A stretch of 64,000 nt of DNA. Source: Bradyrhizobium sp. B097. GTDB taxonomy: Bacteria > Pseudomonadota > Alphaproteobacteria > Rhizobiales > Xanthobacteraceae. Each line of letters starts with the position of its first letter. Within the stretch, counting starts at the first letter, position 1. The DNA is taken from contig NZ_CP152412.1 in the NCBI RefSeq assembly GCF_038957035.1, forward strand, positions 7,002,501-7,066,500, read 5' to 3'. A program made the translations under genes and the position numbers. Below are positions 1 to 64,000 of the stretch, piece after piece. The notes below the pieces were generated by a model, which was not told where the DNA came from, made no database searches, and saw only the letters and a program-made list of their open reading frames with translations.

Positions 1-2
1 CC

Positions 3-1592
3 GCATCTGAACAGATCACAGGCATTGCCGCAGCGGAGGAGGTGGACCGGGAGCGAGACGTCAAGAGAGCCATCGAGAACGGCCAACGCAGCGTCGGTAC
101 CGCGCTGATCAACCTGGCCGCGCTGTGGCAGTCTCGCGTCGACCTGCGGCAAACGACCGAGAAGGTGGAGGATCTCAGACAGCGCATCGCGGCGTTGACC
201 AAACGGCTTGAACAAGAAGGACTCTCCCCTGAGGCCCTTAAGACAATCGAGGATGGCCCAAAGTACGGTCGAGCGAATGATTACATTCGCACTGTCGGCG
301 ACCAGGCGAGAGACGCTAAGGTCGAACTCGACCGGCTGGAAAGCGCCACGCTTACGGTCGAGTTGTCGGCTTACGAGGGCGCGAGCGACTTTGATGAGGC
401 GGCAAGCTTGCAGCAGGCTCTGTCGGACGCCAAGGCCGCGATCAAGGCGTCGTTCGAAGCGGCGAAGACTGCTCTCGACGTTCTGTCGACGAGGCAAGTT
501 GAAGCCGGGAACCGCTTTGAGGTTAAGCGAGCTGCCTTCGGGTCAACCTACGCAGCCGCCGTTGAGGAACAGGGCAAGCACAGCAACCTGATCGACGAGG
601 TCGCCCGGTTGAACGGCGAACTGCAGACGGCGGAAGCCGCGCAGGCGCGTGCTCGGAGCGCGGAGCTTGCCAAAGCGAATGCCGAGAAGGACTACGTGGA
701 TGCGCTCGCGCAGTTGGACCGTCTGGTGAGTCAGCGGCGCGACATCCTAAAATCCGCCGCCGACGCCGTCGCCGGCAAGTCAAGCAATATGCTAAGGGCA
801 CGCGCTCGCCGGGATCGACTGCCGGCGCAGTACTTGGCCGCGCTGCACAAGCTGTTTGAGGCGTCTCATACTCAATCGGTCGAAGATAGCTGCACGGAGT
901 GGGTCAGCGCGACACTTGCGGCCGACGAGGTCGAAGGCTGGGCCAAGCTGCGGCAGCAGTTTGTCGGGCTTTACGAAGCAAAGATCATGGCCGGGTCGCC
1001 GCCCGATGCGAGTGATGGTATTCTTGGCTCGCTCCAAGCGATCCTGTTCAATGGCGCCAGGCAACTGACAGAGCGGCAGCGCAAGAGGATTTATCTGAAT
1101 CTCACGGACACAACGATCGCTGGCATCGTGGCGGCGGTTCCGGCGGATTCGATCATCATGTCATACGTTGACGACGGCAGGGCAATCGACTTCAAAATGG
1201 CGTCGCCTGGTCAACAGGCGTCCGCCCTACTCGAACTTCTGCTCAAACAATCTGCTGGAACGCTGATCATCGATCAACCGGAAGACGACCTGGATAACCG
1301 AGTGATCATGCGGATCGTGGAGCTTTTGCGAACCTCGAAGTCTACCCGGCAGCTCATTTTTACGACTCACAATGCCAACATCGTCGTCAATGGTGATGCT
1401 GATAAGATCATTGCACTGAAGTCTCCGGAGCCATCGTCAAATCCGAACAATAACTCACCTCGCGTTCAGCTTGACTGCGACGGAGCGATCGAGACGCCGG
1501 CTGTGAGCGCCACCATCACTTCGATCATGGAGGGAGGACGTGAAGCCTTTGATCTGCGCAGCCGCAAGTACCGGTTTGATTCGCAGGCGTGA
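3..1592 (+). CDS. TrlF-like AAA-type ATPase, C-terminal part (5' end outside window)
   Basis: The reading frame is open from the first bases of the window, so the gene begins upstream and only about 530 C-terminal residues are visible. The visible part starts with a long charged, Gln/Glu/Arg-rich coiled-coil stretch and ends with SMC/ABC-like ATPase elements: a signature-like SPGQQASALLELLL, a Walker B TLIIDQPEDDLDN, and an H-loop TTHNANI. This arrangement matches the TrlF family, in which an N-terminal PHP phosphoesterase domain precedes a split ATPase; that N-terminal half would be outside the window, so the family call rests on the ATPase end only. TrlF-type proteins are often found in mobile, defence-like DNA. 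The next gene is convergent. An SbcC/RecN-like ATPase is the main alternative. Confidence 0.7.
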   Translation, partial: ASEQITGIAAAEEVDRERDVKRAIENGQRSVGTALINLAALWQSRVDLRQTTEKVEDLRQRIAALTKRLEQEGLSPEALKTIEDGPKYGRANDYIRTVGDQARDAKVELDRLESATLTVELSAYEGASDFDEAASLQQALSDAKAAIKASFEAAKTALDVLSTRQVEAGNRFEVKRAAFGSTYAAAVEEQGKHSNLIDEVARLNGELQTAEAAQARARSAELAKANAEKDYVDALAQLDRLVSQRRDILKSAADAVAGKSSNMLRARARRDRLPAQYLAALHKLFEASHTQSVEDSCTEWVSATLAADEVEGWAKLRQQFVGLYEAKIMAGSPPDASDGILGSLQAILFNGARQLTERQRKRIYLNLTDTTIAGIVAAVPADSIIMSYVDDGRAIDFKMASPGQQASALLELLLKQSAGTLIIDQPEDDLDNRVIMRIVELLRTSKSTRQLIFTTHNANIVVNGDADKIIALKSPEPSSNPNNNSPRVQLDCDGAIETPAVSATITSIMEGGREAFDLRSRKYRFDSQA

Positions 1593-1685
1593 CGTTGCAA
1601 CCCCCAAGTATCTCCTTCCTCATGCTGAATCCCATTTATATGATGTCCGAGAGCTGCAGGTTAGGCGCCTTGTCGCCTTGTAAGC

Positions 1686-2543
1686 TTATTGTCTCGTCAC
1701 AAAGATAAGCTGAGCTCCGACCGACCAAGTCTCTGCACCAACCACGAGCGCCACGGCTTCCGCGCGGCTACGGCCACTCGCTTGAAATCGGGCTAGTCGG
1801 CTGCGACGAAGGGCAGCTCCCCGGCCGTCGTCTGACGGAATCCCATAAGCGCCGCGGTCCGGATCTTGGTGGCGCCGTTCGCCGGCCCGGCGGATTTCCG
1901 TACGTCTTTCAAAGCCGGTCAGAACCTCTTCCAGAGCCTCGCCAAGGGACACCTTACGGTGTTCAAGGTCAAAGCGGACCTTTTCGGCGATGTCCGCTTC
2001 GCGCACGGCTGGAAGTTGCAGCGGGGTAGAACAGAGGTATGCACGTTGATCGTCATAGACGACCATGTGTTCTCCATCAGGAACGCCGTTGTTGTCCAAT
2101 ACCGACCGAATTGCCTTTGGCGTCACAATGAGCGACCGCCGAAGAATCTTCTTCTGCTCATAGTGGCCGAGATAGACCTCCCAGTCGTGAAACCTTGGAG
2201 CAACATAGAATACGCGCGCACCGTCGAGCTCAGCCTTTAGCAGCAACTCGAACTGACCGTCAGGCTCTGCTGTATCGACACGATATCTCCAGAATTGCTG
2301 AGAAAGCCGAGGTCGCGGCGACGGCTTAAAGCGCCGCATGGCTTGCCCGAGCTTGAACTGGATCATCAGCGGCATACCCTGGACGTTGAACGCAACATCA
2401 AAGCCGACAGAGGCTTCTTGAATCAGGTTGGGAAGGAAAGGTACTGCTGACAGACCCGACGCTTTCAGCCGGCGTTCGACTTCGCGCGTTACACCATACC
2501 CGTAGGAAAATTCAGATAGACGCTCGTGAAGTTCGATCGGCAT
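1686..2543 (-). CDS. Hypothetical protein
   Basis: An open frame of about 285 codons if started at the ATG at 2543 (MPIELHERLSEFSYGYG); the frame continues upstream to 2612 but those residues look non-coding. I do not recognise a family. The N-terminal 100 residues (GYGVTREVERRL, VGFDVAFNVQGMPLMIQFKLGQAMRRF) read like a nuclease-like or recognition domain, with a D...QFK arrangement similar to restriction-like folds; this is speculation. The C-terminal 60 residues are Arg-rich. It is co-directional with the Fic gene upstream (gap about 185 bp) and convergent with the TrlF-like ATPase. No signal peptide or membrane segment is visible. Confidence 0.55.
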   Translation of the reverse strand: MPIELHERLSEFSYGYGVTREVERRLKASGLSAVPFLPNLIQEASVGFDVAFNVQGMPLMIQFKLGQAMRRFKPSPRPRLSQQFWRYRVDTAEPDGQFELLLKAELDGARVFYVAPRFHDWEVYLGHYEQKKILRRSLIVTPKAIRSVLDNNGVPDGEHMVVYDDQRAYLCSTPLQLPAVREADIAEKVRFDLEHRKVSLGEALEEVLTGFERRTEIRRAGERRHQDPDRGAYGIPSDDGRGAALRRSRLARFQASGRSRAEAVALVVGAETWSVGAQLIFVTRQ

Positions 2544-2728
2544 ACCTAAAACCGGCGTGCTTGGCGCCCGACATCGCCGGTACGCTAGCCCGCCCTCCCC
2601 CTCCAGATCCACTTATATAGACTTCGCATCGTACCCACGGATCGACCGAGATCAAACCAGGCAGTTCAGTTGCCGCGCGAGCGGGCTTTCCTTGTCGCGC
2701 TTGGCGCAGTTCGCCGCGACCACTCTGG

Positions 2729-3901
2729 TTAGCTCGCGCGTGGCTGGTAGAGTCGCGGAAACCAGCGATCAACGGCATCCGGCGGAAAGCCTAATCGAAC
2801 TGGACTTCGCGTTGTCGGCGACACAAGGTACCCCTTGTCAATCAGCTGATTGAGCACAGTACGCGCCTGACGCTCGGCGTAACCGGTGATATCCGACGCA
2901 TCGCCTCGCTTGAACTCGCCCTGCATGACAGCCAGTCGCAAAATTGGCCAGGAGCCCTTTGAGAGGCGTTTTGCGGCTATTTCCTCCTCGGTCCAGATCT
3001 CCATCCGATTTATGAGCTCCGAGGGCTCCAGCAGCCGTTCCATGAAGTCGACCTGGTCGACGCAAGTGGCGAGAAAGAACCGACAGAAGTCGGCGAGGCC
3101 TGCTTGAGTGAGATTGCCTCGACCATCGGGATCCCCTCGCCTCGGCTCGTCGGCGGCCTGAAGGCTTGCCGTGTACTCCGCGGAGACGCGCGCCAATCCG
3201 CGCGAAATCGACCACAGCTCTGAGCCGATGCCGAGCTCGCGCAGCAGCGCATGCGAAAACAGGCGCGCGACGCGACCGTTGCCATCGAAGAATGGGTGGA
3301 TCCAGGTCAGGCGATGGTGCGAAGCTGCAACGCTGATGATGCGTTCGATTTTCGAGAGCATCTTCGTAGAGTAAGCCTCACAGAACCGCAGAAGGAAATC
3401 CGGCAGCTCATCCGGATCGGGCGGGACGTGCAGGCCGGCCTGAACATGACGCGTTCGTAGTTCGCCCGGCGTCATCTTCACACGTTCCCTGGTTTGCGGG
3501 TTTTCAACCCACCACATCTCTTCAGGAATGCGGCTGTAAAACTCGCGATGCAGCCAGAGAATAAATTCGGTTGTGAAAACGCTGCCTGGCCCCTCTCCCC
3601 GGTCGATCATTTCCTGCACTTCGATGTGAGCCTTCGCCTCAAGCTGGAGATTCCGCTTTTCAGGGTCTGTCGCAAAGTCGTTCTTCAACGCGCGATCGAT
3701 ATCGATCAACGTCGTGTTGTGGTTTTCGATGAGATTGGAGTAATAGCAGTTCATGGATCGAACGAGGTTGCCGATCGAGCCGCGAAGGGCCGGGCTCGGG
3801 CGAGCGGCCAGGCCGCTGGCCTTCGCTACGAGGTCCGTCGCAAGATCGGTCAGATCCTTACTTTCAGCTGGGATCATCGGCTCCATTCGGGTGACCGCCA
3901 T
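2729..3901 (-). CDS. Fic family protein (AMP-transferase type) with N-terminal inhibitory motif
   Basis: A 390-residue Fic-domain protein. The core Fic motif HPFFDGNGRVARL fits HxFx(D/E)GNGRxxR, with the catalytic His and the phosphate-binding GNGR. Fic enzymes usually transfer AMP from ATP to a hydroxyl side chain of a target protein. Near residue 55, SNLIEN fits the inhibitory helix consensus (S/T)xxxE(G/N), placed N-terminal to the Fic core as in class II Fic proteins, so the enzyme is probably auto-inhibited. The C-terminus (about residues 300-385, ending near VDRWFPRLY) reads like a winged-helix domain (DITGYAERQARTVLNQLIDKGYL), typical of stand-alone chromosomal Fic proteins. The start at 3901 has only a weak ribosome-binding site; MEPMIP five codons in is an alternative. 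Divergent from the DUF2130 gene. Confidence 0.88.
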   Translation of the reverse strand: MAVTRMEPMIPAESKDLTDLATDLVAKASGLAARPSPALRGSIGNLVRSMNCYYSNLIENHNTTLIDIDRALKNDFATDPEKRNLQLEAKAHIEVQEMIDRGEGPGSVFTTEFILWLHREFYSRIPEEMWWVENPQTRERVKMTPGELRTRHVQAGLHVPPDPDELPDFLLRFCEAYSTKMLSKIERIISVAASHHRLTWIHPFFDGNGRVARLFSHALLRELGIGSELWSISRGLARVSAEYTASLQAADEPRRGDPDGRGNLTQAGLADFCRFFLATCVDQVDFMERLLEPSELINRMEIWTEEEIAAKRLSKGSWPILRLAVMQGEFKRGDASDITGYAERQARTVLNQLIDKGYLVSPTTRSPVRLGFPPDAVDRWFPRLYQPRAS

Positions 3902-4193
3902 TTTGCCGATTTCTTTGCCGGTTAATTTGCTAATTAAATTATGACATTAGGTCGAAAATTTACAATCCATTTTGCCGCTTTTATTGCCGTTTCCAAGACA
4001 CGGAAACGGCCCGCCGATCACTTTTTGTTCCTCTCTTGATTACGGTACGGTGGTCAGCATCAGAACGGCCTTCGTGGTTTCCGGGGAAAACGGCCGTGTG
4101 ACGACACCTACGTGTGGATAGCAGCCGCGGGCGCCTCGCAACCGCAGCCAGATGATGTTCAATCGGCCCCGCATTAATGACAGGCGGCAAATC
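3902..4193. promoter_or_regulatory. Divergent intergenic region between Fic and DUF2130 genes
   Basis: About 290 bp between two divergent genes. The first 75 bases (3925-3975) are strikingly AT-rich compared with the surroundings, with TTAATTTGCTAATTAAATTA-like sequence, suitable for promoters in both directions. No clear -35/-10 pair or operator can be assigned by eye. Confidence 0.35.
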
Positions 4194-5501
4194 ATGAATT
4201 TCAAAGCGACTGCGGCTGGCGCTGCGTACGAGCCGACCTTGCGTTGTCCCAACTGCAATCATGCGATCCACCTGACTGAATCTCTCGCAGCACCGCTTCT
4301 CGCTGAGACCCGCCAGCGCTTTCAGGCGCAATTGGCAGCCAAGGATGCAGAGATCATTCGGAAGACCGACGCTTTGCGCGCCGAGCGCGAGCAACTGGCC
4401 AAGGACCGCGAGCAGGTCGAGGACCAGGTCGCCAAGCTCCTGACGGCGGAGCGGGGCCAACTGGTTGCAACGGAGTCCAAGAAAGCACGCGAGGCCGCGG
4501 CGGCCGAACTGCAGGCCAAGGATGCCGAAGCCAGGGAACTTCGTGCGATGTTGGAGGCCAACACTGCCAAACTTGCCGAGGCCCAGCAGGTGCAGGCCGA
4601 ATTCTTGCGGAAGGAGCGTGCGCTGGGGACCGAGAAGCGTGAGCTCGACCTGACGATCGAGAAACGCGTGCAGGCCTCCGTCGGCGAGATCCAGATCAAG
4701 GCCAGGCAAGAGGCCGACGAGGCCGCGCGTTTGCGCGTGGCAGAGAGGGATCAGACGATAGAGTCGATGACTCGTACAATCGAGGAACTGAAGCGCAAGG
4801 CTGAGCAAGGCTCCCAGCAGACTCAGGGGGAAGTCCTTGAGCTTGAGCTCGAAGAATTGCTTCGCGGGCGTTTTCCGACCGACGTGATTGAGCCGATCGG
4901 CAAAGGTGAACTTGGTGCCGACGTCATGCAGCAGGTGAACGGCACAATTGGTCAGCCCGCCGGCATCATCCTCTGGGAATCCAAGCGGACCAAGGCCTGG
5001 ACCGACGGCTGGCTCGCGAAGCTACGCGACGACCAGCGCCGTTGTGGCGCAGACGTAGCGCTGATCATCTCACAGGCGCTGCCGAAACACCTGGAGCAGT
5101 TTGATCTGCTTGACGGGGTGTGGGTTGCTCACCCCCGCTGCGCTGTTCCTGTAGCAGTTGCGCTCCGCCAGGGACTTATCGACGTCGCCAACTCCCGCCT
5201 GGTTCAGCAGGGCCAACAAACCAAGATGGAGCAGGTCTACCAATATTTGACCGGGACGAGATTCCGGCAGCGCGTCGATGCCGTCGTCGAAAAGTTCACC
5301 GACATGCGCGAGGACCTCGATAGGGAACGCAAGTTCATCAGCCGGCAGTGGGCAAAGCGCGAAACGCAGATCCTGTCCGTCATTGAATCGACGGTCGGCA
5401 TGGTTGGCGACCTCCAGGCGATCGCAGGCCAGGCTATGCCGGAAATACCAAGCCTTGAGATGCCGTTGCTGGAGGTTCAGGCTGACCGCAAAATCGGATG
5501 A
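4194..5501 (+). CDS. DUF2130 domain-containing coiled-coil protein
   Basis: About 435 residues from the ATG at 4194 (MNFKATAAGAAYEPTLRCPNC); the frame is open from an earlier ATG at 4152, but a zinc-ribbon-like CPNCNHAI close to the N-terminus is typical of the family and favours the later start. Residues about 35-230 form a long Ala/Glu/Arg/Gln-rich coiled coil. The C-terminal half (ELLRGRFPTDVIEPIGKGELGADVMQ, GIILWESKRTKAWTDGWLAKLRDDQR) is the DUF2130 domain, which resembles restriction-like nuclease folds with a D...(E/D)xK core; here GADV and WESKRTK are candidate active-site elements. The function of the family is not established. It stands alone, ahead of a convergent porin gene. Confidence 0.82.
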   Translation: MNFKATAAGAAYEPTLRCPNCNHAIHLTESLAAPLLAETRQRFQAQLAAKDAEIIRKTDALRAEREQLAKDREQVEDQVAKLLTAERGQLVATESKKAREAAAAELQAKDAEARELRAMLEANTAKLAEAQQVQAEFLRKERALGTEKRELDLTIEKRVQASVGEIQIKARQEADEAARLRVAERDQTIESMTRTIEELKRKAEQGSQQTQGEVLELELEELLRGRFPTDVIEPIGKGELGADVMQQVNGTIGQPAGIILWESKRTKAWTDGWLAKLRDDQRRCGADVALIISQALPKHLEQFDLLDGVWVAHPRCAVPVAVALRQGLIDVANSRLVQQGQQTKMEQVYQYLTGTRFRQRVDAVVEKFTDMREDLDRERKFISRQWAKRETQILSVIESTVGMVGDLQAIAGQAMPEIPSLEMPLLEVQADRKIG

Positions 5502-5670
5502 TTAGCGCGGGTCGACAAAGCCAGGATGGTCGCATTGGTCTCCTCGCGCCGCAGATAGCCCTCATACTGGATCCGCCCGGCGGCTGTTAACGGCTTGCGA
5601 TCAATCGTGGTCGCGCCGATGAAAAATGGCCAAATAAATCTGGTTGATTAGCATACATGGCGCTCGACTC

Positions 5671-5696
5671 AAAAAGGCCACTCCGTAGGAGTGGCC
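5671..5696 (-). terminator. Rho-independent terminator of the porin gene
   Basis: A perfect 9-bp stem GGCCACTCC / GGAGTGGCC with a 3-base loop (5676-5696). On the minus strand it is followed by five T residues (A5 at 5671-5675 on the plus strand). It lies about 110 bp downstream of the porin stop codon. The rest of 5502-5808 shows no gene. Confidence 0.8.
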
Positions 5697-5808
5697 CAAG
5701 TCAGCGAGGAAACGTACCACAAGAGGCCTCTGGGTTCGGCCGCTGTCTGGTCGATCGGTGCACCGGCTCTACGACAGAACTCCCGTTCTCCGGTTGTTTG
5801 ACGGGACC

Positions 5809-7383
5809 TCACCAATTGCGCTGAACGCGTAGAAGCCCGACCAGCGCGCTCTGGTTCTTCAGCTCATATATAGCAGCCGGCTTGCCGACACCTGCGACCG
5901 CTGGCGCCTTAATCGTGCCAGAGTACTTCTGATCGAGAAAAGTGGCATCGAGCTCAGCCGAGAACGTCAGGTTCGTGACAGGTGTCCAGCGCGTGATCGT
6001 ACCGACGCCGGCGATGTTGAAATCGGGATTGCAGACACCGGTCAGGCCAAGTGCAGCCATGCCAGAGCTGCCGCAGATCTGAGCCTTAGCTGCGTCTGTG
6101 TAGCGGACAGCAGCCCACCCGCCGTAAAAGCCAGTATTCCAGTACGGATTCCAGTTGTGGGTATAACCTCCGTTGAAGCCATACGTCGTGGTCAGCTGCA
6201 GAGCCGTACCTGTTGCTGCTGTTGTGCCGGAGTAGATGGCATCCGCGATGCCTGCGAGGCCCACGCTTTGATACGCGTCAGTTCTGGCAGAATTGCCGTA
6301 CATCGCCCATGAGGCAGGAATGTTCTCGTTGATGCCAAAGTTGATTGCGCCGTTGGCGTAGGCAGCTTGCAAGTTGACGGTATCACCGGCGCCAGTAGGA
6401 ATGTTCTTGATGGACAACGCCAACTGACCAGCCCAACCCCACTTGTCGGAGGCGTGTCCGGACGTTTCGTCTGCACCGTAGTACGCGGCGTGATTATTGT
6501 GTGCCGCGACCGAAGCCTGGAAGAGACCCCAGGCTTGGTCAAGGCGCGTCATGCCCACGACATCTGGAGCCCGGGTAGCACCGAAACTCGGCGAACCATA
6601 AGCCCCCGTCCCAATGCCCGCGGCTGTTGCATAAGTCGTGTTCCAGATATTCCTCTGATAATAGGCGGTCGGGTCCTGCATTGAAAATGTCGCCGTAAAG
6701 CCCTGACCAAAGTCGGCGGTATAGGTAAGCTGGTTGACACCTGTGTTGTTTCCGCCGCTGCCCGGAAGGCCGTCGAAGTTGCCAGCCGGATATTGCACCC
6801 AAGGAGAGCTGTACTGGGAGACCGCCTTTCCTATGGTGAATCCAGCAAATTGAATGAACGCGAAATAGACGCCAACCGAACCATAGCCAACATTGCCCAC
6901 AGCTGCATTGGCAGGCGCCGCAGTACCGCCGAGGGATTGGTAGACAGTAGAGCCATTTCCAGCACCACTGTAGCTACCTGACGCCCAATTAAGAGTCGTT
7001 TCGAAGAAGGTGCGGACCAAGCCGTACTCAGTCGCTGTGCGCGTATCAATGGTGAAGTCGATGCGAGCGCGACCGGTATAGGCACCGCTCAGACGATTGT
7101 TGGCACCAGCGGGACCGGAAACAGGCGTCATGACAAAGCTGGAGCTGTCCAGCACCGTGTCAGCGCGCACAAAGCCGCCCAGTTTGATGCAGGTATCAGA
7201 GCCAGGCACGTAGTAGAATCCGGTACCATATAGCGAGCAAGCCTTCACATACTGGATCTCTTTGGCCTTTACGGGAATATCAGCGGCCTGTGCCCCACTC
7301 AACGCAATCAAGCCAGCCATTGAAGTCAGTACGGTCCGTTTGATCGTTCGATGTGAGGCCGAGCTCGCATTTGAGAATGTCAT
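5809..7383 (-). CDS. Alphaproteobacterial porin
   Basis: A 524-residue outer-membrane porin if started at the ATG at 7383, which has a purine-rich ribosome-binding site (AAGGACAGGG). The frame extends 23 codons further upstream without a better start. A signal peptide of about 33 residues follows (KRTVLTSMAGLIALSGAQAA, cleavage after AQA). The mature N-terminus continues with CSLYGTGFYYVPGSDTCIKLGG, the paired-Cys signature of the porin_2 family of Rhizobiales, followed by alternating aromatic beta strands and the terminal aromatic residue (VQRNW) needed for BAM-dependent assembly. It would form a general diffusion channel. Bradyrhizobium genomes carry many such paralogues, so it says little about local function. 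A clear terminator follows. Confidence 0.93.
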   Translation of the reverse strand: MTFSNASSASHRTIKRTVLTSMAGLIALSGAQAADIPVKAKEIQYVKACSLYGTGFYYVPGSDTCIKLGGFVRADTVLDSSSFVMTPVSGPAGANNRLSGAYTGRARIDFTIDTRTATEYGLVRTFFETTLNWASGSYSGAGNGSTVYQSLGGTAAPANAAVGNVGYGSVGVYFAFIQFAGFTIGKAVSQYSSPWVQYPAGNFDGLPGSGGNNTGVNQLTYTADFGQGFTATFSMQDPTAYYQRNIWNTTYATAAGIGTGAYGSPSFGATRAPDVVGMTRLDQAWGLFQASVAAHNNHAAYYGADETSGHASDKWGWAGQLALSIKNIPTGAGDTVNLQAAYANGAINFGINENIPASWAMYGNSARTDAYQSVGLAGIADAIYSGTTAATGTALQLTTTYGFNGGYTHNWNPYWNTGFYGGWAAVRYTDAAKAQICGSSGMAALGLTGVCNPDFNIAGVGTITRWTPVTNLTFSAELDATFLDQKYSGTIKAPAVAGVGKPAAIYELKNQSALVGLLRVQRNW

Positions 7384-8753
7384 TGTCCCCTGTCCTTCGT
7401 AGACCCCGTCGGACCCACGGGTAGCACTGCAGAGTAACCGTTTGACGGCCACGCATCGAATAGTGCGATCGTTACGTTCGTGTTTGACGATGGATAATGT
7501 ATGAAAGCCGACGTCGCCCGGTTGAGCCTCTCTGCTTTAGAGATTGGCCGCGGTCACAACGGTCGCGGGTGGACGCGGCAATCCAACGTAAGAAATCTGT
7601 TACAAATCAGATTCAGACCGGAGCCCGCCTAGCCGACGGATGGACGTATGAGGTGAAGCCGCATTGCTGCGCTCGAAATCCAGGGCGTAAATGCGAGCGC
7701 GGGTTCAGCCGAGCAAGAGGCACACGCCTTCCAGCAGCGCACCGGTGCCGAGGCCGCGTCGTAAAGAAGCGGCTGATGTCCCTGGATGATGAACGCCGAC
7801 CTTTCGTACTCGATGCCGGTGCGAATGCCGGCCTTCGACCACGCGATCAGTTCGTTGCGCGATCGCAATGACGCCGTGACAATTTGGTCCATCGCCACGC
7901 TCATCGCAGAGGCGGTCGACTGTCCTCCTTACGGTCCGACGCAAGTATTGCGCATCTGACGATGTCGCTGAGTGAAGGACGACCGTTTACCAGCATAGCC
8001 GTGTGGGTCAGCTGGCAGTTGCGGGGCAGCGGACAAGACATCTATCAGTGCGAGCCCGCCGCCCCGGCTATCCGGTTGGAGAACGGCGGGCCATCCAATC
8101 GCCTGGAGTGACCGGTGGCCCATGGCGCACCCCCACAGTCCACCATGCGCCCCCGGAGTGCTGGCTACCGGCGGAATCGGATTCCAGCATGCGGAACGCA
8201 CGGATCGATCAAACGCGTATATTCCTAAAGTTGCGACAACCAAGTGCACTCCGCTATTTCGGGCTTGGTCGCGCTCCAGCAAAATCATCATAGCGACATG
8301 CAACAATTCGCGCGCCGGTCAACTACCAACGCTGGTATTTGATCCAGATGACAAGACCGTGTCACCCAGGGATTGACCAACGTAGCACCTCTTCCTTTTG
8401 TCGAACAGAATGGCAGCTGGCAGACCTGGTTCTTGATAACTCCTCGGCTTCTCATCCTCGCGGCACCTATGCTGCAGGCCCCGGCTTATTGGCAATGCGG
8501 GCGGTTAGACGGCGACTTGGATGATTGCACCTCTCACCGCAGACGCGGCCAATGGGCTCGCGACGCCTGGCAGTTGAAATTCAAGGAGATCGAAGTGCCG
8601 TCGTTTGGGCTGGCGACCGCTTCGCCGTCGCCTCCTCTCTTCACAGGATTTTGGATAAGAACTCGGGGGAGTTAAGCAACGACCCAACAATGCACTAACG
8701 CTCTTCAGCGAATCCATGAAAGCAGCCACTGGGATCCTTTTGCGAACATTGCG
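7384..8753. other. 1.4-kb stretch with no recognisable gene
   Basis: Several short open frames occur on both strands (the longest, 7929-8306 minus, about 125 codons), but none has a recognisable domain. The frame at 7629-7904 minus (91 codons) has a protein-like stretch (RSRNELIAWSKAGIRTGIEY) and might be the end of a decayed gene. The stretch next to 7383 should hold the porin promoter. No terminator or repeat stands out. Confidence 0.4.
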
Positions 8754-9575
8754 ATGGCAACAACCTTTCCCAATTTTGAGACCCCATGGTCCGAATTCGC
8801 TGGCGAGGGACAGAACTATGATCTTTATCGGCCAAGCTATCCCAGTGAGGTCGCAAAGGTCATCATGGATCACGCTATTCACCACCGCCTGGGCGGCGAT
8901 ATTGTGGATGTGGGAAGCGGCACAGGACTCTTTACAAGGGCGCTCGCCGCAGAAGCCCAAGGACGACGCTCGATTATCGGCGTCGAGCCGAACACCGACA
9001 TGATTCGTGTTGCGGTGAAGTCAACGCCTCGCGAATTGAACATCAGATTCCGCATTTCACCAGCCGAGCGGCTACCATTTCCGGTCAGATGTTTGTCTGC
9101 CGTTGCGGCAGCTACGGCGGCCCATCGCTTTGACAGGTCCGCGTTCCATAATGAGGTTGCGCGCATACTGCTTCCAGGCGGGCTCTTGGCGCTCGTTCAC
9201 AATCGGCACCGGTACTTGGACAGTCCTGCACTTTCCGAGTATCACGATTTCGTCGAACAGTGCATTCCGGAGTACCACAGGGGCACTTTCACCACGGCGG
9301 CCGGGACCTACTCAACGATTGATTTCTATGGCGAGCTCGACACTGATCTCAGATTCGAAGACGTGAAGGTGCGGCATTGGAACTGGGATTTTGATACTAG
9401 CCTTCTGCACTTCCTGGCACTGAGTTTCTCTTCCAGCCTCATTCAACGATCGGCCGTGGCGATCGGCGAACAAGCTGTCGTCAAACAGCTAACCGACATA
9501 TTTGAGCGGCACTCGCAGAACGGTCTACTGCGTCAGCCGCACGTTACCGAGGTGACACTCGCGACAAGACAGTGA
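8754..9575 (+). CDS. Class I SAM-dependent methyltransferase
   Basis: 273 residues. The SAM-binding motif I is DIVDVGSGTGLFTRAL (about residues 48-63), followed by an acidic motif II (GVEPNTDMIRVA) and a post-I region around SPAERLPFP, where a catalytic-family Asp is usually seen. The motif IV region reads AVAAATAAHRFD, matching methyltransferase type 11 proteins that bind substrate through an aromatic C-terminal half (about residues 150-270). The substrate is unknown; such proteins methylate small molecules as often as quinones. It stands alone between non-coding DNA and a convergent dioxygenase gene, and the ribosome-binding site is weak. Confidence 0.82.
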   Translation: MATTFPNFETPWSEFAGEGQNYDLYRPSYPSEVAKVIMDHAIHHRLGGDIVDVGSGTGLFTRALAAEAQGRRSIIGVEPNTDMIRVAVKSTPRELNIRFRISPAERLPFPVRCLSAVAAATAAHRFDRSAFHNEVARILLPGGLLALVHNRHRYLDSPALSEYHDFVEQCIPEYHRGTFTTAAGTYSTIDFYGELDTDLRFEDVKVRHWNWDFDTSLLHFLALSFSSSLIQRSAVAIGEQAVVKQLTDIFERHSQNGLLRQPHVTEVTLATRQ

Positions 9576-9834
9576 CCCGAATGCTCAGCTGGTCAAATGG
9601 CTGCGGACCCGCAATAATCGATGCATTGGAGCTCTCGAGCTGAGATACGATTTTCCTCGTCTGCCGGCCTTTCTCCCTCCCCAAGCCTTTCGACGATACC
9701 AGGGCTCGGAACGTAGGCCATCCTTGGCCTAGACCGCAGCGCGCTCGAACGCCTTGGCTAGCAGATGCGCGAGGGCGCCGCGCAGGGTGGTGCGATCGCC
9801 CTCGCGTTGACGAGGCGAGCCGTGGACGTAAGGC

Positions 9835-10695
9835 TCAGAGCATGGTTGTTGATTTGAGCCGTTCTTGCTGGCTCTGGTGGTGAGCGGCAATTGCATCCTT
9901 GCGCCTGCGGCTTTCGGCAACCATCGCGTCATAGAATTCAACAGCATCTGGATCAAAGTCGCGGCGCGGACGTGGTTCGGCGACAAAATTCCGATACTTA
10001 TCGGTTCCGCGAACCAGGGTCGCGCTATCTTTAAACCCGCTAATCTGGCCGACATGCGCTGCCACATATCTAATGGTAATCCCGAGACGGCGCGTGTCGG
10101 AGAAGTTGGGCTTTGACCCGTGAATGAGCATGGTGTGATGAAGAGATATTTGGCCGGGCCGAAGCTCCAAATCGACGGCCTCAGCTTCATCGACCTTGAC
10201 CTCCACATCCTGACCGCGACTCAACAGATTGTTTTTGTCGTCGGTATCTCTATGCGGCAATTGGCCCCGGTGATGACTGCCGGGGATTACCCGCATACAT
10301 CCATTCTCGCGGTTACTGGGCGTCAGTGCAACCCAAGCTGTCACAACGCTGGGTTCAGAAAGTCCCCAATACGTCCCATCTTGATGCCAGCTTACAAAGC
10401 TCGGATCGTGAGGCTTCTTATCAAAGTGGCCGGTCGCCCATGCCATGATGTCCGGCCCAAGAAGATCCTCGACCACATCCAGGACATTCGAATTCCTCAT
10501 AAGATCATTGAGCCACATCATTAACAGATGCGGCTTGATCTTGGATCGTGCCCATAGATTTGGCTCCCGACTTTCGAGATCTTCCATTCGTGCTAAGAAC
10601 TCAGCAGCTTCCTCCGCCGAAAGAGCGTCAACTGGGCAGACGAAGCCCTCGGAACGATATTGTTCAACCTGCGCTTCACTCAACATTTTAGGCAT
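9835..10695 (-). CDS. Phytanoyl-CoA dioxygenase (PhyH) family Fe(II)/2-oxoglutarate oxygenase
   Basis: 286 residues from the ATG at 10695, which follows a good AGGAGAG ribosome-binding site; the frame is open further upstream but without such a site. The iron facial triad is visible: SWHQDGTYWGL supplies the HxD pair and HGSKPNFSDTRRLGITIRYV supplies the distal His and the 2-oxoglutarate-binding Arg. The family hydroxylates small molecules, including phosphonates (PhnY, TmpA) and ectoine. It lies 244 bp downstream of, and co-directional with, the four ABC transporter genes, and the whole set is next to a phosphonopyruvate hydrolase. I infer that it may hydroxylate or oxidatively process an imported phosphonate; the sequence does not prove the substrate. 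Confidence 0.85.
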   Translation of the reverse strand: MPKMLSEAQVEQYRSEGFVCPVDALSAEEAAEFLARMEDLESREPNLWARSKIKPHLLMMWLNDLMRNSNVLDVVEDLLGPDIMAWATGHFDKKPHDPSFVSWHQDGTYWGLSEPSVVTAWVALTPSNRENGCMRVIPGSHHRGQLPHRDTDDKNNLLSRGQDVEVKVDEAEAVDLELRPGQISLHHTMLIHGSKPNFSDTRRLGITIRYVAAHVGQISGFKDSATLVRGTDKYRNFVAEPRPRRDFDPDAVEFYDAMVAESRRRKDAIAAHHQSQQERLKSTTML

Positions 10696-10938
10696 TTTTC
10701 TCTCCTGGATGGGCAGCTTCACATGGATTGACGTGAGAAGGAACGAGGCAAAAGCTGGTGCTCCGATGTAGGTTTGGTTCAAAATCCGCGAGAGCCGCCG
10801 AGCCACGCGGCGTATGGCCCTCGTCAAAGACGTTTGGGATTGCTGCGATAGATTGCCGCTCATGTTGGAGGAGGACGGGGCGGCGAGTGATCGAAGCCTG
10901 GAGGTTATGACATATTTTGCGGGCAATTGAGCGAGAGC

Positions 10939-12213
10939 TTAGGCGTTGAGCAGTTTGCGGGTCTGCTCGGCCATTGTGACGAGGGCGGCCTTTGGCTGCG
11001 TCCGGTGCACAAGCACCTGCCTCATTACCTCGGTCATCATGTCAGTGATCTTGACCGCGTTGTCGCTCGAGAACGAGATCTGGTCTGTCGTGATTACCAG
11101 CTGTTCAAGGATCGCTCGGTGATAGGGATTGATGGCGAGGTATTGGTTCAGGAACGTCGGATCCTTAAGCGCAATCAGGTTGACGGGCATATAGCCAGTC
11201 TGCCGGGCAAGGATCATCTGGCCTTCCGGCCCGGCGGCGAAGCGCAAGAATGCCCAGAGCCCCTTTTGCCGCTCCCAGTCCTTGGTAAACATCATGAAGC
11301 CATGGGCAGCGCCGACGAGCCGGCCGCCGGCGGCGGAAACTGGCAACTTGCCGACCTTCAGGTCGAAGCGGCCGTTGGCTGCCTTGGCGACCGATGTGAT
11401 ACCGCTTGCCGAGCGAACAAGGATGCCGCAGGTGCCGGCGTTGAACGCTTGGCGCGCCTGCTCGCGGGTCATGTTAACGGTGCTTGCCTCTCCGAAGCGC
11501 CACACGACGTCCAACGCCTTTACGCCTTCCTCCGTATCAAAGGCTATCTCGCTCAAATCGGACTTCATCATTCGTCCGCCAAACGTGGCGATGAGGTTCT
11601 GAAACATCCAGGCGTTGGAGGCATCGTACTCGACGAAGCCACCATTAATTGTTCGGTCGAGGGCTGCGACCTTCACGCCGAGTGCGATGATCTCCTCCCA
11701 GGTCGAAGGCGGGGTGAGCGAGGCGTACCCAACCCGGTTCAGGAGATCCATGTTGTAGTAAATGACCGGAACCGTCGTGCCAAATGGCATGGCGTGGACA
11801 CCTCCGGCGGCCGATACGGCCTCCATGAGCGCGCTTGACAGGCCGAGCTCAGTGAAAGCAGCACTCCCGCCAGCGACGGGATCAAGGGGCTGGGCGTAGC
11901 CACGCCGTGCGAGCAACGGCGCGTAAGTCAATGACTGCCATGTGCCATCGGGAAGATCGTTGATTAAACCGTCGCGCAACGTGGTCTGGAGTAAGGGATC
12001 CCAGTTTTCGCCTTTGGCAATGAACTCTATAGCGATCTCGGGATTGGCCGCGGTGAACCGGGTAGCAAGTTCACCCAACATCTTCTGATAGGTGCCAATT
12101 GGGGTGCTGATCTTCAATGTCAGCTTGGAGGCGGCAGCGCGCGACGAGCGCAAAGCCCCCAGGCCCATTGCCGCCGTGCCGGCGAGAAGAATATCTCTGC
12201 GTGTCAGTGGCAT
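10939..12213 (-). CDS. ABC transporter substrate-binding protein (UgpB-like, family 1)
   Basis: 424 residues with a twin-arginine-type signal peptide (MPLTRRDILLAGTAAMGLGALRSSRAA), so the protein may be exported folded by Tat. The mature part has the family 1 extracellular solute-binding fold: KISTPIGTYQKMLGELATRFTAANPEIAIEFI near the start, and PVIYYNMDLLNRVGY near residue 150. Relatives bind sugars or sn-glycerol-3-phosphate; the adjacent phosphonate catabolic genes suggest an organophosphonate ligand, which is inference. It starts 15 bases after the permease stop codon with a GGGAGA ribosome-binding site, as the fourth gene of the transporter operon. Its stop is followed by a PhyH-family dioxygenase gene. 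Confidence 0.9.
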   Translation of the reverse strand: MPLTRRDILLAGTAAMGLGALRSSRAAASKLTLKISTPIGTYQKMLGELATRFTAANPEIAIEFIAKGENWDPLLQTTLRDGLINDLPDGTWQSLTYAPLLARRGYAQPLDPVAGGSAAFTELGLSSALMEAVSAAGGVHAMPFGTTVPVIYYNMDLLNRVGYASLTPPSTWEEIIALGVKVAALDRTINGGFVEYDASNAWMFQNLIATFGGRMMKSDLSEIAFDTEEGVKALDVVWRFGEASTVNMTREQARQAFNAGTCGILVRSASGITSVAKAANGRFDLKVGKLPVSAAGGRLVGAAHGFMMFTKDWERQKGLWAFLRFAAGPEGQMILARQTGYMPVNLIALKDPTFLNQYLAINPYHRAILEQLVITTDQISFSSDNAVKITDMMTEVMRQVLVHRTQPKAALVTMAEQTRKLLNA

Positions 12214-12228
12214 ACGTATCTCCCAGCG

Positions 12229-13077
12229 CTACTTCACCGCTCCCCCGGTCATCCCTTCAACAAACCATTTCTGTGCGGCAAGAAAGGCGATGACGAGGGG
12301 CAACACAACGAGGGTCGACGCGGCCATGAGGGGGCCATAGTCGTTGCCAGCCTCTTCGTTCTTGAATGCCATGATGCCGAGCGGGGGCGGCATGAGGGAC
12401 TGGTCGCGCACCGCTATGAGCGGCCAGAACAGATCGTTCCAATGGCTGACCACAGAGAAGATTGAGAAGGCGATGACGGCCGGCAGTGCCATCGGCATCA
12501 TGATCCCCCAGACGATGGCAAGTTCAGAAACACCGTCGAGCCGCGCCGCATGCATGACGTCATCTGGAATGGTCTTGAAGAACTGCCGAAACAGAAAGAT
12601 ACCAAAGGGCGAGACCACGTAGGGGAAGATGAGCGCCGCGTAGGTATTGAGGATGCCGAGCTGATGACCAAGAGCAAAGAGCGGTAGCGAGAGCACTTGG
12701 TGCGGCAGGAGCAGTCCTACCAACACCATGCCGAAGAGAAGGTCGCGCCCAGGAAAGCGAAGTTTGGCGAACGCATAGGCACAGGGGGCACAGACGAGGA
12801 TCTGAGACACCAAAATCATTGCGCAGACGATGAGACCATTGCCCATATAGCGCAGCAGCGATGCTTCGGTCAGCGCTTTGGTATAGTTTTCGACGGCATA
12901 CAATTGTGCGGGCCAGAACGAGAAGGACGCGCGAAAGATCTCCTCCGGCGGCTTGATCGACAGCGAAACCATCCACACGAAGGGGAGGAGAATGAGCGTT
13001 CCGGTTGTGAGCAGCACCGCGTGTCGAAGGACAGCTGCGGACGGCGACAAGCGGTTTGCCGAGTTAGTGGCGTTCAT
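12229..13077 (-). CDS. ABC transporter permease (UgpE/MalG-like)
   Basis: 282 residues with six predicted membrane segments, the first at about residues 17-37 (VLLTTGTLILLPFVWMVSLS). The cytoplasmic EAA loop near residue 190 (DDVMHAARLDGVSELAIVWGIMMPMALPAV) fits the EAAxxDGA-type consensus that contacts the ATPase. The start codon overlaps the stop of the upstream permease in ATGA, so the two are translationally coupled and probably form a heterodimer in the inner membrane. The same operon holds the matching ATPase and binding protein. Confidence 0.92.
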   Translation of the reverse strand: MNATNSANRLSPSAAVLRHAVLLTTGTLILLPFVWMVSLSIKPPEEIFRASFSFWPAQLYAVENYTKALTEASLLRYMGNGLIVCAMILVSQILVCAPCAYAFAKLRFPGRDLLFGMVLVGLLLPHQVLSLPLFALGHQLGILNTYAALIFPYVVSPFGIFLFRQFFKTIPDDVMHAARLDGVSELAIVWGIMMPMALPAVIAFSIFSVVSHWNDLFWPLIAVRDQSLMPPPLGIMAFKNEEAGNDYGPLMAASTLVVLPLVIAFLAAQKWFVEGMTGGAVK

Positions 13078-14039
13078 TGGTAGTGCACCTTGGTGTCCAT
13101 GAAGCGGACCTGAACGAGGGTAAGCGTCACCACGATGGCGAGAAACACGACCGCGATGGCAGCGCCGTATCCAGTACGCAAGTACTCGAAGCTCTCGCGA
13201 TAGAGCGTGTAGAGCAGGAGTTCGGAGGCGTGACCGGGCCCGCCTTGGGTTAGCACCTTGACGCTGTCAAAGGACTCGAATGCGCGCAGCGCCACGACGA
13301 CGACAACGAACATGGTGACCGGCCCAAGCATCGGCAGGGTGACGGCGCGCAACCGATCAATCCAAAGGTCGGCACCGTCGACATCAGCGGCATTGTAGAG
13401 CTCCTGCGGGATGCTCTTGAGACCGGCAAGAAACAATACCATTGCGTAGCCGAGGTTCTGCCAGATCCCGATCACGGCAAGTATTGGGAGAGCCATATTC
13501 TCATCGCGCAGCCAATTGGCGGTCGGCAATCCGACCGCGGCAAGCGCCTGGTTGACGAGACCAATTGTCGGATGCAACAGCGCTTCCCAAGCGAGCGCCA
13601 TGGCGGTGAGCGTCGCCATGAAGGGCAAGAAGTGGATAGCGCGATAGAAGCCGCGGCAGGATCGTCCACTTTCGATGACAAGTGCTATCAAAAGACCTGA
13701 CATGACGGTTCCGGGCACGACGATCAAGGCGTAGACGACGGTGTTGACGAGCGAGGCCCTAAAACCCGTGTCCGCGAAGACCTCACGGAAGTTCGCCATG
13801 CCGACGAAAGAAAGAGAGGTCGCACCGAACCGCCAGTTGGTGAGCGCGATGACGAAGACCGCAGCAACCGGCAGGAAGAACAATACAAGCAGCAAGAATG
13901 CGGCGGGTCCGACCAGCGTCAAGCCCGCCAACGTTTCTGCATGGGCTCGCCTGCGAGCCAGCGGGACGGCTAAGATCGGAACTTCGCCCGCCATGGATCG
14001 CTTGTCTGAGACGCCGGAAAGAGCAAGAGGCTCACTCAT
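13074..14039 (-). CDS. ABC transporter permease (UgpA/MalF-like)
   Basis: 321 residues, with a cytoplasmic N-terminus, a first membrane segment at about residues 40-65 (LTLVGPAAFLLLVLFFLPVAAVFVIAL) and the binding-protein-dependent transport signature around residue 220 (PQELYNAADVDGADLWIDRLRAVTLPML). It overlaps the ATPase gene upstream and the second permease downstream by four bases each (ATGA), showing tight translational coupling. It would be the first half of the membrane channel. Confidence 0.92.
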   Translation of the reverse strand: MSEPLALSGVSDKRSMAGEVPILAVPLARRRAHAETLAGLTLVGPAAFLLLVLFFLPVAAVFVIALTNWRFGATSLSFVGMANFREVFADTGFRASLVNTVVYALIVVPGTVMSGLLIALVIESGRSCRGFYRAIHFLPFMATLTAMALAWEALLHPTIGLVNQALAAVGLPTANWLRDENMALPILAVIGIWQNLGYAMVLFLAGLKSIPQELYNAADVDGADLWIDRLRAVTLPMLGPVTMFVVVVVALRAFESFDSVKVLTQGGPGHASELLLYTLYRESFEYLRTGYGAAIAVVFLAIVVTLTLVQVRFMDTKVHYQ

Positions 14040-15214
14040 CCCGCGACCTCCTGGAACGGGGAGCCGGATCTCCGGACAGCTTCCCCCTCCCGCCGTAAGC
14101 GTCGCCCGTCCCGCGTAAACAGAAGAATACGGTCCGCTCTCACGCCGACATGCAAGGTCTGGCCGGGCGCAATCTGCGGCGCCCGTTCGGCGCGCAGCCT
14201 TGCGATCAACGGCTGGTCGATGCCGGCCAGATCGAGATGAACGAAGAGATCTGATCCCATATGCTCGATCATTCGCACGGAACCTGTCAGCGCGCTCTGC
14301 CCGCCGCGGTCGGCGAGATAAAAAGTCTCCGGACGAATGCCGAGCGAGAGTGGCGTGCCTGTGAGTGCATCGGCTTCGATCGTGAGCGTCGACCCGGCCA
14401 CGTCGATCAGACCGCGTTCGCGCACCACGCCATCAAGCAGGTTGATCTTGGGCGAGCCGATGAATTCGGCGACGCGCCGATTGTCGGGATCGGCATAGAT
14501 GTCTTGCGGCGGAGCAACCTGCAACAACTCCCCGTCGAGCATCACCGCCACCCGGTCCGAAAGGGTCATCGCTTCGGCCTGGTCATGCGTGACATAGACG
14601 AAGGTGACCCCGAGCCGCCGGTGCAGTTCCTTGATCTCGGCACGCATCTGAGCCCGCAGCTTGGCGTCGAGGTTGGATAGCGGCTCGTCCATCAGGAAGA
14701 CAGCCGGATGGCGCACCATCGCCCGACCAACTGCGACACGCTGGCGCTGGCCGCCCGAGAGCTGACCCGGTTTGCGCGACAACAGGTGGCCGATGCCGAG
14801 GGACTTGGCGGTGCGGCAGACTTCCGCGTCGATGTCCGCTGTGATCTGCGCCGTTCCTGACAGCAGATGGCCTAGAACGGGAAGCCTCTGTAAGGCAGAG
14901 AGCCGGCGCATCCGCAGCGGCAGTGCCATGTTCGAGGCGACGCTCATGTGGGGATAGAGTGCATAGGACTGGAACACCATCGCGATATCCCGCCGCTTTG
15001 GCCGCAGTCCATCCACCACGCGCTCGCCGATCGAGACCGAGCCGGCGTCCTGCACCTCAAGTCCAGCCAGGATGCGGAGCAGCGTCGATTTCCCACAGCC
15101 CGACGGCCCCAACAGCGTCAGGAACTCACCATCGGCTATCGACAGTGAGACGCTACGCAAGACAGGCGTCTGGCCGTAGTCCTTATTGATGCCTTCGATC
15201 GTAACCGATGCCAC
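14036..15214 (-). CDS. ABC transporter ATP-binding protein (UgpC/MalK-type)
   Basis: 392 residues, the first gene of the operon. Walker A GPSGCGKST, signature LSGGQRQRVAVGRAMVR, Walker B VFLMDEPLSNLDAKLR and the switch His (YVTHDQAEAM) are all present. The C-terminal 130 residues are a TOBE-type regulatory domain (LSLGIRPETFYL). About 17 extra residues sit in the helical subdomain before the signature (around RLPVLGHLLSGTAQI), which occurs in a subset of rhizobial relatives. It energises import by the two permeases. The divergent catabolic genes start 575 bp away. Confidence 0.92.
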   Translation of the reverse strand: MASVTIEGINKDYGQTPVLRSVSLSIADGEFLTLLGPSGCGKSTLLRILAGLEVQDAGSVSIGERVVDGLRPKRRDIAMVFQSYALYPHMSVASNMALPLRMRRLSALQRLPVLGHLLSGTAQITADIDAEVCRTAKSLGIGHLLSRKPGQLSGGQRQRVAVGRAMVRHPAVFLMDEPLSNLDAKLRAQMRAEIKELHRRLGVTFVYVTHDQAEAMTLSDRVAVMLDGELLQVAPPQDIYADPDNRRVAEFIGSPKINLLDGVVRERGLIDVAGSTLTIEADALTGTPLSLGIRPETFYLADRGGQSALTGSVRMIEHMGSDLFVHLDLAGIDQPLIARLRAERAPQIAPGQTLHVGVRADRILLFTRDGRRLRREGEAVRRSGSPFQEVAG

Positions 15215-15788
15215 CGGGTTACTACCTCAACTGTCATGAAACTCTTGCGCAAGCGCGACGAGGAGATCGTCTATCCCCTTGAAAGCTAGGCTGAGCTTCA
15301 AGACCCATCGTGCTACAGCTGGATGACGCTGATCGAATAATTCGATGGAATACCCTGTAATATGCGATGGCCACGGGTGCTTCGGAGCCTTAAAATGCGT
15401 TCAAGGCCCTCAGCAACTTCGTCGAGATCGCCTGACAGGGCACTTGTCACACGCAGCAACGAGTCTCGGCGCCGCTCTCTTGTGGAGCGCAACGCAATTT
15501 TGTCGCTAGAATCCGAAAGCGCTTCGTTTCGCTTTCGGCTGATCGTTCGATCTGGCCCTCAGGGCATTCGCACGTGTCGGCGCCGCACAGCACACAGAAC
15601 AGCGAACCCCTTGCTCGTCTTTCCGCCGGATGACGCCCAGCTCCGAGAAGCGCAATTCTCCGGCGACGCGACGCAACCATCGCAACTTGCGATCATTTCA
15701 TTCAACAAACGCGATTGTCCGTTTGTTCGCGACTTTGCCAGCGACTAGAAGCCGCCAACAATTTTGCGTCACACTTCAGGTGCTCCCT
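15215..15788. promoter_or_regulatory. Divergent control region of the transporter and phosphonate catabolic genes
   Basis: About 574 bp between the start of the ABC operon (minus) and the aminotransferase (plus). It should contain both promoters and probably sites for the LysR-type regulator encoded at 18250-19158. Several T-N11-A patterns exist but are too common to assign by eye. No coding sequence is recognised. Confidence 0.45.
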
Positions 15789-16987
15789 TTGTCTCTCGTT
15801 GCAGAACGGCTCAAGCTTGTCCGCCCCTCTGAAACCAAGGCCATGACCGCGCGCGCGGCCGAGCTGCGCGACCGGGGTTTCGATGTGATCACGCTCAGTC
15901 AGGGCGAGCCGGATTTCGAAACACCGACCGCGGTCCGCGACGCCGGTATCCAGGCAATCCGCGACGGGAAGACGAAATACACACCGGTCGCCGGCATCAA
16001 GCCGCTGCGCGAGGCGATCCGAAAGAGCCTGGATCGCGACCACGAGCTCGCTTACGGGATCGACCAGATCACGGTTGGTTGTGGTGCCAAGCAGGTCATC
16101 TTCAACGCCCTTTTCGCCAGCCTCGACGCAGGCGACGAGGTGGTGATCCCGACGCCGTGCTGGGTTTCATATCCCGATATGGTGACGCTTGCCGGTGGCA
16201 AGCCGGTCCTCATCGCCTGCGATGAATTCCATGAATTCAAGCTGCGTCCCGAGGCATTGGAAGCAGCGATCACGCCTCGTACCAAATGGCTGATGCTGAA
16301 CTCGCCCTGCAATCCGACCGAGCACTTTACAGCCGAAGCGAGCTGCTGGGGCTCGCGGCGGTGCTGCGCCGCCATGCCCATGTCCACGTGCTGTCCGACG
16401 ACATCTATGAAAAACTCACCTACAACGTCGACTTCGCCACAATGGCTGCGGTGGCACCAGACCTCTACGACCGCACACTGACGGTCAACGGTGTATCCAA
16501 GGCCGACGCAATGACCGGCTGGCGCGTCGGCTATGGCGCAGGGCCTCTGCCGCTGATCAAGTCCATGAACCTGATCCAGGGCCAGACCTCTTCACACACC
16601 AGTTCGATCTCGCAATATGCCGCGATCGAGGCGCTGTCCGGCGGACGGAAGCATATCGATGAATTTGCGAGCGCCTTCCTGCACCGTCGCGATCTTGTCG
16701 TTGCCAAGCTCAACCAGGCCCAGGGGCTTTGCTGCCGGGTGCCGGACGGCGCCTTCTACGTTTTCCCTTCCTGCGCGGGCGTTATCGGCAAGCGCACACC
16801 GAATCGCAAGGTGATCGAAACCGACACCGATTTCGCGATGTATTTGCTCGATGCTTTTGCCGTGGCCGTCGTACCCGGCAGCGGCTTCATGGCCTCGCCG
16901 TACATCCGTATTTCCTACGCTTCGTCGCTCGCGGACCTCACGCGGGCTTGCGACCGCATCATCGCCGCCTGCGCCACGTTGTCCTGA
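15789..16987 (+). pseudogene. Class I/II aminotransferase, interrupted by a one-base deletion (PalB-like)
   Basis: Two frames together encode one aminotransferase of about 399 residues. Frame 1 runs from a TTG at 15789 (LSLVAERLKLVRPSETKAMT) to NSPCNPT at 16320. The protein then continues in another frame from ALYSRSELLGL to the stop at 16987. Restoring one G at about 16321 (ACCGAGC to ACCGGAGC) gives the expected NPTG motif and joins the frames. The PLP-binding Lys is in VNGVSKADAMTGWRVGY. The family transfers amino groups between amino acids and 2-oxo acids. The next gene, phosphonopyruvate hydrolase, has its ribosome-binding site overlapping this stop, so the likely substrate is phosphonoalanine, giving phosphonopyruvate. 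Either a real pseudogene or a sequencing error; in the Variovorax Pal2 locus the corresponding gene is palB. Confidence 0.82.
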
Positions 16988-16998
16988 AGGATCTCCCG

Positions 16999-17871
16999 GT
17001 GTCCCCTGCCAAACGCCTGCGCGCCCGCATGGCCGAGACTGGCCTCGTCCACGTCATGGCCGCCCATAGCCCACTTTCCGCGATCCTTGCTGAAAAAGCC
17101 GGATTCGATGGCCTGTGGGCTTCCGGCTTCGAGCTGTCGGCGCTTTACGGCGTTCCGGACATGAGCCTGATCTCGATGACACAGCATCTCGACATGCTGC
17201 GGGCGATCGCTGGATGTACGAGGCTGCCAATTGTCGCCGACATCGATACGGGCTATGGCAATGCGATCAACGTGATCCACGCCATCGGCGAATACGAACG
17301 TGCCGGCGCCAGCGCCGTCGTCATCGAGGACAAGACCTTTCCGAAGGTGACGAGCCTTGCTGCCGGCGGGCGCCAGGAGCTCCTTCACATTGAGGAGTTC
17401 CAGGGCAAGATCGAGCCCGCCGTTGCGACAAGACGGGATCCGGATTTCCTCGTCATTGCCCGCACCGAAGCCCTGATCGCAGGACTTGGCGAGGCGGAGG
17501 CTCTGCGTCGAGCGCAAGCCTATGTAGAGGCCGGCGCGGACATGATCCTGATCCATTCGAAAAAGAAGGATCCTTGCGAGATCGAAAGCTTTTCGCGCAC
17601 CTGGAGCGCGCCGGTGCCCTTGGTCATTGTACCGAACGCCTACCCGGATCTCGACGCCGAGCGCGTCAAGGCGCTGCGCAACATCCGCATGATGATCTAC
17701 GGCAATTACGGCATTCGCGCTTCTGCCACTGCCATGCAGGAGACCTTCCGCCGAATCATTGCCGACGGCGGTGTCCACCACGTCCACAAGGACATTCTAC
17801 CGGTCGAGGAAATCTTCAGACTTCAAAGGATGGATGAGGTCAAAGCAGCCGAAGCTCGCTTCCTTCGCTGA
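16999..17871 (+). CDS. palA: Phosphonopyruvate hydrolase (PEP mutase/isocitrate lyase superfamily)
   Basis: 290 residues from a GTG at 16999 with an AAGGA ribosome-binding site, the same length as the Variovorax sp. Pal2 enzyme. The superfamily elements are present: WASGFELSALYGVPD near residue 40, the Mg-binding DIDTGYGNA at 81-89, and the gating-loop EDKTFPKVTSL at 110-120. Thr lies at position 118, where phosphonopyruvate hydrolase has Thr118 and PEP mutase has Asn122 (known from the Pal2 structure), so hydrolase is much more likely than mutase. The enzyme splits phosphonopyruvate into pyruvate and phosphate, a carbon-phosphorus bond cleavage not tied to phosphate starvation. It follows the aminotransferase by 11 bases and is followed by a LysR regulator. 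Residual doubt covers other superfamily members such as 2-methylisocitrate lyase. Confidence 0.88.
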   Translation: MSPAKRLRARMAETGLVHVMAAHSPLSAILAEKAGFDGLWASGFELSALYGVPDMSLISMTQHLDMLRAIAGCTRLPIVADIDTGYGNAINVIHAIGEYERAGASAVVIEDKTFPKVTSLAAGGRQELLHIEEFQGKIEPAVATRRDPDFLVIARTEALIAGLGEAEALRRAQAYVEAGADMILIHSKKKDPCEIESFSRTWSAPVPLVIVPNAYPDLDAERVKALRNIRMMIYGNYGIRASATAMQETFRRIIADGGVHHVHKDILPVEEIFRLQRMDEVKAAEARFLR

Positions 17872-18249
17872 AACACTACTTTTAGTGCCTTTCGTAACCA
17901 ATAAAATGTTGAAATGACACGGGGCGCTCAAGATCACAGCTCAGGCGCTATCCTGAGGCTGTTGGGATAAACGGCTGTGTCCATTAGAAAGTCGCGTGCC
18001 GCCGACTGAGATAACAGTGATCGCGCCGACCAAACTCACAAGGCGCTCAAAGAGCTCCTCTGAAAACAGCCGGCGACGGCAATCGCCGTCGCGCGCCCAA
18101 CCGTACGAAACGTACGAATCAAGCCGACTTTGCACGCGAAACAACATCGATAAGCAGCAATCCGGCTGTACGCATCGAATAATGTGATTAAGCATCCATT
18201 TGTGGAAATGGCGGCAATAGTGGATTTTCAAATGCGACCGGAGCAGAAG
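17872..18249. promoter_or_regulatory. Intergenic region upstream of the LysR gene with two palindromes
   Basis: Contains a hairpin GCGACGGC-AATC-GCCGTCGC (18073-18092) and a palindromic pair CGTACG-AAA-CGTACG (18102-18116), both 135-180 bp before the regulator start. The first may end the upstream transcript and the second is a candidate operator; neither assignment is certain. Confidence 0.4.
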
Positions 18250-19158
18250 ATGGCCACCGAACAGGATGATGTGCCGCTCAATGCGATCCGGGCATTTGTG
18301 ACCATTGCGCGAGAAGGAAGCGTAACGCGTGCAGCCAGCGCATTGGGAATAACACAGAGTTCGGTCAGTCGTTACCTGGCTGTGCTCCAGGACTATTTCG
18401 GTACAGACCTCGTGGAACGGCGGGGTCGGCGGAGCGAATTGACACAATTCGGAAGACTTTTCGCCAACACCGTTGCCGAGCCGCTTGATACGGTGTGCTT
18501 CACCGCCAAGAGAATGCGACGCCGAAACCGATCGGACGCTAACCGGATTGTGGTCCGCACGTCGCTTTCCACGTTCGCCTACTCCTTTTTGATCCCGAAT
18601 CTTCAGGCGTTCTCTGCCGAGATGGATGGCGTGGTCGTGGACGTGATCAGTTCATTGTCTCCGCCAACATCATTCGATAATTTTGATATTTTGATTACGC
18701 GCGATCTTTCCATCATTGAACCGGCTGACGATTGGGTAATCTACAATGAGGATCTCGTATGCGTGGGCTCTCCACATCACGTGGCGGGAAGAACGCTCTC
18801 AATCGTTCGTTCAATGCCAATTCTGAACATCACATCCCGGCCCGACATACTGCCCACATGGCTGAGGGCGATGAACCTGACCGCAAAAGACATAAAATCG
18901 GGGGCGCGATACGACCACAACTATCTTGCTTTACCGGCCGCCATAACGGGAAAATGCCTGCTGGTCGCGCCTCAAATCATTGTCGCCGATCTCGTGCGCG
19001 GGGGCGCGCTGCATGTGATACCGGGATCGCGCGCGCCCAGTGGCATGCAGTATCGAGCCTATGCGGTCGACCGCAGTGACAACCCCGAAATCGCTCGTGC
19101 CTTCTGCCGATGGATCGCTCGGCTCTGCAAAAAGGCCGCGATCCCGGAAGCCGCCTAA
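18250..19158 (+). CDS. LysR-type transcriptional regulator (PalR-like)
   Basis: 302 residues from the ATG at 18250, chosen because GGAG lies six bases upstream; the frame is open from a GTG at 18184. The N-terminal winged helix-turn-helix is clear (LNAIRAFVTIAREGSVTRAASALGITQSSVSRYLAVLQDYFG), followed by an effector-binding domain of type LysR (about residues 95-290). In Variovorax Pal2 the phosphonopyruvate hydrolase operon is controlled by a LysR protein, PalR, and this gene has the matching position downstream of the hydrolase. I infer that it activates the aminotransferase-hydrolase unit and perhaps the divergent importer in response to phosphonoalanine or a related compound. Confidence 0.85.
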   Translation: MATEQDDVPLNAIRAFVTIAREGSVTRAASALGITQSSVSRYLAVLQDYFGTDLVERRGRRSELTQFGRLFANTVAEPLDTVCFTAKRMRRRNRSDANRIVVRTSLSTFAYSFLIPNLQAFSAEMDGVVVDVISSLSPPTSFDNFDILITRDLSIIEPADDWVIYNEDLVCVGSPHHVAGRTLSIVRSMPILNITSRPDILPTWLRAMNLTAKDIKSGARYDHNYLALPAAITGKCLLVAPQIIVADLVRGGALHVIPGSRAPSGMQYRAYAVDRSDNPEIARAFCRWIARLCKKAAIPEAA

Positions 19159-19418
19159 CATCGCATCAGGCGATACCACAAATTAGATGAATAGACGCAG
19201 ACACCGCAGCTCAACGTGGCCGAAACTGATCGTTCAAGCGGCGAGACGAATGGTCAAAACCAGCCTGCCCCGTTACATTCGTCTAGCCGTTCCGCGGTCG
19301 CGAAAACCGAACCGAAGTAATGCCCAAAGGTAGCCGCGCGCAATGATGACATCACTAGCTTACCTGCGAGGCGTCATTTTCCGGGACCGCGGTTGCAACT
19401 AACCGATCAGCCAAGAGC

Positions 19419-20205
19419 TTACGACACATCATACTTGTCTTTGCGCTTGTGACGGAGCAATGCGCGATAACCGCCCCGGATAAGACGTAACCCCAGCTTG
19501 ACCAGACGAATGATCCGGCTGCGGAGATCGCTTGTTTTCCAGCCTCGATCGGGAATGCGAAGCGCGCCGAACAGGCCTTGCGCGATTTTGCGATAGCTGT
19601 TTCCTTCCAGCCATCCATCTGCGGCACGCAGAGCAAGGATGAGCCGATGCCGGGTCTGGATCGGCAGAGCACGTGGGGACGGCCCGAGGGGGCGCTGTTC
19701 GAGCGCTCGCCAAAAGCGCTGTGCCGCTCGCAAACGAACGTCGAAATCGCGGTCGAGCGGCAGATCGACGGCAATCACTGAGCGGCTCGATGGCAATTCT
19801 CTCAGCCAAAGGCGATGCTTCGCTCCTCCGAGCGGCACGACGGCATGCCATCCATCTGGCGCCCGACGAAGCTCGCTGCCCGTTAGCTTAGCGAGATCCA
19901 GGTCGTACCGTTTGGACGACCTCAAACCGATAGCAGGGTGGATGGGCAGCACGGTCGACAGCGCCTCGGGCGCCCAGAAAATGGCTTGTTTGTCGAACGG
20001 CGTTTGCGGATCCGCGGCGAAACGAAAGCCCCCACTTCCGTCGGAAGTCATCCGACATCGCGCCGGATCGTTCGCTGCTGGCCAGGACCTCATAGTCTCT
20101 TTCATACTCAACGTCGCGACGTAGACATTCCCAGGCTATGTCCTCCGTTTCTGCCGTCTTGGCAGCAGGATATGCTTGCTTTGATCTCCAGTCAGCAACC
20201 GCCAT
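19419..20205 (-). CDS. fseA: FseA-type excision activator, fused from two frames by +1 ribosomal frameshifting (DUF6499 + DUF2285)
   Basis: Frame 0 starts at the ATG at 20205 (MAVADWRSKQAYPAAK) and encodes a DUF6499 domain (EDIAWECLRRDVEYERDY) up to WGLSF at residue 62. The continuation lies in the +1 frame (AADPQTPFDKQAIFW), carrying the DUF2285 domain to the stop at 19419; without the shift, frame 0 runs on as unrelated residues to 19888. The junction is the codon TTT at 20022-20020 followed by C, exactly the UUU-to-UUC slip of tRNA-Phe shown for msi172/msi171 in ICEMlSymR7A, where the fusion FseA activates rdfS and hence ICE excision. The fusion here would be 261 residues. qseM- and qseC-like genes follow, as expected for this control circuit. 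A random one-base indel is the alternative. Confidence 0.85.
20019..20022 (-). promoter_or_regulatory. Programmed +1 frameshift site in fseA
   Basis: On the minus strand the frame 0 codons are ...GGG CTT TCG TTT followed by C. tRNA-Phe on UUU can slip one base forward to UUC, after which GCC GCG GAT is read in the +1 frame. The encoded WGLSF context corresponds to the conserved motif in which slippage occurs in M. loti. Confidence 0.75.
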
Positions 20206-20360
20206 CGTATTTTCTTCCCCGCACGTTCACGCAAGGAAATTGCAGCCCCACGATTGTGACGATTTCTGGTTGCACCAATGCATTTGTTCGATGTTGATGC
20301 GCTCAATCGATGGAACAATCTACTTTTGCGATGAGAGCTGGATAGAAATTCACGTCCGCT

Positions 20361-20648
20361 TCAAGTGCATCCATCATCATTCTTCGGCCAACCGCGTCGC
20401 AGGAGGTGACGATAGCCGTGACGCGCCATCCATTTGGCGCGAGCCAGATGAGTGTCGAAAGCACGGCGCGCGCGATCCGGCTCGAGGGCCGGATCAACAC
20501 CGAGCACAATGCGCGCGACTTCGCGCCAATCTGCATTGTCCGCCTGTGCATCGAGAAGACGCATGTAAGTAACGACGTGCTGTTCATCGTATGGCGTAAG
20601 CTCAGGCGCGCTGGGCGCCACATCTGCGATCTTCGGATCGGCCGACAC
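20361..20648 (-). CDS. qseM: QseM-type antiactivator (DUF2285)
   Basis: 95 residues from a GTG at 20648 with an AGGAG site upstream. The DUF2285 helix-turn-helix variant covers most of the protein: ELTPYDEQHVVTYMRLLDA, ADWREVARIVLGVDP, and RRAFDTHLARAKWMARHGYRHLL. In ICEMlSymR7A, QseM binds and blocks both TraR and FseA, keeping the element silent in most cells. Here it lies 155 bp upstream of fseA on the same strand. The helix-turn-helix genes expected to repress it are on the opposite strand, about 800 bp away. No traR or traI gene is in the window. Confidence 0.82.
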   Translation of the reverse strand: MSADPKIADVAPSAPELTPYDEQHVVTYMRLLDAQADNADWREVARIVLGVDPALEPDRARRAFDTHLARAKWMARHGYRHLLRRGWPKNDDGCT

Positions 20649-21079
20649 TGCCTGGAACTCCTAGCAAACCGAAAAACCTCTATCCAAATCGAAACGAAGG
20701 TAACCGTATTCATGGCACCTTGGTACCGTCCAATTGTCGCGGTCCGCAGGAATCCCGCCGAAATCGATTGGAGCCCACCACCGGAAACTTTGGCATCCTT
20801 GGTTCCGTCGATCGTTTTCCATTCCACTCGCCCCGATTTTGGTCAATTGGATTTGATTGCAGTCCATGTCGCTCGCAGCACGATCAGCAGATTTGCCATC
20901 CAGCTCGTGTGTGCTCGCTTCTTGCCTACGAGACAGAATCGAGGTGTGCGATTTGTGCGACACGTTGCGTGCTCGCTACCGGATGGCTTTGTCGCTCGGT
21001 CCGGCCGGCTGGTAAGAACTTCGTTCTCAATTTCGAACCCCAAGTGTCTCAAGTTTGCTATTTGGCCGCGCGGCCAAGA
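20649..21079. other. 431-bp stretch without a recognisable gene
   Basis: Between qseM and a decayed qseM copy. Open frames on both strands are short and have no recognised domain; one minus-strand frame at 20661-20963 (100 codons) cannot be supported. In other ICEs qseM and qseC are directly divergent, so this stretch is an extra insertion or decayed DNA. Confidence 0.4.
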
Positions 21080-21275
21080 AACACGGTAATCCTAGTTGGC
21101 TGTCCGTTTTGCGCCCGCCATTGGCTAACGAACGCCTCGCGAGCACGTTCTGCCAGCGATCTGGGTTGGCATGCAGTACGATCCGAGCAACTTCTTTCCA
21201 GTCGGCGTCAGCGGCTTCGGCATCAAGAAGTTGCCAGCAGATGACAAGGTCTGCTCGTCACGGGCAGTAAGCACT
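21080..21275 (-). pseudogene. Decayed second qseM-like (DUF2285) gene
   Basis: Three minus-strand frames in succession resemble parts of one DUF2285 protein: VLTARDEQTL (compare ELTPYDEQHV in the intact copy), then WQLLDAEAADADWKEVARIVL (compare RLLDAQADNADWREVARIVL), then ERAREAFVSQW (compare DRARRAFDTHL). Two frame changes separate them and the 3' part is lost. It sits directly before the first qseC-like gene and on the opposite strand, which is the normal qseM position. Confidence 0.7.
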
Positions 21276-21390
21276 GAACTATCCGGAGCAGGATCGGTGA
21301 GGATTGAGTGACGGGATCCGGTTGATCTTAAGCATGCGCAGCAGATTGACGCAGTTTCCGTTCACAACGGACGCGAGACGACATTTTGTT

Positions 21391-21417
21391 AAGTATATCG
21401 AGGTGCAGTATATCGAG
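21391..21417. promoter_or_regulatory. Candidate QseC operator, copy 1
   Basis: Two GTATATCGAG half-sites in direct order, separated by a short GTGCA spacer, lie 21-47 bases before the first qseC-like start. The same place in copy 2 forms an inverted repeat. Small XRE repressors bind such sites; assignment is inference. Confidence 0.45.
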
Positions 21418-21437
21418 CAAGCGGCATTCTTTCCCGC

Positions 21438-21662
21438 ATGGACTTGCGGGAGACATTCGCCACCAATTTGCGCCGTTTGCGCAATGCGAGGGGATGGTCG
21501 CAAGACGAGCTTGCCTTCGAGGCAAAGATAAGCCGGGGCTATTTGAGTCAGCTTGAAAAGGGCGAGTATTACGTCAGCATTAAAGTCATAGGTCGCCTTG
21601 CCGACAAGCTCGACGTTGAGCCTGCTGAGTTCCTGAAACGGCCTGCAAAGAGAAGTCGCTAG
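21438..21662 (+). CDS. QseC-like small XRE-family repressor, copy 1
   Basis: 74 residues, nearly all a Cro/CI-type helix-turn-helix: FATNLRRLRNARGWSQDELAFEAKISRGYLSQLEKG, then VIGRLADKLDVEPAEFL. In ICEMlSymR7A, QseC is a similar small helix-turn-helix protein that represses qseM and controls itself, making a bistable switch. The gene is transcribed away from the decayed qseM copy. The ribosome-binding site is weak. Confidence 0.75.
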   Translation: MDLRETFATNLRRLRNARGWSQDELAFEAKISRGYLSQLEKGEYYVSIKVIGRLADKLDVEPAEFLKRPAKRSR

Positions 21663-21820
21663 GTAGGCACAGCTCAATGCACGTCTTACTCTCAGTTCAT
21701 TTTTTTCTGATCTCTTCAGAAGCCGTTAAAGCTTCATCTAGGTGATTTCCCAGATGATCCTCCGCATGCGCAGCAGATTGACGTTTCGGTTCATAAGGCG
21801 CATGACACGACGTTTTGTAA

Positions 21821-21843
21821 GGTATATCGAGGTGCAATATACT
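21821..21843. promoter_or_regulatory. Candidate QseC operator, copy 2
   Basis: Inverted repeat GTATAT-N9-ATATAC at 21822-21842, about 24 bases before the second qseC-like start. It corresponds in position to the direct half-sites at 21391-21417. Confidence 0.45.
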
Positions 21844-21866
21844 GACCAAACGGCCTCCTTTCCCGC

Positions 21867-22343
21867 ATGGACTTGCGGGAGACATTCGCCACTAATTTGC
21901 GCCGTCTGCGCAATGCGAGGAGATGGTCCCAAGACGAACTTGCCTTCGAGGCCGAGATCAGCAGGAGCTATTTGAGCAAGCTTGAAAAGGGCGCGTACTT
22001 CGTCAGCATCAAAATCATAGGTCGCATTGCCGACAAGCTGGACGTTGAGTCTGCTGAGTGCCTGAAATGGCCCGCAAAGAGACCGCCAGGTAGGCACATC
22101 CCAATACGCGTCTTACTCTCAATCCATTTCTTCTCATCTCTTCGACAACCCTTGAATGCCGGTCTAGGTGGTTTCCGGCGGCCGGTTAGGGGCTTTCGCG
22201 CCGCTAACGTGGATTCGAGATGGGCGGACGAACGTGCGCGTCGATGTGATCGTTGGAATGATCCCGACGATCTGCGTGGCGACATCGGCAACAGAAGCTC
22301 GGGACGGCGCGACACTAGCAACTGCTGGGTCGTCATTTCATAG
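21867..22343 (+). CDS. QseC-like XRE-family protein, copy 2, with 3' read-through extension
   Basis: The first 72 residues duplicate copy 1 with about a dozen substitutions (FATNLRRLRNARRWSQDELAFEAEISRSYLSKLEKG). An indel near 22080 (AGACCGCC in place of AGAAGTCGC) removes the stop used by copy 1, and the frame continues for about 85 residues of low-complexity Arg/Asp-rich sequence to 22343. The extension has no recognised domain and is probably an accident. Whether this copy still binds the same operator is unknown; the recognition helix residues are largely kept. Confidence 0.65.
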   Translation: MDLRETFATNLRRLRNARRWSQDELAFEAEISRSYLSKLEKGAYFVSIKIIGRIADKLDVESAECLKWPAKRPPGRHIPIRVLLSIHFFSSLRQPLNAGLGGFRRPVRGFRAANVDSRWADERARRCDRWNDPDDLRGDIGNRSSGRRDTSNCWVVIS

Positions 22344-22699
22344 GGATCGAGTTGGTTTGAAGCAGGTGCAAAAGGAGCAAAGATCAAGGCGGCGAGCCAG
22401 CAAGGATCAGACATCTGAGAAACTGCGTACTATAGACAAGGCCACGGGGCATGCTTCTTCCGTGCCGTTTCTGTTATGTCTCGAGCGGCTCGGTCTCTGC
22501 GACATGTTCGCGAGGCCTGATAATCGCAAAATGAAGCCGCCCACCGGACAGGCGAGGCTCTTTGCTCACTCGCCGTTCTTGTGCGGCAGCAACCAGGCAG
22601 GATGTGACCTTCGCTCCTTGAACAGATGCGTAGGTCAGCGGGTTGAAGGAAGGATCGTCGAGCTCGAGCGTAAGCGTAGCTTTGCGGCCCTTTCGATTA
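22344..22699. other. Intergenic stretch before the IS5-family element
   Basis: About 355 bp with no recognisable gene. The minus-strand transposase frame appears to continue through it only because of the frame shift inside the element. Confidence 0.4.
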
Positions 22700-23545
22700 G
22701 AGCCTGTCCTCAATTGAGCCAGATGATAGCAGCGGCGAGGTGGATTGCGGCGAGGAAATTTCTGGCGGTTTTGTCGTAACGGGTGGCGATGGCGCGGTAT
22801 TCCTTGAGCTTGCAGAAGAAGTTCTCGATGAGATGACGTGCCTTGGAGGCGGTCTCTGTCGAAATCGCGTTGGACCTTGCGGTTGCTCTTGGGCGGGATC
22901 ACGAACGACTTTCCGCGTGCCCGCAACGGCTCGATCACCCGCTCGTCCGCATCGAAGGCCTTGTCTGCCAGCAAGACCTCGGCCGCCATATCCGGCAGCA
23001 GCGCGTCGGCGCCTTCCAGATCATGGGCTTGGCCCGGCGTCAGGATGAAGTCCAGCGGATTGCCCAACGCATCGACAAGCGCATGAATCTTGGTGCTCAG
23101 CCCGCCTTTGCTGCGCCCAATCGCCTGGTCCGCGCCGTCTTTTTTTGTGCGCCGGCACTGTGCTGATGCGCCCGCACGATCGTGCTGTCGATCATGGCGT
23201 ACTCATTGTCCGCATCGCTCGCCAGCATCTCAAACAGCATCTTCCACACCCCGCTCTTGGCCCAGCGCGAGAAACGCGTATGGATCTTGATCGGGTCGCC
23301 AAAGCGTTCGGGCAAGTCCCGCCAGGGGATGCCGGCCCGATAACGATAGATCACCGCTTCCACAAACAGCCGATTGTCCCTGGCCGTTACCCCCACATGC
23401 CCCTCACGTCCGGGCAAAATATCCTTGATCCTGTCCCATTGATCGTCCCGAAGGGCGTAGCGGCGCACCTGTCAGCTGCGAATCAGCTGACCGCCCATGA
23501 ATCACGCGATATTCTGCTTGGGAATCCTCAATTGAGGACAGGCCC
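22700..23545 (-). mobile_element. IS5-family (IS427-like) insertion sequence
   Basis: 846 bp bounded by 19-bp inverted repeats with one mismatch: GAGCCTGTCCTCAATTGAG at the left and its complement, starting GGGCCTGTCC, at the right. The flanks are TTA (left) and CTA (right), so no identical target duplication is visible. It encodes one two-frame transposase, which is damaged. Confidence 0.85.
22710..23468 (-). pseudogene. IS5-family transposase (two frames joined by frameshift, with an additional frameshift)
   Basis: OrfA starts at 23468 (MRRYALRDDQWDRIKDILPG) and carries the helix-turn-helix and the first DDE region (YAMIDSTIVRAHQHSAG). A run of seven A on the minus strand (T7 at about 23138-23144) is the usual -1 programmed slip into OrfB, which continues with MGNPLDFILTPGQAHDLEGA and LLADKAFDADE. 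A second, non-programmed change at about 22850 puts the C-terminal ARHLIENFFCKLKEYRAIATRYDK in another frame, ending at a TGA inside the left inverted repeat. The catalytic C-terminal Glu (LIENFF) is therefore not reached, and the copy is probably inactive. Confidence 0.8.
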
Positions 23546-23589
23546 CTAGGCTCAGACATAGAAGCTCACATCGGTTCACAAACTCAACA

Positions 23590-24260
23590 GCCGATAGCCG
23601 ATCGCTCACCCACTCCGCTAGACGGGGTCTCTTTGCCGCTTACGGCCCAAGGCACGGTCAACAAGTACCTCGACCGAACGCGCCGGGGCAGCCTGACCTG
23701 GCCGTTGCCGCCGGAGCTCGATGACGATGTCCGGCTCGAGAACCGCCTGTTTCCGCCACCGTCCGATTTGCCTAGCGACGAGCACCGCAGCCGGATTGGG
23801 CGCTCGTGGATCGCGAGCTGCGGGCGGAGGAACTTCACGCTGATGCTGTTGTGGGAGGAGTATTGCGACTCCCACTCCGACAGTTTCAGCTATTCGTGGT
23901 TCTGCGAACGCTGCAGGGAAAGGGCCAGCCGCCTGAAGCCGCCCCGTCAGGTCCATGTCGCCGGCGAGAAGCTCTTCGTCGACTATTCCGGGCCACACCA
24001 TGGAGGTGGTTGACGGGCTCACCGGCGAGGTGCGGAGCGCGCAGAACTTCGTTGCTGTGCTCGGCGCCTCGAACCACACCGACGGATCGGCCAATCGGAA
24101 CGGACATTCCAGTTAACGTGGAAATGTCCCGCCTGCCGCCCCGCGCCGCCATGCTCCCACAGGTCGCACGGTCTTTCTTGGCTCGCCGTCGCAGTGCTAT
24201 ATCCGGCTGTCCAGCGCGGTTGGCGAAGGCATCGAGGCAGCACTGCCGGAAATGACCGCG
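23590..24260 (+). pseudogene. IS21-family IstA transposase remnant
   Basis: A decayed istA: the frame around 23633-23990 reads TVNKYLDRTRRGSLTWPLP, NFTLMLLWEEY, FSYSWFCERC, and VAGEKLFVDYSG, all typical of IstA, where the last is the first catalytic Asp region. The protein then continues in other frames (MEVVDGLTGEVRSAQNFVAVLGASNHT near 24000-24090), with several frameshifts. No inverted repeats were identified. Confidence 0.75.
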
Positions 24261-24704
24261 GGCATTACTTGTGCCGATATCTAGCGCACCTGGCAAACGG
24301 CGACTGCCCGACACGCTTTCATAAGAAAGCCAGGCTTGGTCACTCAATAAGAAGCGGTTTCCCGCCGACTTAAGGCGAGCGCACAGCTAGTTTTCGTTAC
24401 GGCGGTCTAGTCATGGCGCACCCGTGTAGAACTTGTCCCCAGCGCATCCCTAATCGTGCGATAAGAATGCACCATCAAAGCTTGGGATTAAACACTTAGT
24501 TCTAGGTGGTACAGAGTTCGCTCGCGCCTGCAAAAACCGAGTGATGGACTCTACCAGTTCTTGGAGGAGATAACGGTGCTCAGGTCAGTTAGAAACTCCA
24601 TGAGTGAGCAGATCCTCCGGTCAAGCCCGAGGGTTTGCATTTTAGAGAACCGCTGCACATTTTTTCGGATCGTGCACTAAAGACTTTGAGCTGGAGGCGT
24701 GCCA
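24261..24704. other. Intergenic stretch before the methyltransferase gene
   Basis: About 440 bp of non-coding or decayed DNA following the IS21 remnant. No gene, terminator or repeat was recognised. Confidence 0.4.
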
Positions 24705-25679
24705 TTGAATAAGAACGCTAAGATCGACGACGACCGGTCGGGGGCGCTGGTAACGAAGGACAGCTCGCCACCCGCATGCCCGATCAAAGGCTGCACCGAC
24801 ACAAGCTGGTACGCGGATGCCCACGACATCGAGTACTATACGTCCGACCGCACCTACTCTTTCCACAAATGCCAGAGGTGCGGTGTCCTGTTCATCGTTC
24901 CGATGCTGTGGGATCGTCTCGGAGAGATCTATCCGAAGAATTATTATTCCTACGCTCCGGCCAAAAAGAGCATCGTACCACGTCTCAAGCGATCGCTCGA
25001 CCGGCCTCTATTGAAACTGCTCGCCTCCATCCCTGGCGATCGGCTTAGCGTCCTAGATATCGGCGGCGGCAGCGGTTGGATGCTCGACCAGATCAAGTCC
25101 TGTTCACCGCGGGTGAGCTTCACGCAATGTGTCGATCTGGACGAGGGCGCACAAGCACAGGCGGTCGTGCGCGGACATGCCTATCATCTCGGCCGTATCG
25201 AGCAGTTCGAGACCGATCGACGCTTTGATCTGGTCCTGGCGCTCGGTTTGATCGAGCATGTACGCGACCCCGCGCTCGTGTTGCGCCGTATCGAAGGGCT
25301 CCTCACCGCTCACGGCCGCGTGCTGATCAACACGCCAAACTTCGACGCGCTTGATGCGCGGCTGTTCCGGCATTGTTCGTGGGCTGGCTATCACACCCCG
25401 CGTCATTTCGTACTGTTCAACCGCCAGAGCTTTACGGACTTGGCGGAACAAGGTGGTCTTGGCGTCGTATCGTTCTCATATACGCACGGCGCACCGTACT
25501 GGAGCATTTCAGTGCTCGACGCCATGCGCCGATTGGGCCTCATAGAAATCTCGGCGCAACGTCCGGCGTTCTATCATCCGCTGTATCCGCTGTTGCGGGC
25601 GAGCTTCGCCGCCTTCGAGCTTGCGCGCGCCCCCTTCGCCCGGCTCTCATATATGGTGTTTACCCTCGGGCGGCGCTGA
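24705..25679 (+). CDS. Class I SAM-dependent methyltransferase with N-terminal Cys-rich module
   Basis: 324 residues. The start is probably the TTG at 24705, seven bases after a strong GGAGG; a GTG at 24699 is in frame but only one base from that site. The N-terminus has a zinc-ribbon-like Cys set (CPIKGC and CQRCG). The SAM motif is LSVLDIGGGSGWMLDQI near residue 115, followed by FDLVLALGLIEHVRDP (methyltransf_23 type) and RVLINTPNFD. Such proteins often act in surface polysaccharide or lipid modification, but the neighbours are insertion-sequence fragments and give no hint. It is an intact passenger among decayed elements. Confidence 0.85.
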   Translation: MNKNAKIDDDRSGALVTKDSSPPACPIKGCTDTSWYADAHDIEYYTSDRTYSFHKCQRCGVLFIVPMLWDRLGEIYPKNYYSYAPAKKSIVPRLKRSLDRPLLKLLASIPGDRLSVLDIGGGSGWMLDQIKSCSPRVSFTQCVDLDEGAQAQAVVRGHAYHLGRIEQFETDRRFDLVLALGLIEHVRDPALVLRRIEGLLTAHGRVLINTPNFDALDARLFRHCSWAGYHTPRHFVLFNRQSFTDLAEQGGLGVVSFSYTHGAPYWSISVLDAMRRLGLIEISAQRPAFYHPLYPLLRASFAAFELARAPFARLSYMVFTLGRR

Positions 25680-26058
25680 GCCGCCGGACGCTAACGGCGA
25701 CCGTAGCACCGCGAAATCGATCCCTCGCAACGCAAGGTAAAGCGGCCCCAGCGACGCCACAAGCCGGATCGTAAAGGTCAGAAATCCGTGCGTGATAGGT
25801 CGGGTATTGCGGTAGGGACGACCATTGCTGGTCGCCTCGCACAGATCCGGACTCGCCCAACTAAGGCATCCGGCTCCTTACTTGGCTGCTTGACGAAAGC
25901 GTCTGTCGGGCCAGGAATGACGGATGTCGCGCGCCATGGAAAACTGGCCCCTCGGCGTTACGAGGAATTGCCCCTCCCTGGATAGCCGAGGAGAGAGCGA
26001 ATGAAAGAGGAACGAAATCACGGAAGGCTCATCGTGGAGTGATCCACGGGGGCAGGTG
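25680..26058. other. Intergenic stretch after the methyltransferase gene
   Basis: About 380 bp with no recognisable gene. The end of an IS21 element should lie here, just before its istA at 26059, but no terminal repeat was found by eye. Confidence 0.4.
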
Positions 26059-26406
26059 ATGAAGACGCCGGATGACGTGGTGGAGATGTTGCGCCTGAAG
26101 GCGTGCGGGTGGGGTCTGAAGCGGATTGCGCGCGAGCTGGGCTGCAGCCATCACACGGTGAAGGACTACGTGGCGGCGGGCGGGGTGAAGCCGTTCAAGT
26201 CGCCTGAGCGCCCGAAGCGGCTCGATGGCCTTGAAGGCTGGCTGCGCGAGAGGTTGCGGATGTGGTGCGCCAGGACCTGTTGGCCGAGAAAGGCGTGGCA
26301 GTCAGCCGGCGAACGCTGCAACGCGCCGCCAGGCGCTGAAGGCCGAGGCGCTGGCGACGACGCGGTTCGAGACGTCGCCTGGCCGACAGCTGCAGATCGA
26401 CTTCGG
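26059..26406 (+). pseudogene. IS21-family istA, 5' part (interrupted by IS66)
   Basis: Starts MKTPDDVVEMLRLKACGWGL with a helix-turn-helix (LKRIARELGCSHHTVKDYV). Frame changes near 26250 and 26330 separate ADVVRQDLLAEKGVAVSRRTL and ALKAEALATTRFETSPGRQL; the frame ends in LQIDFG at the IS66 insertion. The rest of the gene resumes at 29561. The gene was already decayed or has decayed since the insertion. Confidence 0.8.
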
Positions 26407-26438
26407 GTAACCGGCATGAGCTCCCACGTCTGCGGAGA

Positions 26439-27062
26439 TCAGCGAGCGCGTAGGTAGCGGATCGGCATCCAATATTGGCGCATGGCCTCGACGACCGCTG
26501 GAATATCGGCGTAGGCGTTACGCAGAAAGTCGGCGGTCTCGCGGCCACTTCGGGGGGATCCGAGCACCGGCTGCCCCTGATCGTCGCTACAGTGCAACAG
26601 AATGGGCAGAAGCAAGCCGTGATTGACATTGCTGGTATCCAGCATCGGCGCCCACGCCGACAGCTTGAGCCGCATCGCGGCATGGAAACCCTGGCACCAG
26701 GGACGCGGATCGACGTCGCCATTGGGGTTGCGCAGGTGTATCGGCTCGAACCGATCGGGGGCCGTCGAGAGGGTGTTGCTGATGTCGTTGTGGCGCAGCG
26801 CGACGGCGGAGATCGCGGCGAACTCCGGCGTGCCGCCATGGTTGAACGCGTCTGCATCGATCGCGAGCAGCGGGCAGATCCAATCGAGCGGGCTCATCGA
26901 GACCGGTCCGGCTACGATCGCGGCGGCATAGCCGTCGAGCATGGGAATGCTGGTGGCGGCAGGATGGCGATCGATGCGAGCCTGGAGCCATCGCTCGAGG
27001 TCCGCAAGCGGCATCGCGGCCGACTCCATCGACGATGCTGCTTTATGGCGTCGTGGGCTCAT
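26439..27062 (-). CDS. UPF0149 (YgfB/YecA) family protein, IS66 passenger
   Basis: 207 residues. The UPF0149 pattern is visible: LADLERWLQARIDRHPAATSIPMLDGYAAAIVAGP, then SPLDWICPLLAIDADAFNHGG. The function of the family is unclear and nothing here suggests a transposase role. Its ATG overlaps the stop of tnpC (ATGA at 27059-27062), so it is translationally coupled to the transposase and lies inside the element ends. Such passengers are recurrent in some rhizobial IS66 elements. Confidence 0.8.
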   Translation of the reverse strand: MSPRRHKAASSMESAAMPLADLERWLQARIDRHPAATSIPMLDGYAAAIVAGPVSMSPLDWICPLLAIDADAFNHGGTPEFAAISAVALRHNDISNTLSTAPDRFEPIHLRNPNGDVDPRPWCQGFHAAMRLKLSAWAPMLDTSNVNHGLLLPILLHCSDDQGQPVLGSPRSGRETADFLRNAYADIPAVVEAMRQYWMPIRYLRAR

Positions 27063-28613
27063 GCCGCTGCCTGCGGTGTGCGTCGGCGCGCCGCCTTCCA
27101 GTTCCAGGCGAGCAGCTCGTGCAGCTGATGGCTCTTGGTTCGCCCGGACACGATGCGCTCCAGCACATCGGCCAGGTAGGCCTGCGGGTCGAGCTCATGG
27201 AGTTTTGCCGTGTTCACGAGCGACGCCAGGATCGCCCAGCTCTCGGCGCCGCCTTTGCAGCCGCTGAACAATGAGTTGCGTCTTCCCATCGCAATCGGGC
27301 GCATGGAACGCTCGACTGTGTTGCTGTCAACCTCGACACGGCCGTCGCGGAGAAACAGCGTCAACCCGTCCCAGTGATTGAGTGCGTAGTTGATGGCCTC
27401 CGCCAGCTTCGATTGGGAGAAGAACTGGCCGACCATTGTGGTCAGGCGCGTCCTGAGCGCCTCCATCAAGGGAGCAGACCTGGTGCGGCGGGTGGCCAGC
27501 CGCTGCTCGGCACTGCTGCCGCGGATCTCTGCTTCGATGGCATAGACCGCCTGCAGGCGCTCGATCACTTCGCGAGCGAACGGCGACTGGGTCGTCTTAT
27601 ACACCTCGACGAATTTGCGTCGGGCGTGGGCGAGATAAAAGGCGAGCTGGATCGCGTCGCCATGATCGCGGGCGAGCGCTTTGTAGGCCGCATAACCGTC
27701 GACCTGTAGAATGCCGGAAAAGCCCGTCAACTGTCTGGCGATCTCCGCCGTGCCGCGGTCGTCGGCGAACACGTAGGCCACTGCCGGCGGCGAGGGGCCG
27801 CCCCATGGCCGGCCATCCATCGCATGCGCCCAGAACTGGCAGATGCGCGGGCGATGTCGTCCGGGATCGAGCACCGGCATCGGCGTCTCGTCGCAGAACA
27901 GGCCCGGAGCAGCCCGGATCGTGCGCAGCGGGAGCTCATAGAGGCTCCTGAGCCACCAGGCCGCTCGCTTCACCCAGCCTCGCCCGGTCGAGATGGACAC
28001 CCTGGCCGGCCAGAATTTGCGCCTGTCGGTAAAGCGGCAGATACTAGGCGAACTTCGAGACTACCACGTGGCTCACGAGTGCCGTCGAGGCCATGCCGCT
28101 CTCGATTAGGCGAGGCAGCACCTTCGCCTGGATCACACCATCGGTGCAGCGGCGGCAGCCGTACTTGGGACGGACCGTCCGCAACACCCGCAGGATCGCC
28201 GGGATGATGCCCGGCACCTCGCTGACGTCCTCGCCGATCTTGTGAAGCTGGACCTGACAACACGGGCATGCGGTCGCTTCCGGCTCCAGAACCTGCTCGC
28301 AGCGCGGCAGGTGCTTGGGCAGCGCGCCGATGTTGCGGCGCGCCTTCTTCCGCAGTGGCTTGCCGGGCGGCTTTGCCGCGGCTGCATCGTCGTTGGCAGC
28401 TGCAGGCGGCGTGACGCCGGTCTCAAGGTCGCCAAGCTCAAGTGCGAGCTGCTCGGCCACGAGCGCGGCAAGCCGCTCCGAGCGCTTCCCGAAGATCATG
28501 TCCTTGAACGTCTGCATTGCTACGCGCAGCTTCTCATTCTCAGCGTCAAGCGCGAGCACCATCTCGGTCAGAGCTGCTGGATCGGCCGGAAGAGCGTCGC
28601 GGCGAATCGCCAT
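27059..28613 (-). pseudogene. tnpC: IS66 transposase TnpC, broken by a stop codon and a frameshift
   Basis: Starts at 28613 (MAIRRDALPADPAALTEM), two bases after the tnpB stop. The N-terminal part has a leucine-zipper-like coiled coil and a Cys-rich zinc finger (CPCCQVQLHKIGEDVSEVPG, KYGCRRCTDG). An in-frame TAG at 28046-28044 interrupts VVSKFA-YLPLYRQAQI, where relatives have GAG or similar. About 75 bases further on the frame changes before WVKRAAWWLRSLYELP. The DDE domain then follows intact (LFCDETPMPVLD, LQVDGYAAYKAL, DSNTVERSMRPIAMGRRNSLF). Two independent lesions make this copy inactive. Confidence 0.87.
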
Positions 28614-28615
28614 GA

Positions 28616-29017
28616 TCAGACGATACATCCGTGCGACCCATGCTCCAGCGAAATCCTCACTTCTCTGCCGACAATGGCCGGCTGCCTCACAGGCTTGGGC
28701 GACACACGCGTCCACTCAAGGCCATCGAGTAGCATCGCAAGCTGCGTCGCACTGAGATGCACAACGCCGCCGCGGATCGGTGGCCAGGTGAAACGCCCCC
28801 GGTGCAACCACTTCGTTAGCAACACCATGCCGCTGCCGTCCCACGCCAGAAGCTTCACTCTGTCCATGCGCTTGCTGCGGAACACGAAGACGTCGCCGCA
28901 ATATGGGTTCGCGCGCAGTGCTTCGCTCACCAGCGCCGACAGCGTTTGCACCGACTTACGAAAGTCGACCGGCTGGGCCGCCAGCACCACCTTGAGGTCT
29001 GACCGTAGCGCAATCAC
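28616..29017 (-). CDS. tnpB: IS66 accessory protein TnpB
   Basis: 133 residues from a GTG at 29017, which overlaps the tnpA stop (GTGA). The family pattern is clear: VIALRSDLKVVLAAQPVDFRK, DVFVFRSKRMDRVKLLAWDGSGMVLLTKWL, and GRFTWPP. TnpB is needed for IS66 transposition, but its biochemical role is not defined. It appears intact. Confidence 0.9.
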   Translation of the reverse strand: MIALRSDLKVVLAAQPVDFRKSVQTLSALVSEALRANPYCGDVFVFRSKRMDRVKLLAWDGSGMVLLTKWLHRGRFTWPPIRGGVVHLSATQLAMLLDGLEWTRVSPKPVRQPAIVGREVRISLEHGSHGCIV

Positions 29018-29475
29018 CGGATCCCTCGAAGCGCCGATAGCACCACCGAAAGCGTCGCCAGCTCCACGCCCGGCTCGACGCGGATGCGCGCCCTGTTCAC
29101 CTCGATCTCGACCACTCCACAGACCTTGGCCGGCGGTGCGGCAATCTCCAAGGGCTTCATCTGTACCGGCGAAATACACTCGGAACCGCCAGCCCTCCCG
29201 CCATCGCTCTCGGCGCCAATTTGGATAGGCACGAAGTTCTGGGCTTTGCCGGCCACCGCCGCCGCTACCTGGCGTCGCCACACCGTGAGCAGTCCGCGGG
29301 AGACACGGTTGCGCCGCGCCACCTCGGAGATGTTCGTCCCCTCCTCAAAGCTCTCCGCCGCGATCCGGGCCTTCTTCTCGCTCGTCCACCGTCGCCGACG
29401 CCGCTCCCCATTGATCACCTCAACGCGGCGATAAGAGTCACCTTCCTGCCTGGCATCAAGCATGGCATTTGCCAT
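29014..29475 (-). CDS. tnpA: IS66 accessory protein TnpA
   Basis: About 153 residues from the ATG at 29475 (MANAMLDARQEGDSYRR); the frame is open to 29532. It contains a transposase_8-like helix-turn-helix (RRWTSEKKARIAAESFEEGTNISEVARRNRVSRGLLTVWRRQ) that is thought to bind the element ends. It is the first gene of the IS66 operon and is translationally coupled to tnpB. It appears intact. Confidence 0.88.
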   Translation of the reverse strand: MANAMLDARQEGDSYRRVEVINGERRRRRWTSEKKARIAAESFEEGTNISEVARRNRVSRGLLTVWRRQVAAAVAGKAQNFVPIQIGAESDGGRAGGSECISPVQMKPLEIAAPPAKVCGVVEIEVNRARIRVEPGVELATLSVVLSALRGIR

Positions 29476-29560
29476 CGCTTTACCTCCACCCATCAGCTCA
29501 TCCCAGGCTGTATCCCAAGCGAACCGCGCCATGACGAGGTGGAGGCCTCATGCCGGTTAC

Positions 29561-30148
29561 GACTTCGGCGAGCGTTTGGTCGAGATCGGCCGGGGCAAGG
29601 TCAAAGCATTCGTGTTCATGGCGATGCTGGGGCATTCGCGAGGGCTGCATGTCCATGCGTCACGGGCCGAGAAGCAAGAGCACCGGTTCGCCGGGATCGA
29701 GAGCGCATTCACGACCTTCGGCGGCGCGCCGGAGGAAGTGCTGATGGACAATCCACGCGCCCTCGTGGCGCGCCATGACGCGGTGAGCCGGTCGGTGGAG
29801 CTTAACGGCAAGCTCATCGCGTTTGCCAAACATTGGGGCTTCCGTCCTCGCGCCTGCGCGCTGTATCGGGCGCGCACGAAGGGCAAGACAGAGAATGGCG
29901 TCGGCTACGTGAAGAAGAACGCAATCGCGGGGCATTCCTTCGAAAGCTGGGAGGCATTCGAGGCGGATTTCGCCAAGTGGGAGCGTGAGCTGGCGAACGT
30001 TCGTATCTAGGGTACGACCGGCGAGGCTCTGATCCTCCGCTTCGTGCGTGACGAGACGCACCGGTTGAGACCGCTTGGCGGGCAGCCGTCGTTCGGATTG
30101 TTGCGCGAACTGACCCGTGTCGTCGGCAACGATTGCGCCGTCGAGAGG
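29561..30148 (+). pseudogene. IS21-family istA, 3' part
   Basis: Continues the gene broken at 26406: GERLVEIGRGKVKAFVFMAML, then the DDE region (APEEVLMDNPRALV, YRARTKGKTENGVGYVKKN). An in-frame TAG lies at 30008-30010, after which homologous residues go on (GTTGEALILRFVRDETHRL, RELTRVVGNDCAVE) until about 30148, where the sequence switches abruptly to a group II intron remnant. istB was not found. Confidence 0.8.
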
Positions 30149-31324
<1,176 letters not shown>

Positions 31325-31401
31325 TAGATTGACGACGTCCTGTATCCTATAATGAAGGACTGGAACCGACGATGCGGACGATGATCTCGCGCGCTGAGGT
31401 A

Positions 31402-32301
31402 TTAAAAGTCTAACGGACGCAAGCCAGTTGCCCGTGCAGCAGCGATTACTGTGTTGACCATCAGCATAGCTATGGTCATTGGCCCAACTCCTCCCGGAAC
31501 CGGAGTAATAGTCCCAGCGATGCGCGCCGCTTCAGAGAATGCGACATCGCCCACAAGCTTGCTCTTGCCGTCCCCCTTCTCTGGAGCAGGCAGACGATTG
31601 ATACCAACGTCAATCACCGTCGCGCCGGGCCTAATCCATCCCGCATTGACCATTTCGGCCCGGCCTATTGCAGCCACCACTATGTCGGCCGTCCTCGTCA
31701 AGGCGGCGAGTTGCTTCGTACGAGAATGCGCCATGATGACGGTAGCGTTCGCGTTGAGAAGCAGTTGCCCCATTGGCTTCCCAACCAAGTTTGACCTTCC
31801 AATCACAATGGCGTTCAACCCAGATAAATCGTCCCCATGTACGCTGCGTACCAAGAGCATTGCTCCCGCAGGGGTGCACGAAATCAGTCCTGTATCCAGA
31901 TCGCCGACCGCCAACTTGCCGGCATTGGTGACATGTAGCCCGTCGACGTCCTTGTCCGGCCGGATGGACTGAATGACCACGTCACTGTCCAAGTGCTTGG
32001 GCAGGGGCAGCTGCACCAGAATGCCATGGATCGATGGATCGGCATTGTGGGCGCCGACCAGTCCGTTGAGCATCTCCTGGCTCGTCTCCGCCGGCAACGT
32101 GTGCTGCACTGAATGGAAGCCGCATTCTTTAGCCATACGGCTTTTCGCGGCAACGTAAGCGTGGCTCGCCGGGTCGTCGCCGACAATAATGACTGCAAGG
32201 CCCGGCTTCGTGCCCGTCTCGGACGCGATCCTTGCGGCTTCGGCCTTGACCACCTCAATCACTGAGGCTGCCGCACTCTTTCCATCGATAACACGTGCCA
32301 T
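31402..32301 (-). CDS. folD: Bifunctional methylene-THF dehydrogenase/methenyl-THF cyclohydrolase FolD
   Basis: 299 residues, normal length. It converts 5,10-methylene-THF via methenyl-THF to 10-formyl-THF with reduction of NADP. The catalytic YxxxK is in [14 protein letters not shown], the folate motif in [12 protein letters not shown], the dinucleotide motif in [17 protein letters not shown], and the C-terminal signature is [15 protein letters not shown]. It begins three bases after the purU stop and closes the minus-strand operon. This is probably an extra, pathway-specific copy that oxidises methylene-THF released by the neighbouring four-subunit oxidase. Confidence 0.95.
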
Positions 32302-32304
32302 GCA

Positions 32305-33186
32305 TTAGCCCGTCCGTTTAGAGGCGTAGCTTCCTGGGCTCGCCGGAAAGACCACTGTGCGACTTCCATCAATAAAGGTGCGGTGATGAATGTGCGCGTG
32401 AATGGCGCGTGCCAGGACTTGGCTTTCGACATCCCGTCCGAGCGCAACATAGTCGTCTGGGCTATGTGCGTGCGTTATGCGCACGATATCCTGCTCAATG
32501 ATCGGCCCCTCATCGAGATCGGCCGTTACATAATGGGCCGTAGCACCAATCAACTTCACTCCACGCTGATATGCCTGCTTGTAGGGGCTTGCCCCCTTAA
32601 AGGATGGCAAAAAGGAGTGGTGAATGTTGATGATTTTTCCAGCCATCCTTTTGCAAAGGTGATCGGAGAGCACTTGCATATAGCGAGCCAGCACGATGAG
32701 CTCTGCACCCGTCTGCTCAACTAGCTCAACGAGCTGGGCCTCTGCCGTCGGCTTGTTCTCTTTCATCACTCTGATGTAGTGGAACGGAATGTCATGATTG
32801 ACAACGAGCTTCTGGTAATCTAGGTGGTTGGAGACGACACCCACGATCTCGATCGGTAGAGCGCCGATTCTCCAGCGATAGAGCAGATCGTTGAGGCAAT
32901 GACCGAACCGCGAAACCATTAGCAGCACTTTCATGCGCTTGGTCACATCGTAGAAGTGGTACTCCATAGAAAACTCTGCACCTATCGGCGAGAAGCCCTC
33001 GACAACCTGAGAAAGTGCCGCGCCTTCTTCCGAGACGAAGGACACACGCATGAAGAATTGGCCCGCATCGCAGTCATCAAATTGCGACGAGTCGATAATG
33101 TTGCAGCCTTTGCCGGCAAGATAACCCGCAACAGCGGCAACGATTCCGCGCCTAGTCTTACAGGAGACGGTCAAGACAAACTGCAT
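32305..33186 (-). CDS. purU: Formyltetrahydrofolate deformylase PurU
   Basis: 293 residues. It hydrolyses 10-formyl-THF to formate and THF, recycling the folate carrier. An N-terminal ACT-like domain (FVLTVSCKTRRGIVAAVAGYLAGKGCNIIDSSQF) is followed by a formyltransferase-type domain (VGVVSNHLDYQKLV, INIHHSFLPSFKGASPYKQAY, GATAHYVTADLDEGPIIEQD) with the catalytic His and Asp. It lies between glnT (72 bp upstream) and folD. Together with FolD it forms a short route from methylene-THF to formate, as in other sarcosine and N-methyl compound catabolic clusters. Confidence 0.95.
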   Translation of the reverse strand: MQFVLTVSCKTRRGIVAAVAGYLAGKGCNIIDSSQFDDCDAGQFFMRVSFVSEEGAALSQVVEGFSPIGAEFSMEYHFYDVTKRMKVLLMVSRFGHCLNDLLYRWRIGALPIEIVGVVSNHLDYQKLVVNHDIPFHYIRVMKENKPTAEAQLVELVEQTGAELIVLARYMQVLSDHLCKRMAGKIINIHHSFLPSFKGASPYKQAYQRGVKLIGATAHYVTADLDEGPIIEQDIVRITHAHSPDDYVALGRDVESQVLARAIHAHIHHRTFIDGSRTVVFPASPGSYASKRTG

Positions 33187-33258
33187 GACGTAGATCTTTC
33201 ATGCGTCGGCAAGCCCTGAACGTCGGGATCAAGCTTGCGGATGCTCGCTGGAGATAGA

Positions 33259-34560
33259 TCAGATATCCAGGGTGTTCTGGTGTTCCCAAGCCGTAAATTG
33301 GGCGCAGTAAGTGTTCCACTCGCAATGCTTGAGCTTCAGATACGCTGAAGAGAAGTCGGTGCCGAGCGCAACATGTAGCGCGGCATCCTTCTCGTACTCA
33401 CGCAGTGCGTCCAGCAGATTTAGCGGCAGCTTCGGCGCATCGGTCACGGTATGACCGTCCTTGTACATGTCAATATCATAGTGACGGCCCGGATCCGCCT
33501 TGCAGCGGATACCCGACAATCCTGCGGCAATAATAATGGCCTGGAGCAAGTACGGATTCGCTGCTCCGTCGGGCAAACGGAGCTCGAAGCGACCGGGGCC
33601 AGGCACGCGCACCATGTGCGTCCGATTGTTACCTGTCCAGGTGACAGCGTTGGGAGCCCAAGTCGCCCCGGAAATTGTGCGCGGCGCGTTTATGCGCTTG
33701 TAGGAGTTCACGGTCGGATTAGTGATGGCCGTCAATGCCGAGGCATGCTTCATGATGCCGCCAAGGAAATTGCGCCCCTTCTCCGATAAGCCGAAGGGCA
33801 TCAACTTGTCAGTGAATGCGTTGTTCCTTCCTTCAACGTCCCAGACCGAGATGTGAACGTGGCAGCCATTTCCGGTTAGTCCCTTGAATGGCTTTGGCAT
33901 GAAAGTCGCGCGCAACGCGTTCTTCTCAGCTATCGATTTCACCATGAACTTGAAGAAGGAATGCTTGTCGGCTGTTTTCAGCGCGTCATCATATTCCCAG
34001 TTCATTTCGAATTGACCGTTCGCGTCCTCATGATCGTTCTGATAAGGTTTCCAGCCGAGCTCAAGCATGCAGTTACAAATCTCGGCAATCACGTCATAGC
34101 GCCGCATGACTGCTTGCTGATCGTAGCAGGGCTTTTCGGCTATATCATACTCGTCAGAGATTTTAGAGCCATCAGGCGAAATCAAAAAGAATTCAGGCTC
34201 CACACCCGTCTTGATTCGCAATCCTTCGGAAGCGGCATCCTCGATGAGATTTTTAAGTACAACGCGGGGGGCCTGCTGGACCGGCTTGTCATCCATGGTG
34301 CAGTCTGCCGCGACCCACGCCACATCCTTCCTCCACGGCAGTCGAATGACCGAGGATGCATCAGGCATAGCGAACAGATCTGGGTGCGCAGGCGTCAAAT
34401 CAAGCCACGTTGCGAATCCAGCAAAGCCAGCTCCCTCGCTCTGCATTTGGGCAATTGCCTGAGCTGGGACCAGCTTCGCCCGTTGTCCGCCAAACAGGTC
34501 GGTGTAGCTGATCATAAAATACTTGACGCCATGCTCCTGGGCGTAGGCTGAAAGATCCAT
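33259..34560 (-). CDS. glnT: GlnT-type glutamine synthetase, probable gamma-glutamylmethylamide synthetase
   Basis: 433 residues. The glutamine synthetase beta-grasp start (DLFGGQRAKLVPAQAI) and catalytic domain motifs are clear: GVEPEFFL, NDHEDANGQFEMNWEY, FMPKPFKGLTGNGCHVHISVW, NRTHMVRVPGPGRFELRLPDGAANPYL. It belongs to the GlnT group that also contains gamma-glutamylmethylamide synthetase, which joins glutamate and methylamine using ATP. The adjacent glutamate-synthase-like genes and four-subunit oxidase are the partners of that enzyme in the N-methylglutamate pathway, so methylamine ligation is the better guess than ammonia assimilation. Proof would need assay. Confidence 0.88.
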   Translation of the reverse strand: MDLSAYAQEHGVKYFMISYTDLFGGQRAKLVPAQAIAQMQSEGAGFAGFATWLDLTPAHPDLFAMPDASSVIRLPWRKDVAWVAADCTMDDKPVQQAPRVVLKNLIEDAASEGLRIKTGVEPEFFLISPDGSKISDEYDIAEKPCYDQQAVMRRYDVIAEICNCMLELGWKPYQNDHEDANGQFEMNWEYDDALKTADKHSFFKFMVKSIAEKNALRATFMPKPFKGLTGNGCHVHISVWDVEGRNNAFTDKLMPFGLSEKGRNFLGGIMKHASALTAITNPTVNSYKRINAPRTISGATWAPNAVTWTGNNRTHMVRVPGPGRFELRLPDGAANPYLLQAIIIAAGLSGIRCKADPGRHYDIDMYKDGHTVTDAPKLPLNLLDALREYEKDAALHVALGTDFSSAYLKLKHCEWNTYCAQFTAWEHQNTLDI

Positions 34561-34622
34561 CTTTTCCCCGTGTGTCGTTTAATTGGTCGTTCCCCGGTCT
34601 TTCCGTCTCTCAGCAGAATCTC

Positions 34623-35951
34623 TCAGAAGTCTCCCTTGCCAGGAAACCAGCTGGTCCCAGCCAATGGTACACGGGCCATGGCCGCTGCCTCTAACGTCAG
34701 CGCACACAGATCCTCGGGCTCCAGATTGTGCAGATGGTTCTTTCCGCACGCCCGTGCGATCGTCTGCGCTTCGAGCGTCATGACCTTTAGATAGTTGGCA
34801 AGGCGGCGGCCCGCAGCGACTGGATCGAGCCGCTGCATCAATTCCGGATCTTGCGTGGTGATTCCGGCTGGATCCTTACCTTCATGCCAATCGTCATAGG
34901 CTCCCGCGGTCGTACCTAGCTTCCGGTATTCGTCCTCCCAGCGGGGATCATTGTCTCCAAGCGCAACGAGAGCGGCCGTACCAATAGCAACTGCGTCGAC
35001 ACCAAGCGCAAGCACCTTCGCAACATCTGCGCCCGAACGAATGCCGCCCGAGATGATCAGTTGCACCTTGCGATGCTGGCCAAGGTCCTGCAAAGCTTGG
35101 ATGGCGGGGCGGATGCACGCGAGCGTTGGCATACCCACGTGCTCGATGAAGACGTCCTGCGTCGCAGCAGTCCCACCTTGCATACCGTCCAACACCACAA
35201 CATCCGCACCTGCCTTAACCGCCAGCGCCGTGTCGTAGTAGGGACGGGCCCCGCCGACCTTCACATAAATGGGCTTTTCCCAATCGGTGATCTCGCGCAG
35301 CTCCAGGATCTTGATTTCGAGATCGTCCGGTCCAGTCCAATCAGGGTGACGACAGGCAGAGCGCTGGTCGATCCCTTTGGGCAGATTGCGCATGGCAGCG
35401 ACGCGATCGGAAATCTTCTGACCGAGCAGCATGCCTCCGCCGCCAGGTTTCGCTCCCTGACCGACGACAATCTCGATGGCATCCGCGCGACGCAAGTGCT
35501 TCGGATTCATACCGTAACGCGACGGGAGATACTGGTAGACGAGCGTTTGGGAATGGCCCCGCTCTTCCTCAGTCATGCCTCCATCGCCAGTAGTAGTAGA
35601 CGTCCCGGCGGCTGTGGCGCCGCGACCGAGCGCCTCCTTCGCGTGAGCGGATAGGGCACCAAAGCTCATGCCAGCGATTGTAATTGGAATCTTGAGCTCA
35701 ATAGGTTTTTTCGCAAAACGAGAGCCAAGCACGACTGACGTGTCACACCTCTCGCGATAGCCCTCGAGCGGATAGCGCGAGATAGATGCGCCCAGAAACA
35801 AGAGGTCGTCAAAATGCGGCACCTTGCGCTTGGTACCGGCACCGCGAATGTCGTAGATACCGGTAGCAGCAGCGCGGCGGATCTCGGCCAGAGTATGGTC
35901 GTCAAAGGTCGCTGATTTGCGCGGGGGAGTGTGGGGATTGTGGTAGCTCAT
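34623..35951 (-). CDS. N-methylglutamate synthase-like FMN subunit (MgsC/GlxD)
   Basis: 442 residues related to the synthase domain of glutamate synthase. FMN-binding and catalytic elements: MSFGALSAHAKEALGRGA, VVGQGAKPGGGGMLLGQKISD, YVKVGGARPYYDTALAVKAGADVVVLDGMQGG, LIISGGIRSGADVAKVLALG. In methylotrophs, MgsC with MgsA and MgsB transfers a methylamine unit from gamma-glutamylmethylamide to 2-oxoglutarate to give N-methylglutamate; in rhizobia the same set is annotated glxBCD. It starts 15 bp after the mgsB-like stop. Confidence 0.88.
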   Translation of the reverse strand: MSYHNPHTPPRKSATFDDHTLAEIRRAAATGIYDIRGAGTKRKVPHFDDLLFLGASISRYPLEGYRERCDTSVVLGSRFAKKPIELKIPITIAGMSFGALSAHAKEALGRGATAAGTSTTTGDGGMTEEERGHSQTLVYQYLPSRYGMNPKHLRRADAIEIVVGQGAKPGGGGMLLGQKISDRVAAMRNLPKGIDQRSACRHPDWTGPDDLEIKILELREITDWEKPIYVKVGGARPYYDTALAVKAGADVVVLDGMQGGTAATQDVFIEHVGMPTLACIRPAIQALQDLGQHRKVQLIISGGIRSGADVAKVLALGVDAVAIGTAALVALGDNDPRWEDEYRKLGTTAGAYDDWHEGKDPAGITTQDPELMQRLDPVAAGRRLANYLKVMTLEAQTIARACGKNHLHNLEPEDLCALTLEAAAMARVPLAGTSWFPGKGDF

Positions 35952-35966
35952 AGATGTTCACTCGCC

Positions 35967-36653
35967 TTAGTACGCGTCCGCGTTGTCGATATTGAAATTG
36001 TAGAGTTTGCGCGCTGAGCCGTAACGCTTAAACTCCTCCGGTTTCACGCCTTTGACGCCTGCCAATTCGAGCAATGCTGCCAGCTTCGTAAGATGTTCAG
36101 GACGCATGTCTTTCGCGACACAGTCGGCACCCAGGCTTTTCACTGCACCACGTACGAAGATTTTCGCTTCGTAAAGTGAATCCCCCAAGGCTTCGCCCGC
36201 ATCGCCCAGCACAACCAGGTGCCCGGATTGCCCCATAAACGCCGACATGTGACCGATGTTACCGTGCACAACGATGTCGATGCCCTTCATCGAGATGCCG
36301 CAGCGGGAGGCAGCATTGCCCTTGATGACGAGCAAACCTCCACGGCCTGTAGCACCAGCATACTGACTGGCGTCCCCCTCGACGACGACAACCCCCGACA
36401 TCATGTTCTCTGCGACACCGGGGCCGGCTGAACCTCGCACGGTAATAGCACCACCATCGTTCATGCCGGCGCAATAGTAACCCACCGGCCCCCGCACCGT
36501 GACCACCACCGGCTGGTCGACGCCAACCGCGATCGAGTGACTGCCCCGCGGATTGACTACCTCGAAAGCCGTGTCATTGGCCCCAGCAGAAAGCCTATGA
36601 AGCGCAGCGTTGAGTTCACGGAGGCTTTGAACAGAGAGATCGAACGTGGGCAT
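35967..36653 (-). CDS. N-methylglutamate synthase-like GXGXG subunit (MgsB/GlxC)
   Basis: 228 residues forming the right-handed beta helix of the glutamate synthase C-terminal (GXGXG) domain: repeated turns such as VTVRGPVGYYCAGMNDGGAITVRG, GVVVVEGDASQYAGATGRGG, VIKGNAASRCGISMKGIDIVVHGNIG. In glutamate synthase this domain is structural and couples the amidotransferase to the FMN site. It lies between the mgsA- and mgsC-like genes, matching mgsABC order. Confidence 0.9.
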   Translation of the reverse strand: MPTFDLSVQSLRELNAALHRLSAGANDTAFEVVNPRGSHSIAVGVDQPVVVTVRGPVGYYCAGMNDGGAITVRGSAGPGVAENMMSGVVVVEGDASQYAGATGRGGLLVIKGNAASRCGISMKGIDIVVHGNIGHMSAFMGQSGHLVVLGDAGEALGDSLYEAKIFVRGAVKSLGADCVAKDMRPEHLTKLAALLELAGVKGVKPEEFKRYGSARKLYNFNIDNADAY

Positions 36654-36709
36654 GACTTCCCTTCTTGGAGCTTTCGCAGCAAACAGCAGATGGTCTGCGA
36701 CAATATTCG

Positions 36710-37609
36710 TCAGGCGGCCTTATCGTGGTCCCAGAAATAGACGGTGGCCGGCTCCGGCTCCCAGATTCGAGCCGCCTCAATACCCGGAAGCACAGCGAGG
36801 GCGCGGTATTCGGTCCCAAAGGCGACGTATTGATCGGTCTCGGCCATGACAGCCGGCTTGCAGGCAATCGGGTCACGCAGGACGCCGAAGCCGGTCTTAG
36901 TGCCCACAACGAACGTAAAGAAGCCATCGAGATCATCGAGCGCACCGGCCAGAGCCTCCCCCAGATCCTTGCCCTTGGCCATTTCCGCGGTCAGATACGC
37001 GGCCGCGACTTCTGAGTCGTTGTCTGTCTCGAAGGTCATGCCCTCACGAACAAGTTGGCGACGAACGTTATTATGGTTCGACAAGGAGCCATTGTGCACA
37101 AGGCACTGGTCCGCCCCAGTTGAAAACGGGTGGGCGCCGAGCGTAGTGACCGCGCTCTCCGTCGCCATTCGCGTATGACCGATCCCGTGAGTTCCCTTCA
37201 TCGACCGGACACCGAAGCGAGCTACTACATCTTTAGGCAGACCCACTTCCTTGAAGATCTCCACGCTCCCGCCGGTCCCCATAATGCGCACGTTAGGACG
37301 GTGCGTCAGCAGAAAGCGGCGAATCTTGGCGGCTTCCGCCGACGTTTCGACTACCGCATGACTGCTCTTGACGAAAATGACCGCATCGATTCCGGCCGCG
37401 CGCAGATCCGCTTCAAGGCTAGCGAAGTCCACGTCAGGAGCCGGTGACTGCAGCGTCAACTTCGTCTTACCACCTTCCCTGCCGTAGATAGCGATTCCGG
37501 CCGAGTCTGGCCCGCGATCCGTCATCGTCACGAGCATGTCTGAGAGCAGGTCGCCCAACCGAAGCTCCAGAGTTTTGTCTTTCAAGAAGAGCCCAACGAT
37601 GCCGCACAT
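36710..37609 (-). CDS. Class II glutamine amidotransferase-like subunit (MgsA/GlxB)
   Basis: 299 residues from the ATG at 37609, chosen because it gives MCGIVGLFL with Cys2 as the N-terminal nucleophile of class II (Ntn) amidotransferases; the frame extends 22 codons upstream. Other family residues: DRGPDSAGIAIYG, GIGHTRMATES, HNGSLSNHNNVRRQLV. In the N-methylglutamate pathway this subunit would release methylamine from gamma-glutamylmethylamide and channel it to the synthase site. First gene of the minus-strand operon mgsA-mgsB-mgsC-glnT-purU-folD (all gaps under 75 bp). Confidence 0.9.
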   Translation of the reverse strand: MCGIVGLFLKDKTLELRLGDLLSDMLVTMTDRGPDSAGIAIYGREGGKTKLTLQSPAPDVDFASLEADLRAAGIDAVIFVKSSHAVVETSAEAAKIRRFLLTHRPNVRIMGTGGSVEIFKEVGLPKDVVARFGVRSMKGTHGIGHTRMATESAVTTLGAHPFSTGADQCLVHNGSLSNHNNVRRQLVREGMTFETDNDSEVAAAYLTAEMAKGKDLGEALAGALDDLDGFFTFVVGTKTGFGVLRDPIACKPAVMAETDQYVAFGTEYRALAVLPGIEAARIWEPEPATVYFWDHDKAA

Positions 37610-37821
37610 GCCCGCCCCGTTCAGATGAGATGCATCCGAGACCTGTACCAGCGGAAGATCGCGAAAACAACCCACAGGAACCTTTTTTTCTTATAGAGAA
37701 ACTCCCCCAAAGTGACCTGCTGCAAAGTTCAGCCAGCGGACGCCCCCCCCAAAGCGCTCAAGAAGCGCGAATCTCGTTCAAATTCTGATCGACGATAGTG
37801 CCCGGACAGGCGCTTTAGCGT

Positions 37822-38796
37822 TCACCCACCACGCAATGTACGCTTACGGGCGCTGCGAGGACTCCGGCCAAAGGCGGAGGCAAAAGCGCGCGAGAAATGG
37901 CCCGCACTCGAGAAGCCCGTCGCGAAGGCGATTTCAGACACCGACAAGGGGCTCTGCTCGAGTAGTCGTCGAGCATGGTCAAGGCGTATCCGACGATATG
38001 TATCGAGGAAGCCTGCATGCATCTCAGATGCGAACAGTCGGTCTAGATGGCGAACGCTGATATCGACGAAAGCGGCCATAGCCGAGCGCGATAGCGGCCG
38101 CTCAACTGAGGCCTCCATCTTTTCAAGGACGGCAAGCAGCGCAGGATGGTTTGTACCAAAGCGCTCAGCGGCAGCGCCCCGTTGCGGGGCACCCGGTTCG
38201 GCAATCGCCGTGTGCAAGTACCAATCACTAACACGGCGCGCGAAGTGGGGTCCCATCCGTTCACCAATGATTGCATGCATCATATCTAGCGGGGCTATAC
38301 CCCCGCCGCAGGTGATACGGTCGCCGTCAAGCACGTAGCGCGCTTGGCGCGGGGTTAGATGCGGAAAGGCTTCACGCAAAATCGGCGCATGTTCCCAATG
38401 GATGGTGAAGTCGCGATTATCGAGCAGGCCGGCTGCAGCGAGAATGTAGGCTCCGCTGGAGATTGCGCCGATACGGATGCCCTGCCGAGATAGCCGCCTC
38501 AAAACCGATACGAGCTGCTCGTGCCCAAGCCAATCCTGCCTTGTACCGCCCGCACAAACGAAGATCGTGTGACAACGCGCTCCTTCGGATGCGATCGACT
38601 TGCATGAAATGAGCAAGCCCGAAGAACTAGCAACCGGTGCAGCATCAGACGAAAGGGGCACAACCTCATAGAGCGGTACGCCTGACAAGAGGTTGGCGGC
38701 GCGCAGCGGTTCGCTTGCCGACGCGTAGGACATCAGCGCGAAATTCTCGATGAGCGCAAAGCCTATCCTTTGGGTGCTCTTCGGATTGAGCGGCAT
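37822..38796 (-). CDS. GlxA-family transcriptional regulator (DJ-1/PfpI plus AraC domains)
   Basis: 324 residues. An N-terminal class I glutamine-amidotransferase-like DJ-1/PfpI domain (IGFALIENFALMSYASASEPLRAANLL) lacks the nucleophile Cys at the elbow (IGAISSGAYILAAAG has Ser-Ser), as in many GlxA regulators, so it is a sensor and not an enzyme. The C-terminal AraC helix-turn-helix pair is clear (DISVRHLDRLFASEMHAGFLDTYRRIRLDHAR, SVSEIAFATGFSSAGHFSRAF). It is divergent from the four-subunit oxidase genes and precedes the mgs-like operon, so it probably controls both. Relatives sense carnitine or glycine-betaine metabolites. Confidence 0.9.
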   Translation of the reverse strand: MPLNPKSTQRIGFALIENFALMSYASASEPLRAANLLSGVPLYEVVPLSSDAAPVASSSGLLISCKSIASEGARCHTIFVCAGGTRQDWLGHEQLVSVLRRLSRQGIRIGAISSGAYILAAAGLLDNRDFTIHWEHAPILREAFPHLTPRQARYVLDGDRITCGGGIAPLDMMHAIIGERMGPHFARRVSDWYLHTAIAEPGAPQRGAAAERFGTNHPALLAVLEKMEASVERPLSRSAMAAFVDISVRHLDRLFASEMHAGFLDTYRRIRLDHARRLLEQSPLSVSEIAFATGFSSAGHFSRAFASAFGRSPRSARKRTLRGG

Positions 38797-38889
38797 GTCC
38801 CATTCTTACAGTTTATTGTCCCTTTTGTGCAATACTGTGAGCTGGTCGGCTGATAGCCTTTTCTTCCGTTTTCAGAGGCAAAGCACGGA
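38797..38889. promoter_or_regulatory. Divergent promoter region with inverted repeat
   Basis: 93 bp between the regulator and soxB. An imperfect inverted repeat, ACAGTTTATTG (38808-38818) and CAATACTGT (38830-38838), is a candidate binding site for the GlxA-family protein. Two AT-rich hexamers around it could serve as promoter elements; assignment is by eye. Confidence 0.45.
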
Positions 38890-40140
38890 ATGCGCTACTC
38901 GGCCCTATCGATTTTCCTACGCGGCCTTCGTGGCAACAAGCATTGGCGTCCAGCGTGGCGCGCGGCACAACCGAAACCTCGGTATGACGTTGTTATTGTG
39001 GGCGGCGGCGGTCACGGCTTGGCCACGGCCTACTACCTCGCCAAGGAGTTCGGCATCACCAACGTGGCAGTGCTGGAAAGGAGCTACATCGGCGCGGGCA
39101 ACGTAGGACGCAACACCACCATTATTCGTTCGAATTACCTGCTACCGGGAAACAACCCATTCTACGAACTATCAATGAAGCTCTGGGAGGGCCTCGAGCA
39201 GGATTTCAACTTCAACGCCATGGTCTCTCAGCGTGGCGTTCTGAATCTTTTCCATTCAGACGCGCAGCGCGATGCTTACATCAGGCGCGGCAACGCAATG
39301 CGCCTGCATGGAGTAGACGCCGAACTGCTCGATCGCGAAGCCGTTCGGAAGATGCTGCCCTTCCTTGATTTCGAAAATGCTCGTTTCCCAATCCAGGGCG
39401 GCCTGATCCAGCGCCGCGGCGGCACGGTTCGGCACGATGCCGTCGCTTGGGGATATGCGCGCGGCGCCGATATGCGGGGCGTCGACATTATCCAGGAATG
39501 CGAAGTGACTGGCATCAGACAGGCCGGTGGACGGGTACTCGGCGTGCAAACGACCAAGGGCTTCATCGGCTGCGGCAAGTTGGCTCTAGCCGTCGCCGGA
39601 AATTCTTCGCTTGTCGCCGAGATGGTTGACCTGAAACTGCCAATCGAAAGTCATGTGCTTCAGGCCTTTGTATCGGAAGGGCTTAAGCCCTTCATCGATT
39701 GCGTCGTTACATTTGGCGCCGGTCACTTTTACTGCTCGCAATCCGACAAAGGCGGTCTCGTCTTCGGCGGTGATATTGATGGCTACAATTCCTACGCCCA
39801 GCGCGGCAACCTCGCCGCCGTCGAGCATGTTGCGGAGGCCGGTAAGGCAATGATCCCGGCGCTGTCGCGCGTGCGCGTCCTTAGATCCTGGGGCGGGATT
39901 GTGGATATGTCTATGGATGGATCGCCGATCATCGACCGAACCCATATCGACAACGTCTATCTCAATGCCGGCTGGTGCTACGGCGGCTTCAAGGCCACTC
40001 CTGCATCCGGCTATTGCTTTGCGCATCTAATTGCTCACGACGCTCCGCAGGCGACGGCCACCGCTTTCCGTCTTGATCGGTTCGCACGCGGATTGATGAT
40101 CGACGAAAAAGGTCAGGGCGCCCAACCTAACTTGCACTGA
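38890..40140 (+). CDS. soxB: Sarcosine oxidase/N-methylglutamate dehydrogenase beta subunit (SoxB/MgdA-like)
   Basis: 416 residues. A DAO-type FAD fold begins with YDVVIVGGGGHGLATAYYLA, and the covalent-flavin and active-site region is typical of the heterotetrameric sarcosine oxidase beta subunit (VGRNTTIIRSNYLL). The enzyme demethylates sarcosine or N-methylglutamate oxidatively, passing the methyl carbon to THF. First of four genes in the order B-D-A-G with overlaps, as in other rhizobia. The adjoining N-methylglutamate synthase-like genes favour N-methylglutamate as substrate. Confidence 0.93.
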   Translation: MRYSALSIFLRGLRGNKHWRPAWRAAQPKPRYDVVIVGGGGHGLATAYYLAKEFGITNVAVLERSYIGAGNVGRNTTIIRSNYLLPGNNPFYELSMKLWEGLEQDFNFNAMVSQRGVLNLFHSDAQRDAYIRRGNAMRLHGVDAELLDREAVRKMLPFLDFENARFPIQGGLIQRRGGTVRHDAVAWGYARGADMRGVDIIQECEVTGIRQAGGRVLGVQTTKGFIGCGKLALAVAGNSSLVAEMVDLKLPIESHVLQAFVSEGLKPFIDCVVTFGAGHFYCSQSDKGGLVFGGDIDGYNSYAQRGNLAAVEHVAEAGKAMIPALSRVRVLRSWGGIVDMSMDGSPIIDRTHIDNVYLNAGWCYGGFKATPASGYCFAHLIAHDAPQATATAFRLDRFARGLMIDEKGQGAQPNLH

Positions 40141-40159
40141 TCCTACAAGGTCAAATGAG

Positions 40160-40435
40160 ATGGCAAGCCTCGTTCCATGTCCCCATTGCGGCGTCCGGCC
40201 GAAGGAAGAGTTTACGATCAAAGGTGCGGCGCTTAGGCGGCCCCTCCCGGATGCGCCGGTCGAGTCCTGGCTCGACTACGTTTACTTGCGCAACAATTCG
40301 CGCGGAACTCATGAAGAATTTTGGCATCATACCTCCGGTTGTCGCCGCTGGCTGATCGTGACCCGCAGCACTGTCACTCACGAAATTGAAGCTTCTCGGG
40401 ACGCCGCGGTGTCACTGCTGGATTCCAACACATGA
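40160..40435 (+). CDS. soxD: Sarcosine oxidase/N-methylglutamate dehydrogenase delta subunit
   Basis: 91 residues with the small zinc-binding subunit pattern: VPCPHCGVRPKEEF, then DYVYLRNNSRGTHEEFWHHTSGCRRWL with the third Cys and conserved His residues. The subunit is structural in the heterotetramer. It overlaps soxA (ATGA at 40432-40435), showing translational coupling. Confidence 0.93.
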   Translation: MASLVPCPHCGVRPKEEFTIKGAALRRPLPDAPVESWLDYVYLRNNSRGTHEEFWHHTSGCRRWLIVTRSTVTHEIEASRDAAVSLLDSNT

Positions 40436-43395
40436 CCTCGTATCGTCTACGTAAAGGCGGGCTCGTCGATCGCCGGTCCACTTTGCGCTTCAGCTTCGAC
40501 GGCAAACGATTTTCAGGTCACGACGGTGATAGTCTGGCGTCGGCGCTGCTCGCCAATGGCCAACGGCTCGTCGGGCGCAGCTTCAAATATCACCGCCCGC
40601 GGGGCATTCTGACGGCGGGCTCTTCTGAGCCAAGCGCACTCGTCACGATAAACTCGGGCGGACGGACGGAGCCAAATACGCGGGCGACTATGCAGGAGCT
40701 CTATGATGGGCTCGAAGCAAAGAGCCAAAATCGCTGGCCTTCGCTTGATTTTGACATCGGTGCAGTCAATGGGCTCCTTTCGCCCTTTCTCGGCGCTGGC
40801 TTCTACTACAAGACGTTCATGTGGCCGGCGGCCCTCTGGGAGAAGCTCTACGAACCGGTCATTCGGAAAGCGGCAGGACTAGGCAAGGCAACGTATGATC
40901 CCGATCCTGACGCCTACGAAAAACGCTGGGCTCACTGCGATTTGCTCATTGTCGGTGCAGGCCCAGCAGGCTTGGCTGCAGCCTTAACCGCCGGGCGCAC
41001 CGGCGCTCGGGTGGTGCTTCTTGACGAAAATGCGTTGCCTGGGGGCGGCCTGCTCTACGACACGGCCCTCATTGGCGGCCAGGCGGCGGCTGACTTTGTC
41101 CGCAAAGCCGTGGCAGAGCTCGAGAGCATGCCTAACGTCGACTTGCTGACCCGCACCACCGCATTCGGTTGGTACGACGGCAACGTATTCGGCGCGGTCG
41201 AGCGAGTGCAGAAGCATGTTCAGCAGCCCCATGCAAACCGGCCGGTTGAACGGCTCTGGCGCATCGTCGCGAAACGAGCATTGCTGGCGTCGGGTGCAGA
41301 AGAGCGGCCGCTTGTGTTTGGCGGGAACGACACCCCCGGTGTCATGATGGCATCCGCCGCACGAAGCTATCTAAATCGTTACGGGGTGGCCTTCGGCAAA
41401 ACGGCCGCAATATTCACCACCAACGACAGTGGCTACGCCCTCGCGCGCGATCTCGAGGCAGAGGGTGTTGACCTCGCGGTCATCGTGGATAGCCGGCTCG
41501 ATGCATATCTAGCTTGGACAGGCAGGGCACGATTGATTCAGGGCGCCTTCATTAGCAATGCCCACGGCGGCAAGTCGCTATCCTCGATCGAGATTTGGAA
41601 GAGCGGTACGGTCGAGAAGATCTCAGTTGATGCACTCGCCATATCAGGTGGCTTCAGTCCCATCATACACCTTGCCTGTCATCGCGGCCGCAAGCCCGTG
41701 TGGTCTGAGCAACACGCCGCGTTTCTAGCCCCTCCTGATCTCAAAGACCTAAGCCTGGCGGGCGCCGTCAACGCAGAAGCAGGCATTGCTGCGTGCCTCA
41801 CTGATGGCGCCGCACGCGCGTCTCAGATTCTTGGCGAGCTTGGTTTTTCAGCGACCGCCGCCACTTTCGGGACAGTAGAGAGGGACATCGCGCCGAAGGC
41901 CGCGAAGCCGGTCTGGACCGTTCCAGGTGTGAGCAGCAAGGCGTTCGTAGACTTCCAAAATGACGTGCACCGCAATGACATCGACCTTGCAGTGCGGGAA
42001 GGTTATGGTCATGTCGAGCATGCCAAGCGTTATACGACCACCGGTATGGCGACCGACCAAGGCAAGCTGTCCAACGTCAACGCAATCGGGCTTCTGGCCG
42101 AGGCGCGCGGCGTCTTGCCCTCACAGATAGGCACAACTACCTTCCGCCCCTTCTACACTCCGATATCCTTCGGCGCGCTCGCGGGCACTTCGCATGGCCA
42201 TCACTTTCAACCGGTGCGCAAATCGCCCCTGCATGAATGGGCGGCGAAGAACAATGCAAAATTTGTCGAGACTGGCCTTTGGTATCGGTCTTCCTGGTTT
42301 CCCCGCGCCGGAGAAACGAGTTGGCGGGAGAGTGTCGATCGCGAAGCGAAGAACGTCCGAGCCAACGTCGGCCTATGCGATGTCTCTATGCTCGGCAAGA
42401 TCGAGATCTGCGGTCAAGACGCCGCCGAATTCCTCAATCGGGTTTATTGCAACGCTTTCGCCAAGCTACCCGTTGGCAAGGCCCGCTATGGGTTGATGCT
42501 GCGCGAAGACGGCATGATATACGACGACGGCACTACAAGCCGGCTTGAAGAGAACCGCTTCTTTATGACCACCACAACTGCATACGCAGCAGGCGTGATG
42601 AACCATCTCGAGTTCTGCGCACAAGCACTCTGGCCGGAGCTCGACGTTCGTTTGGCGTCCGTGACCGATCAATGGGCACAGATGGCAGTTGCTGGACCGA
42701 AGTCTCGGCTAGTGCTGCAGAGCATTGTGGACGAGGATCTTTCCAACGACGCTTTCCCTTTCCTCGCCGCCCGCACTGTGTCACTGGCTGGAGGCCAGCT
42801 ACTTGGTAGACTCTTCCGCATCTCGTTTTCCGGCGAACTGGCCTATGAGCTCGCCGTGCCAGCCGGCTATGGTGAGAGCGTAGCTGATGCGGTCATGCAG
42901 GCTGGACGAGACTACAACATCCAGCCTTATGGCGTCGAGACGCTTTCCGTCCTGCGGATCGAAAAGGGCCACGTCACCCATAACGAGATCAATGGCACCG
43001 TAGTGCCGGCGGATCTTGGTTTCGCCAAGATGGTCTCCCCCACCAAGACAGACTTCATCGGCAAACACATGCTTTCCCGCGAGGGCCTGATTGCGCCAGA
43101 CCGTCCTCAGTTAGTCGGCGTGGTGCCGTTGGATCCCAAATCGAGCTTCAGCAGCGGATCGCACATCCTTGCCAAGGGCGCAGAAGCCACCTTGGAGAAT
43201 GACCAGGGATATGTGACGTCGAGCTGCTATTCGCCTCACGTGGGCTCGACGATCGGGCTAGCACTCGTCAGGCGCGGAGCTGATCGACACGGAGAAGAGA
43301 TCCTAGTTTGGAACGGCTTACGAGGAGAGTTTACACCCGGACGCCTCTGTAGCCCCACGTTTGTTGACCCGAAGAATGAGAAGCTCCATGCTTGA
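40432..43395 (+). CDS. soxA: Sarcosine oxidase/N-methylglutamate dehydrogenase alpha subunit
   Basis: 987 residues, full length. An N-terminal 2Fe-2S-ferredoxin-like module (FDGKRFSGHDGDSLASALLANG, SFKYHRPRGI) is followed by a pyridine nucleotide-disulfide fold (LLIVGAGPAGLAAALTAGRTGARVVLLDE at about residue 170) and a C-terminal aminomethyltransferase (GCV_T) domain from about residue 600 (HFQPVRKSPLHEWAAKNNAKF, VETLSVLRIEKGHVTHNEING) that binds THF and captures the released methylene group. That product feeds FolD and PurU on the opposite strand. It overlaps soxD and soxG. Confidence 0.95.
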   Translation: MTSYRLRKGGLVDRRSTLRFSFDGKRFSGHDGDSLASALLANGQRLVGRSFKYHRPRGILTAGSSEPSALVTINSGGRTEPNTRATMQELYDGLEAKSQNRWPSLDFDIGAVNGLLSPFLGAGFYYKTFMWPAALWEKLYEPVIRKAAGLGKATYDPDPDAYEKRWAHCDLLIVGAGPAGLAAALTAGRTGARVVLLDENALPGGGLLYDTALIGGQAAADFVRKAVAELESMPNVDLLTRTTAFGWYDGNVFGAVERVQKHVQQPHANRPVERLWRIVAKRALLASGAEERPLVFGGNDTPGVMMASAARSYLNRYGVAFGKTAAIFTTNDSGYALARDLEAEGVDLAVIVDSRLDAYLAWTGRARLIQGAFISNAHGGKSLSSIEIWKSGTVEKISVDALAISGGFSPIIHLACHRGRKPVWSEQHAAFLAPPDLKDLSLAGAVNAEAGIAACLTDGAARASQILGELGFSATAATFGTVERDIAPKAAKPVWTVPGVSSKAFVDFQNDVHRNDIDLAVREGYGHVEHAKRYTTTGMATDQGKLSNVNAIGLLAEARGVLPSQIGTTTFRPFYTPISFGALAGTSHGHHFQPVRKSPLHEWAAKNNAKFVETGLWYRSSWFPRAGETSWRESVDREAKNVRANVGLCDVSMLGKIEICGQDAAEFLNRVYCNAFAKLPVGKARYGLMLREDGMIYDDGTTSRLEENRFFMTTTTAYAAGVMNHLEFCAQALWPELDVRLASVTDQWAQMAVAGPKSRLVLQSIVDEDLSNDAFPFLAARTVSLAGGQLLGRLFRISFSGELAYELAVPAGYGESVADAVMQAGRDYNIQPYGVETLSVLRIEKGHVTHNEINGTVVPADLGFAKMVSPTKTDFIGKHMLSREGLIAPDRPQLVGVVPLDPKSSFSSGSHILAKGAEATLENDQGYVTSSCYSPHVGSTIGLALVRRGADRHGEEILVWNGLRGEFTPGRLCSPTFVDPKNEKLHA

Positions 43396-43912
43396 TGTTG
43401 TCTTATTCTCTCGCGCAGCATTGGCCGACAGAGCACCATTGGTGATGGCTGACGTAAGCCTGAAGCCACTGTCAGATGGGCACATAGTTCTTGTAATAGC
43501 GAAGCCAGGGGGCGGGACCTCGAAGATGCCTGACCAATTGCGCGCTATCCCCTATTCGGTTCGTCCAGTTTCGCCCGGTCAATGGTTCATCGTTTCCGAG
43601 ACAGCGATCCCGCAGGATGCGTTGAGGGGGATGCTCGAAAGCCTAGCCCCTGAGGCGGTCGGCATTGACCAAAGTCACGGCCGAGTTCGTATCGCCATCA
43701 GTGGCCCGACCGTCGAACGTACGCTTGCGAAGGGTACGGGAGTTGACCTCGCTCTCTCCACCTTTCCGATCGGACACGCGACTACGACCCTGTTCGGACA
43801 CATCGCGGCCCATTTGACCCGCATCGATGAAACGTCGTTCGAGCTTATTGTCTTGCGCGGTTTCGCCGAAAGCTTGTGGGACGACCTCTTGCGCATGTCT
43901 TTGACCGCCTAG
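43388..43912 (+). CDS. soxG: Sarcosine oxidase/N-methylglutamate dehydrogenase gamma subunit
   Basis: 174 residues from the ATG at 43388 (MLDVVLFSRAALADRAPLVMADVSL), which overlaps the soxA stop by eight bases; earlier ATGs in frame lie deeper in soxA. It has the SoxG pattern (PGQWFIVSE, VGIDQSHGRVRIAISGPTVERTLAKGTGVDL, GHATTTLFGHIAAHLTRIDETSFELIVLRGFAESLWDDL). It completes the tetramer and ends the operon. Confidence 0.92.
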   Translation: MLDVVLFSRAALADRAPLVMADVSLKPLSDGHIVLVIAKPGGGTSKMPDQLRAIPYSVRPVSPGQWFIVSETAIPQDALRGMLESLAPEAVGIDQSHGRVRIAISGPTVERTLAKGTGVDLALSTFPIGHATTTLFGHIAAHLTRIDETSFELIVLRGFAESLWDDLLRMSLTA

Positions 43913-45087
43913 AGCCCGGAGCCAACGCACTCATCTCCTTTCGCACATGACCTGGAGCGACCATCGAGTGCCCATCGTGTGGTATTGATCAACTGATAGG
44001 CCAAAGTTACTTCGAAGAGTACCGCGGTTTTTATGGTTTATCCGCGGAGGCGACCGATGCTGCTCTTTCGTTCCGGCGTCCCTTTCGAACGTATTGGCTC
44101 TCGACACAGCGACGCCCGTCACCACGCTGTTCCAGCTGCTGGATTTTCGGAGCATACGAGGTCCCAAAAGAGTCTCTGGTCGAGGAGAGTTGTGCATAGG
44201 CCCGAGGCATCGTACAGCCGCTGCAGGGATGGCTGATCCTGTCGAAATTGACCGACTGCACGCTCACTAAGTTAAAAACCATCACGCTGCGGTGGCCCAC
44301 GGGTATCCGCCCGTCTACGCGTCGGTCGCACAAAGCTACCGGAGCGCTAAGCAGAATTTCCGCAATGTAAGACCAGGACGCGTGGTCAGTATACTAGGCC
44401 GGGCGCCTTATTTTACGGCGGGGCAGGGCCTACCGAAGCTAGGCGAACCCGGGCGCGGCTCTCTCCACGGGCTAGGAGCGCTCGTTCGGCGGCCGCCGCT
44501 GTGAGCCCGCGGCTGGCCCCGTTGGTTCAAAGAGCTTGCGGGCTAACTTTACGTTCGTGACCAATCTTTGGGTGTAAGCCTTGATCTCGTGCTGCACCTC
44601 CCAGGCCTGGCGGTCGGTCGGGCCTGCTAACGGAGAGGTCCTGGATTTGCGCTTATTCGCCACATAGGTGACATAGAGGCGACGCCCTGGCGATTCAACG
44701 TGCATTTGTGAGCGAAACGTACGAAGCACGCGCTTTTGAGCGGGGACGTAACATCCGGTATGCTGTGTCCGCGGCTTCTGCCTCAGGCAGTCCACCTCTA
44801 GCCCCCAGCGCGTAGGCGCGGCACTGCCGAACAAGGCGGATGCGTACGTTGCGGCAGAAACACCCGCGAGGTTTAGCTACCAGCCGGGGCCGCTTCAATC
44901 GGTGTCTGACCAGAGCGACATGAAGGCACTGCTCGACGATCTGATCGAGAACGATGCGGAGTTGGCGCACTATACCCGTGCGGCGTGCATCGTCGTAACG
45001 GGTGAGCCGAACTGAAAAGCGGCGTTGCCGAAGCCGGCCATCCGGCTTTCCGGTTTCATGTATCACGCATAGAAGCGAAAGCGGCTC
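43913..45087. other. 1.2-kb stretch without a recognisable gene
   Basis: Short overlapping frames on both strands have no recognisable domain. A plus-strand frame ending at 45015 (SDMKALLDDLIENDAELAHYT) looks protein-like and may be a remnant of an ICE or plasmid gene, since a decayed DUF2493 gene follows. No terminator for the sox operon could be identified with confidence. Confidence 0.4.
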
Positions 45088-45575
45088 TTATGCGCCGCCG
45101 AACCTCCAGACCGGGATGCCGAGCTTCTTCGCCTTGTCGGCAAGATTGTCCTGAATTCCCGTGCCCGGGAAATGCATCACCCCGATCGGGAGCTCGTTGA
45201 GCATCGTGTCGTTGCGCTTGAACGGAGCGGCCTTGGCATGCTTGGTCCAGTCGGGCCTGAAGGCGATCTGCGGAACCTTGCGATTGTCGGCCCACCTGGC
45301 GGGGATCAACTCGGCGCCCTTGGGAGATCCGCCGTGCAGCAACACCATGTCCGCATGCTTAGCATGCACCTGGTCGAGCTTAGCCCAGATCAACCGGCGA
45401 TCGTTGAAGTCGAGACCACCGGTCAGCGCGACTTTCGGTCCGGGCGGAATGAGCACATGATTGTCGGCGCGCTTCTTCGCGAACAGGAAGTCGCGGCTGT
45501 CGATCATCGCGGAGGTCAGATTGCGGTGGTTGACCTTCGACCCATTCCGCCTGGCGGCCGCCAGACGGAATGGGT
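45088..45575 (-). pseudogene. DUF2493 domain protein, 5'-truncated
   Basis: The 139 residues from the ATG at 45507 and about 20 in-frame residues before it (SKVNHRNLTSAMIDSRDFL) match the C-terminal part of DUF2493 proteins: KVALTGGLDFNDRRLIWAKLDQ, DMVLLHGGSPKGAELIPARWADNRK, MPIGV-like LPIGVMHFPGTGIQDNLADKAKKLGIPVWRFGGA. Full-length relatives have roughly 150 more N-terminal residues. Here the match stops at a palindrome (45540-45575) and no start codon precedes it. DUF2493 is a SLOG-type Rossmann fold found mainly on rhizobial plasmids and ICEs; its function is unknown. Confidence 0.75.
45540..45575. repeat. 36-bp near-perfect palindrome
   Basis: ACCCATTCCG-C-CTGGCGGCCGCCAG-A-CGGAATGGGT: both arms match over 17 bases around a CGGCCG centre, with one C/A mismatch. 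It lies where the DUF2493 homology ends, as expected at a rearrangement junction or a transcription terminator. No T-run follows on either strand. Confidence 0.8.
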
Positions 45576-45790
45576 GTGGCGTTTGGCTGACCTACTCTCT
45601 GGCTTTTGATAAGTCGGTCGAACTGATCTTACCATGCTGCACGGGCCGGCGCCCCAATTGCGGATGACGCCAATCAATCTCGGACAAGGTAGCGGATCAG
45701 CTCAAAAAACTGAGCAAATCTTGCACACATTGCGTTCACCCCACCATCTCATTTCGAGTACGATCCTCTACTCCACGGGTACCGGGAAGG

Positions 45791-46465
45791 GTGAACACAG
45801 TGAAAAAAGCGAGCACAGCGACATCCAAGACTACAAGACCAACAGAGCGAGATGTCGACCTGCTCACGGGTTCGTCTGCCCCAAAAGAAGTGCCCCCTAC
45901 GCTAGAGGCTGAAATTGGTGCCGAAATCCGACGGCTTCGAAAGCGGTTTGATCTGACGGTATCCAAACTGAGCGGGGCATCAGGCATTTCTCCCGGAATG
46001 CTATCGAAGATCGAGAACGGCACCATTTCGCCATCCCTATCGACCCTATCATCTCTGGCGAAGGCTCTAAATGTCCCCATAGCTCATCTATTCCACGAGA
46101 CAGGCGAGCAACGCGACTGTTCCTTCGTCAAGGCGGGAACGGGCGTTCGCATCGAGCGTCGCGGCACAAAGGCGGGACACCTGTATGATCTGCTTGGGCA
46201 TTCGCTTGGTGGCGAGGTCGTCGTTGAGCCTTACTTGATAACGCTCAAGTCAGATGCCGCGCCCTACACCGATTTCCGACATGCGGGCGTTGAATTCATA
46301 TACATGTTGACTGGCAAGGTCAGATATCGGCACGCTGACCAAAGCTATCTGCTTCAGCCCGGAGACGCTTTATTCTTTGATGCCGCCGCCCGTCACGGTC
46401 CGGAAGAGCTGATCAAAGCTCCAATGACGTATCTTTCTATCATTGTTTACCCACGGCAGAGTTGA
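45791..46465 (+). CDS. XRE-family regulator with C-terminal cupin sensor
   Basis: 224 residues. After about 40 disordered residues comes a helix-turn-helix (IGAEIRRLRKRFDLTVSKLSGASGISPGMLSKIENGTISPSLSTLSSLAKAL), then a cupin_2 barrel (EFIYMLTGKVRYRHADQSYLLQPGDALFFDAAARHGPEEL). Such regulators commonly control amino acid, polyamine or sulfonate catabolism and are autoregulated. It faces away from the decayed DUF2493 gene and is followed by a minus-strand binding-protein gene, so its targets may be in the transport and degradation cluster downstream. Confidence 0.92.
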   Translation: MNTVKKASTATSKTTRPTERDVDLLTGSSAPKEVPPTLEAEIGAEIRRLRKRFDLTVSKLSGASGISPGMLSKIENGTISPSLSTLSSLAKALNVPIAHLFHETGEQRDCSFVKAGTGVRIERRGTKAGHLYDLLGHSLGGEVVVEPYLITLKSDAAPYTDFRHAGVEFIYMLTGKVRYRHADQSYLLQPGDALFFDAAARHGPEELIKAPMTYLSIIVYPRQS

Positions 46466-46853
46466 GAGACTAGCGCCTTCGGTCGCGCTCGTCATACGCA
46501 CGGCCGCGCACAACAGTCCTGGTTTGTTGTCACCAGCGACGACGCTCGTGTAGCGATCTTATTCCGTTCAAAGATACCCGTCAGGCGGTGCCGATTCTCT
46601 CGTGGCTCTCCGTGTAAGCCGGAGCCTTGCAATTGCGGCGAAGAATTCATCGTGCAATGTTGTGAATAGCCACCGCGAAGCGACTTTGCGTAGACGACTG
46701 CTACGGTGATCTAATGGGCGTCCGGCCAGTGCGCACAAACCAAGGCGTGGGCACTGTTGCTCGTGCAAAGTCCATAACCCTCGTTTACTCGGCATTGGGA
46801 TCCGCCACCGTCACGAGAGGCGGTGGCGGATCCTCTTCAGTTTGCTGATAAAG
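46466..46853. other. Intergenic region with convergent ends
   Basis: About 390 bp between the XRE-cupin gene and the end of the first binding-protein gene. It contains the hairpin at 46798-46833; no gene was recognised. Confidence 0.45.
46798..46833 (-). terminator. Large GC-rich hairpin after binding-protein gene 1
   Basis: A perfect 13-bp stem GGATCCGCCACCG / CGGTGGCGGATCC around a 10-base loop. It lies 20 bp past the stop of the binding-protein gene. No strong T-run follows on the minus strand, so it may act as a terminator or as an mRNA-stabilising structure. A related hairpin follows the second paralogue. Confidence 0.6.
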
Positions 46854-47705
46854 TCACTTTCCGGAATTGACCAACGAGACATCGCCGATTGAGCTATCTT
46901 CTTGTAGCCCATACTTTTTCAGGAGCTGGGCATAAGTGCCGTCGGCTATCACTTCATCCAAGGCTTTTTTCAAAGTGTCGCCTAGTTCCTTATTCTTTGC
47001 CAGATACGGGAAACCAAACAAGAAATTGGCCAAAGGAGGGCCTCCGAGCGGTTTGAAGACATCTTCTCCCTCGGCCTTCCTCGCCTGCGCGAATGCGGTG
47101 GCTCCAATAAAGCCGGCGTCCACTCGGCCCTGCTTCATCATCAGCTGTTGTTCTGATCCGTTAGCGACCTCCAGCTGCTCCACACCAGGTCTCCCAGCTT
47201 TCGTACAATTTTCCTCGCTCCAGCGTTCAACGGTTCCGAGCATGGCTTTGCTACCCCGCGTATTCGCCACACGTTTTCCGCATAGGGCGGCCAGGTCCTT
47301 GAATTGGTCGGCCTTCGCGGTGAGAGTGTAGAGATAGGTCGGCTCGTTCAGGAAGTCGATGAAGCTCACCCCGTTTTCGCGCCTCTCGGGCGTGTCCCAC
47401 ATGTCCCCTGTTGCGACATCTACGCGGCCAGTTTTAAGGGGAGCAAAGCTGGCTTGCTCCACCCAACCAGCTTCAATCCAGTTGACCTTTAACCCGGCCT
47501 TTTTGGCCATCGCCTCAAACAGGTCATGGTTGAAGCCCGTTAGCTCGCCGGTTTTGGGGTCCTTGAATTCTAGCGGTGGATAGATGACCACGGTCCCAAC
47601 GTTAATCGTCTTGCGCGACTCCTGCGCATAAGCAGCCGTGGTCAGTAGGCTCGCGCAGAGAGCGAAGCTAGAGACCAAATTACGCACGACAGATCTACTA
47701 GACAT
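46854..47705 (-). CDS. Amino-acid-type ABC transporter substrate-binding protein, paralogue 1
   Basis: 283 residues from the ATG at 47705 with a GGGGA ribosome-binding site; a signal peptide of about 27 residues ends in AYAQ. Family 3 solute-binding fold: INVGTVVIYPPLEFKDPKTGELTGFNHDLFEAMAKKAGLKV near the start, then GRVDVATGDMWDTPERRE and RGSKAMLGTVERW. Two close paralogues lie at 54565-55413 and 62459-63304; this and the second share a stretch of about 70 nearly identical bases. The paired Cys (LAALCGK, EENCTKAG) is conserved in all three. No permease gene is adjacent. The ligand is unknown, probably a polar amino acid or a related amine. Confidence 0.92.
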   Translation of the reverse strand: MSSRSVVRNLVSSFALCASLLTTAAYAQESRKTINVGTVVIYPPLEFKDPKTGELTGFNHDLFEAMAKKAGLKVNWIEAGWVEQASFAPLKTGRVDVATGDMWDTPERRENGVSFIDFLNEPTYLYTLTAKADQFKDLAALCGKRVANTRGSKAMLGTVERWSEENCTKAGRPGVEQLEVANGSEQQLMMKQGRVDAGFIGATAFAQARKAEGEDVFKPLGGPPLANFLFGFPYLAKNKELGDTLKKALDEVIADGTYAQLLKKYGLQEDSSIGDVSLVNSGK

Positions 47706-48072
47706 GTTATCCCCTTTTAGGCTCAACTGGATAATCGGGCATAATTCCTATCGCGCGTTTGCGCATTCCTGAAGCCTAACAATGCCAAAGCGGCTTTGCC
47801 CTCTAAAGATGCTGCCGCTACAGATTTTTTAGGTTCTCTTGAACTCTCCGAAAAGCTATGGGCCTTCGTCAGCCTTCGGGGTGTCGATGGGGAGACTTGG
47901 ACCCAGGATAATGAAACCACAGCAAATCTTCCTGCAGTCGATCTGGCTTCTTTCTTTTTTAGAACCGATCGGCCTTCCCGATCGAACGCGCGGCTCAACC
48001 AAACTCCTACTGGACAGGCGCGCTCTCACGATGTCCATGCGACCGAAGTGTTCGCGGGGCTTCAACTACTGA
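47706..48072. other. Intergenic region between binding protein 1 and hydroxylase 1
   Basis: About 367 bp. No gene was recognised. In the paralogous layout at 55-58 kb, Rieske and reductase genes lie between the two members, and nothing here resembles them. Confidence 0.5.
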
Positions 48073-49098
48073 TCATCCCTGTGACGAGCCGCGCACATAC
48101 TTCTTGGCTTTCATCCGCTTGTACATCGCTTCTTCGGCTTCCGGTGAACCATCATGCGCTGTTCCGAACAGCCAATCGAGCCCATGAAGCTCTCCGCCGT
48201 AGTTCACTTCAAAATACTTGTGGTGCAGGTAATGAAAGTAGATGTCATTGTCGATAAACTCGCCGTCACGCGTAGCAACGGCATGGAAGCCGAGGTGACC
48301 GATGGCTGGATGAAGCCCGAAAAACATGAGCATAAACATGGAGTGTATAGGGTTTGAAGGAACCACGGCAACGATCAGCACAAGCGAGAAGTAGATAAGG
48401 TGCTCGAACGTGTGCATCGACAGGCCGGACCACGGGCCGGGGTTGAAGCTGTTGTGATGCACTTTGTGAATCCAATGATAGAGCGGCCCCATATGGATCA
48501 GGCGATGAACCACATAGAAGTGTATCCCTTCCCAAAGGGGCACTAATAGCAGCAAAGCCACGCAATAGATCGGATGTTGCGCGAAATCGACACGCGCAAT
48601 GTAGCCGTTGGCGTACATCCACCAGATCACCGCTTCGTACGCCGTCCAGACTGGCACTCCACTGCACATCGTCCAGAACACATTTTCCGCTGTTTGACTT
48701 CCAAATAGGAAGCTTGAATTATCAGCCTCAGGCCACCTCGCGTTGTACTTAAAAGCCGTTTGCTGTCGGCGCCGGATATAGAGCATGAAATGCAAGCCGC
48801 CGCAGATCAGCAGCTCCAGCACTGCATTGCGCAGCAGGATGAGCGAAATCCAGCCAACACTGAAGTTCCGCATAGTCTCTAGTGACGGCGTCAAATAACG
48901 AATTGTGAAAAAAGTCAACACCAGAAAGGCAGCATTCCGAGGCCAAATGTAGCCCGGAGAACCGAACATATAGCGTAGAAACTTGATCGGCTGGACCGGC
49001 CAGACGAAAACTGGCGCCCGCGTTATTAGCCTTTTGGGTGTCCAGTACCCTCGTTTGTCGCGGTTGCCATATAGGGTGTCATCCAGGCCCTTCTCCAT
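48073..49098 (-). CDS. Sterol desaturase/fatty acid hydroxylase family membrane oxygenase, paralogue 1
   Basis: 341 residues from the ATG at 49098, with GGAGG eleven bases upstream; the frame is open to 49191. Several membrane segments and the eight-histidine di-iron signature are visible: HRLIH, HKVHH, GFHA, and HYLHHKYFEVNYGG. The enzymes insert oxygen into lipid-like or other hydrophobic C-H bonds, taking electrons from a ferredoxin or cytochrome. A close paralogue lies at 58274-59287 with very similar DNA sequence in the middle. This copy has no Rieske or reductase partner next to it and follows the amidase gene by 19 bp, so it is in the amidase operon. Confidence 0.88.
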   Translation of the reverse strand: MEKGLDDTLYGNRDKRGYWTPKRLITRAPVFVWPVQPIKFLRYMFGSPGYIWPRNAAFLVLTFFTIRYLTPSLETMRNFSVGWISLILLRNAVLELLICGGLHFMLYIRRRQQTAFKYNARWPEADNSSFLFGSQTAENVFWTMCSGVPVWTAYEAVIWWMYANGYIARVDFAQHPIYCVALLLLVPLWEGIHFYVVHRLIHMGPLYHWIHKVHHNSFNPGPWSGLSMHTFEHLIYFSLVLIVAVVPSNPIHSMFMLMFFGLHPAIGHLGFHAVATRDGEFIDNDIYFHYLHHKYFEVNYGGELHGLDWLFGTAHDGSPEAEEAMYKRMKAKKYVRGSSQG

Positions 49099-49117
49099 CG
49101 ATAAACTCGCCTCCAAC

Positions 49118-50533
49118 CTATTCGGATCGGGGCAGCTCTTTGCCGCCGAATGAAGGGGGTCGCTTCCGACGCCAAGAAGTCGCTCTTTCAAACGCGTGCG
49201 CAGTCCGAAGCAGAAGAGGCTCGCAGTAGGGCTTGGCCACTAGCTGAATTGAGACCGGCAAGCCTAGATCACCAAAACCTGAGCAAACAGAGATTGCGGG
49301 ATAACCGGTTACATTGAAAGGTATGTTGAAACTAACGTTTTCCCAGGTAGACCACTTCTGCACCGCTTCGAATGGTATCGCTTCGGTCGCTTGCGACGTC
49401 GTGACAAGTATGTCTACGTCCGACATAGCGGCTGCCATCTCAAGGCACAACTCGCGCTGACGTCGCAATGCGTCGACGTACTGATCGCCAGTTATCAGCG
49501 CACCCAACGCTACGCGGTCTCGAAAGAACTCGCTGTATTCATAATAGCGCGTCGTCAGCCATGGCTTATGAACAGCGTAGCCTTCAGCAAAGCAGATCAG
49601 GGTACAACACGCGTGATAATCACTTAGGGGCGACAGGCTTACATCAGTTATGTTGGCGCCTAGCTCGCGCAGCACGTCTAAGCCCTCTTCGATGCCCGTC
49701 CGGGTCGCCACGCTAACAGGGGCATCGACTTCATGAAAGTGACGAACCACGCCGATCCGCAGTCCCTTGATCCCGCCGTCGATGCCTGAAGTGAAGTCGG
49801 CTACCGCGGATTCCATTCTACCAGGCTCATTCGAGCCATGAGCCACCATCGCCTGCAGCAGGAACGCGCAATCCTCTGCCGTCCAGGCCATAGGCCCAGC
49901 ATGATCCAAAGTGAAGGAGAGCGGGAGAATGCCGCGACCGTCGATCAGCCCATAAGTTGGCTTGATCCCAGAGATCCCGCAAACTGACGCGGGGCCACGG
50001 ATCGAACCGCTGGTGTCTGATCCTGTACCGCCCAAAATGAAACCGGCGGCAATAGCAACGGCCGTCCCGCTACTGCTTCCTGCCGGACTGTAGTTCAGAT
50101 TCCAGGGATTGCGAGGGGGAGGCCAAGGCAGGTCAAACGACGGCCCGCCCAAGCCAAACTCATACGTAGCGAGTTTGCCCATGAGCACCGTACCTGCCTC
50201 GGCCAGATTGCGAACGGCAACTGCATCTTCGGCCGGAACGTTTTCCTGCAGGATACGAGAGTTCCAGGTAGTGCGTATTCCGGCCGTGTCAAAGGCGTCC
50301 TTGTGAGCGATGGGGATGCCATCCAGCCTGCCCTTGGGCTGACCGCTGCTCCAGCGTCGCTCTGATGCGCGGGCATCAGCCATGGCTCGCTCCTCAGTTA
50401 GGAGCAGGAAGCTATTAAGCTGAGCGTCCGCGGCGCTAATCCGACTGAAGCAATCCTGCGTCAGTTCAACGGGCGAAAGCTTCCCTGCCTCGAACAGGCG
50501 GGACGCTTCCGAGATAGTGAATTGCGGCTTCAT
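49118..50533 (-). CDS. Amidase signature family hydrolase
   Basis: 471 residues. The Ser-Ser-Lys triad is visible: the Lys in IPIAHKDAFDTAGI, and the two Ser in NLNYSPAGSSSGTAVAIAAGF and GTGSDTSGSIRGPASVCGISGIKPTYG. It would hydrolyse an amide to acid and amine. The start overlaps the stop of a small GatC/AtzG-like gene (ATGA), a common arrangement for amidases with a small partner. The enzyme is part of a five-gene minus-strand set (ligase, enoyl-CoA hydratase, small protein, amidase, membrane hydroxylase). The substrate is unknown. Confidence 0.92.
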   Translation of the reverse strand: MKPQFTISEASRLFEAGKLSPVELTQDCFSRISAADAQLNSFLLLTEERAMADARASERRWSSGQPKGRLDGIPIAHKDAFDTAGIRTTWNSRILQENVPAEDAVAVRNLAEAGTVLMGKLATYEFGLGGPSFDLPWPPPRNPWNLNYSPAGSSSGTAVAIAAGFILGGTGSDTSGSIRGPASVCGISGIKPTYGLIDGRGILPLSFTLDHAGPMAWTAEDCAFLLQAMVAHGSNEPGRMESAVADFTSGIDGGIKGLRIGVVRHFHEVDAPVSVATRTGIEEGLDVLRELGANITDVSLSPLSDYHACCTLICFAEGYAVHKPWLTTRYYEYSEFFRDRVALGALITGDQYVDALRRQRELCLEMAAAMSDVDILVTTSQATEAIPFEAVQKWSTWENVSFNIPFNVTGYPAISVCSGFGDLGLPVSIQLVAKPYCEPLLLRTAHAFERATSWRRKRPPSFGGKELPRSE

Positions 50534-50709
50534 CGACGCTGCTCGGGGTTGAAGGCAAGAGAGGGCCGAGCATCCGGGGGTCTTCTGCGCGAAACCCGAT
50601 CAGCCAGCAAGTCGACAATCGGGCTCGCACGTCGCAGTTCGGCAATCGTCTCCGGTTTAAGTCGTAAGCCGCTTCGACTCATCGCGCTATCGAATTCAAC
50701 GTCGGTCAT
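50530..50709 (-). CDS. Small amidase-associated protein (GatC/AtzG-like)
   Basis: 59 residues from the ATG at 50709 (MTDVEFDSAMSRSGLRLKPET), following a GGA-rich site. A helical N-terminus and an Arg/Pro-rich tail are typical of the short proteins encoded just before some amidases, which stabilise the enzyme as GatC and AtzG do. The stop overlaps the amidase start by four bases, showing translational coupling. Too short for a confident family call. Confidence 0.6.
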   Translation of the reverse strand: MTDVEFDSAMSRSGLRLKPETIAELRRASPIVDLLADRVSRRRPPDARPSLAFNPEQRR

Positions 50710-50987
50710 GCATCCTTCCTTTCTCGAACTCTGCTGTATGACGTGGTCAGGCGGCTGCTTCATGGCCGAAGAAACCGCTTTACAACCCTTGAGCGCGCAG
50801 CTTGCCCAGAGATCCTCGCGGGAATCCCAAGCCGACTATTATCCAGCCCTTGAGCAGTCCTCGACGTACCGCAACAGTACCTCGTAGTCGTAGTTCGCTA
50901 TCGGGCCCGCAGCTCCACTCATTGGTACAGCGCGGTCTGAAACAGTTCGCTTAATTCCTGCAGCACCGCGCGTCGTCCCGTCCGAAC

Positions 50988-51878
50988 TCACTTGTACTCC
51001 AGCTCCTGCCACCACGGAAAGTAATCCGGCATGTCGCTTGAGACCTTATCCTTGAACATGGCCGGACGCTTCTCTAGGAACGACGTTATGCCCTCCCTTA
51101 CGTCGGTAGAGCGTCCGCGCGTGTAAAGACCCCGGCTATCTATCTTATGCGCCTCCATCGGATCTTCGGCGCCCGTCATGCGCCACATCATCTGTCGGAT
51201 CAGCGCGATCGACACCGGCGCGGTTTTGGAAGCTATCTCCTTGGCCAACTCACGCGCAGTATTTAATAGTTCGTCCGGGGGGACCACCTTGCTGACCAGC
51301 CGTCCCGCTAATGCCTCGCGCGCTTGAAAGACACGGCCAGTATAGCACCATTCCAATGCTTGCGAGATGCCGACTATGCGTGGCAAAAACCAGCTAGAAG
51401 CTGCCTCTGGCACGATCCCACGTTGAGAGAAAACAAAACCAAAGCGTGCAGCTTCAGAGGCGATGCGGATATCCATCGCTAGCTGCATGGTGACGCCAAC
51501 ACCAACCGCGGGACCGTTCACCGCGGCTATCACTGGCTTCAGACTCTTGAAAATGCGCAAAGTCACCTGTCCACCACCGTCGCGGACCCGCGGATCGCTG
51601 TAATCGACTTGCTGATTAGGCAGGCGACGTACCGGGCCACGCTGCGCGTCGCGATCAAAAGTGTTTGTGCCGGTAGAGAGGTCCGCGCCGGCGCAGAACC
51701 CACGTCCGGCGCCGGTGACGATAATGGCGCGGATGTCATCGTCTTGATCGGCGGCGTCGAAGGCATTGATAAGTTCGGATTGCATTTTCGCGTTGAACGC
51801 GTTGAGCTTGTCGGGCCGATTCAGCGTAATGGTGAGGATTTGCTCGGAAACCTCATATTTGATCGTCTCGTATGCCAT
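50988..51878 (-). CDS. Enoyl-CoA hydratase/isomerase family protein
   Basis: 296 residues. Crotonase fold: ITLNRPDKLNAFNAKMQSELI, oxyanion-hole segments AGRGFCAGADLS and AAVNGPAVGVGVTMQLAMDIRIAS, and the catalytic-Glu region FVFSQRGIVPEAASSWFLPRIVG. It hydrates or isomerises an acyl-CoA. It lies between the acyl-CoA ligase gene (246 bp upstream) and the amidase pair (278 bp downstream) on the same strand, so it probably acts on the CoA thioester made by that ligase. Confidence 0.92.
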   Translation of the reverse strand: MAYETIKYEVSEQILTITLNRPDKLNAFNAKMQSELINAFDAADQDDDIRAIIVTGAGRGFCAGADLSTGTNTFDRDAQRGPVRRLPNQQVDYSDPRVRDGGGQVTLRIFKSLKPVIAAVNGPAVGVGVTMQLAMDIRIASEAARFGFVFSQRGIVPEAASSWFLPRIVGISQALEWCYTGRVFQAREALAGRLVSKVVPPDELLNTARELAKEIASKTAPVSIALIRQMMWRMTGAEDPMEAHKIDSRGLYTRGRSTDVREGITSFLEKRPAMFKDKVSSDMPDYFPWWQELEYK

Positions 51879-52123
51879 TCGGTTCCCTCAACTGTCTTCC
51901 TGAACGTAATTCTGGCCGTGGGCTGCGTTTGATCAGCCGGATCACGCGCTGCATTCAATTGCGACTCTCATCGCAGGTCAGATGAGCACAAAAGCAAACC
52001 AGTCTTCCGGCGCTCCCGCTTTCGATGAGAAAGTCAGAAGTTCGCTTCAGATAACTCAAAATCGGCGGCGGCACTCGAACAAATGCATATCCTTGCCTGC
52101 CCCGGCGATAAGAGAGCGGGTCC

Positions 52124-53845
52124 TCATGACGCGCTTCCGTTTCCGATCACGCCGGAAACCGTGGCAAGCCGGTCGAACACTATCGTGCCGGGAGTCTCCG
52201 CAAGAAGTAGGTGTTTGGCGACCTTTGATGAAACAGTCTTCGGTAGCGATGTTCTGCTCTCGAAGAACCGGGGCACCTTGAAGGGCGCGAGATTACGGCG
52301 GCAATGATCGACTAGAGCGGCGACCTGGGCCTCCGTTCCCCTTACACCCTCCCGCCACACCACGATCGCTTTGATCTCCTCACCGCGGACCTCGTCCTTG
52401 ACGGGGACGACAGCGACTTCAGTGACGTCCGGGTGCGCCGCCAAGACAGTTTCAACTTCTCGCGCCGCAATGTTCTCGCCACTTCGACGTATCGAGTCCT
52501 TGATGCGTCCAACGATATAGAAATAACCACGCTCGTCCATCCGAAATAGATCGCCAGTACGAAACCAGTCGCCGTGGAAGGCTGCGTCTGTCGCATCTGG
52601 CCGCTTGTAGTAACCTTGCATAATGCCGGGGCCACGAACTAGCAGTTCTCCGACTGTACCTGGCGGCACCGTCGCACCGCTCTCGTCGGCTACGCGGCAC
52701 TCCCGAAAGGGGCAAGGAATTCCGCACGATCCGGAACCGACCATGTCGGTCGCTTCCAAAGGCATATAGAGTGTCGATGCGATTTCTGTCATCCCGTAGG
52801 CTTCGCGCGCGCAGAGATCGAAACGCTCCTCGAGTTCGGCGTGCAGTCGCGGCGGAACCCCGAAAATGCTCGCCCGGATCACGGCATTCTCGCTGTCGCG
52901 GGAATCGACTGGCTGCTTCAGAGTCAAATGTGGCAAATGGCAAAATTCGATCCCGTATTCTCGCACCCACCTCATGAAGCGTGAGGCGCTCTGCCGCTCG
53001 GCAATGTAAAGCGTTGCCCGCTGGTACAGCGTCATCAGCAATATCCACTGCGGGTCAATGTAGAAAAATGGCGTGGATGTTAAGATCCGACGATAGACCC
53101 GACCGTCGCGGAACGCATTGACCTTGCCAGCACTAAGCCAAAAGCGCTGTGACAACATGCAGCCCTTCGGAAAGCCAGTCGTGCCTGACGTATACTGGAT
53201 GTTGAGCAAGGTATCGTGATGCACATCGGGCGTCGGCAGCAAGGCGCCGGGATCGGCCTGCATCAAAGAGCCAAGGGCAACGTGGCCTGCTGGCGCACTT
53301 CCCGCGACAATCATCCTTTCTGCGGGCATGGAGACCGCTCCACGCGCGATGGCCCGCTGGATCGTCGGCAGCAGTAGCGAGGTTGTGACGACAAACGAGG
53401 CGCTGCTATCGTTAAGGACGTATTCTATCTCACGCTCGCTATACCCGGTATTCAGCGGCACCATTACCGCGCCAAGAATACCTAGTGCCAACCAGGTCAA
53501 CGGCATCGCCGCGATATTGGGCAGCATCACCGCAACATGCGTACCCTTCCTTATACCGAGCTGCACAAATCCGGCAGCCAACGCGCGTGTTTGGGTCTCA
53601 AGCTCATCATAACGTAGCTTTTCTCCGCTATCGATGAAGTGCCAAACGAGCGAATCTCCGCCTTCTCGCGACGCTTCGCGGATTAGGGCTTCGAAGTTTA
53701 TTGGGAGGGGTTCGGCCTCAATAAGCGCGCGGCGCTCATGTGCGGGAGGGACCGTCGCCAAAGCAATACGCGCGCGCTTCTTGATGCCCGCAACTTCCTT
53801 CAGTCGTTCATCTGCAATCTGCAGCGTGTGGACCGGCTTGGACAT
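52124..53845 (-). CDS. AMP-dependent acyl-CoA synthetase/ligase
   Basis: 573 residues. ANL-superfamily motifs: P-loop YTSGTTGFPKG, A5-like REAYGMTEIAS, A7/A8 GDWFRTGDLFRMDERGYFYIVGRIKD, and the catalytic Lys near the end in TVSSKVAKHLL. It activates a carboxylic acid with ATP and CoA. Overall it resembles ligases for aromatic or alicyclic acids and carnitine/crotonobetaine more than long-chain fatty acids, but the substrate pocket cannot be read with confidence. First gene of the minus-strand degradative set. Confidence 0.92.
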   Translation of the reverse strand: MSKPVHTLQIADERLKEVAGIKKRARIALATVPPAHERRALIEAEPLPINFEALIREASREGGDSLVWHFIDSGEKLRYDELETQTRALAAGFVQLGIRKGTHVAVMLPNIAAMPLTWLALGILGAVMVPLNTGYSEREIEYVLNDSSASFVVTTSLLLPTIQRAIARGAVSMPAERMIVAGSAPAGHVALGSLMQADPGALLPTPDVHHDTLLNIQYTSGTTGFPKGCMLSQRFWLSAGKVNAFRDGRVYRRILTSTPFFYIDPQWILLMTLYQRATLYIAERQSASRFMRWVREYGIEFCHLPHLTLKQPVDSRDSENAVIRASIFGVPPRLHAELEERFDLCAREAYGMTEIASTLYMPLEATDMVGSGSCGIPCPFRECRVADESGATVPPGTVGELLVRGPGIMQGYYKRPDATDAAFHGDWFRTGDLFRMDERGYFYIVGRIKDSIRRSGENIAAREVETVLAAHPDVTEVAVVPVKDEVRGEEIKAIVVWREGVRGTEAQVAALVDHCRRNLAPFKVPRFFESRTSLPKTVSSKVAKHLLLAETPGTIVFDRLATVSGVIGNGSAS

Positions 53846-54017
53846 GGAACCCCCACTTTAACGCCACATCGTTCTGCAGCGTGGATGTGCGACAGTTGGG
53901 CTTTCTTAGATGAGTTGTTGCTGGGCCGGCCAATATTTTCAGCTCACTTAGGTGCTTCCAAAAGGTTATATTTCCATGCCTTCTCTCTAGTCATAAACTA
54001 ACCAATAGGGAGCTGAC

Positions 54018-54458
54018 ATGGCTCGAGAGCCAGCACATCAAACCTGGACAACTTTTCTTATCCCGCCCGGAGCCGATGTCATTTCACAAGGCATTGGATT
54101 ACCCCGTTTGGGCATGAGTATTCGTGCGAGGCGGGAGGATTTTATGCGGCCAACCTTAAACCAATCGCGCAATCTTGGGCAAAGCCGTCAAGACGGCTTG
54201 TTTCACGTGCTTACAAAACCGCGAGTCCGCCACGGTCCTGAAGCTCGCCGAAAAGACCGCCTCTTGGCTTCAATGCGACATTCGATAGCTGTGCAGCGAC
54301 TTTCAATCACTGACTTCGCCCGCACTCCCAGCGCGCTCGGCGAGGCGCCCGCAGACAGTTCGCTGCTTAAAATCATTCATGAAGTCGAGCAATGGGGACG
54401 TATGCTGCCAAATGAAACCGCTCAAGCGGTTGGGCAGAACGTTCCGCAGATAACTTAG
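54018..54458 (+). CDS. Hypothetical protein (uncertain)
   Basis: 146 codons with a good AGGGAG ribosome-binding site five bases before the ATG. No domain, signal peptide or membrane segment is recognised, and the composition is Arg/Gln/Pro-rich. It is divergent from the ligase and convergent with binding-protein gene 2. It could be a small gene or a chance frame in the 719-bp gap between 53846 and 54564. Confidence 0.3.
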   Translation: MAREPAHQTWTTFLIPPGADVISQGIGLPRLGMSIRARREDFMRPTLNQSRNLGQSRQDGLFHVLTKPRVRHGPEARRKDRLLASMRHSIAVQRLSITDFARTPSALGEAPADSSLLKIIHEVEQWGRMLPNETAQAVGQNVPQIT

Positions 54459-54511
54459 TGTAGTGCTGGTCGAGAGATAATTTTGCGGCTCAACAAGATG
54501 TAGTTTGAGAT

Positions 54512-54539
54512 CCGCCACCGCCCCTAGAGGCGATGGCGG
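54512..54539 (-). terminator. Hairpin after binding-protein gene 2
   Basis: CCGCCACCGCC / GGCGATGGCGG stem of 11 bp with one mismatch and a 6-base loop, 25 bp past the stop at 54565. It matches the hairpin after paralogue 1 in position and CCGCCACC sequence. Confidence 0.55.
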
Positions 54540-54564
54540 TCGTACTTCGCGTTTCTGACGAAGC

Positions 54565-55413
54565 TCACTTACCGGCGTCGATCGTTGACGAATTACCGAT
54601 CGAGCTGTCTTCCCGGAGATACCACTTATTCAAGAGCTGGGCATAGGTACCGTCGGCTATCACCTGATCCAACGACTTCTTGAGTGTGTCTCTAAGAGCC
54701 GTGTTCGTTGCCAATACGGGGAAACCGAGCAGAAACTTGCCCAAGGGTTCGCCGAGCTGTTTGAGCAAGTCGCCATCGCTCATTTTTGATGCTGCAAAAT
54801 TACTTGCGTTAGTGAAGCCGGCATCGACTCGCCCCTGCTTCAATGCCAACATCTGTTCTGCTGTGCTCGCCACTTCAAGCTGTTCCACGGCAGGCTTTCC
54901 TGCTTTCGTACAATTTTCCTGGCTCCAGCGCTCAACGGTCCCGAGCATCGCTTTGCTACCGCGCGAATTAGCCACACGCTTTCCGCACAAGGCAGCTAAG
55001 TCCTTGAACTGGTCGGCCTTCGCGGTGAGAGTGTAGAAATACATTGGTTCAGAGAGAAAATCGATAAAGCTCACCCCGCTTTCGCGCCTCTCCGGCGTGT
55101 CAAACATATCCCCCGTTGCAACATCTACGCGGCCCGTGCGGAGGGGAGCAAAGCTGGCCTGCTCCACCCAAGCAGCCTCGATCCAGTTGACCTTGAACCC
55201 AGCCTTTTTGGCCATCGCCTCAAACAGGTCATGGTTGAAGCCCGTTAGCTCGCCGGTTTTGGGATCCTTGAATTCTAGCGGCGGATAGTTAATGACGGTC
55301 CCGACATTAATGATCTTCTCGGAAGACTGCGCATATGCCGAGGTAGCTAGTAGGCTAACACAAAGAGCGAGGCTGGATACGAAGGTACATATGGCGGTAG
55401 ATCTAATAGGCAT
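54565..55413 (-). CDS. Amino-acid-type ABC transporter substrate-binding protein, paralogue 2
   Basis: 282 residues with a signal peptide ending in AYAQ. Same fold and most of the same residues as paralogue 1 (INVGTVINYPPLEFKDPKTGELTGFNHDLF, GRVDVATGDMFDTPERRE, RGSKAMLGTVERW). The C-terminal half differs (TAEQMLALKQGRVDAGFTNASNFAASKM), so ligand preference may differ. Upstream on the same strand lies the remains of an ABC ATPase gene, the partner found intact before paralogue 3. Confidence 0.92.
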   Translation of the reverse strand: MPIRSTAICTFVSSLALCVSLLATSAYAQSSEKIINVGTVINYPPLEFKDPKTGELTGFNHDLFEAMAKKAGFKVNWIEAAWVEQASFAPLRTGRVDVATGDMFDTPERRESGVSFIDFLSEPMYFYTLTAKADQFKDLAALCGKRVANSRGSKAMLGTVERWSQENCTKAGKPAVEQLEVASTAEQMLALKQGRVDAGFTNASNFAASKMSDGDLLKQLGEPLGKFLLGFPVLATNTALRDTLKKSLDQVIADGTYAQLLNKWYLREDSSIGNSSTIDAGK

Positions 55414-55450
55414 ATTGAGTCCCCTCTTGTTTAAGTCGACGGCAGTTCAC

Positions 55451-55620
55451 TCAGCTCAGCACCATTGAAATAAGATTCAGCGCTCCCCACGCTCCGCTGT
55501 GATCCATGGTAAAGGGGCTTGCCACCTCACGCGAGACCCGAGCTTCGTCGGTCACTATAACCATTGTCATTCTGAGCCGGCGAGATCACGCATCACGGCG
55601 AGCGTCTCGCACTAATTCGG
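55451..55620 (-). pseudogene. Remnant of an ABC ATPase gene (3' end)
   Basis: The minus-strand frame reads MVIVTDEARVSREVASPFTMDH and ends with ISMVLS and a stop, against IIVTHELGFAREVANRVMFMDH and ISAVLS at the end of the intact ATPase at 63350. Upstream (55550-55620) short stretches match the DNA of the intact gene (TCATTGTCATTC, GCGAGATC). The rest of the gene is missing or unrecognisable. Confidence 0.72.
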
Positions 55621-56327
55621 ATTCACGCGCGGCAGTTAGCCCTTCTAAGAGCATGAACGCCGATTTCATTGCGGGCGCCCCGAATGATACTATCGCGCTT
55701 TTGCTGCCCCCGTTTTCGATGAAGCGCCATTCCAAACCCTGTTCGTCAGCGGAAAATAGGTCACCGATTAACTCAGCAGAGTTCTGGGACAGGCAGCCCC
55801 TCATCGTAAACCTGCTTGTCCTCCGAAAGCACCACATCATCCGACAAGATGCGTCCCGACTTCATACCGCACGCCCAATGTCACCCTCGAGACTGCCGTC
55901 ATAGGACGGGCCTTTCTCGAAGCTTATCACTGTGGCTGAGGTTGACTAATATCTTTAGGTATTTTGGAAACGTCCAAAAAGTTATGATCTGGCAGACCGG
56001 TGCGGCAAACTGGACTTCGTCATTCGCAGCGAGGCGAGCTGTGGCAGGTTACGGCGCGACGCGCTGGTGATGATGACGAGGCTCACGACTAATCCGTCGC
56101 GCACGCGATCAACAGAGGTCGGATGCTAGCACAACGTAATTACGGGAAATATGCGTCGGCCGTTGGAGAGACTTCGAGAATGACTTTTTTGCCAAGCATA
56201 AGCATTATCCTAAGATTGCGCTCTCCACTTCACGCCCAACTCGAATGACGACTCACGGTGATCATCGTCATTCCAAGTCTGTGTAAGATCACATGTCGTA
56301 GCGAGCGCCTTCGCCTACTAGCGACTA
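55621..56327. other. Intergenic stretch without a recognisable gene
   Basis: About 700 bp between the ATPase remnant and the reductase gene. Open frames are short. Part of it may be further decayed ATPase sequence. No terminator or repeat was identified. Confidence 0.4.
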
Positions 56328-57566
56328 TCAGCAGGCCGTTAGAGACTTCGTGTTGACAGCGGGGTCAGCGAGAGCTTCTGCTTTGGGAGCAAGACGCTTA
56401 CCAATCATGATCTCCGCGAACCGTATCTCCTTCGCGATCGTGCCGAGGCTACCGAAGCCGCATGCGCCGACCAGACGACCGTCCGGAGCAAGGTAGAAGA
56501 GAAGTTGCCCCTTTGCGCCCAGGTTCCTGACCACCGCGACATGTTCTTCACGACAGAGGCCCGCAATTTGGAGCGTTTCGTCGTATTGATCTGACCAAAA
56601 CCATGGCACGTCAATGTATGGCTTGTTCGCGCCGAGCATGTTGACGGCAGCAGCTGCCCCCTGTCGCTGCGCGTTACGCCACGCCTCGAGCCTTAAGTTC
56701 ATGCCGTAGAGGCGGTGCGGAAATGAACAACAATCACCGGCAGCGAAGATATCACTATCCGAGGTGACTAGCGTCTCATCTACGACGATACCGTCGTGGA
56801 CATAGAGTCCCGCTGACTGCGCGAGCTCGACGTTCGGCACCGCACCTATCCCAACGAGTACCAGATCAGCGAGGTACGCGCGGCCATCCGCCAGCACGAC
56901 CTCGGACCGTCCTTCTTTGGTATCAACGCGTACGACCATAGCATTGGTCTCAATGCGCACTCCCGATCGCTCATGCTTTTTCTTGACGAGCTCAGCCATA
57001 GCTTTCGGTACTGCTCGCATCAGTACTCGAGGACCGGCTTCGACCAGGGTGGCCGAGGCACCTCTCAGAACAGCGCTCGCAGCAGCTTCGAGCCCGATGA
57101 AGCCGGCACCGATGATTAGAACCTGACTCCCTCGTCGGATGGCTCGCCGTATTTCCAGCGCATCCGCGTACGTGCGTAGGGTTGCTACTTTGCTTCCGGC
57201 ATCGACAGGAATATTCAACTGCCGAGGTCGGGCACCTGTGGTCAGCAACAGGCGCTGATAGTTCAACTGGGCGCCGTCCGAGAGAATGACCGCGCGTACC
57301 GAACGATCTATCGCTTGTACGGTGCGCCCTTCGCGGTAATCAATTCTTAGGTCTGCCAGACGCTCGGCGGTCACCAGCAACTTCGGTCCGGGGTTCGTCT
57401 CCTCGCTCAATATGGCCTTGGACAGCGGGGGCCGCTCATATGGCAGCATAGCTTCATTACCGATTAGGGAGATCCGTCCCTCCCAACCGTTCTCCCGCAG
57501 CGCGAGCGCAGCGGCCGTACCCGCCTCGCCCGCCCCGACAATCACTATTGCAGGTTTATTGCCCAA
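56328..57566 (-). CDS. Ferredoxin reductase-like FAD/NAD(P)H oxidoreductase (MocF-like)
   Basis: 412 residues from a TTG at 57566. Two dinucleotide folds: FAD-binding IVIVGAGEAGTAAALALRENGW and NAD-binding VLIIGAGFIGLEAAASAVLRG, followed by IFAAGDCCSFPHRLYG and a C-terminal reductase domain (YDETLQIAGLC). The type transfers electrons from NAD(P)H to a 2Fe-2S ferredoxin for an oxygenase. With the Rieske protein and membrane hydroxylase upstream it forms a three-component monooxygenase like MocDEF of rhizopine catabolism. It begins two bases after a small open frame. Confidence 0.9.
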   Translation of the reverse strand: MGNKPAIVIVGAGEAGTAAALALRENGWEGRISLIGNEAMLPYERPPLSKAILSEETNPGPKLLVTAERLADLRIDYREGRTVQAIDRSVRAVILSDGAQLNYQRLLLTTGARPRQLNIPVDAGSKVATLRTYADALEIRRAIRRGSQVLIIGAGFIGLEAAASAVLRGASATLVEAGPRVLMRAVPKAMAELVKKKHERSGVRIETNAMVVRVDTKEGRSEVVLADGRAYLADLVLVGIGAVPNVELAQSAGLYVHDGIVVDETLVTSDSDIFAAGDCCSFPHRLYGMNLRLEAWRNAQRQGAAAAVNMLGANKPYIDVPWFWSDQYDETLQIAGLCREEHVAVVRNLGAKGQLLFYLAPDGRLVGACGFGSLGTIAKEIRFAEIMIGKRLAPKAEALADPAVNTKSLTAC

Positions 57567-57568
57567 AG

Positions 57569-57739
57569 CTACCAGGTGAGTTTGAGTGGGGTTTGCGCTC
57601 GACCGTCGTCGCGCCGAATTGGTGGCGCTATCGGAACGGAGTCAACGATAGCTGCTCGCCTCGCTATCTCCTTGATGTTGCGAGTGAGGGCGACGTAACC
57701 TTCAAGTACCGGCATGTACATATGCGTCAAAGTGGCCAT
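57569..57739 (-). CDS. Possible small protein between Rieske and reductase genes (uncertain)
   Basis: 56 codons from an internal ATG (MATLTHMYMPVLEGYVALTRN) or 69 from 57778. Its TAG is two bases before the TTG start of the reductase, which suggests translational coupling. No family recognised; the stretch EGYVALTRNIKEIARRAAIVD looks helical. It could equally be a spacer. Confidence 0.35.
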   Translation of the reverse strand: MATLTHMYMPVLEGYVALTRNIKEIARRAAIVDSVPIAPPIRRDDGRAQTPLKLTW

Positions 57740-57829
57740 GATCACGGATGACAATCGTAGCGCACGGCTGAGTGACAAATCACAACAGCCTTGGTATCGC
57801 TGCTAAACTGCCGCCTCGCTTGTCTCATT

Positions 57830-58147
57830 TTAAACCTTGACGAAGACAGTGTTGGCGTCAATTTTTACTTCATAGCTGCGCAGATCGATGCATGCGGGTA
57901 GCGCACGCGCCTCGCCCGTTCGGTAATCGAACGTTCCTAGGTGTTTGGCGCATTCGATAATATGACCGTCAACAATGCCGTCGGCGAGGTGGACTTTCTC
58001 ATGAGAGCAGAATCCATCAATCGCGAAATAATCTCCCTCTGGCGAGCGAACAATCAGAAACGTGCGCCCTTCATGGTCAAACCGCAGCGCCTCTTCGGGC
58101 TGCAATGCATCGGCGGCGCAGACCGCTGTCCAATCTACCGCAGTCAA
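57830..58147 (-). CDS. Rieske 2Fe-2S ferredoxin (MocE-like)
   Basis: 105 residues, the size of stand-alone Rieske ferredoxins. Cluster ligands are in CSHEKVHLADG (CxH) and CAKHLGTFDY (CxxH). It would shuttle electrons from the FAD reductase to the di-iron hydroxylase. It lies 126 bp after the hydroxylase gene and before the reductase gene on the same strand. Confidence 0.92.
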   Translation of the reverse strand: MTAVDWTAVCAADALQPEEALRFDHEGRTFLIVRSPEGDYFAIDGFCSHEKVHLADGIVDGHIIECAKHLGTFDYRTGEARALPACIDLRSYEVKIDANTVFVKV

Positions 58148-58273
58148 TTTGAATCCTCCTCTTTGTGGGCAGATCGCCCAGCCGGCTCAGCGCCCCCCTC
58201 CACCCACCCCGCGCGACTTGTGGCGTGGGGGAAGGGGCATCTAGAGTTTTTGCAGGTAGTTTTGAGCTAATGC

Positions 58274-59287
58274 TCAAGCCGCTGTTGCGCCACGCACATA
58301 CTTTTTGGCTTTTATCCGCCTGTACATCGCCTCTTCGCCTTCAGGCGAACCGTCATGCTCTGTTCCGAACAGCCAGTCGAGTCCATGAAGCTCGCCACCA
58401 TAGTTCACTTCGAAGTATTTGTGATGCAGATAGTGCATGTAAATGTCGTTATCGATGAACTTTCCATCACGCGTCCGAACCGCGTGGAAGCCTAGATGGC
58501 CAATCGCGGGGTGCAAGGCATACAGGGTGAGCAAAAACATCGGATGAATCGGGTTTGACGGCACGACAAGAACGAACAGCGCAAGGGAGAAATAGATAAT
58601 GTGTTCGAAGGTGTGCATCGACAAGCCGGACCACGGTCCTGGGTTGAAGTTGTTATGATGCACCTTATGAATCAAATTATAGAGCGGCCCCATGTGGATC
58701 AGGCGATGGGTCAGATAAAAGTGTACGCCTCCATATGCCGGCAACAAGAGGAGCAAAGCCACGCAATAGATCGGATGTTGCGTGAAATCGACATGAGCAA
58801 TGTAGCCGTTGGCGTACATCCACCAGATCACCGCTTCGTACGCCGTCCAGACTGGCACTCCACTGCACATCGTCCAGAACACGTTCTCGGCGGTTTGGCT
58901 TCGAAATAGAAAGCTTGAATTATTAGCCTCTGGCCACTTCTCGTTGTATTTAAAAGCAGTCCCTTGGCGGCGCCGAACGTAGAGCATGAAATGCAAGCCG
59001 CCATACATCAAGAACGCCAGCACTGCATTGCGCAGAAGAATGAGCGAAATCCAATCGACGCTGAAGTTTCGCATCGTTTCCAACGAGGGCGTCAAATACT
59101 CAATCGCAGCGAAGGTGAGCCCGACGAAGGCCAGGTTTTTGGGCCAGATGTACCCGGGAAATCCAAACACATACCGAAAAGCCTTGAGCGGCTGAATCGG
59201 CCAGACGAAGACGGGCGCCCGGTTAATCAGCTTCTTGGGTGCCCAGTAGCCCCTTCTGTTGCGGGTTCCATGTAGGGTTTCATCCAT
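58274..59287 (-). CDS. Sterol desaturase/fatty acid hydroxylase family membrane oxygenase, paralogue 2 (MocD-like role)
   Basis: 337 residues from the ATG at 59287, six bases after GGAG; the ATG at 59299 is an alternative. The His clusters are the same as in paralogue 1 (HRLIH, HKVHHNNFN, HYLHHKYFEVNYGG) and long stretches of DNA are nearly identical. It heads an operon with the Rieske ferredoxin and reductase, giving a complete electron chain. MocD of the rhizopine pathway plays the same part with a related di-iron fold, but the substrate here is unknown. An operator-like inverted repeat lies 98 bp upstream. Confidence 0.9.
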   Translation of the reverse strand: MDETLHGTRNRRGYWAPKKLINRAPVFVWPIQPLKAFRYVFGFPGYIWPKNLAFVGLTFAAIEYLTPSLETMRNFSVDWISLILLRNAVLAFLMYGGLHFMLYVRRRQGTAFKYNEKWPEANNSSFLFRSQTAENVFWTMCSGVPVWTAYEAVIWWMYANGYIAHVDFTQHPIYCVALLLLLPAYGGVHFYLTHRLIHMGPLYNLIHKVHHNNFNPGPWSGLSMHTFEHIIYFSLALFVLVVPSNPIHPMFLLTLYALHPAIGHLGFHAVRTRDGKFIDNDIYMHYLHHKYFEVNYGGELHGLDWLFGTEHDGSPEGEEAMYRRIKAKKYVRGATAA

Positions 59288-59384
59288 GTTCGTCTCCATC
59301 CTCGTTATCGCGGCGGGGTCCCATCTGGGGTCACCTTTCGCGCCCATTTGAACCAGATCATCAACCGGCTTAGAGCAGCCAAAG

Positions 59385-59410
59385 TTGTAGACACAGATAA
59401 GTATCTACAA
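59385..59410. promoter_or_regulatory. Candidate GntR operator before the hydroxylase operon
   Basis: TTGTAGA-N12-TCTACAA inverted repeat, about 98 bp before the hydroxylase start. Its TTGTA/TACAA half-sites match the palindrome just before the GntR gene at 60877-60890. Site and regulator are therefore probably linked. Confidence 0.5.
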
Positions 59411-60095
59411 GTTTGGGAATGTGTCAATACCAACCTGTAAACGCAAGCCGACGGTTCGGGACAGCGAACGGCGCCGACCGTTGGCGAACTGGCGCAACTC
59501 TCAGTACTTGCTGGACAAAATTGGTCGCGGTTACGTCGCGCGAAACAGTATTTGGCGGCCTATTGGTGAGCAGGCGCGTTTCGCGAAACGCCCACAGTTA
59601 GCAATGAGGCAATGCGAAAATCGGCTTGAGGTCGCCGAAGGCGGAAGCTATTCGTCCAACCTTATGCTCGTGGTGATGGCGAGATCCGTTCGTTTCTCGG
59701 TCTAAGCGGTTTACGAGATCGATTAGATTGAAGAAGTGCGTGATGCCACATCCGCCGTGCCGGTTGCGATGCCTCCGACGGTCGACGACGAAGGTACCCT
59801 CGCAGTGCGAGAGTGAGTTGCGCAACGGTGGAGCGTGTTTCTCAACGATTGGGCCCTGAGCGATACACTATGCCCCCCAAATCCGTCGTTCAGGCAGCTC
59901 TGCGCTGGTCACCAGCTCTCGGATATTCTGCATGCAGCCGCGCGAACTGGCTCGCGGACGATAGCGCAGCTCACAATCGAACATTCCTGTGGCCGATCGT
60001 CGGGCGAGAAAGGCGCGACCTATCGGAATGTTTCGAAAGCCCTCCTGAACTTTGAGAGAGCGGCCTAAGCTTGCGGGGAAAAGATGAGATCGACC
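59411..60095. other. Intergenic stretch between hydroxylase operon and GntR gene
   Basis: About 685 bp without a recognisable gene. The short frames on both strands have no domains. Confidence 0.4.
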
Positions 60096-60869
60096 TTACG
60101 GATTCGTTTTGACCGGCATATTATTCATTTGTGAGTCGCCGAATACAAACGAAAATCTAACCCGATCGATACGGTAATACATGGCAGTGACACAATACGG
60201 TTCGCCGTCCTGCAGATGGTCGGTGCCGGTGTTCACCACAAGCAACGTACCGGGCGTAACCCGCAGAATCCTGGCCTCATCTTGAGACGACGGCACGAAC
60301 TCCATTTCGGTTTTGTACTCTGTAATTGGCAGCCTGGCGCAACGGCCAAACAAGATCCACGTCGGCGTGGTACCGATCTCGCTGAGGTCTAAATCGTCGA
60401 CGATTGAGTCGGAGATATAGCGGCGATCGAAGGAAATGACCCTGTCATCGACACTCCGAAGCAGTGTGATGGCAGAGATTGCATCCGAGCGCGTACGCTG
60501 CAGCTTGTCCAAAACATGGTCTGGGACGCACGCGCGGCGCTCTACCGACAAGACCTCGGTCGTCATCTTCAATCCCTGCTGCATCAAATCGTCTTCGATC
60601 GGCACCATCGGTATCAGCGAGCGCAGCACCTTGGGAGGATTGACGATGGTACCCCGGCCACGCTGCCGGTCGACCAACCCGCTCCCCTCCAAAACCGCGA
60701 GCGCTCGCCGAATGGTCACTCGACTGACCTTGAAGCGCCGAGCGAGCTGGTCCTCGCTGGGCAACAACGAATTGGAAGCCAACTTTCCGATCTGAGCCTT
60801 CAACTGATCGGCGACGGCGGCGTATCGAGCTACTTGCTGGGGATCCTCCAAATAGTCCTCCCGGGACAT
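60096..60869 (-). CDS. GntR-family regulator with UTRA domain (HutC subfamily)
   Basis: 257 residues. An N-terminal winged helix-turn-helix (YAAVADQLKAQIGKL, LLPSEDQLARRFKVSRVTIRRALAVLEGSGLVDRQRGRGTIV) is followed by an effector-binding UTRA domain with the HutC-type pattern (ILRVTPGTLLVVNTGTDHLQDGEPYCVTAMYYRIDRVRFSF). It probably represses neighbouring genes until a small-molecule inducer binds. A palindrome eight bases upstream suggests autoregulation and a related repeat lies before the hydroxylase-Rieske-reductase operon. Confidence 0.92.
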   Translation of the reverse strand: MSREDYLEDPQQVARYAAVADQLKAQIGKLASNSLLPSEDQLARRFKVSRVTIRRALAVLEGSGLVDRQRGRGTIVNPPKVLRSLIPMVPIEDDLMQQGLKMTTEVLSVERRACVPDHVLDKLQRTRSDAISAITLLRSVDDRVISFDRRYISDSIVDDLDLSEIGTTPTWILFGRCARLPITEYKTEMEFVPSSQDEARILRVTPGTLLVVNTGTDHLQDGEPYCVTAMYYRIDRVRFSFVFGDSQMNNMPVKTNP

Positions 60870-61243
60870 TTCCCGACTTGTAAATACAAGTGGAGGAACT
60901 TCACGTGAAGATAATAAGAAGTCAACTCCAATATATGGACGTACAAATGTTGATTATTCAGATTGCATGTGAATTTCCTAGCTCCAGCACGCCCAACTGC
61001 TGGGGATGTGATCCCTCGATGCTGAGGGCTCATGAGCCGCCCGCAGGTTGGACCTGCTCGTAGTCTGCAGCTTTCGTTCATCGTTCTTGCGAGAAAACGA
61101 TGAAGTCCGGCCATTGGCTCTGCGCCATTGACAGGCGGAAGCCTGACGTCAGAGCTTCGAACTGCGGCCAGTCTGACGCCGACTTTCTTTTGGCTGCGCC
61201 GTCGTCTCGGCGCAGCCAATCAGCGGCAGCAGCGCAGCAGCCA
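60870..61243. other. Intergenic region upstream of the GntR gene
   Basis: About 374 bp. The first 20 bases hold the candidate operator at 60877-60890; the rest shows no gene. The dehydrogenase gene ends here, on the same strand. Confidence 0.45.
60877..60890. promoter_or_regulatory. Candidate GntR operator (autoregulation)
   Basis: CTTGTA-AA-TACAAG, a perfect 14-bp palindrome 7 bases before the regulator's start codon. Similar half-sites occur at 59385-59410. Confidence 0.55.
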
Positions 61244-62251
61244 TCAGTAGCCAAGTGTAGAGTCGCAGAGTCCGGACATATTTTGCTTATCGGGATAAGC
61301 CTTCAGATTGGACGCGAGGAGTGCCGCACTTGCATCGTATGCGTCCGTACGGTTCCCACCGAGGTGAGGTGTGATAAGCGTGTTCGGCGCGTCCCAGAAC
61401 GGACTGTCTGATGGAAGTGGCTCCACGGGAAACACGTCGAGTGCGGCGCCACCGATTGTGCCATTACGCAAGGCCGCCAGGAGTGCTGCTTCGTCAATGA
61501 CTCCCCCTCGTGCCACGTTGATCAAAACCGCGGTTCGCTTCATCGCTTTGAACTCTGCCGCTCCGAGCAGTGCACGGGTATCCCCCACGAGCGGGAGGGC
61601 AAGTGCCACGAAATCCGACTCGCTCAGCAGACGATGCAACTCCTCGGGGGGATACACTGCATCGACGGCCTCCACGGGCGTGGGATTTCGCTTGGTGCCA
61701 ACAACCCGCATACCGAGATGTTTGGCGTGGCTAGCGATCATGGCTCCGATCTGGCCCAGCCCCACGACCCCCATGGTGCGCGATGAAATGAGCGGTTCCG
61801 GCGTGTAGTTTGCATGAGGCTCCCAATGATGCGTCCGCTGATGCTTCATTCTTTCCAGCAGGTTCCAATGAAAAGCGAGAGTGGCCATTAGAACCAAGCT
61901 GGCTGCTGACTCCGCCGCTAAGCCCTTCGCGGCGGTGACCAGAATCTGAGGGTTCAGTCGGCAATGGTTCTGGAAGGAGTCAATACCTACACCTGTACTC
62001 TGTATCCATTTGAGGGAAGTCATACGAGCAAGGATATCGTCAGGGCAGCTGAAAGCGAACAACACGTCAACCTCGGCGAGGTTTTCCTCGCTAAGCAAGT
62101 TTCCGGTCACGTCGTCGATATGCAATTCCTTATCGAGGGCTTGAACGAAGTCCCGGCACCTCTGGTGATGTATCAACACCCGAAGGCGCGACTTGCCGAC
62201 TCGATGTACGTCGATGAGCCGGTAGCGATTGCCTTCACCCTTCTCAGCCAT
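61244..62251 (-). CDS. D-2-hydroxyacid dehydrogenase, NAD(P)-dependent
   Basis: 335 residues from the ATG at 62251 with a GGAGA ribosome-binding site; the frame is open 24 codons further. NAD-binding motif GVVGLGQIGAMIASHAKHLGMRVVG, substrate-binding Arg in INVARGGVIDEAALLAAL, and catalytic His in TPHLGGNRTDAYD are visible. It interconverts a 2-oxo acid and a D-2-hydroxy acid. It is on the same strand as binding-protein gene 3 (208 bp upstream) and may be in the same transcript. The substrate is unknown. Confidence 0.92.
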   Translation of the reverse strand: MAEKGEGNRYRLIDVHRVGKSRLRVLIHHQRCRDFVQALDKELHIDDVTGNLLSEENLAEVDVLFAFSCPDDILARMTSLKWIQSTGVGIDSFQNHCRLNPQILVTAAKGLAAESAASLVLMATLAFHWNLLERMKHQRTHHWEPHANYTPEPLISSRTMGVVGLGQIGAMIASHAKHLGMRVVGTKRNPTPVEAVDAVYPPEELHRLLSESDFVALALPLVGDTRALLGAAEFKAMKRTAVLINVARGGVIDEAALLAALRNGTIGGAALDVFPVEPLPSDSPFWDAPNTLITPHLGGNRTDAYDASAALLASNLKAYPDKQNMSGLCDSTLGY

Positions 62252-62458
62252 TGTTTTCTCCGATGAAATAGCCCACGTACGGAAGAGCGCATCTTCCCCA
62301 CGGCATTCCCTGGGCTCAACCATACTTTGACCGGCATAACTGCCGATCGGCTAAATCTTCACATTCGTAGGAAAAGCGGTCGCTATCTGATGCTTGAAAA
62401 CGCGAACGACGCAACTCCTCAAGCTAAAGAACCCGTTACCCTCTCCTGAAGGCGGCAC

Positions 62459-63304
62459 TCATTTGCCAGCGTTGATGGACGCGACCTTACCGATCGAGCA
62501 ATCATCGGGCAGCCCCCACTTGTTCATGAGCTGAGCATAAGTGCCGTCGGCTATCAGCTCGTCCAACGCCTTCTTTAGCGTCTCGGCGACTTCCCTGTTC
62601 TTTTCTAAGAAGGGAAACCCGTATGTGAACTTGGACAACGGCGTACCAAGCGCTTTGTATGCGTCGTCCCCGGCTTGGGCACCCTGCACCAATGCGCTGA
62701 CGGCGGTAAAGGCAGCGTCCACCCGGCCCTGCTTTAACATCAATTTTTCCTCTCCCGTGCTAGCAACATCAACCTGAATTACAGCGGGCCTACCTGCCTT
62801 CGTGCAGTTTTCCTCGCTCCAATGGTCAACGGCTGTAGTCATCATTTTGCTGCCGCGCACATTCGCTACGCGCTTCCCACATAAGACGGCCGCGTCCACA
62901 AATTGATTCGCCTTGCCGCTGAGCGTGTAGAAGTACGCCGGGTCGTACATAAAATCGATGAAGTTCACACCGATTTCGCGCCTCTCGGGCGTGTCCCCCA
63001 TGACTCCGGATTGGATGTCTACGCGACCAGTCTTGAGGGGAGCAAAGCTGGCTTGCTCTAGATAAGAGGCCTCAATCCAGTTGACCTTAAACCCGGCCTT
63101 CTTGGCCATCGCATTGAAAAGGTCATGATTGAAACCCGTTAGTTCGCCGGTTTGCGGATCCTTGAATTCCAACGGTGCATAGTTTCCCGTCCCGACATTA
63201 ATCACCTTGCCAGACTCCTGCGCATCGGCTGCGGAGATCATAAGGCATGTACAAACTAATAGACCGGACGCGAGGTTACGTGCTGCTGTGAATACATCAG
63301 ACAT
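62459..63304 (-). CDS. Amino-acid-type ABC transporter substrate-binding protein, paralogue 3
   Basis: 281 residues with a signal peptide of about 29 residues ending in DAQ. It shares the family 3 fold and most motifs with paralogues 1 and 2 (INVGTGNYAPLEFKDPQTGELTGFNHDLF, GRVDIQSGVMGDTPERRE, RGSKMMTTAVDHW). This is the most divergent of the three. It follows an intact ABC ATPase gene by 45 bases, and so is the best candidate for the working importer. Confidence 0.92.
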   Translation of the reverse strand: MSDVFTAARNLASGLLVCTCLMISAADAQESGKVINVGTGNYAPLEFKDPQTGELTGFNHDLFNAMAKKAGFKVNWIEASYLEQASFAPLKTGRVDIQSGVMGDTPERREIGVNFIDFMYDPAYFYTLSGKANQFVDAAVLCGKRVANVRGSKMMTTAVDHWSEENCTKAGRPAVIQVDVASTGEEKLMLKQGRVDAAFTAVSALVQGAQAGDDAYKALGTPLSKFTYGFPFLEKNREVAETLKKALDELIADGTYAQLMNKWGLPDDCSIGKVASINAGK

Positions 63305-63349
63305 ACTAATTCCCTGTCGTTTATGGAAATTGATCTATCGTCAATCCGA

Positions 63350-64000
63350 TCAGCTCAGCACCGCCGAGATGAAATCTCGCGTACGCGCGTGCGTCGGGGT
63401 ACCAAGAATTTGCTGGGGAGGTCCGCTTTCGACGACAAGCCCGTGATCCATAAACATAACTCGATTTGCCACTTCGCGCGCAAACCCAAGTTCGTGGGTC
63501 ACAATAATCATTGTCATTCCGGACTTGGCGAGATCGCGCATGACAGCGAGCACCTCCCCTACCAGTTCGGGGTCAAGTGCAGAGGTCGGCTCATCGAAAA
63601 GCATGAGGGCCGGTTTCATCGCAAGCGCCCGCGCGATTGCGACGCGCTGCTGTTGTCCCCCGGACAGTTCAACCGGATAGGAGTTGAATTTGCTCGAAAG
63701 ACCAACACGATGTAGCAGTTCGCGGGCGGCTTCTTCAGCCAGCTTACGCTTCATCTTTAGAACTTGGATCGGGCCTTCGACGACGTTTTGCAGGGCTGTC
63801 TTATGCGGGAAAAGATTAAACCGCTGAAACACCATTCCTGTTGCAAGTCTCTGACGTGCGATTTCCCGTTCTGTAAGCTCATGCAGCTTGTTGCCTTTGC
63901 GTCGATATCCGATCAACTCGCCGTCAATCCATATGGCGCCGCCATCTATAGTTTCAAGCTGGTTAAGACAGCGAAGAAAGGTACTTTTGCCAGACCCCGA
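63350..64000 (-). CDS. Amino-acid-type ABC transporter ATP-binding protein (5' end outside window)
   Basis: About 217 C-terminal residues are visible; the gene starts beyond 64000. Walker A is at the window edge (SGSGKSTFLRCLNQLE), with the Q-loop GMVFQRFNLFPHKTALQNV, signature VELSGGQQQRVAIARAL, Walker B ALMLFDEPTSALDPELVGEVL, and the switch His in IIVTHELGFAREV. This is the GlnQ/HisP-type class. It powers import with binding-protein 3; permease genes must lie beyond the window. Confidence 0.93.
   Translation of the reverse strand, partial: SGSGKSTFLRCLNQLETIDGGAIWIDGELIGYRRKGNKLHELTEREIARQRLATGMVFQRFNLFPHKTALQNVVEGPIQVLKMKRKLAEEAARELLHRVGLSSKFNSYPVELSGGQQQRVAIARALAMKPALMLFDEPTSALDPELVGEVLAVMRDLAKSGMTMIIVTHELGFAREVANRVMFMDHGLVVESGPPQQILGTPTHARTRDFISAVLS

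Follow-up and report, generated by a model that had tools for sequence, protein, structure and literature searches.

Symbiosis islands leave the chromosome at a time set by FseA-type genes, which are split or overlooked by annotation pipelines (PMC10359603). In the closest described system, ICEMlSymR7A of Mesorhizobium japonicum R7A, FseA (Msi172-Msi171) is made from a DUF6499 and a DUF2285 part that lie in two frames and are joined by a +1 shift, with a TGGGGG run by the residues WGL; that run is noted for the family as ribosome-binding-site-like (PMC10359603, section 25). The same paper gives the shift as a low-frequency event in the FseA family and puts the members that need it at about 61% of 4709, single-frame homologues being a known minority (PMC10359603). 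FseA turns on rdfS, whose product drives excision, and QseM blocks FseA by binding its DUF6499 part (PMC10359603, PMC11963761, and PMC5882170). Two further systems are useful for comparison. Plasmid p1 of Bradyrhizobium sp. 62B (CP092842.1) carries the gene order HTH (divergent)-qseM-fseA-rdfS-like HTH-repA, and RovC (PDB 6xz5), an activator of the Yersinia T6SS with a different target (PMC10359603), is a distant relative whose match to the protein studied here (E=1.8e-4) covers the AWECLRR region and the DUF2285-containing end.

We analyzed a window of 64,000 nucleotides, positions 7002501-7066500 of the one-contig, 9,252,481-base genome of Bradyrhizobium sp. B097. Its fseA locus shares with R7A the two domains in two frames, the +1 offset, and the TGGGGG by WGL, and the QseM partner and the rdfS target with its inverted-repeat box also have matches in this genome. 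In contrast to R7A, the window gene reads AWECLRRD (residues 24-31 of the fused protein, P0003) where R7A has AWEFLRRN, a difference of two letters in eight that still leaves the family's AWEFLRRN-like motif; fseA follows qseM here and traI2 in R7A (PMC5882170); a second fseA lies 32 kb away; and the island has a LuxR-type gene, with no LuxI found on it. Compared with 62B p1, the HTH-qseM-fseA side is alike in genes, order, and divergence, and TTT-C is common to both, whereas in the window's genome rdfS and the genes following it are about 483 kb away and the HTH gene is doubled.

Frames, domains, and neighbors of the window gene

The initial annotation had described a complete FseA-type gene, split between two minus-strand frames that meet at a TTT-C slip site, and direct base reading agrees with its positions throughout. 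The first half begins with ATG at 20205 and ends in WGLSF at the TTT (20022-20020), frame 0 there running TGG GGG CTT TCG TTT and then C (20019), with the G5 run at 20033-20029. The second half begins AADPQTPF, so that AADP opens it directly after the join, and runs 199 codons to a stop that ends at 19419; reading TTTC as a single Phe step gives the 261 residues that had been predicted (Table 1). PF20109 is found in the first half (P0001) at 65 bits against a cut-off of 23.8, and PF10074 in the second (P0002) at 115.3 bits against 26.4. In this gene the joining of DUF6499 to DUF2285 is read from sequence only; single-frame fused homologues exist. An AlphaFold2 model of the fused protein, built with 17 sequences, was too poor to assess the packing of DUF6499 helix 2 on DUF2285 (pLDDT 55.5, pTM 0.34), and a search for a downstream RNA stimulator in the 59 bases 3' of the slip found none (z +1.4).

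Table 1. Features of the fseA locus (positions in the window; strand as read)
Feature	Position	Strand	Remarks
fseA first half, DUF6499 / PF20109	20020..20205	-	62 codons, ATG to TTT, motif AWECLRRD
+1 slip site TTT-C (predicted)	20019..20022	-	TTT then C or T in 116/118 loci, window included
TGGGGG, ribosome-binding-site-like run	20029..20034	-	six bases 5' of slip codon
fseA second half, middle region + DUF2285 / PF10074 HTH domain	19419..20018	-	199 codons + stop, +1 frame
0-frame tail of unshifted product	19888..20019	-	43 codons + stop (ORF 19888-20205)
qseM-fseA gap	20206..20360	-	conserved blocks ATCGCAAAA..., CAACCAGAAATCGTCACA... (alignment of 23 loci)
qseM-like antiactivator gene, lone DUF2285, 95 aa	20361..20648	-	PF10074 42 bits
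XRE-type HTH gene, qseC position	21438..21662	+	divergent from qseM-fseA; placed by position
second tandem copy of HTH gene	21867..22343	+	extends past first copy's stop

The product of the adjoining qseM-like gene is a DUF2285 protein without DUF6499, similar to R7A QseM (PDB 7uqt; E=8.1e-22, 80.8 bits, 81 residues aligned). The conserved blocks in the gap between the two genes may possibly be a promoter or operator. The first HTH product is 49% identical over 74 aa to the HTH protein encoded divergently from qseM on 62B p1. The spacing from qseM to the divergent HTH gene (20661-21437) is about 0.4 kb longer than in the relative G239, and a 100-codon minus-strand ORF within it (20661-20963) had no Pfam match. 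On the other side, a LysR-like gene follows fseA in place of rdfS. The domains, the join, the TGGGGG by WGL, the adjoining QseM homologue, and the presence of rdfS- and tra/trb-like genes in the genome all support the FseA-type reading.

Conservation of the predicted slip site and of both frames

PF20109 matches occur in 190 of the 265 genomes of the genus (E<=1e-4) and in 14 of 289 genomes drawn from the class, the window's own included (E<=1e-6). We scored 118 loci, made up of 30 from the genus PF20109 survey, 30 from a second search (window included), 16 class loci outside its own genome, 40 further places hand-picked among the listed rows of the genus survey, and two further copies from the window's genome (L002, L003). 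At 115 of these, frame 0 has TGG GGN and, no more than a few codons on, TTT, with C after it in 101 and T in 14; the motif is TGG GGG in 58, the remainder having GGC, GGT, or GGA. Another locus, L199, falls outside the scripted motif with TGG AGG and still has TTT-C, so that TTT plus C or T stands at the join in 116 of 118 loci and is missing only from L163 and L003, single-frame genes of which the latter reads GCC TTC GCG GAT. Because the scoring script sought TTT, its use in the 115 loci is not an independent estimate, and 116/118 is the fair statement of conservation; elsewhere in these genes, TTT makes up 224 of 749 Phe codons. At 111 of the 115 scripted loci, the +1 frame of the C half runs for at least 150 codons without a stop; in the other four (L043, L052, L089, and L201), the C half is broken.

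Plasmids gave the same picture. A tblastn search returned 69 records, and in all eight named plasmids examined among the 40 matches listed, a TTT-C join stands in a WG(L/V/I)xF context with the second half in +1. They come from M. japonicum MAFF303099 (pMLb), M. loti NZP2037, Sinorhizobium medicae, Paracoccus versutus, Ketogulonicigenium vulgare, Methylocystis parvus, Novosphingobium resinovorum, and Bradyrhizobium sp. 62B, and cover the orders Hyphomicrobiales, Rhodobacterales, and Sphingomonadales. The site is kept in relatives, both among the scored loci and on the plasmids, and the locus is a genuine, conserved, and ordinary member of the published family that is common in the genus.

The nearby G5 run could raise the suspicion that an error of sequencing or assembly split a normal single-frame gene. 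The initial annotation thought such an error unlikely to fall on this site, and its judgment holds: 111 of 115 loci have the identical +1 offset at this position, which refutes the error, and the shift is needed in about 61% of the published family (PMC10359603), so that the chance of an artifact is negligible. The same annotation had named uninterrupted relatives without TTT-C as evidence that would speak against the fusion. Taken literally, L003 and L163 are such relatives; since single-frame homologues are a known minority of the family (PMC10359603), they do not refute the fusion, and they confirm it instead. A protein search with the fused sequence gave 482 matches at E<=1e-5, and six proteins among the 120 matches listed (P0016, P0018, P0019, P0030, P0037, and P0039) hold both Pfam domains in one chain at 97% coverage. 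These one-frame fusions read WGFLFAADPDQAFD (a WGFLFAADP join) where the window fusion has WGLSFAADPQTPFD.

It is also conceivable that the halves are two separate proteins, the DUF2285 half being translated from its own start without any frameshift, as has been argued for Azorhizobium rihF1a/b (PMC9601964). The window copy does offer four potential +1 starts 5' of the join (three ATG, one TTG), and a 210-aa stand-alone DUF2285 protein of the same type exists in databases (P0004). However, in the stretch of +1 frame from the last stop to the slip, an ATG, GTG, or TTG occurs in only 33 of 104 distinct intact loci, is preceded by a Shine-Dalgarno-like core in only 1 of the 104, and is absent 5' of the join from all seven closest orthologues, while the residues directly after the join are nonetheless conserved and one-frame fusions exist. 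We therefore regard independent translation as very improbable.

Each half, taken in its own frame, has dN/dS below 1: in 19 pairwise comparisons with the window gene (18 relatives and the second copy in its own genome), the ratio was 0.19-0.77 for the first half and 0.24-0.44 for the second, the value of 0.77 coming from one closely related pair that differs at few sites. The slip site and both frames are retained in seven orthologues with 91% DNA identity.

Natural variants of the site and further fseA copies

Frame 0 stops exactly two codons past the slip in 79 of the 115 loci, with UGA in 77. Read in +1, the U of this near UGA closes one codon and its GA opens the following Asp codon. Where the codon before Asp encodes His, it is CAT in 34 of 35 cases (first of 28 such columns in codon conservation), and where it encodes Ala, it is GCT in 36 of 42 (third of 31 columns), GCT being the rarest Ala codon in these genes (177/1306). 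The base needed for the 0-frame UGA is thus kept against codon preference, in rows that are related by descent and with counts uncorrected for the tree.

The near 0-frame stop is common elsewhere in the genus and missing from the window gene and its seven nearest orthologues, so that the unshifted product in this clade has 43 to 197 extra residues. In a tree of 104 rows, these eight genes form one well-supported clade, which makes a single loss the simplest reading. UUU-U in place of UUU-C is found in 13 of 104 distinct genes and corresponds to two changes on the tree. A tentative and rather doubtful interpretation is that the Bradyrhizobium slip site belongs to a fixed cassette in which the selected UGA would promptly release a 64-residue DUF6499 peptide; as this is the part bound by QseM, the peptide might sequester QseM and so set a transfer threshold; loss of the stop in the window clade, and UUU-U in two lineages, where re-pairing gains nothing, could then retune transfer. 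The remaining question is quantitative, namely, how natural site variants set transfer frequency, and genes with UUU-C or UUU-U, with or without the near 0-frame stop, along with the single-frame TTC gene, could be used to test what determines the rate of frameshifting.

The second fseA of this genome, with a TTT-C of its own, lies at 6989524-6990262 and belongs to a clade neighboring that of the window gene; no qseM match was found beside it. In G006 (partial), G253, G220, G038, G090, G079, G074, and G239, the orthologue likewise has a second match 3 to 34 kb away. By eye, the genes beside the second copy (L024 9752-12758; genome 6992252-6995258) are a PEP-mutase-like gene, a nucleotidyltransferase, and a CDP-alcohol phosphatidyltransferase, possibly a phosphonate pathway. 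The third copy, L003 (5466518-5467525), is in a single frame, with TTC where the window has TTT-C, and adjoins a LuxI/LuxR pair and the trb-like cluster of another ICE at 5.45-5.47 Mb. The sequence upstream of that third ICE's rdfS-like gene differs from the box described below at 3 of 12 positions, and integrase-like and dihydrouridine-synthase-like ORFs were seen by eye near its cluster. At 7177868-7178110 (L012), in the same stretch as the window, a DUF2285 match with an internal TGA represents a decayed QseM-like gene.

Such copies raise the possibility that the window gene is a decaying leftover, its shift cassette intact and its control of any target lost: there are two fseA copies 32 kb apart and a DUF2285 fragment with a stop at 7177868, the module is cut from rdfS, the near 0-frame stop is missing, the second HTH copy runs on, and IS-like fragments lie nearby (by eye). 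We consider this unlikely. Neither fseA half nor qseM is interrupted, dN/dS stays under 1 in each frame, and the slip site and both frames have been kept in the seven orthologues.

rdfS, transfer genes, and the extent of the probable element

A homologue of RdfS is encoded at 7505721-7505999 of the same genome (PDB 8dgl, E=2.5e-9), and an ACCGAA-N15-TTCGGC repeat stands 88 bp upstream of its start at 7505999. In the published FseA box, 15 or 16 bp separate the two inverted hexamers (PMC10359603, section 18). GCCGAA-N15/16-TTCGGC is present with at most one mismatch at 29 of 30 rdfS loci of the genus, its own included, and with two at the remaining one; in a shuffled control that altered base order only, 23 of 1550 sequences came within two mismatches of the box. 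As the hexamer letters were taken from the same rdfS alignment, this count is descriptive. The repeat has the published geometry and is a candidate binding site, its letters being compared within our own alignment alone. A second rdfS-like match, 41 kb from rdfS at 7464269-7464442, shares 46.6% identity with the rdfS-like ORF of the third ICE across 58 aa (E=5e-10).

Downstream of rdfS follow traF-, transglycosylase-, and rlxS-like ORFs and then traG and trbB to trbI, named by eye and by matches to the third ICE and to relatives' TrbE. The rlxS-, traG-, trbB-, trbE-, trbJ-, trbL-, trbF-, trbG-, and trbI-like ORFs are open where checked, the rlxS-like one matching PF03432 at 24.7 bits, just above the cut-off. 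The range 7485751-7487145 has three stops and starts well before the trbG-like ORF (7485742-7486716), which is itself open. With PF03135 at E<=0.001, the only TrbE detected genome-wide is at 5454653. We rejected the idea that the island lacks a mating apparatus of its own: a relative's TrbE aligns stop-free over 808 codons at 7489803-7492226. Given that PF03135 is weak on this type of TrbE, its zero matches in G220 and G239 mean little.

The symbiosis gene nodA lies at 6911846, in the same stretch as fseA, and GC content is 55-61% in most 10-kb blocks of 6.78-7.48 Mb. Among eight relatives with one to three contigs and any PF03135 match on the chromosome, six have a TrbE match within 0.55 Mb of the window orthologue (G193, G194, G036, G147, G215, and G088; not G196 or G106). 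Five relatives with at least 74% DNA identity had both fseA and rdfS listed on one contig, and among these matches rdfS lies within 0.62 Mb of fseA in three (G239, G193, and G194) and megabases away in two (G196 and G106). In more distant relatives, e.g., G213, G110, G059, and G172, fseA adjoins rdfS by coordinates. Because these genomes hold several ICEs each, such linkage to rdfS or TrbE is suggestive rather than proof. We identified no attachment sites and no island integrase. A tRNA-Tyr call at 6887159 was rejected as an attachment site (it overlaps an ORF, and its 3' part has no repeat longer than 14 bases in the 767.5-kb stretch). A PADLOC run gave nothing credible. Membership of the window and of rdfS, 483 kb away, in one mobile element is therefore inferred.

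The separation of the module from rdfS could also mean that the window gene is an FseA paralogue with another target on the island, e.g., the neighboring LysR, aminotransferase, and phosphonopyruvate-hydrolase/PEP-mutase-like genes, whose synteny with it recurs in relatives (HSPs of 71-86% identity). At 15512, some 0.1 kb ahead of the aminotransferase ORF, there is also an FseA-box-like site, with a single mismatch. However, one such site is unremarkable in 64 kb, where about 0.3 would be expected (a hand estimate at equal base frequencies), and fseA and rdfS are in separate operons in R7A too, which leaves a different target quite unlikely. The aminotransferase-like gene is itself split over two frames (15630-16481 and 16286-16987) and is followed by the phosphonopyruvate-hydrolase/PEP-mutase-like gene (TIGR02321, 358.8 bits, just below the cut-off); this stretch, 15630-17871, recurs beside fseA in relatives.

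The join and its conservation, dN/dS below 1, and the QseM, HTH, rdfS, and tra/trb-like genes together point to the FseA/QseM module of a Bradyrhizobium symbiosis ICE, and the window gene is very probably the fseA of that element, expressed by a +1 slip, activating rdfS, and controlled by QseM. Frameshifting, DNA binding, and inhibition by QseM are expected here from the R7A work. In R7A msi172/msi171, the P-site tRNA-Phe reportedly moves from UUU to UUC; the presumed identity of the present site with that slip, and the move itself, draw on the family literature. A ribosome on the DUF6499 frame would reach UUU with CGC as the next codon, and in a fraction of passes the Phe tRNA would re-pair one base on, from UUU to UUC, so that reading continued in +1 through DUF2285. 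As a dimer, the resulting 261-residue fusion would occupy the inverted repeat 5' of rdfS and turn on both rdfS and the transfer genes, RdfS would drive excision, and QseM, encoded immediately upstream of fseA, would block FseA by binding its DUF6499 part. This case would place an FseA/QseM module and its likely target on a Bradyrhizobium symbiosis island.

The window holds other clusters as well. At 31402-43912, genes resembling type III glutamine synthetase (TIGR03105, 664 bits), GltB, an amidotransferase, and soxB/soxA/soxG (713, 1469, and 125 bits, soxG below the cut-off) lie together with purU and, by eye, a folD-like ORF, a set that resembles an N-methylglutamate (methylamine) pathway cluster. 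Farther on, a membrane hydroxylase-like protein encoded at 48073-49191, for which no NCBIfam family was found, has a similar counterpart at 58274-59347. By eye, both lie between genes for three similar amino-acid-type ABC binding proteins spread over 17 kb (46854-47726, 54565-55413, and 62459-63304), as a repeated gene block.
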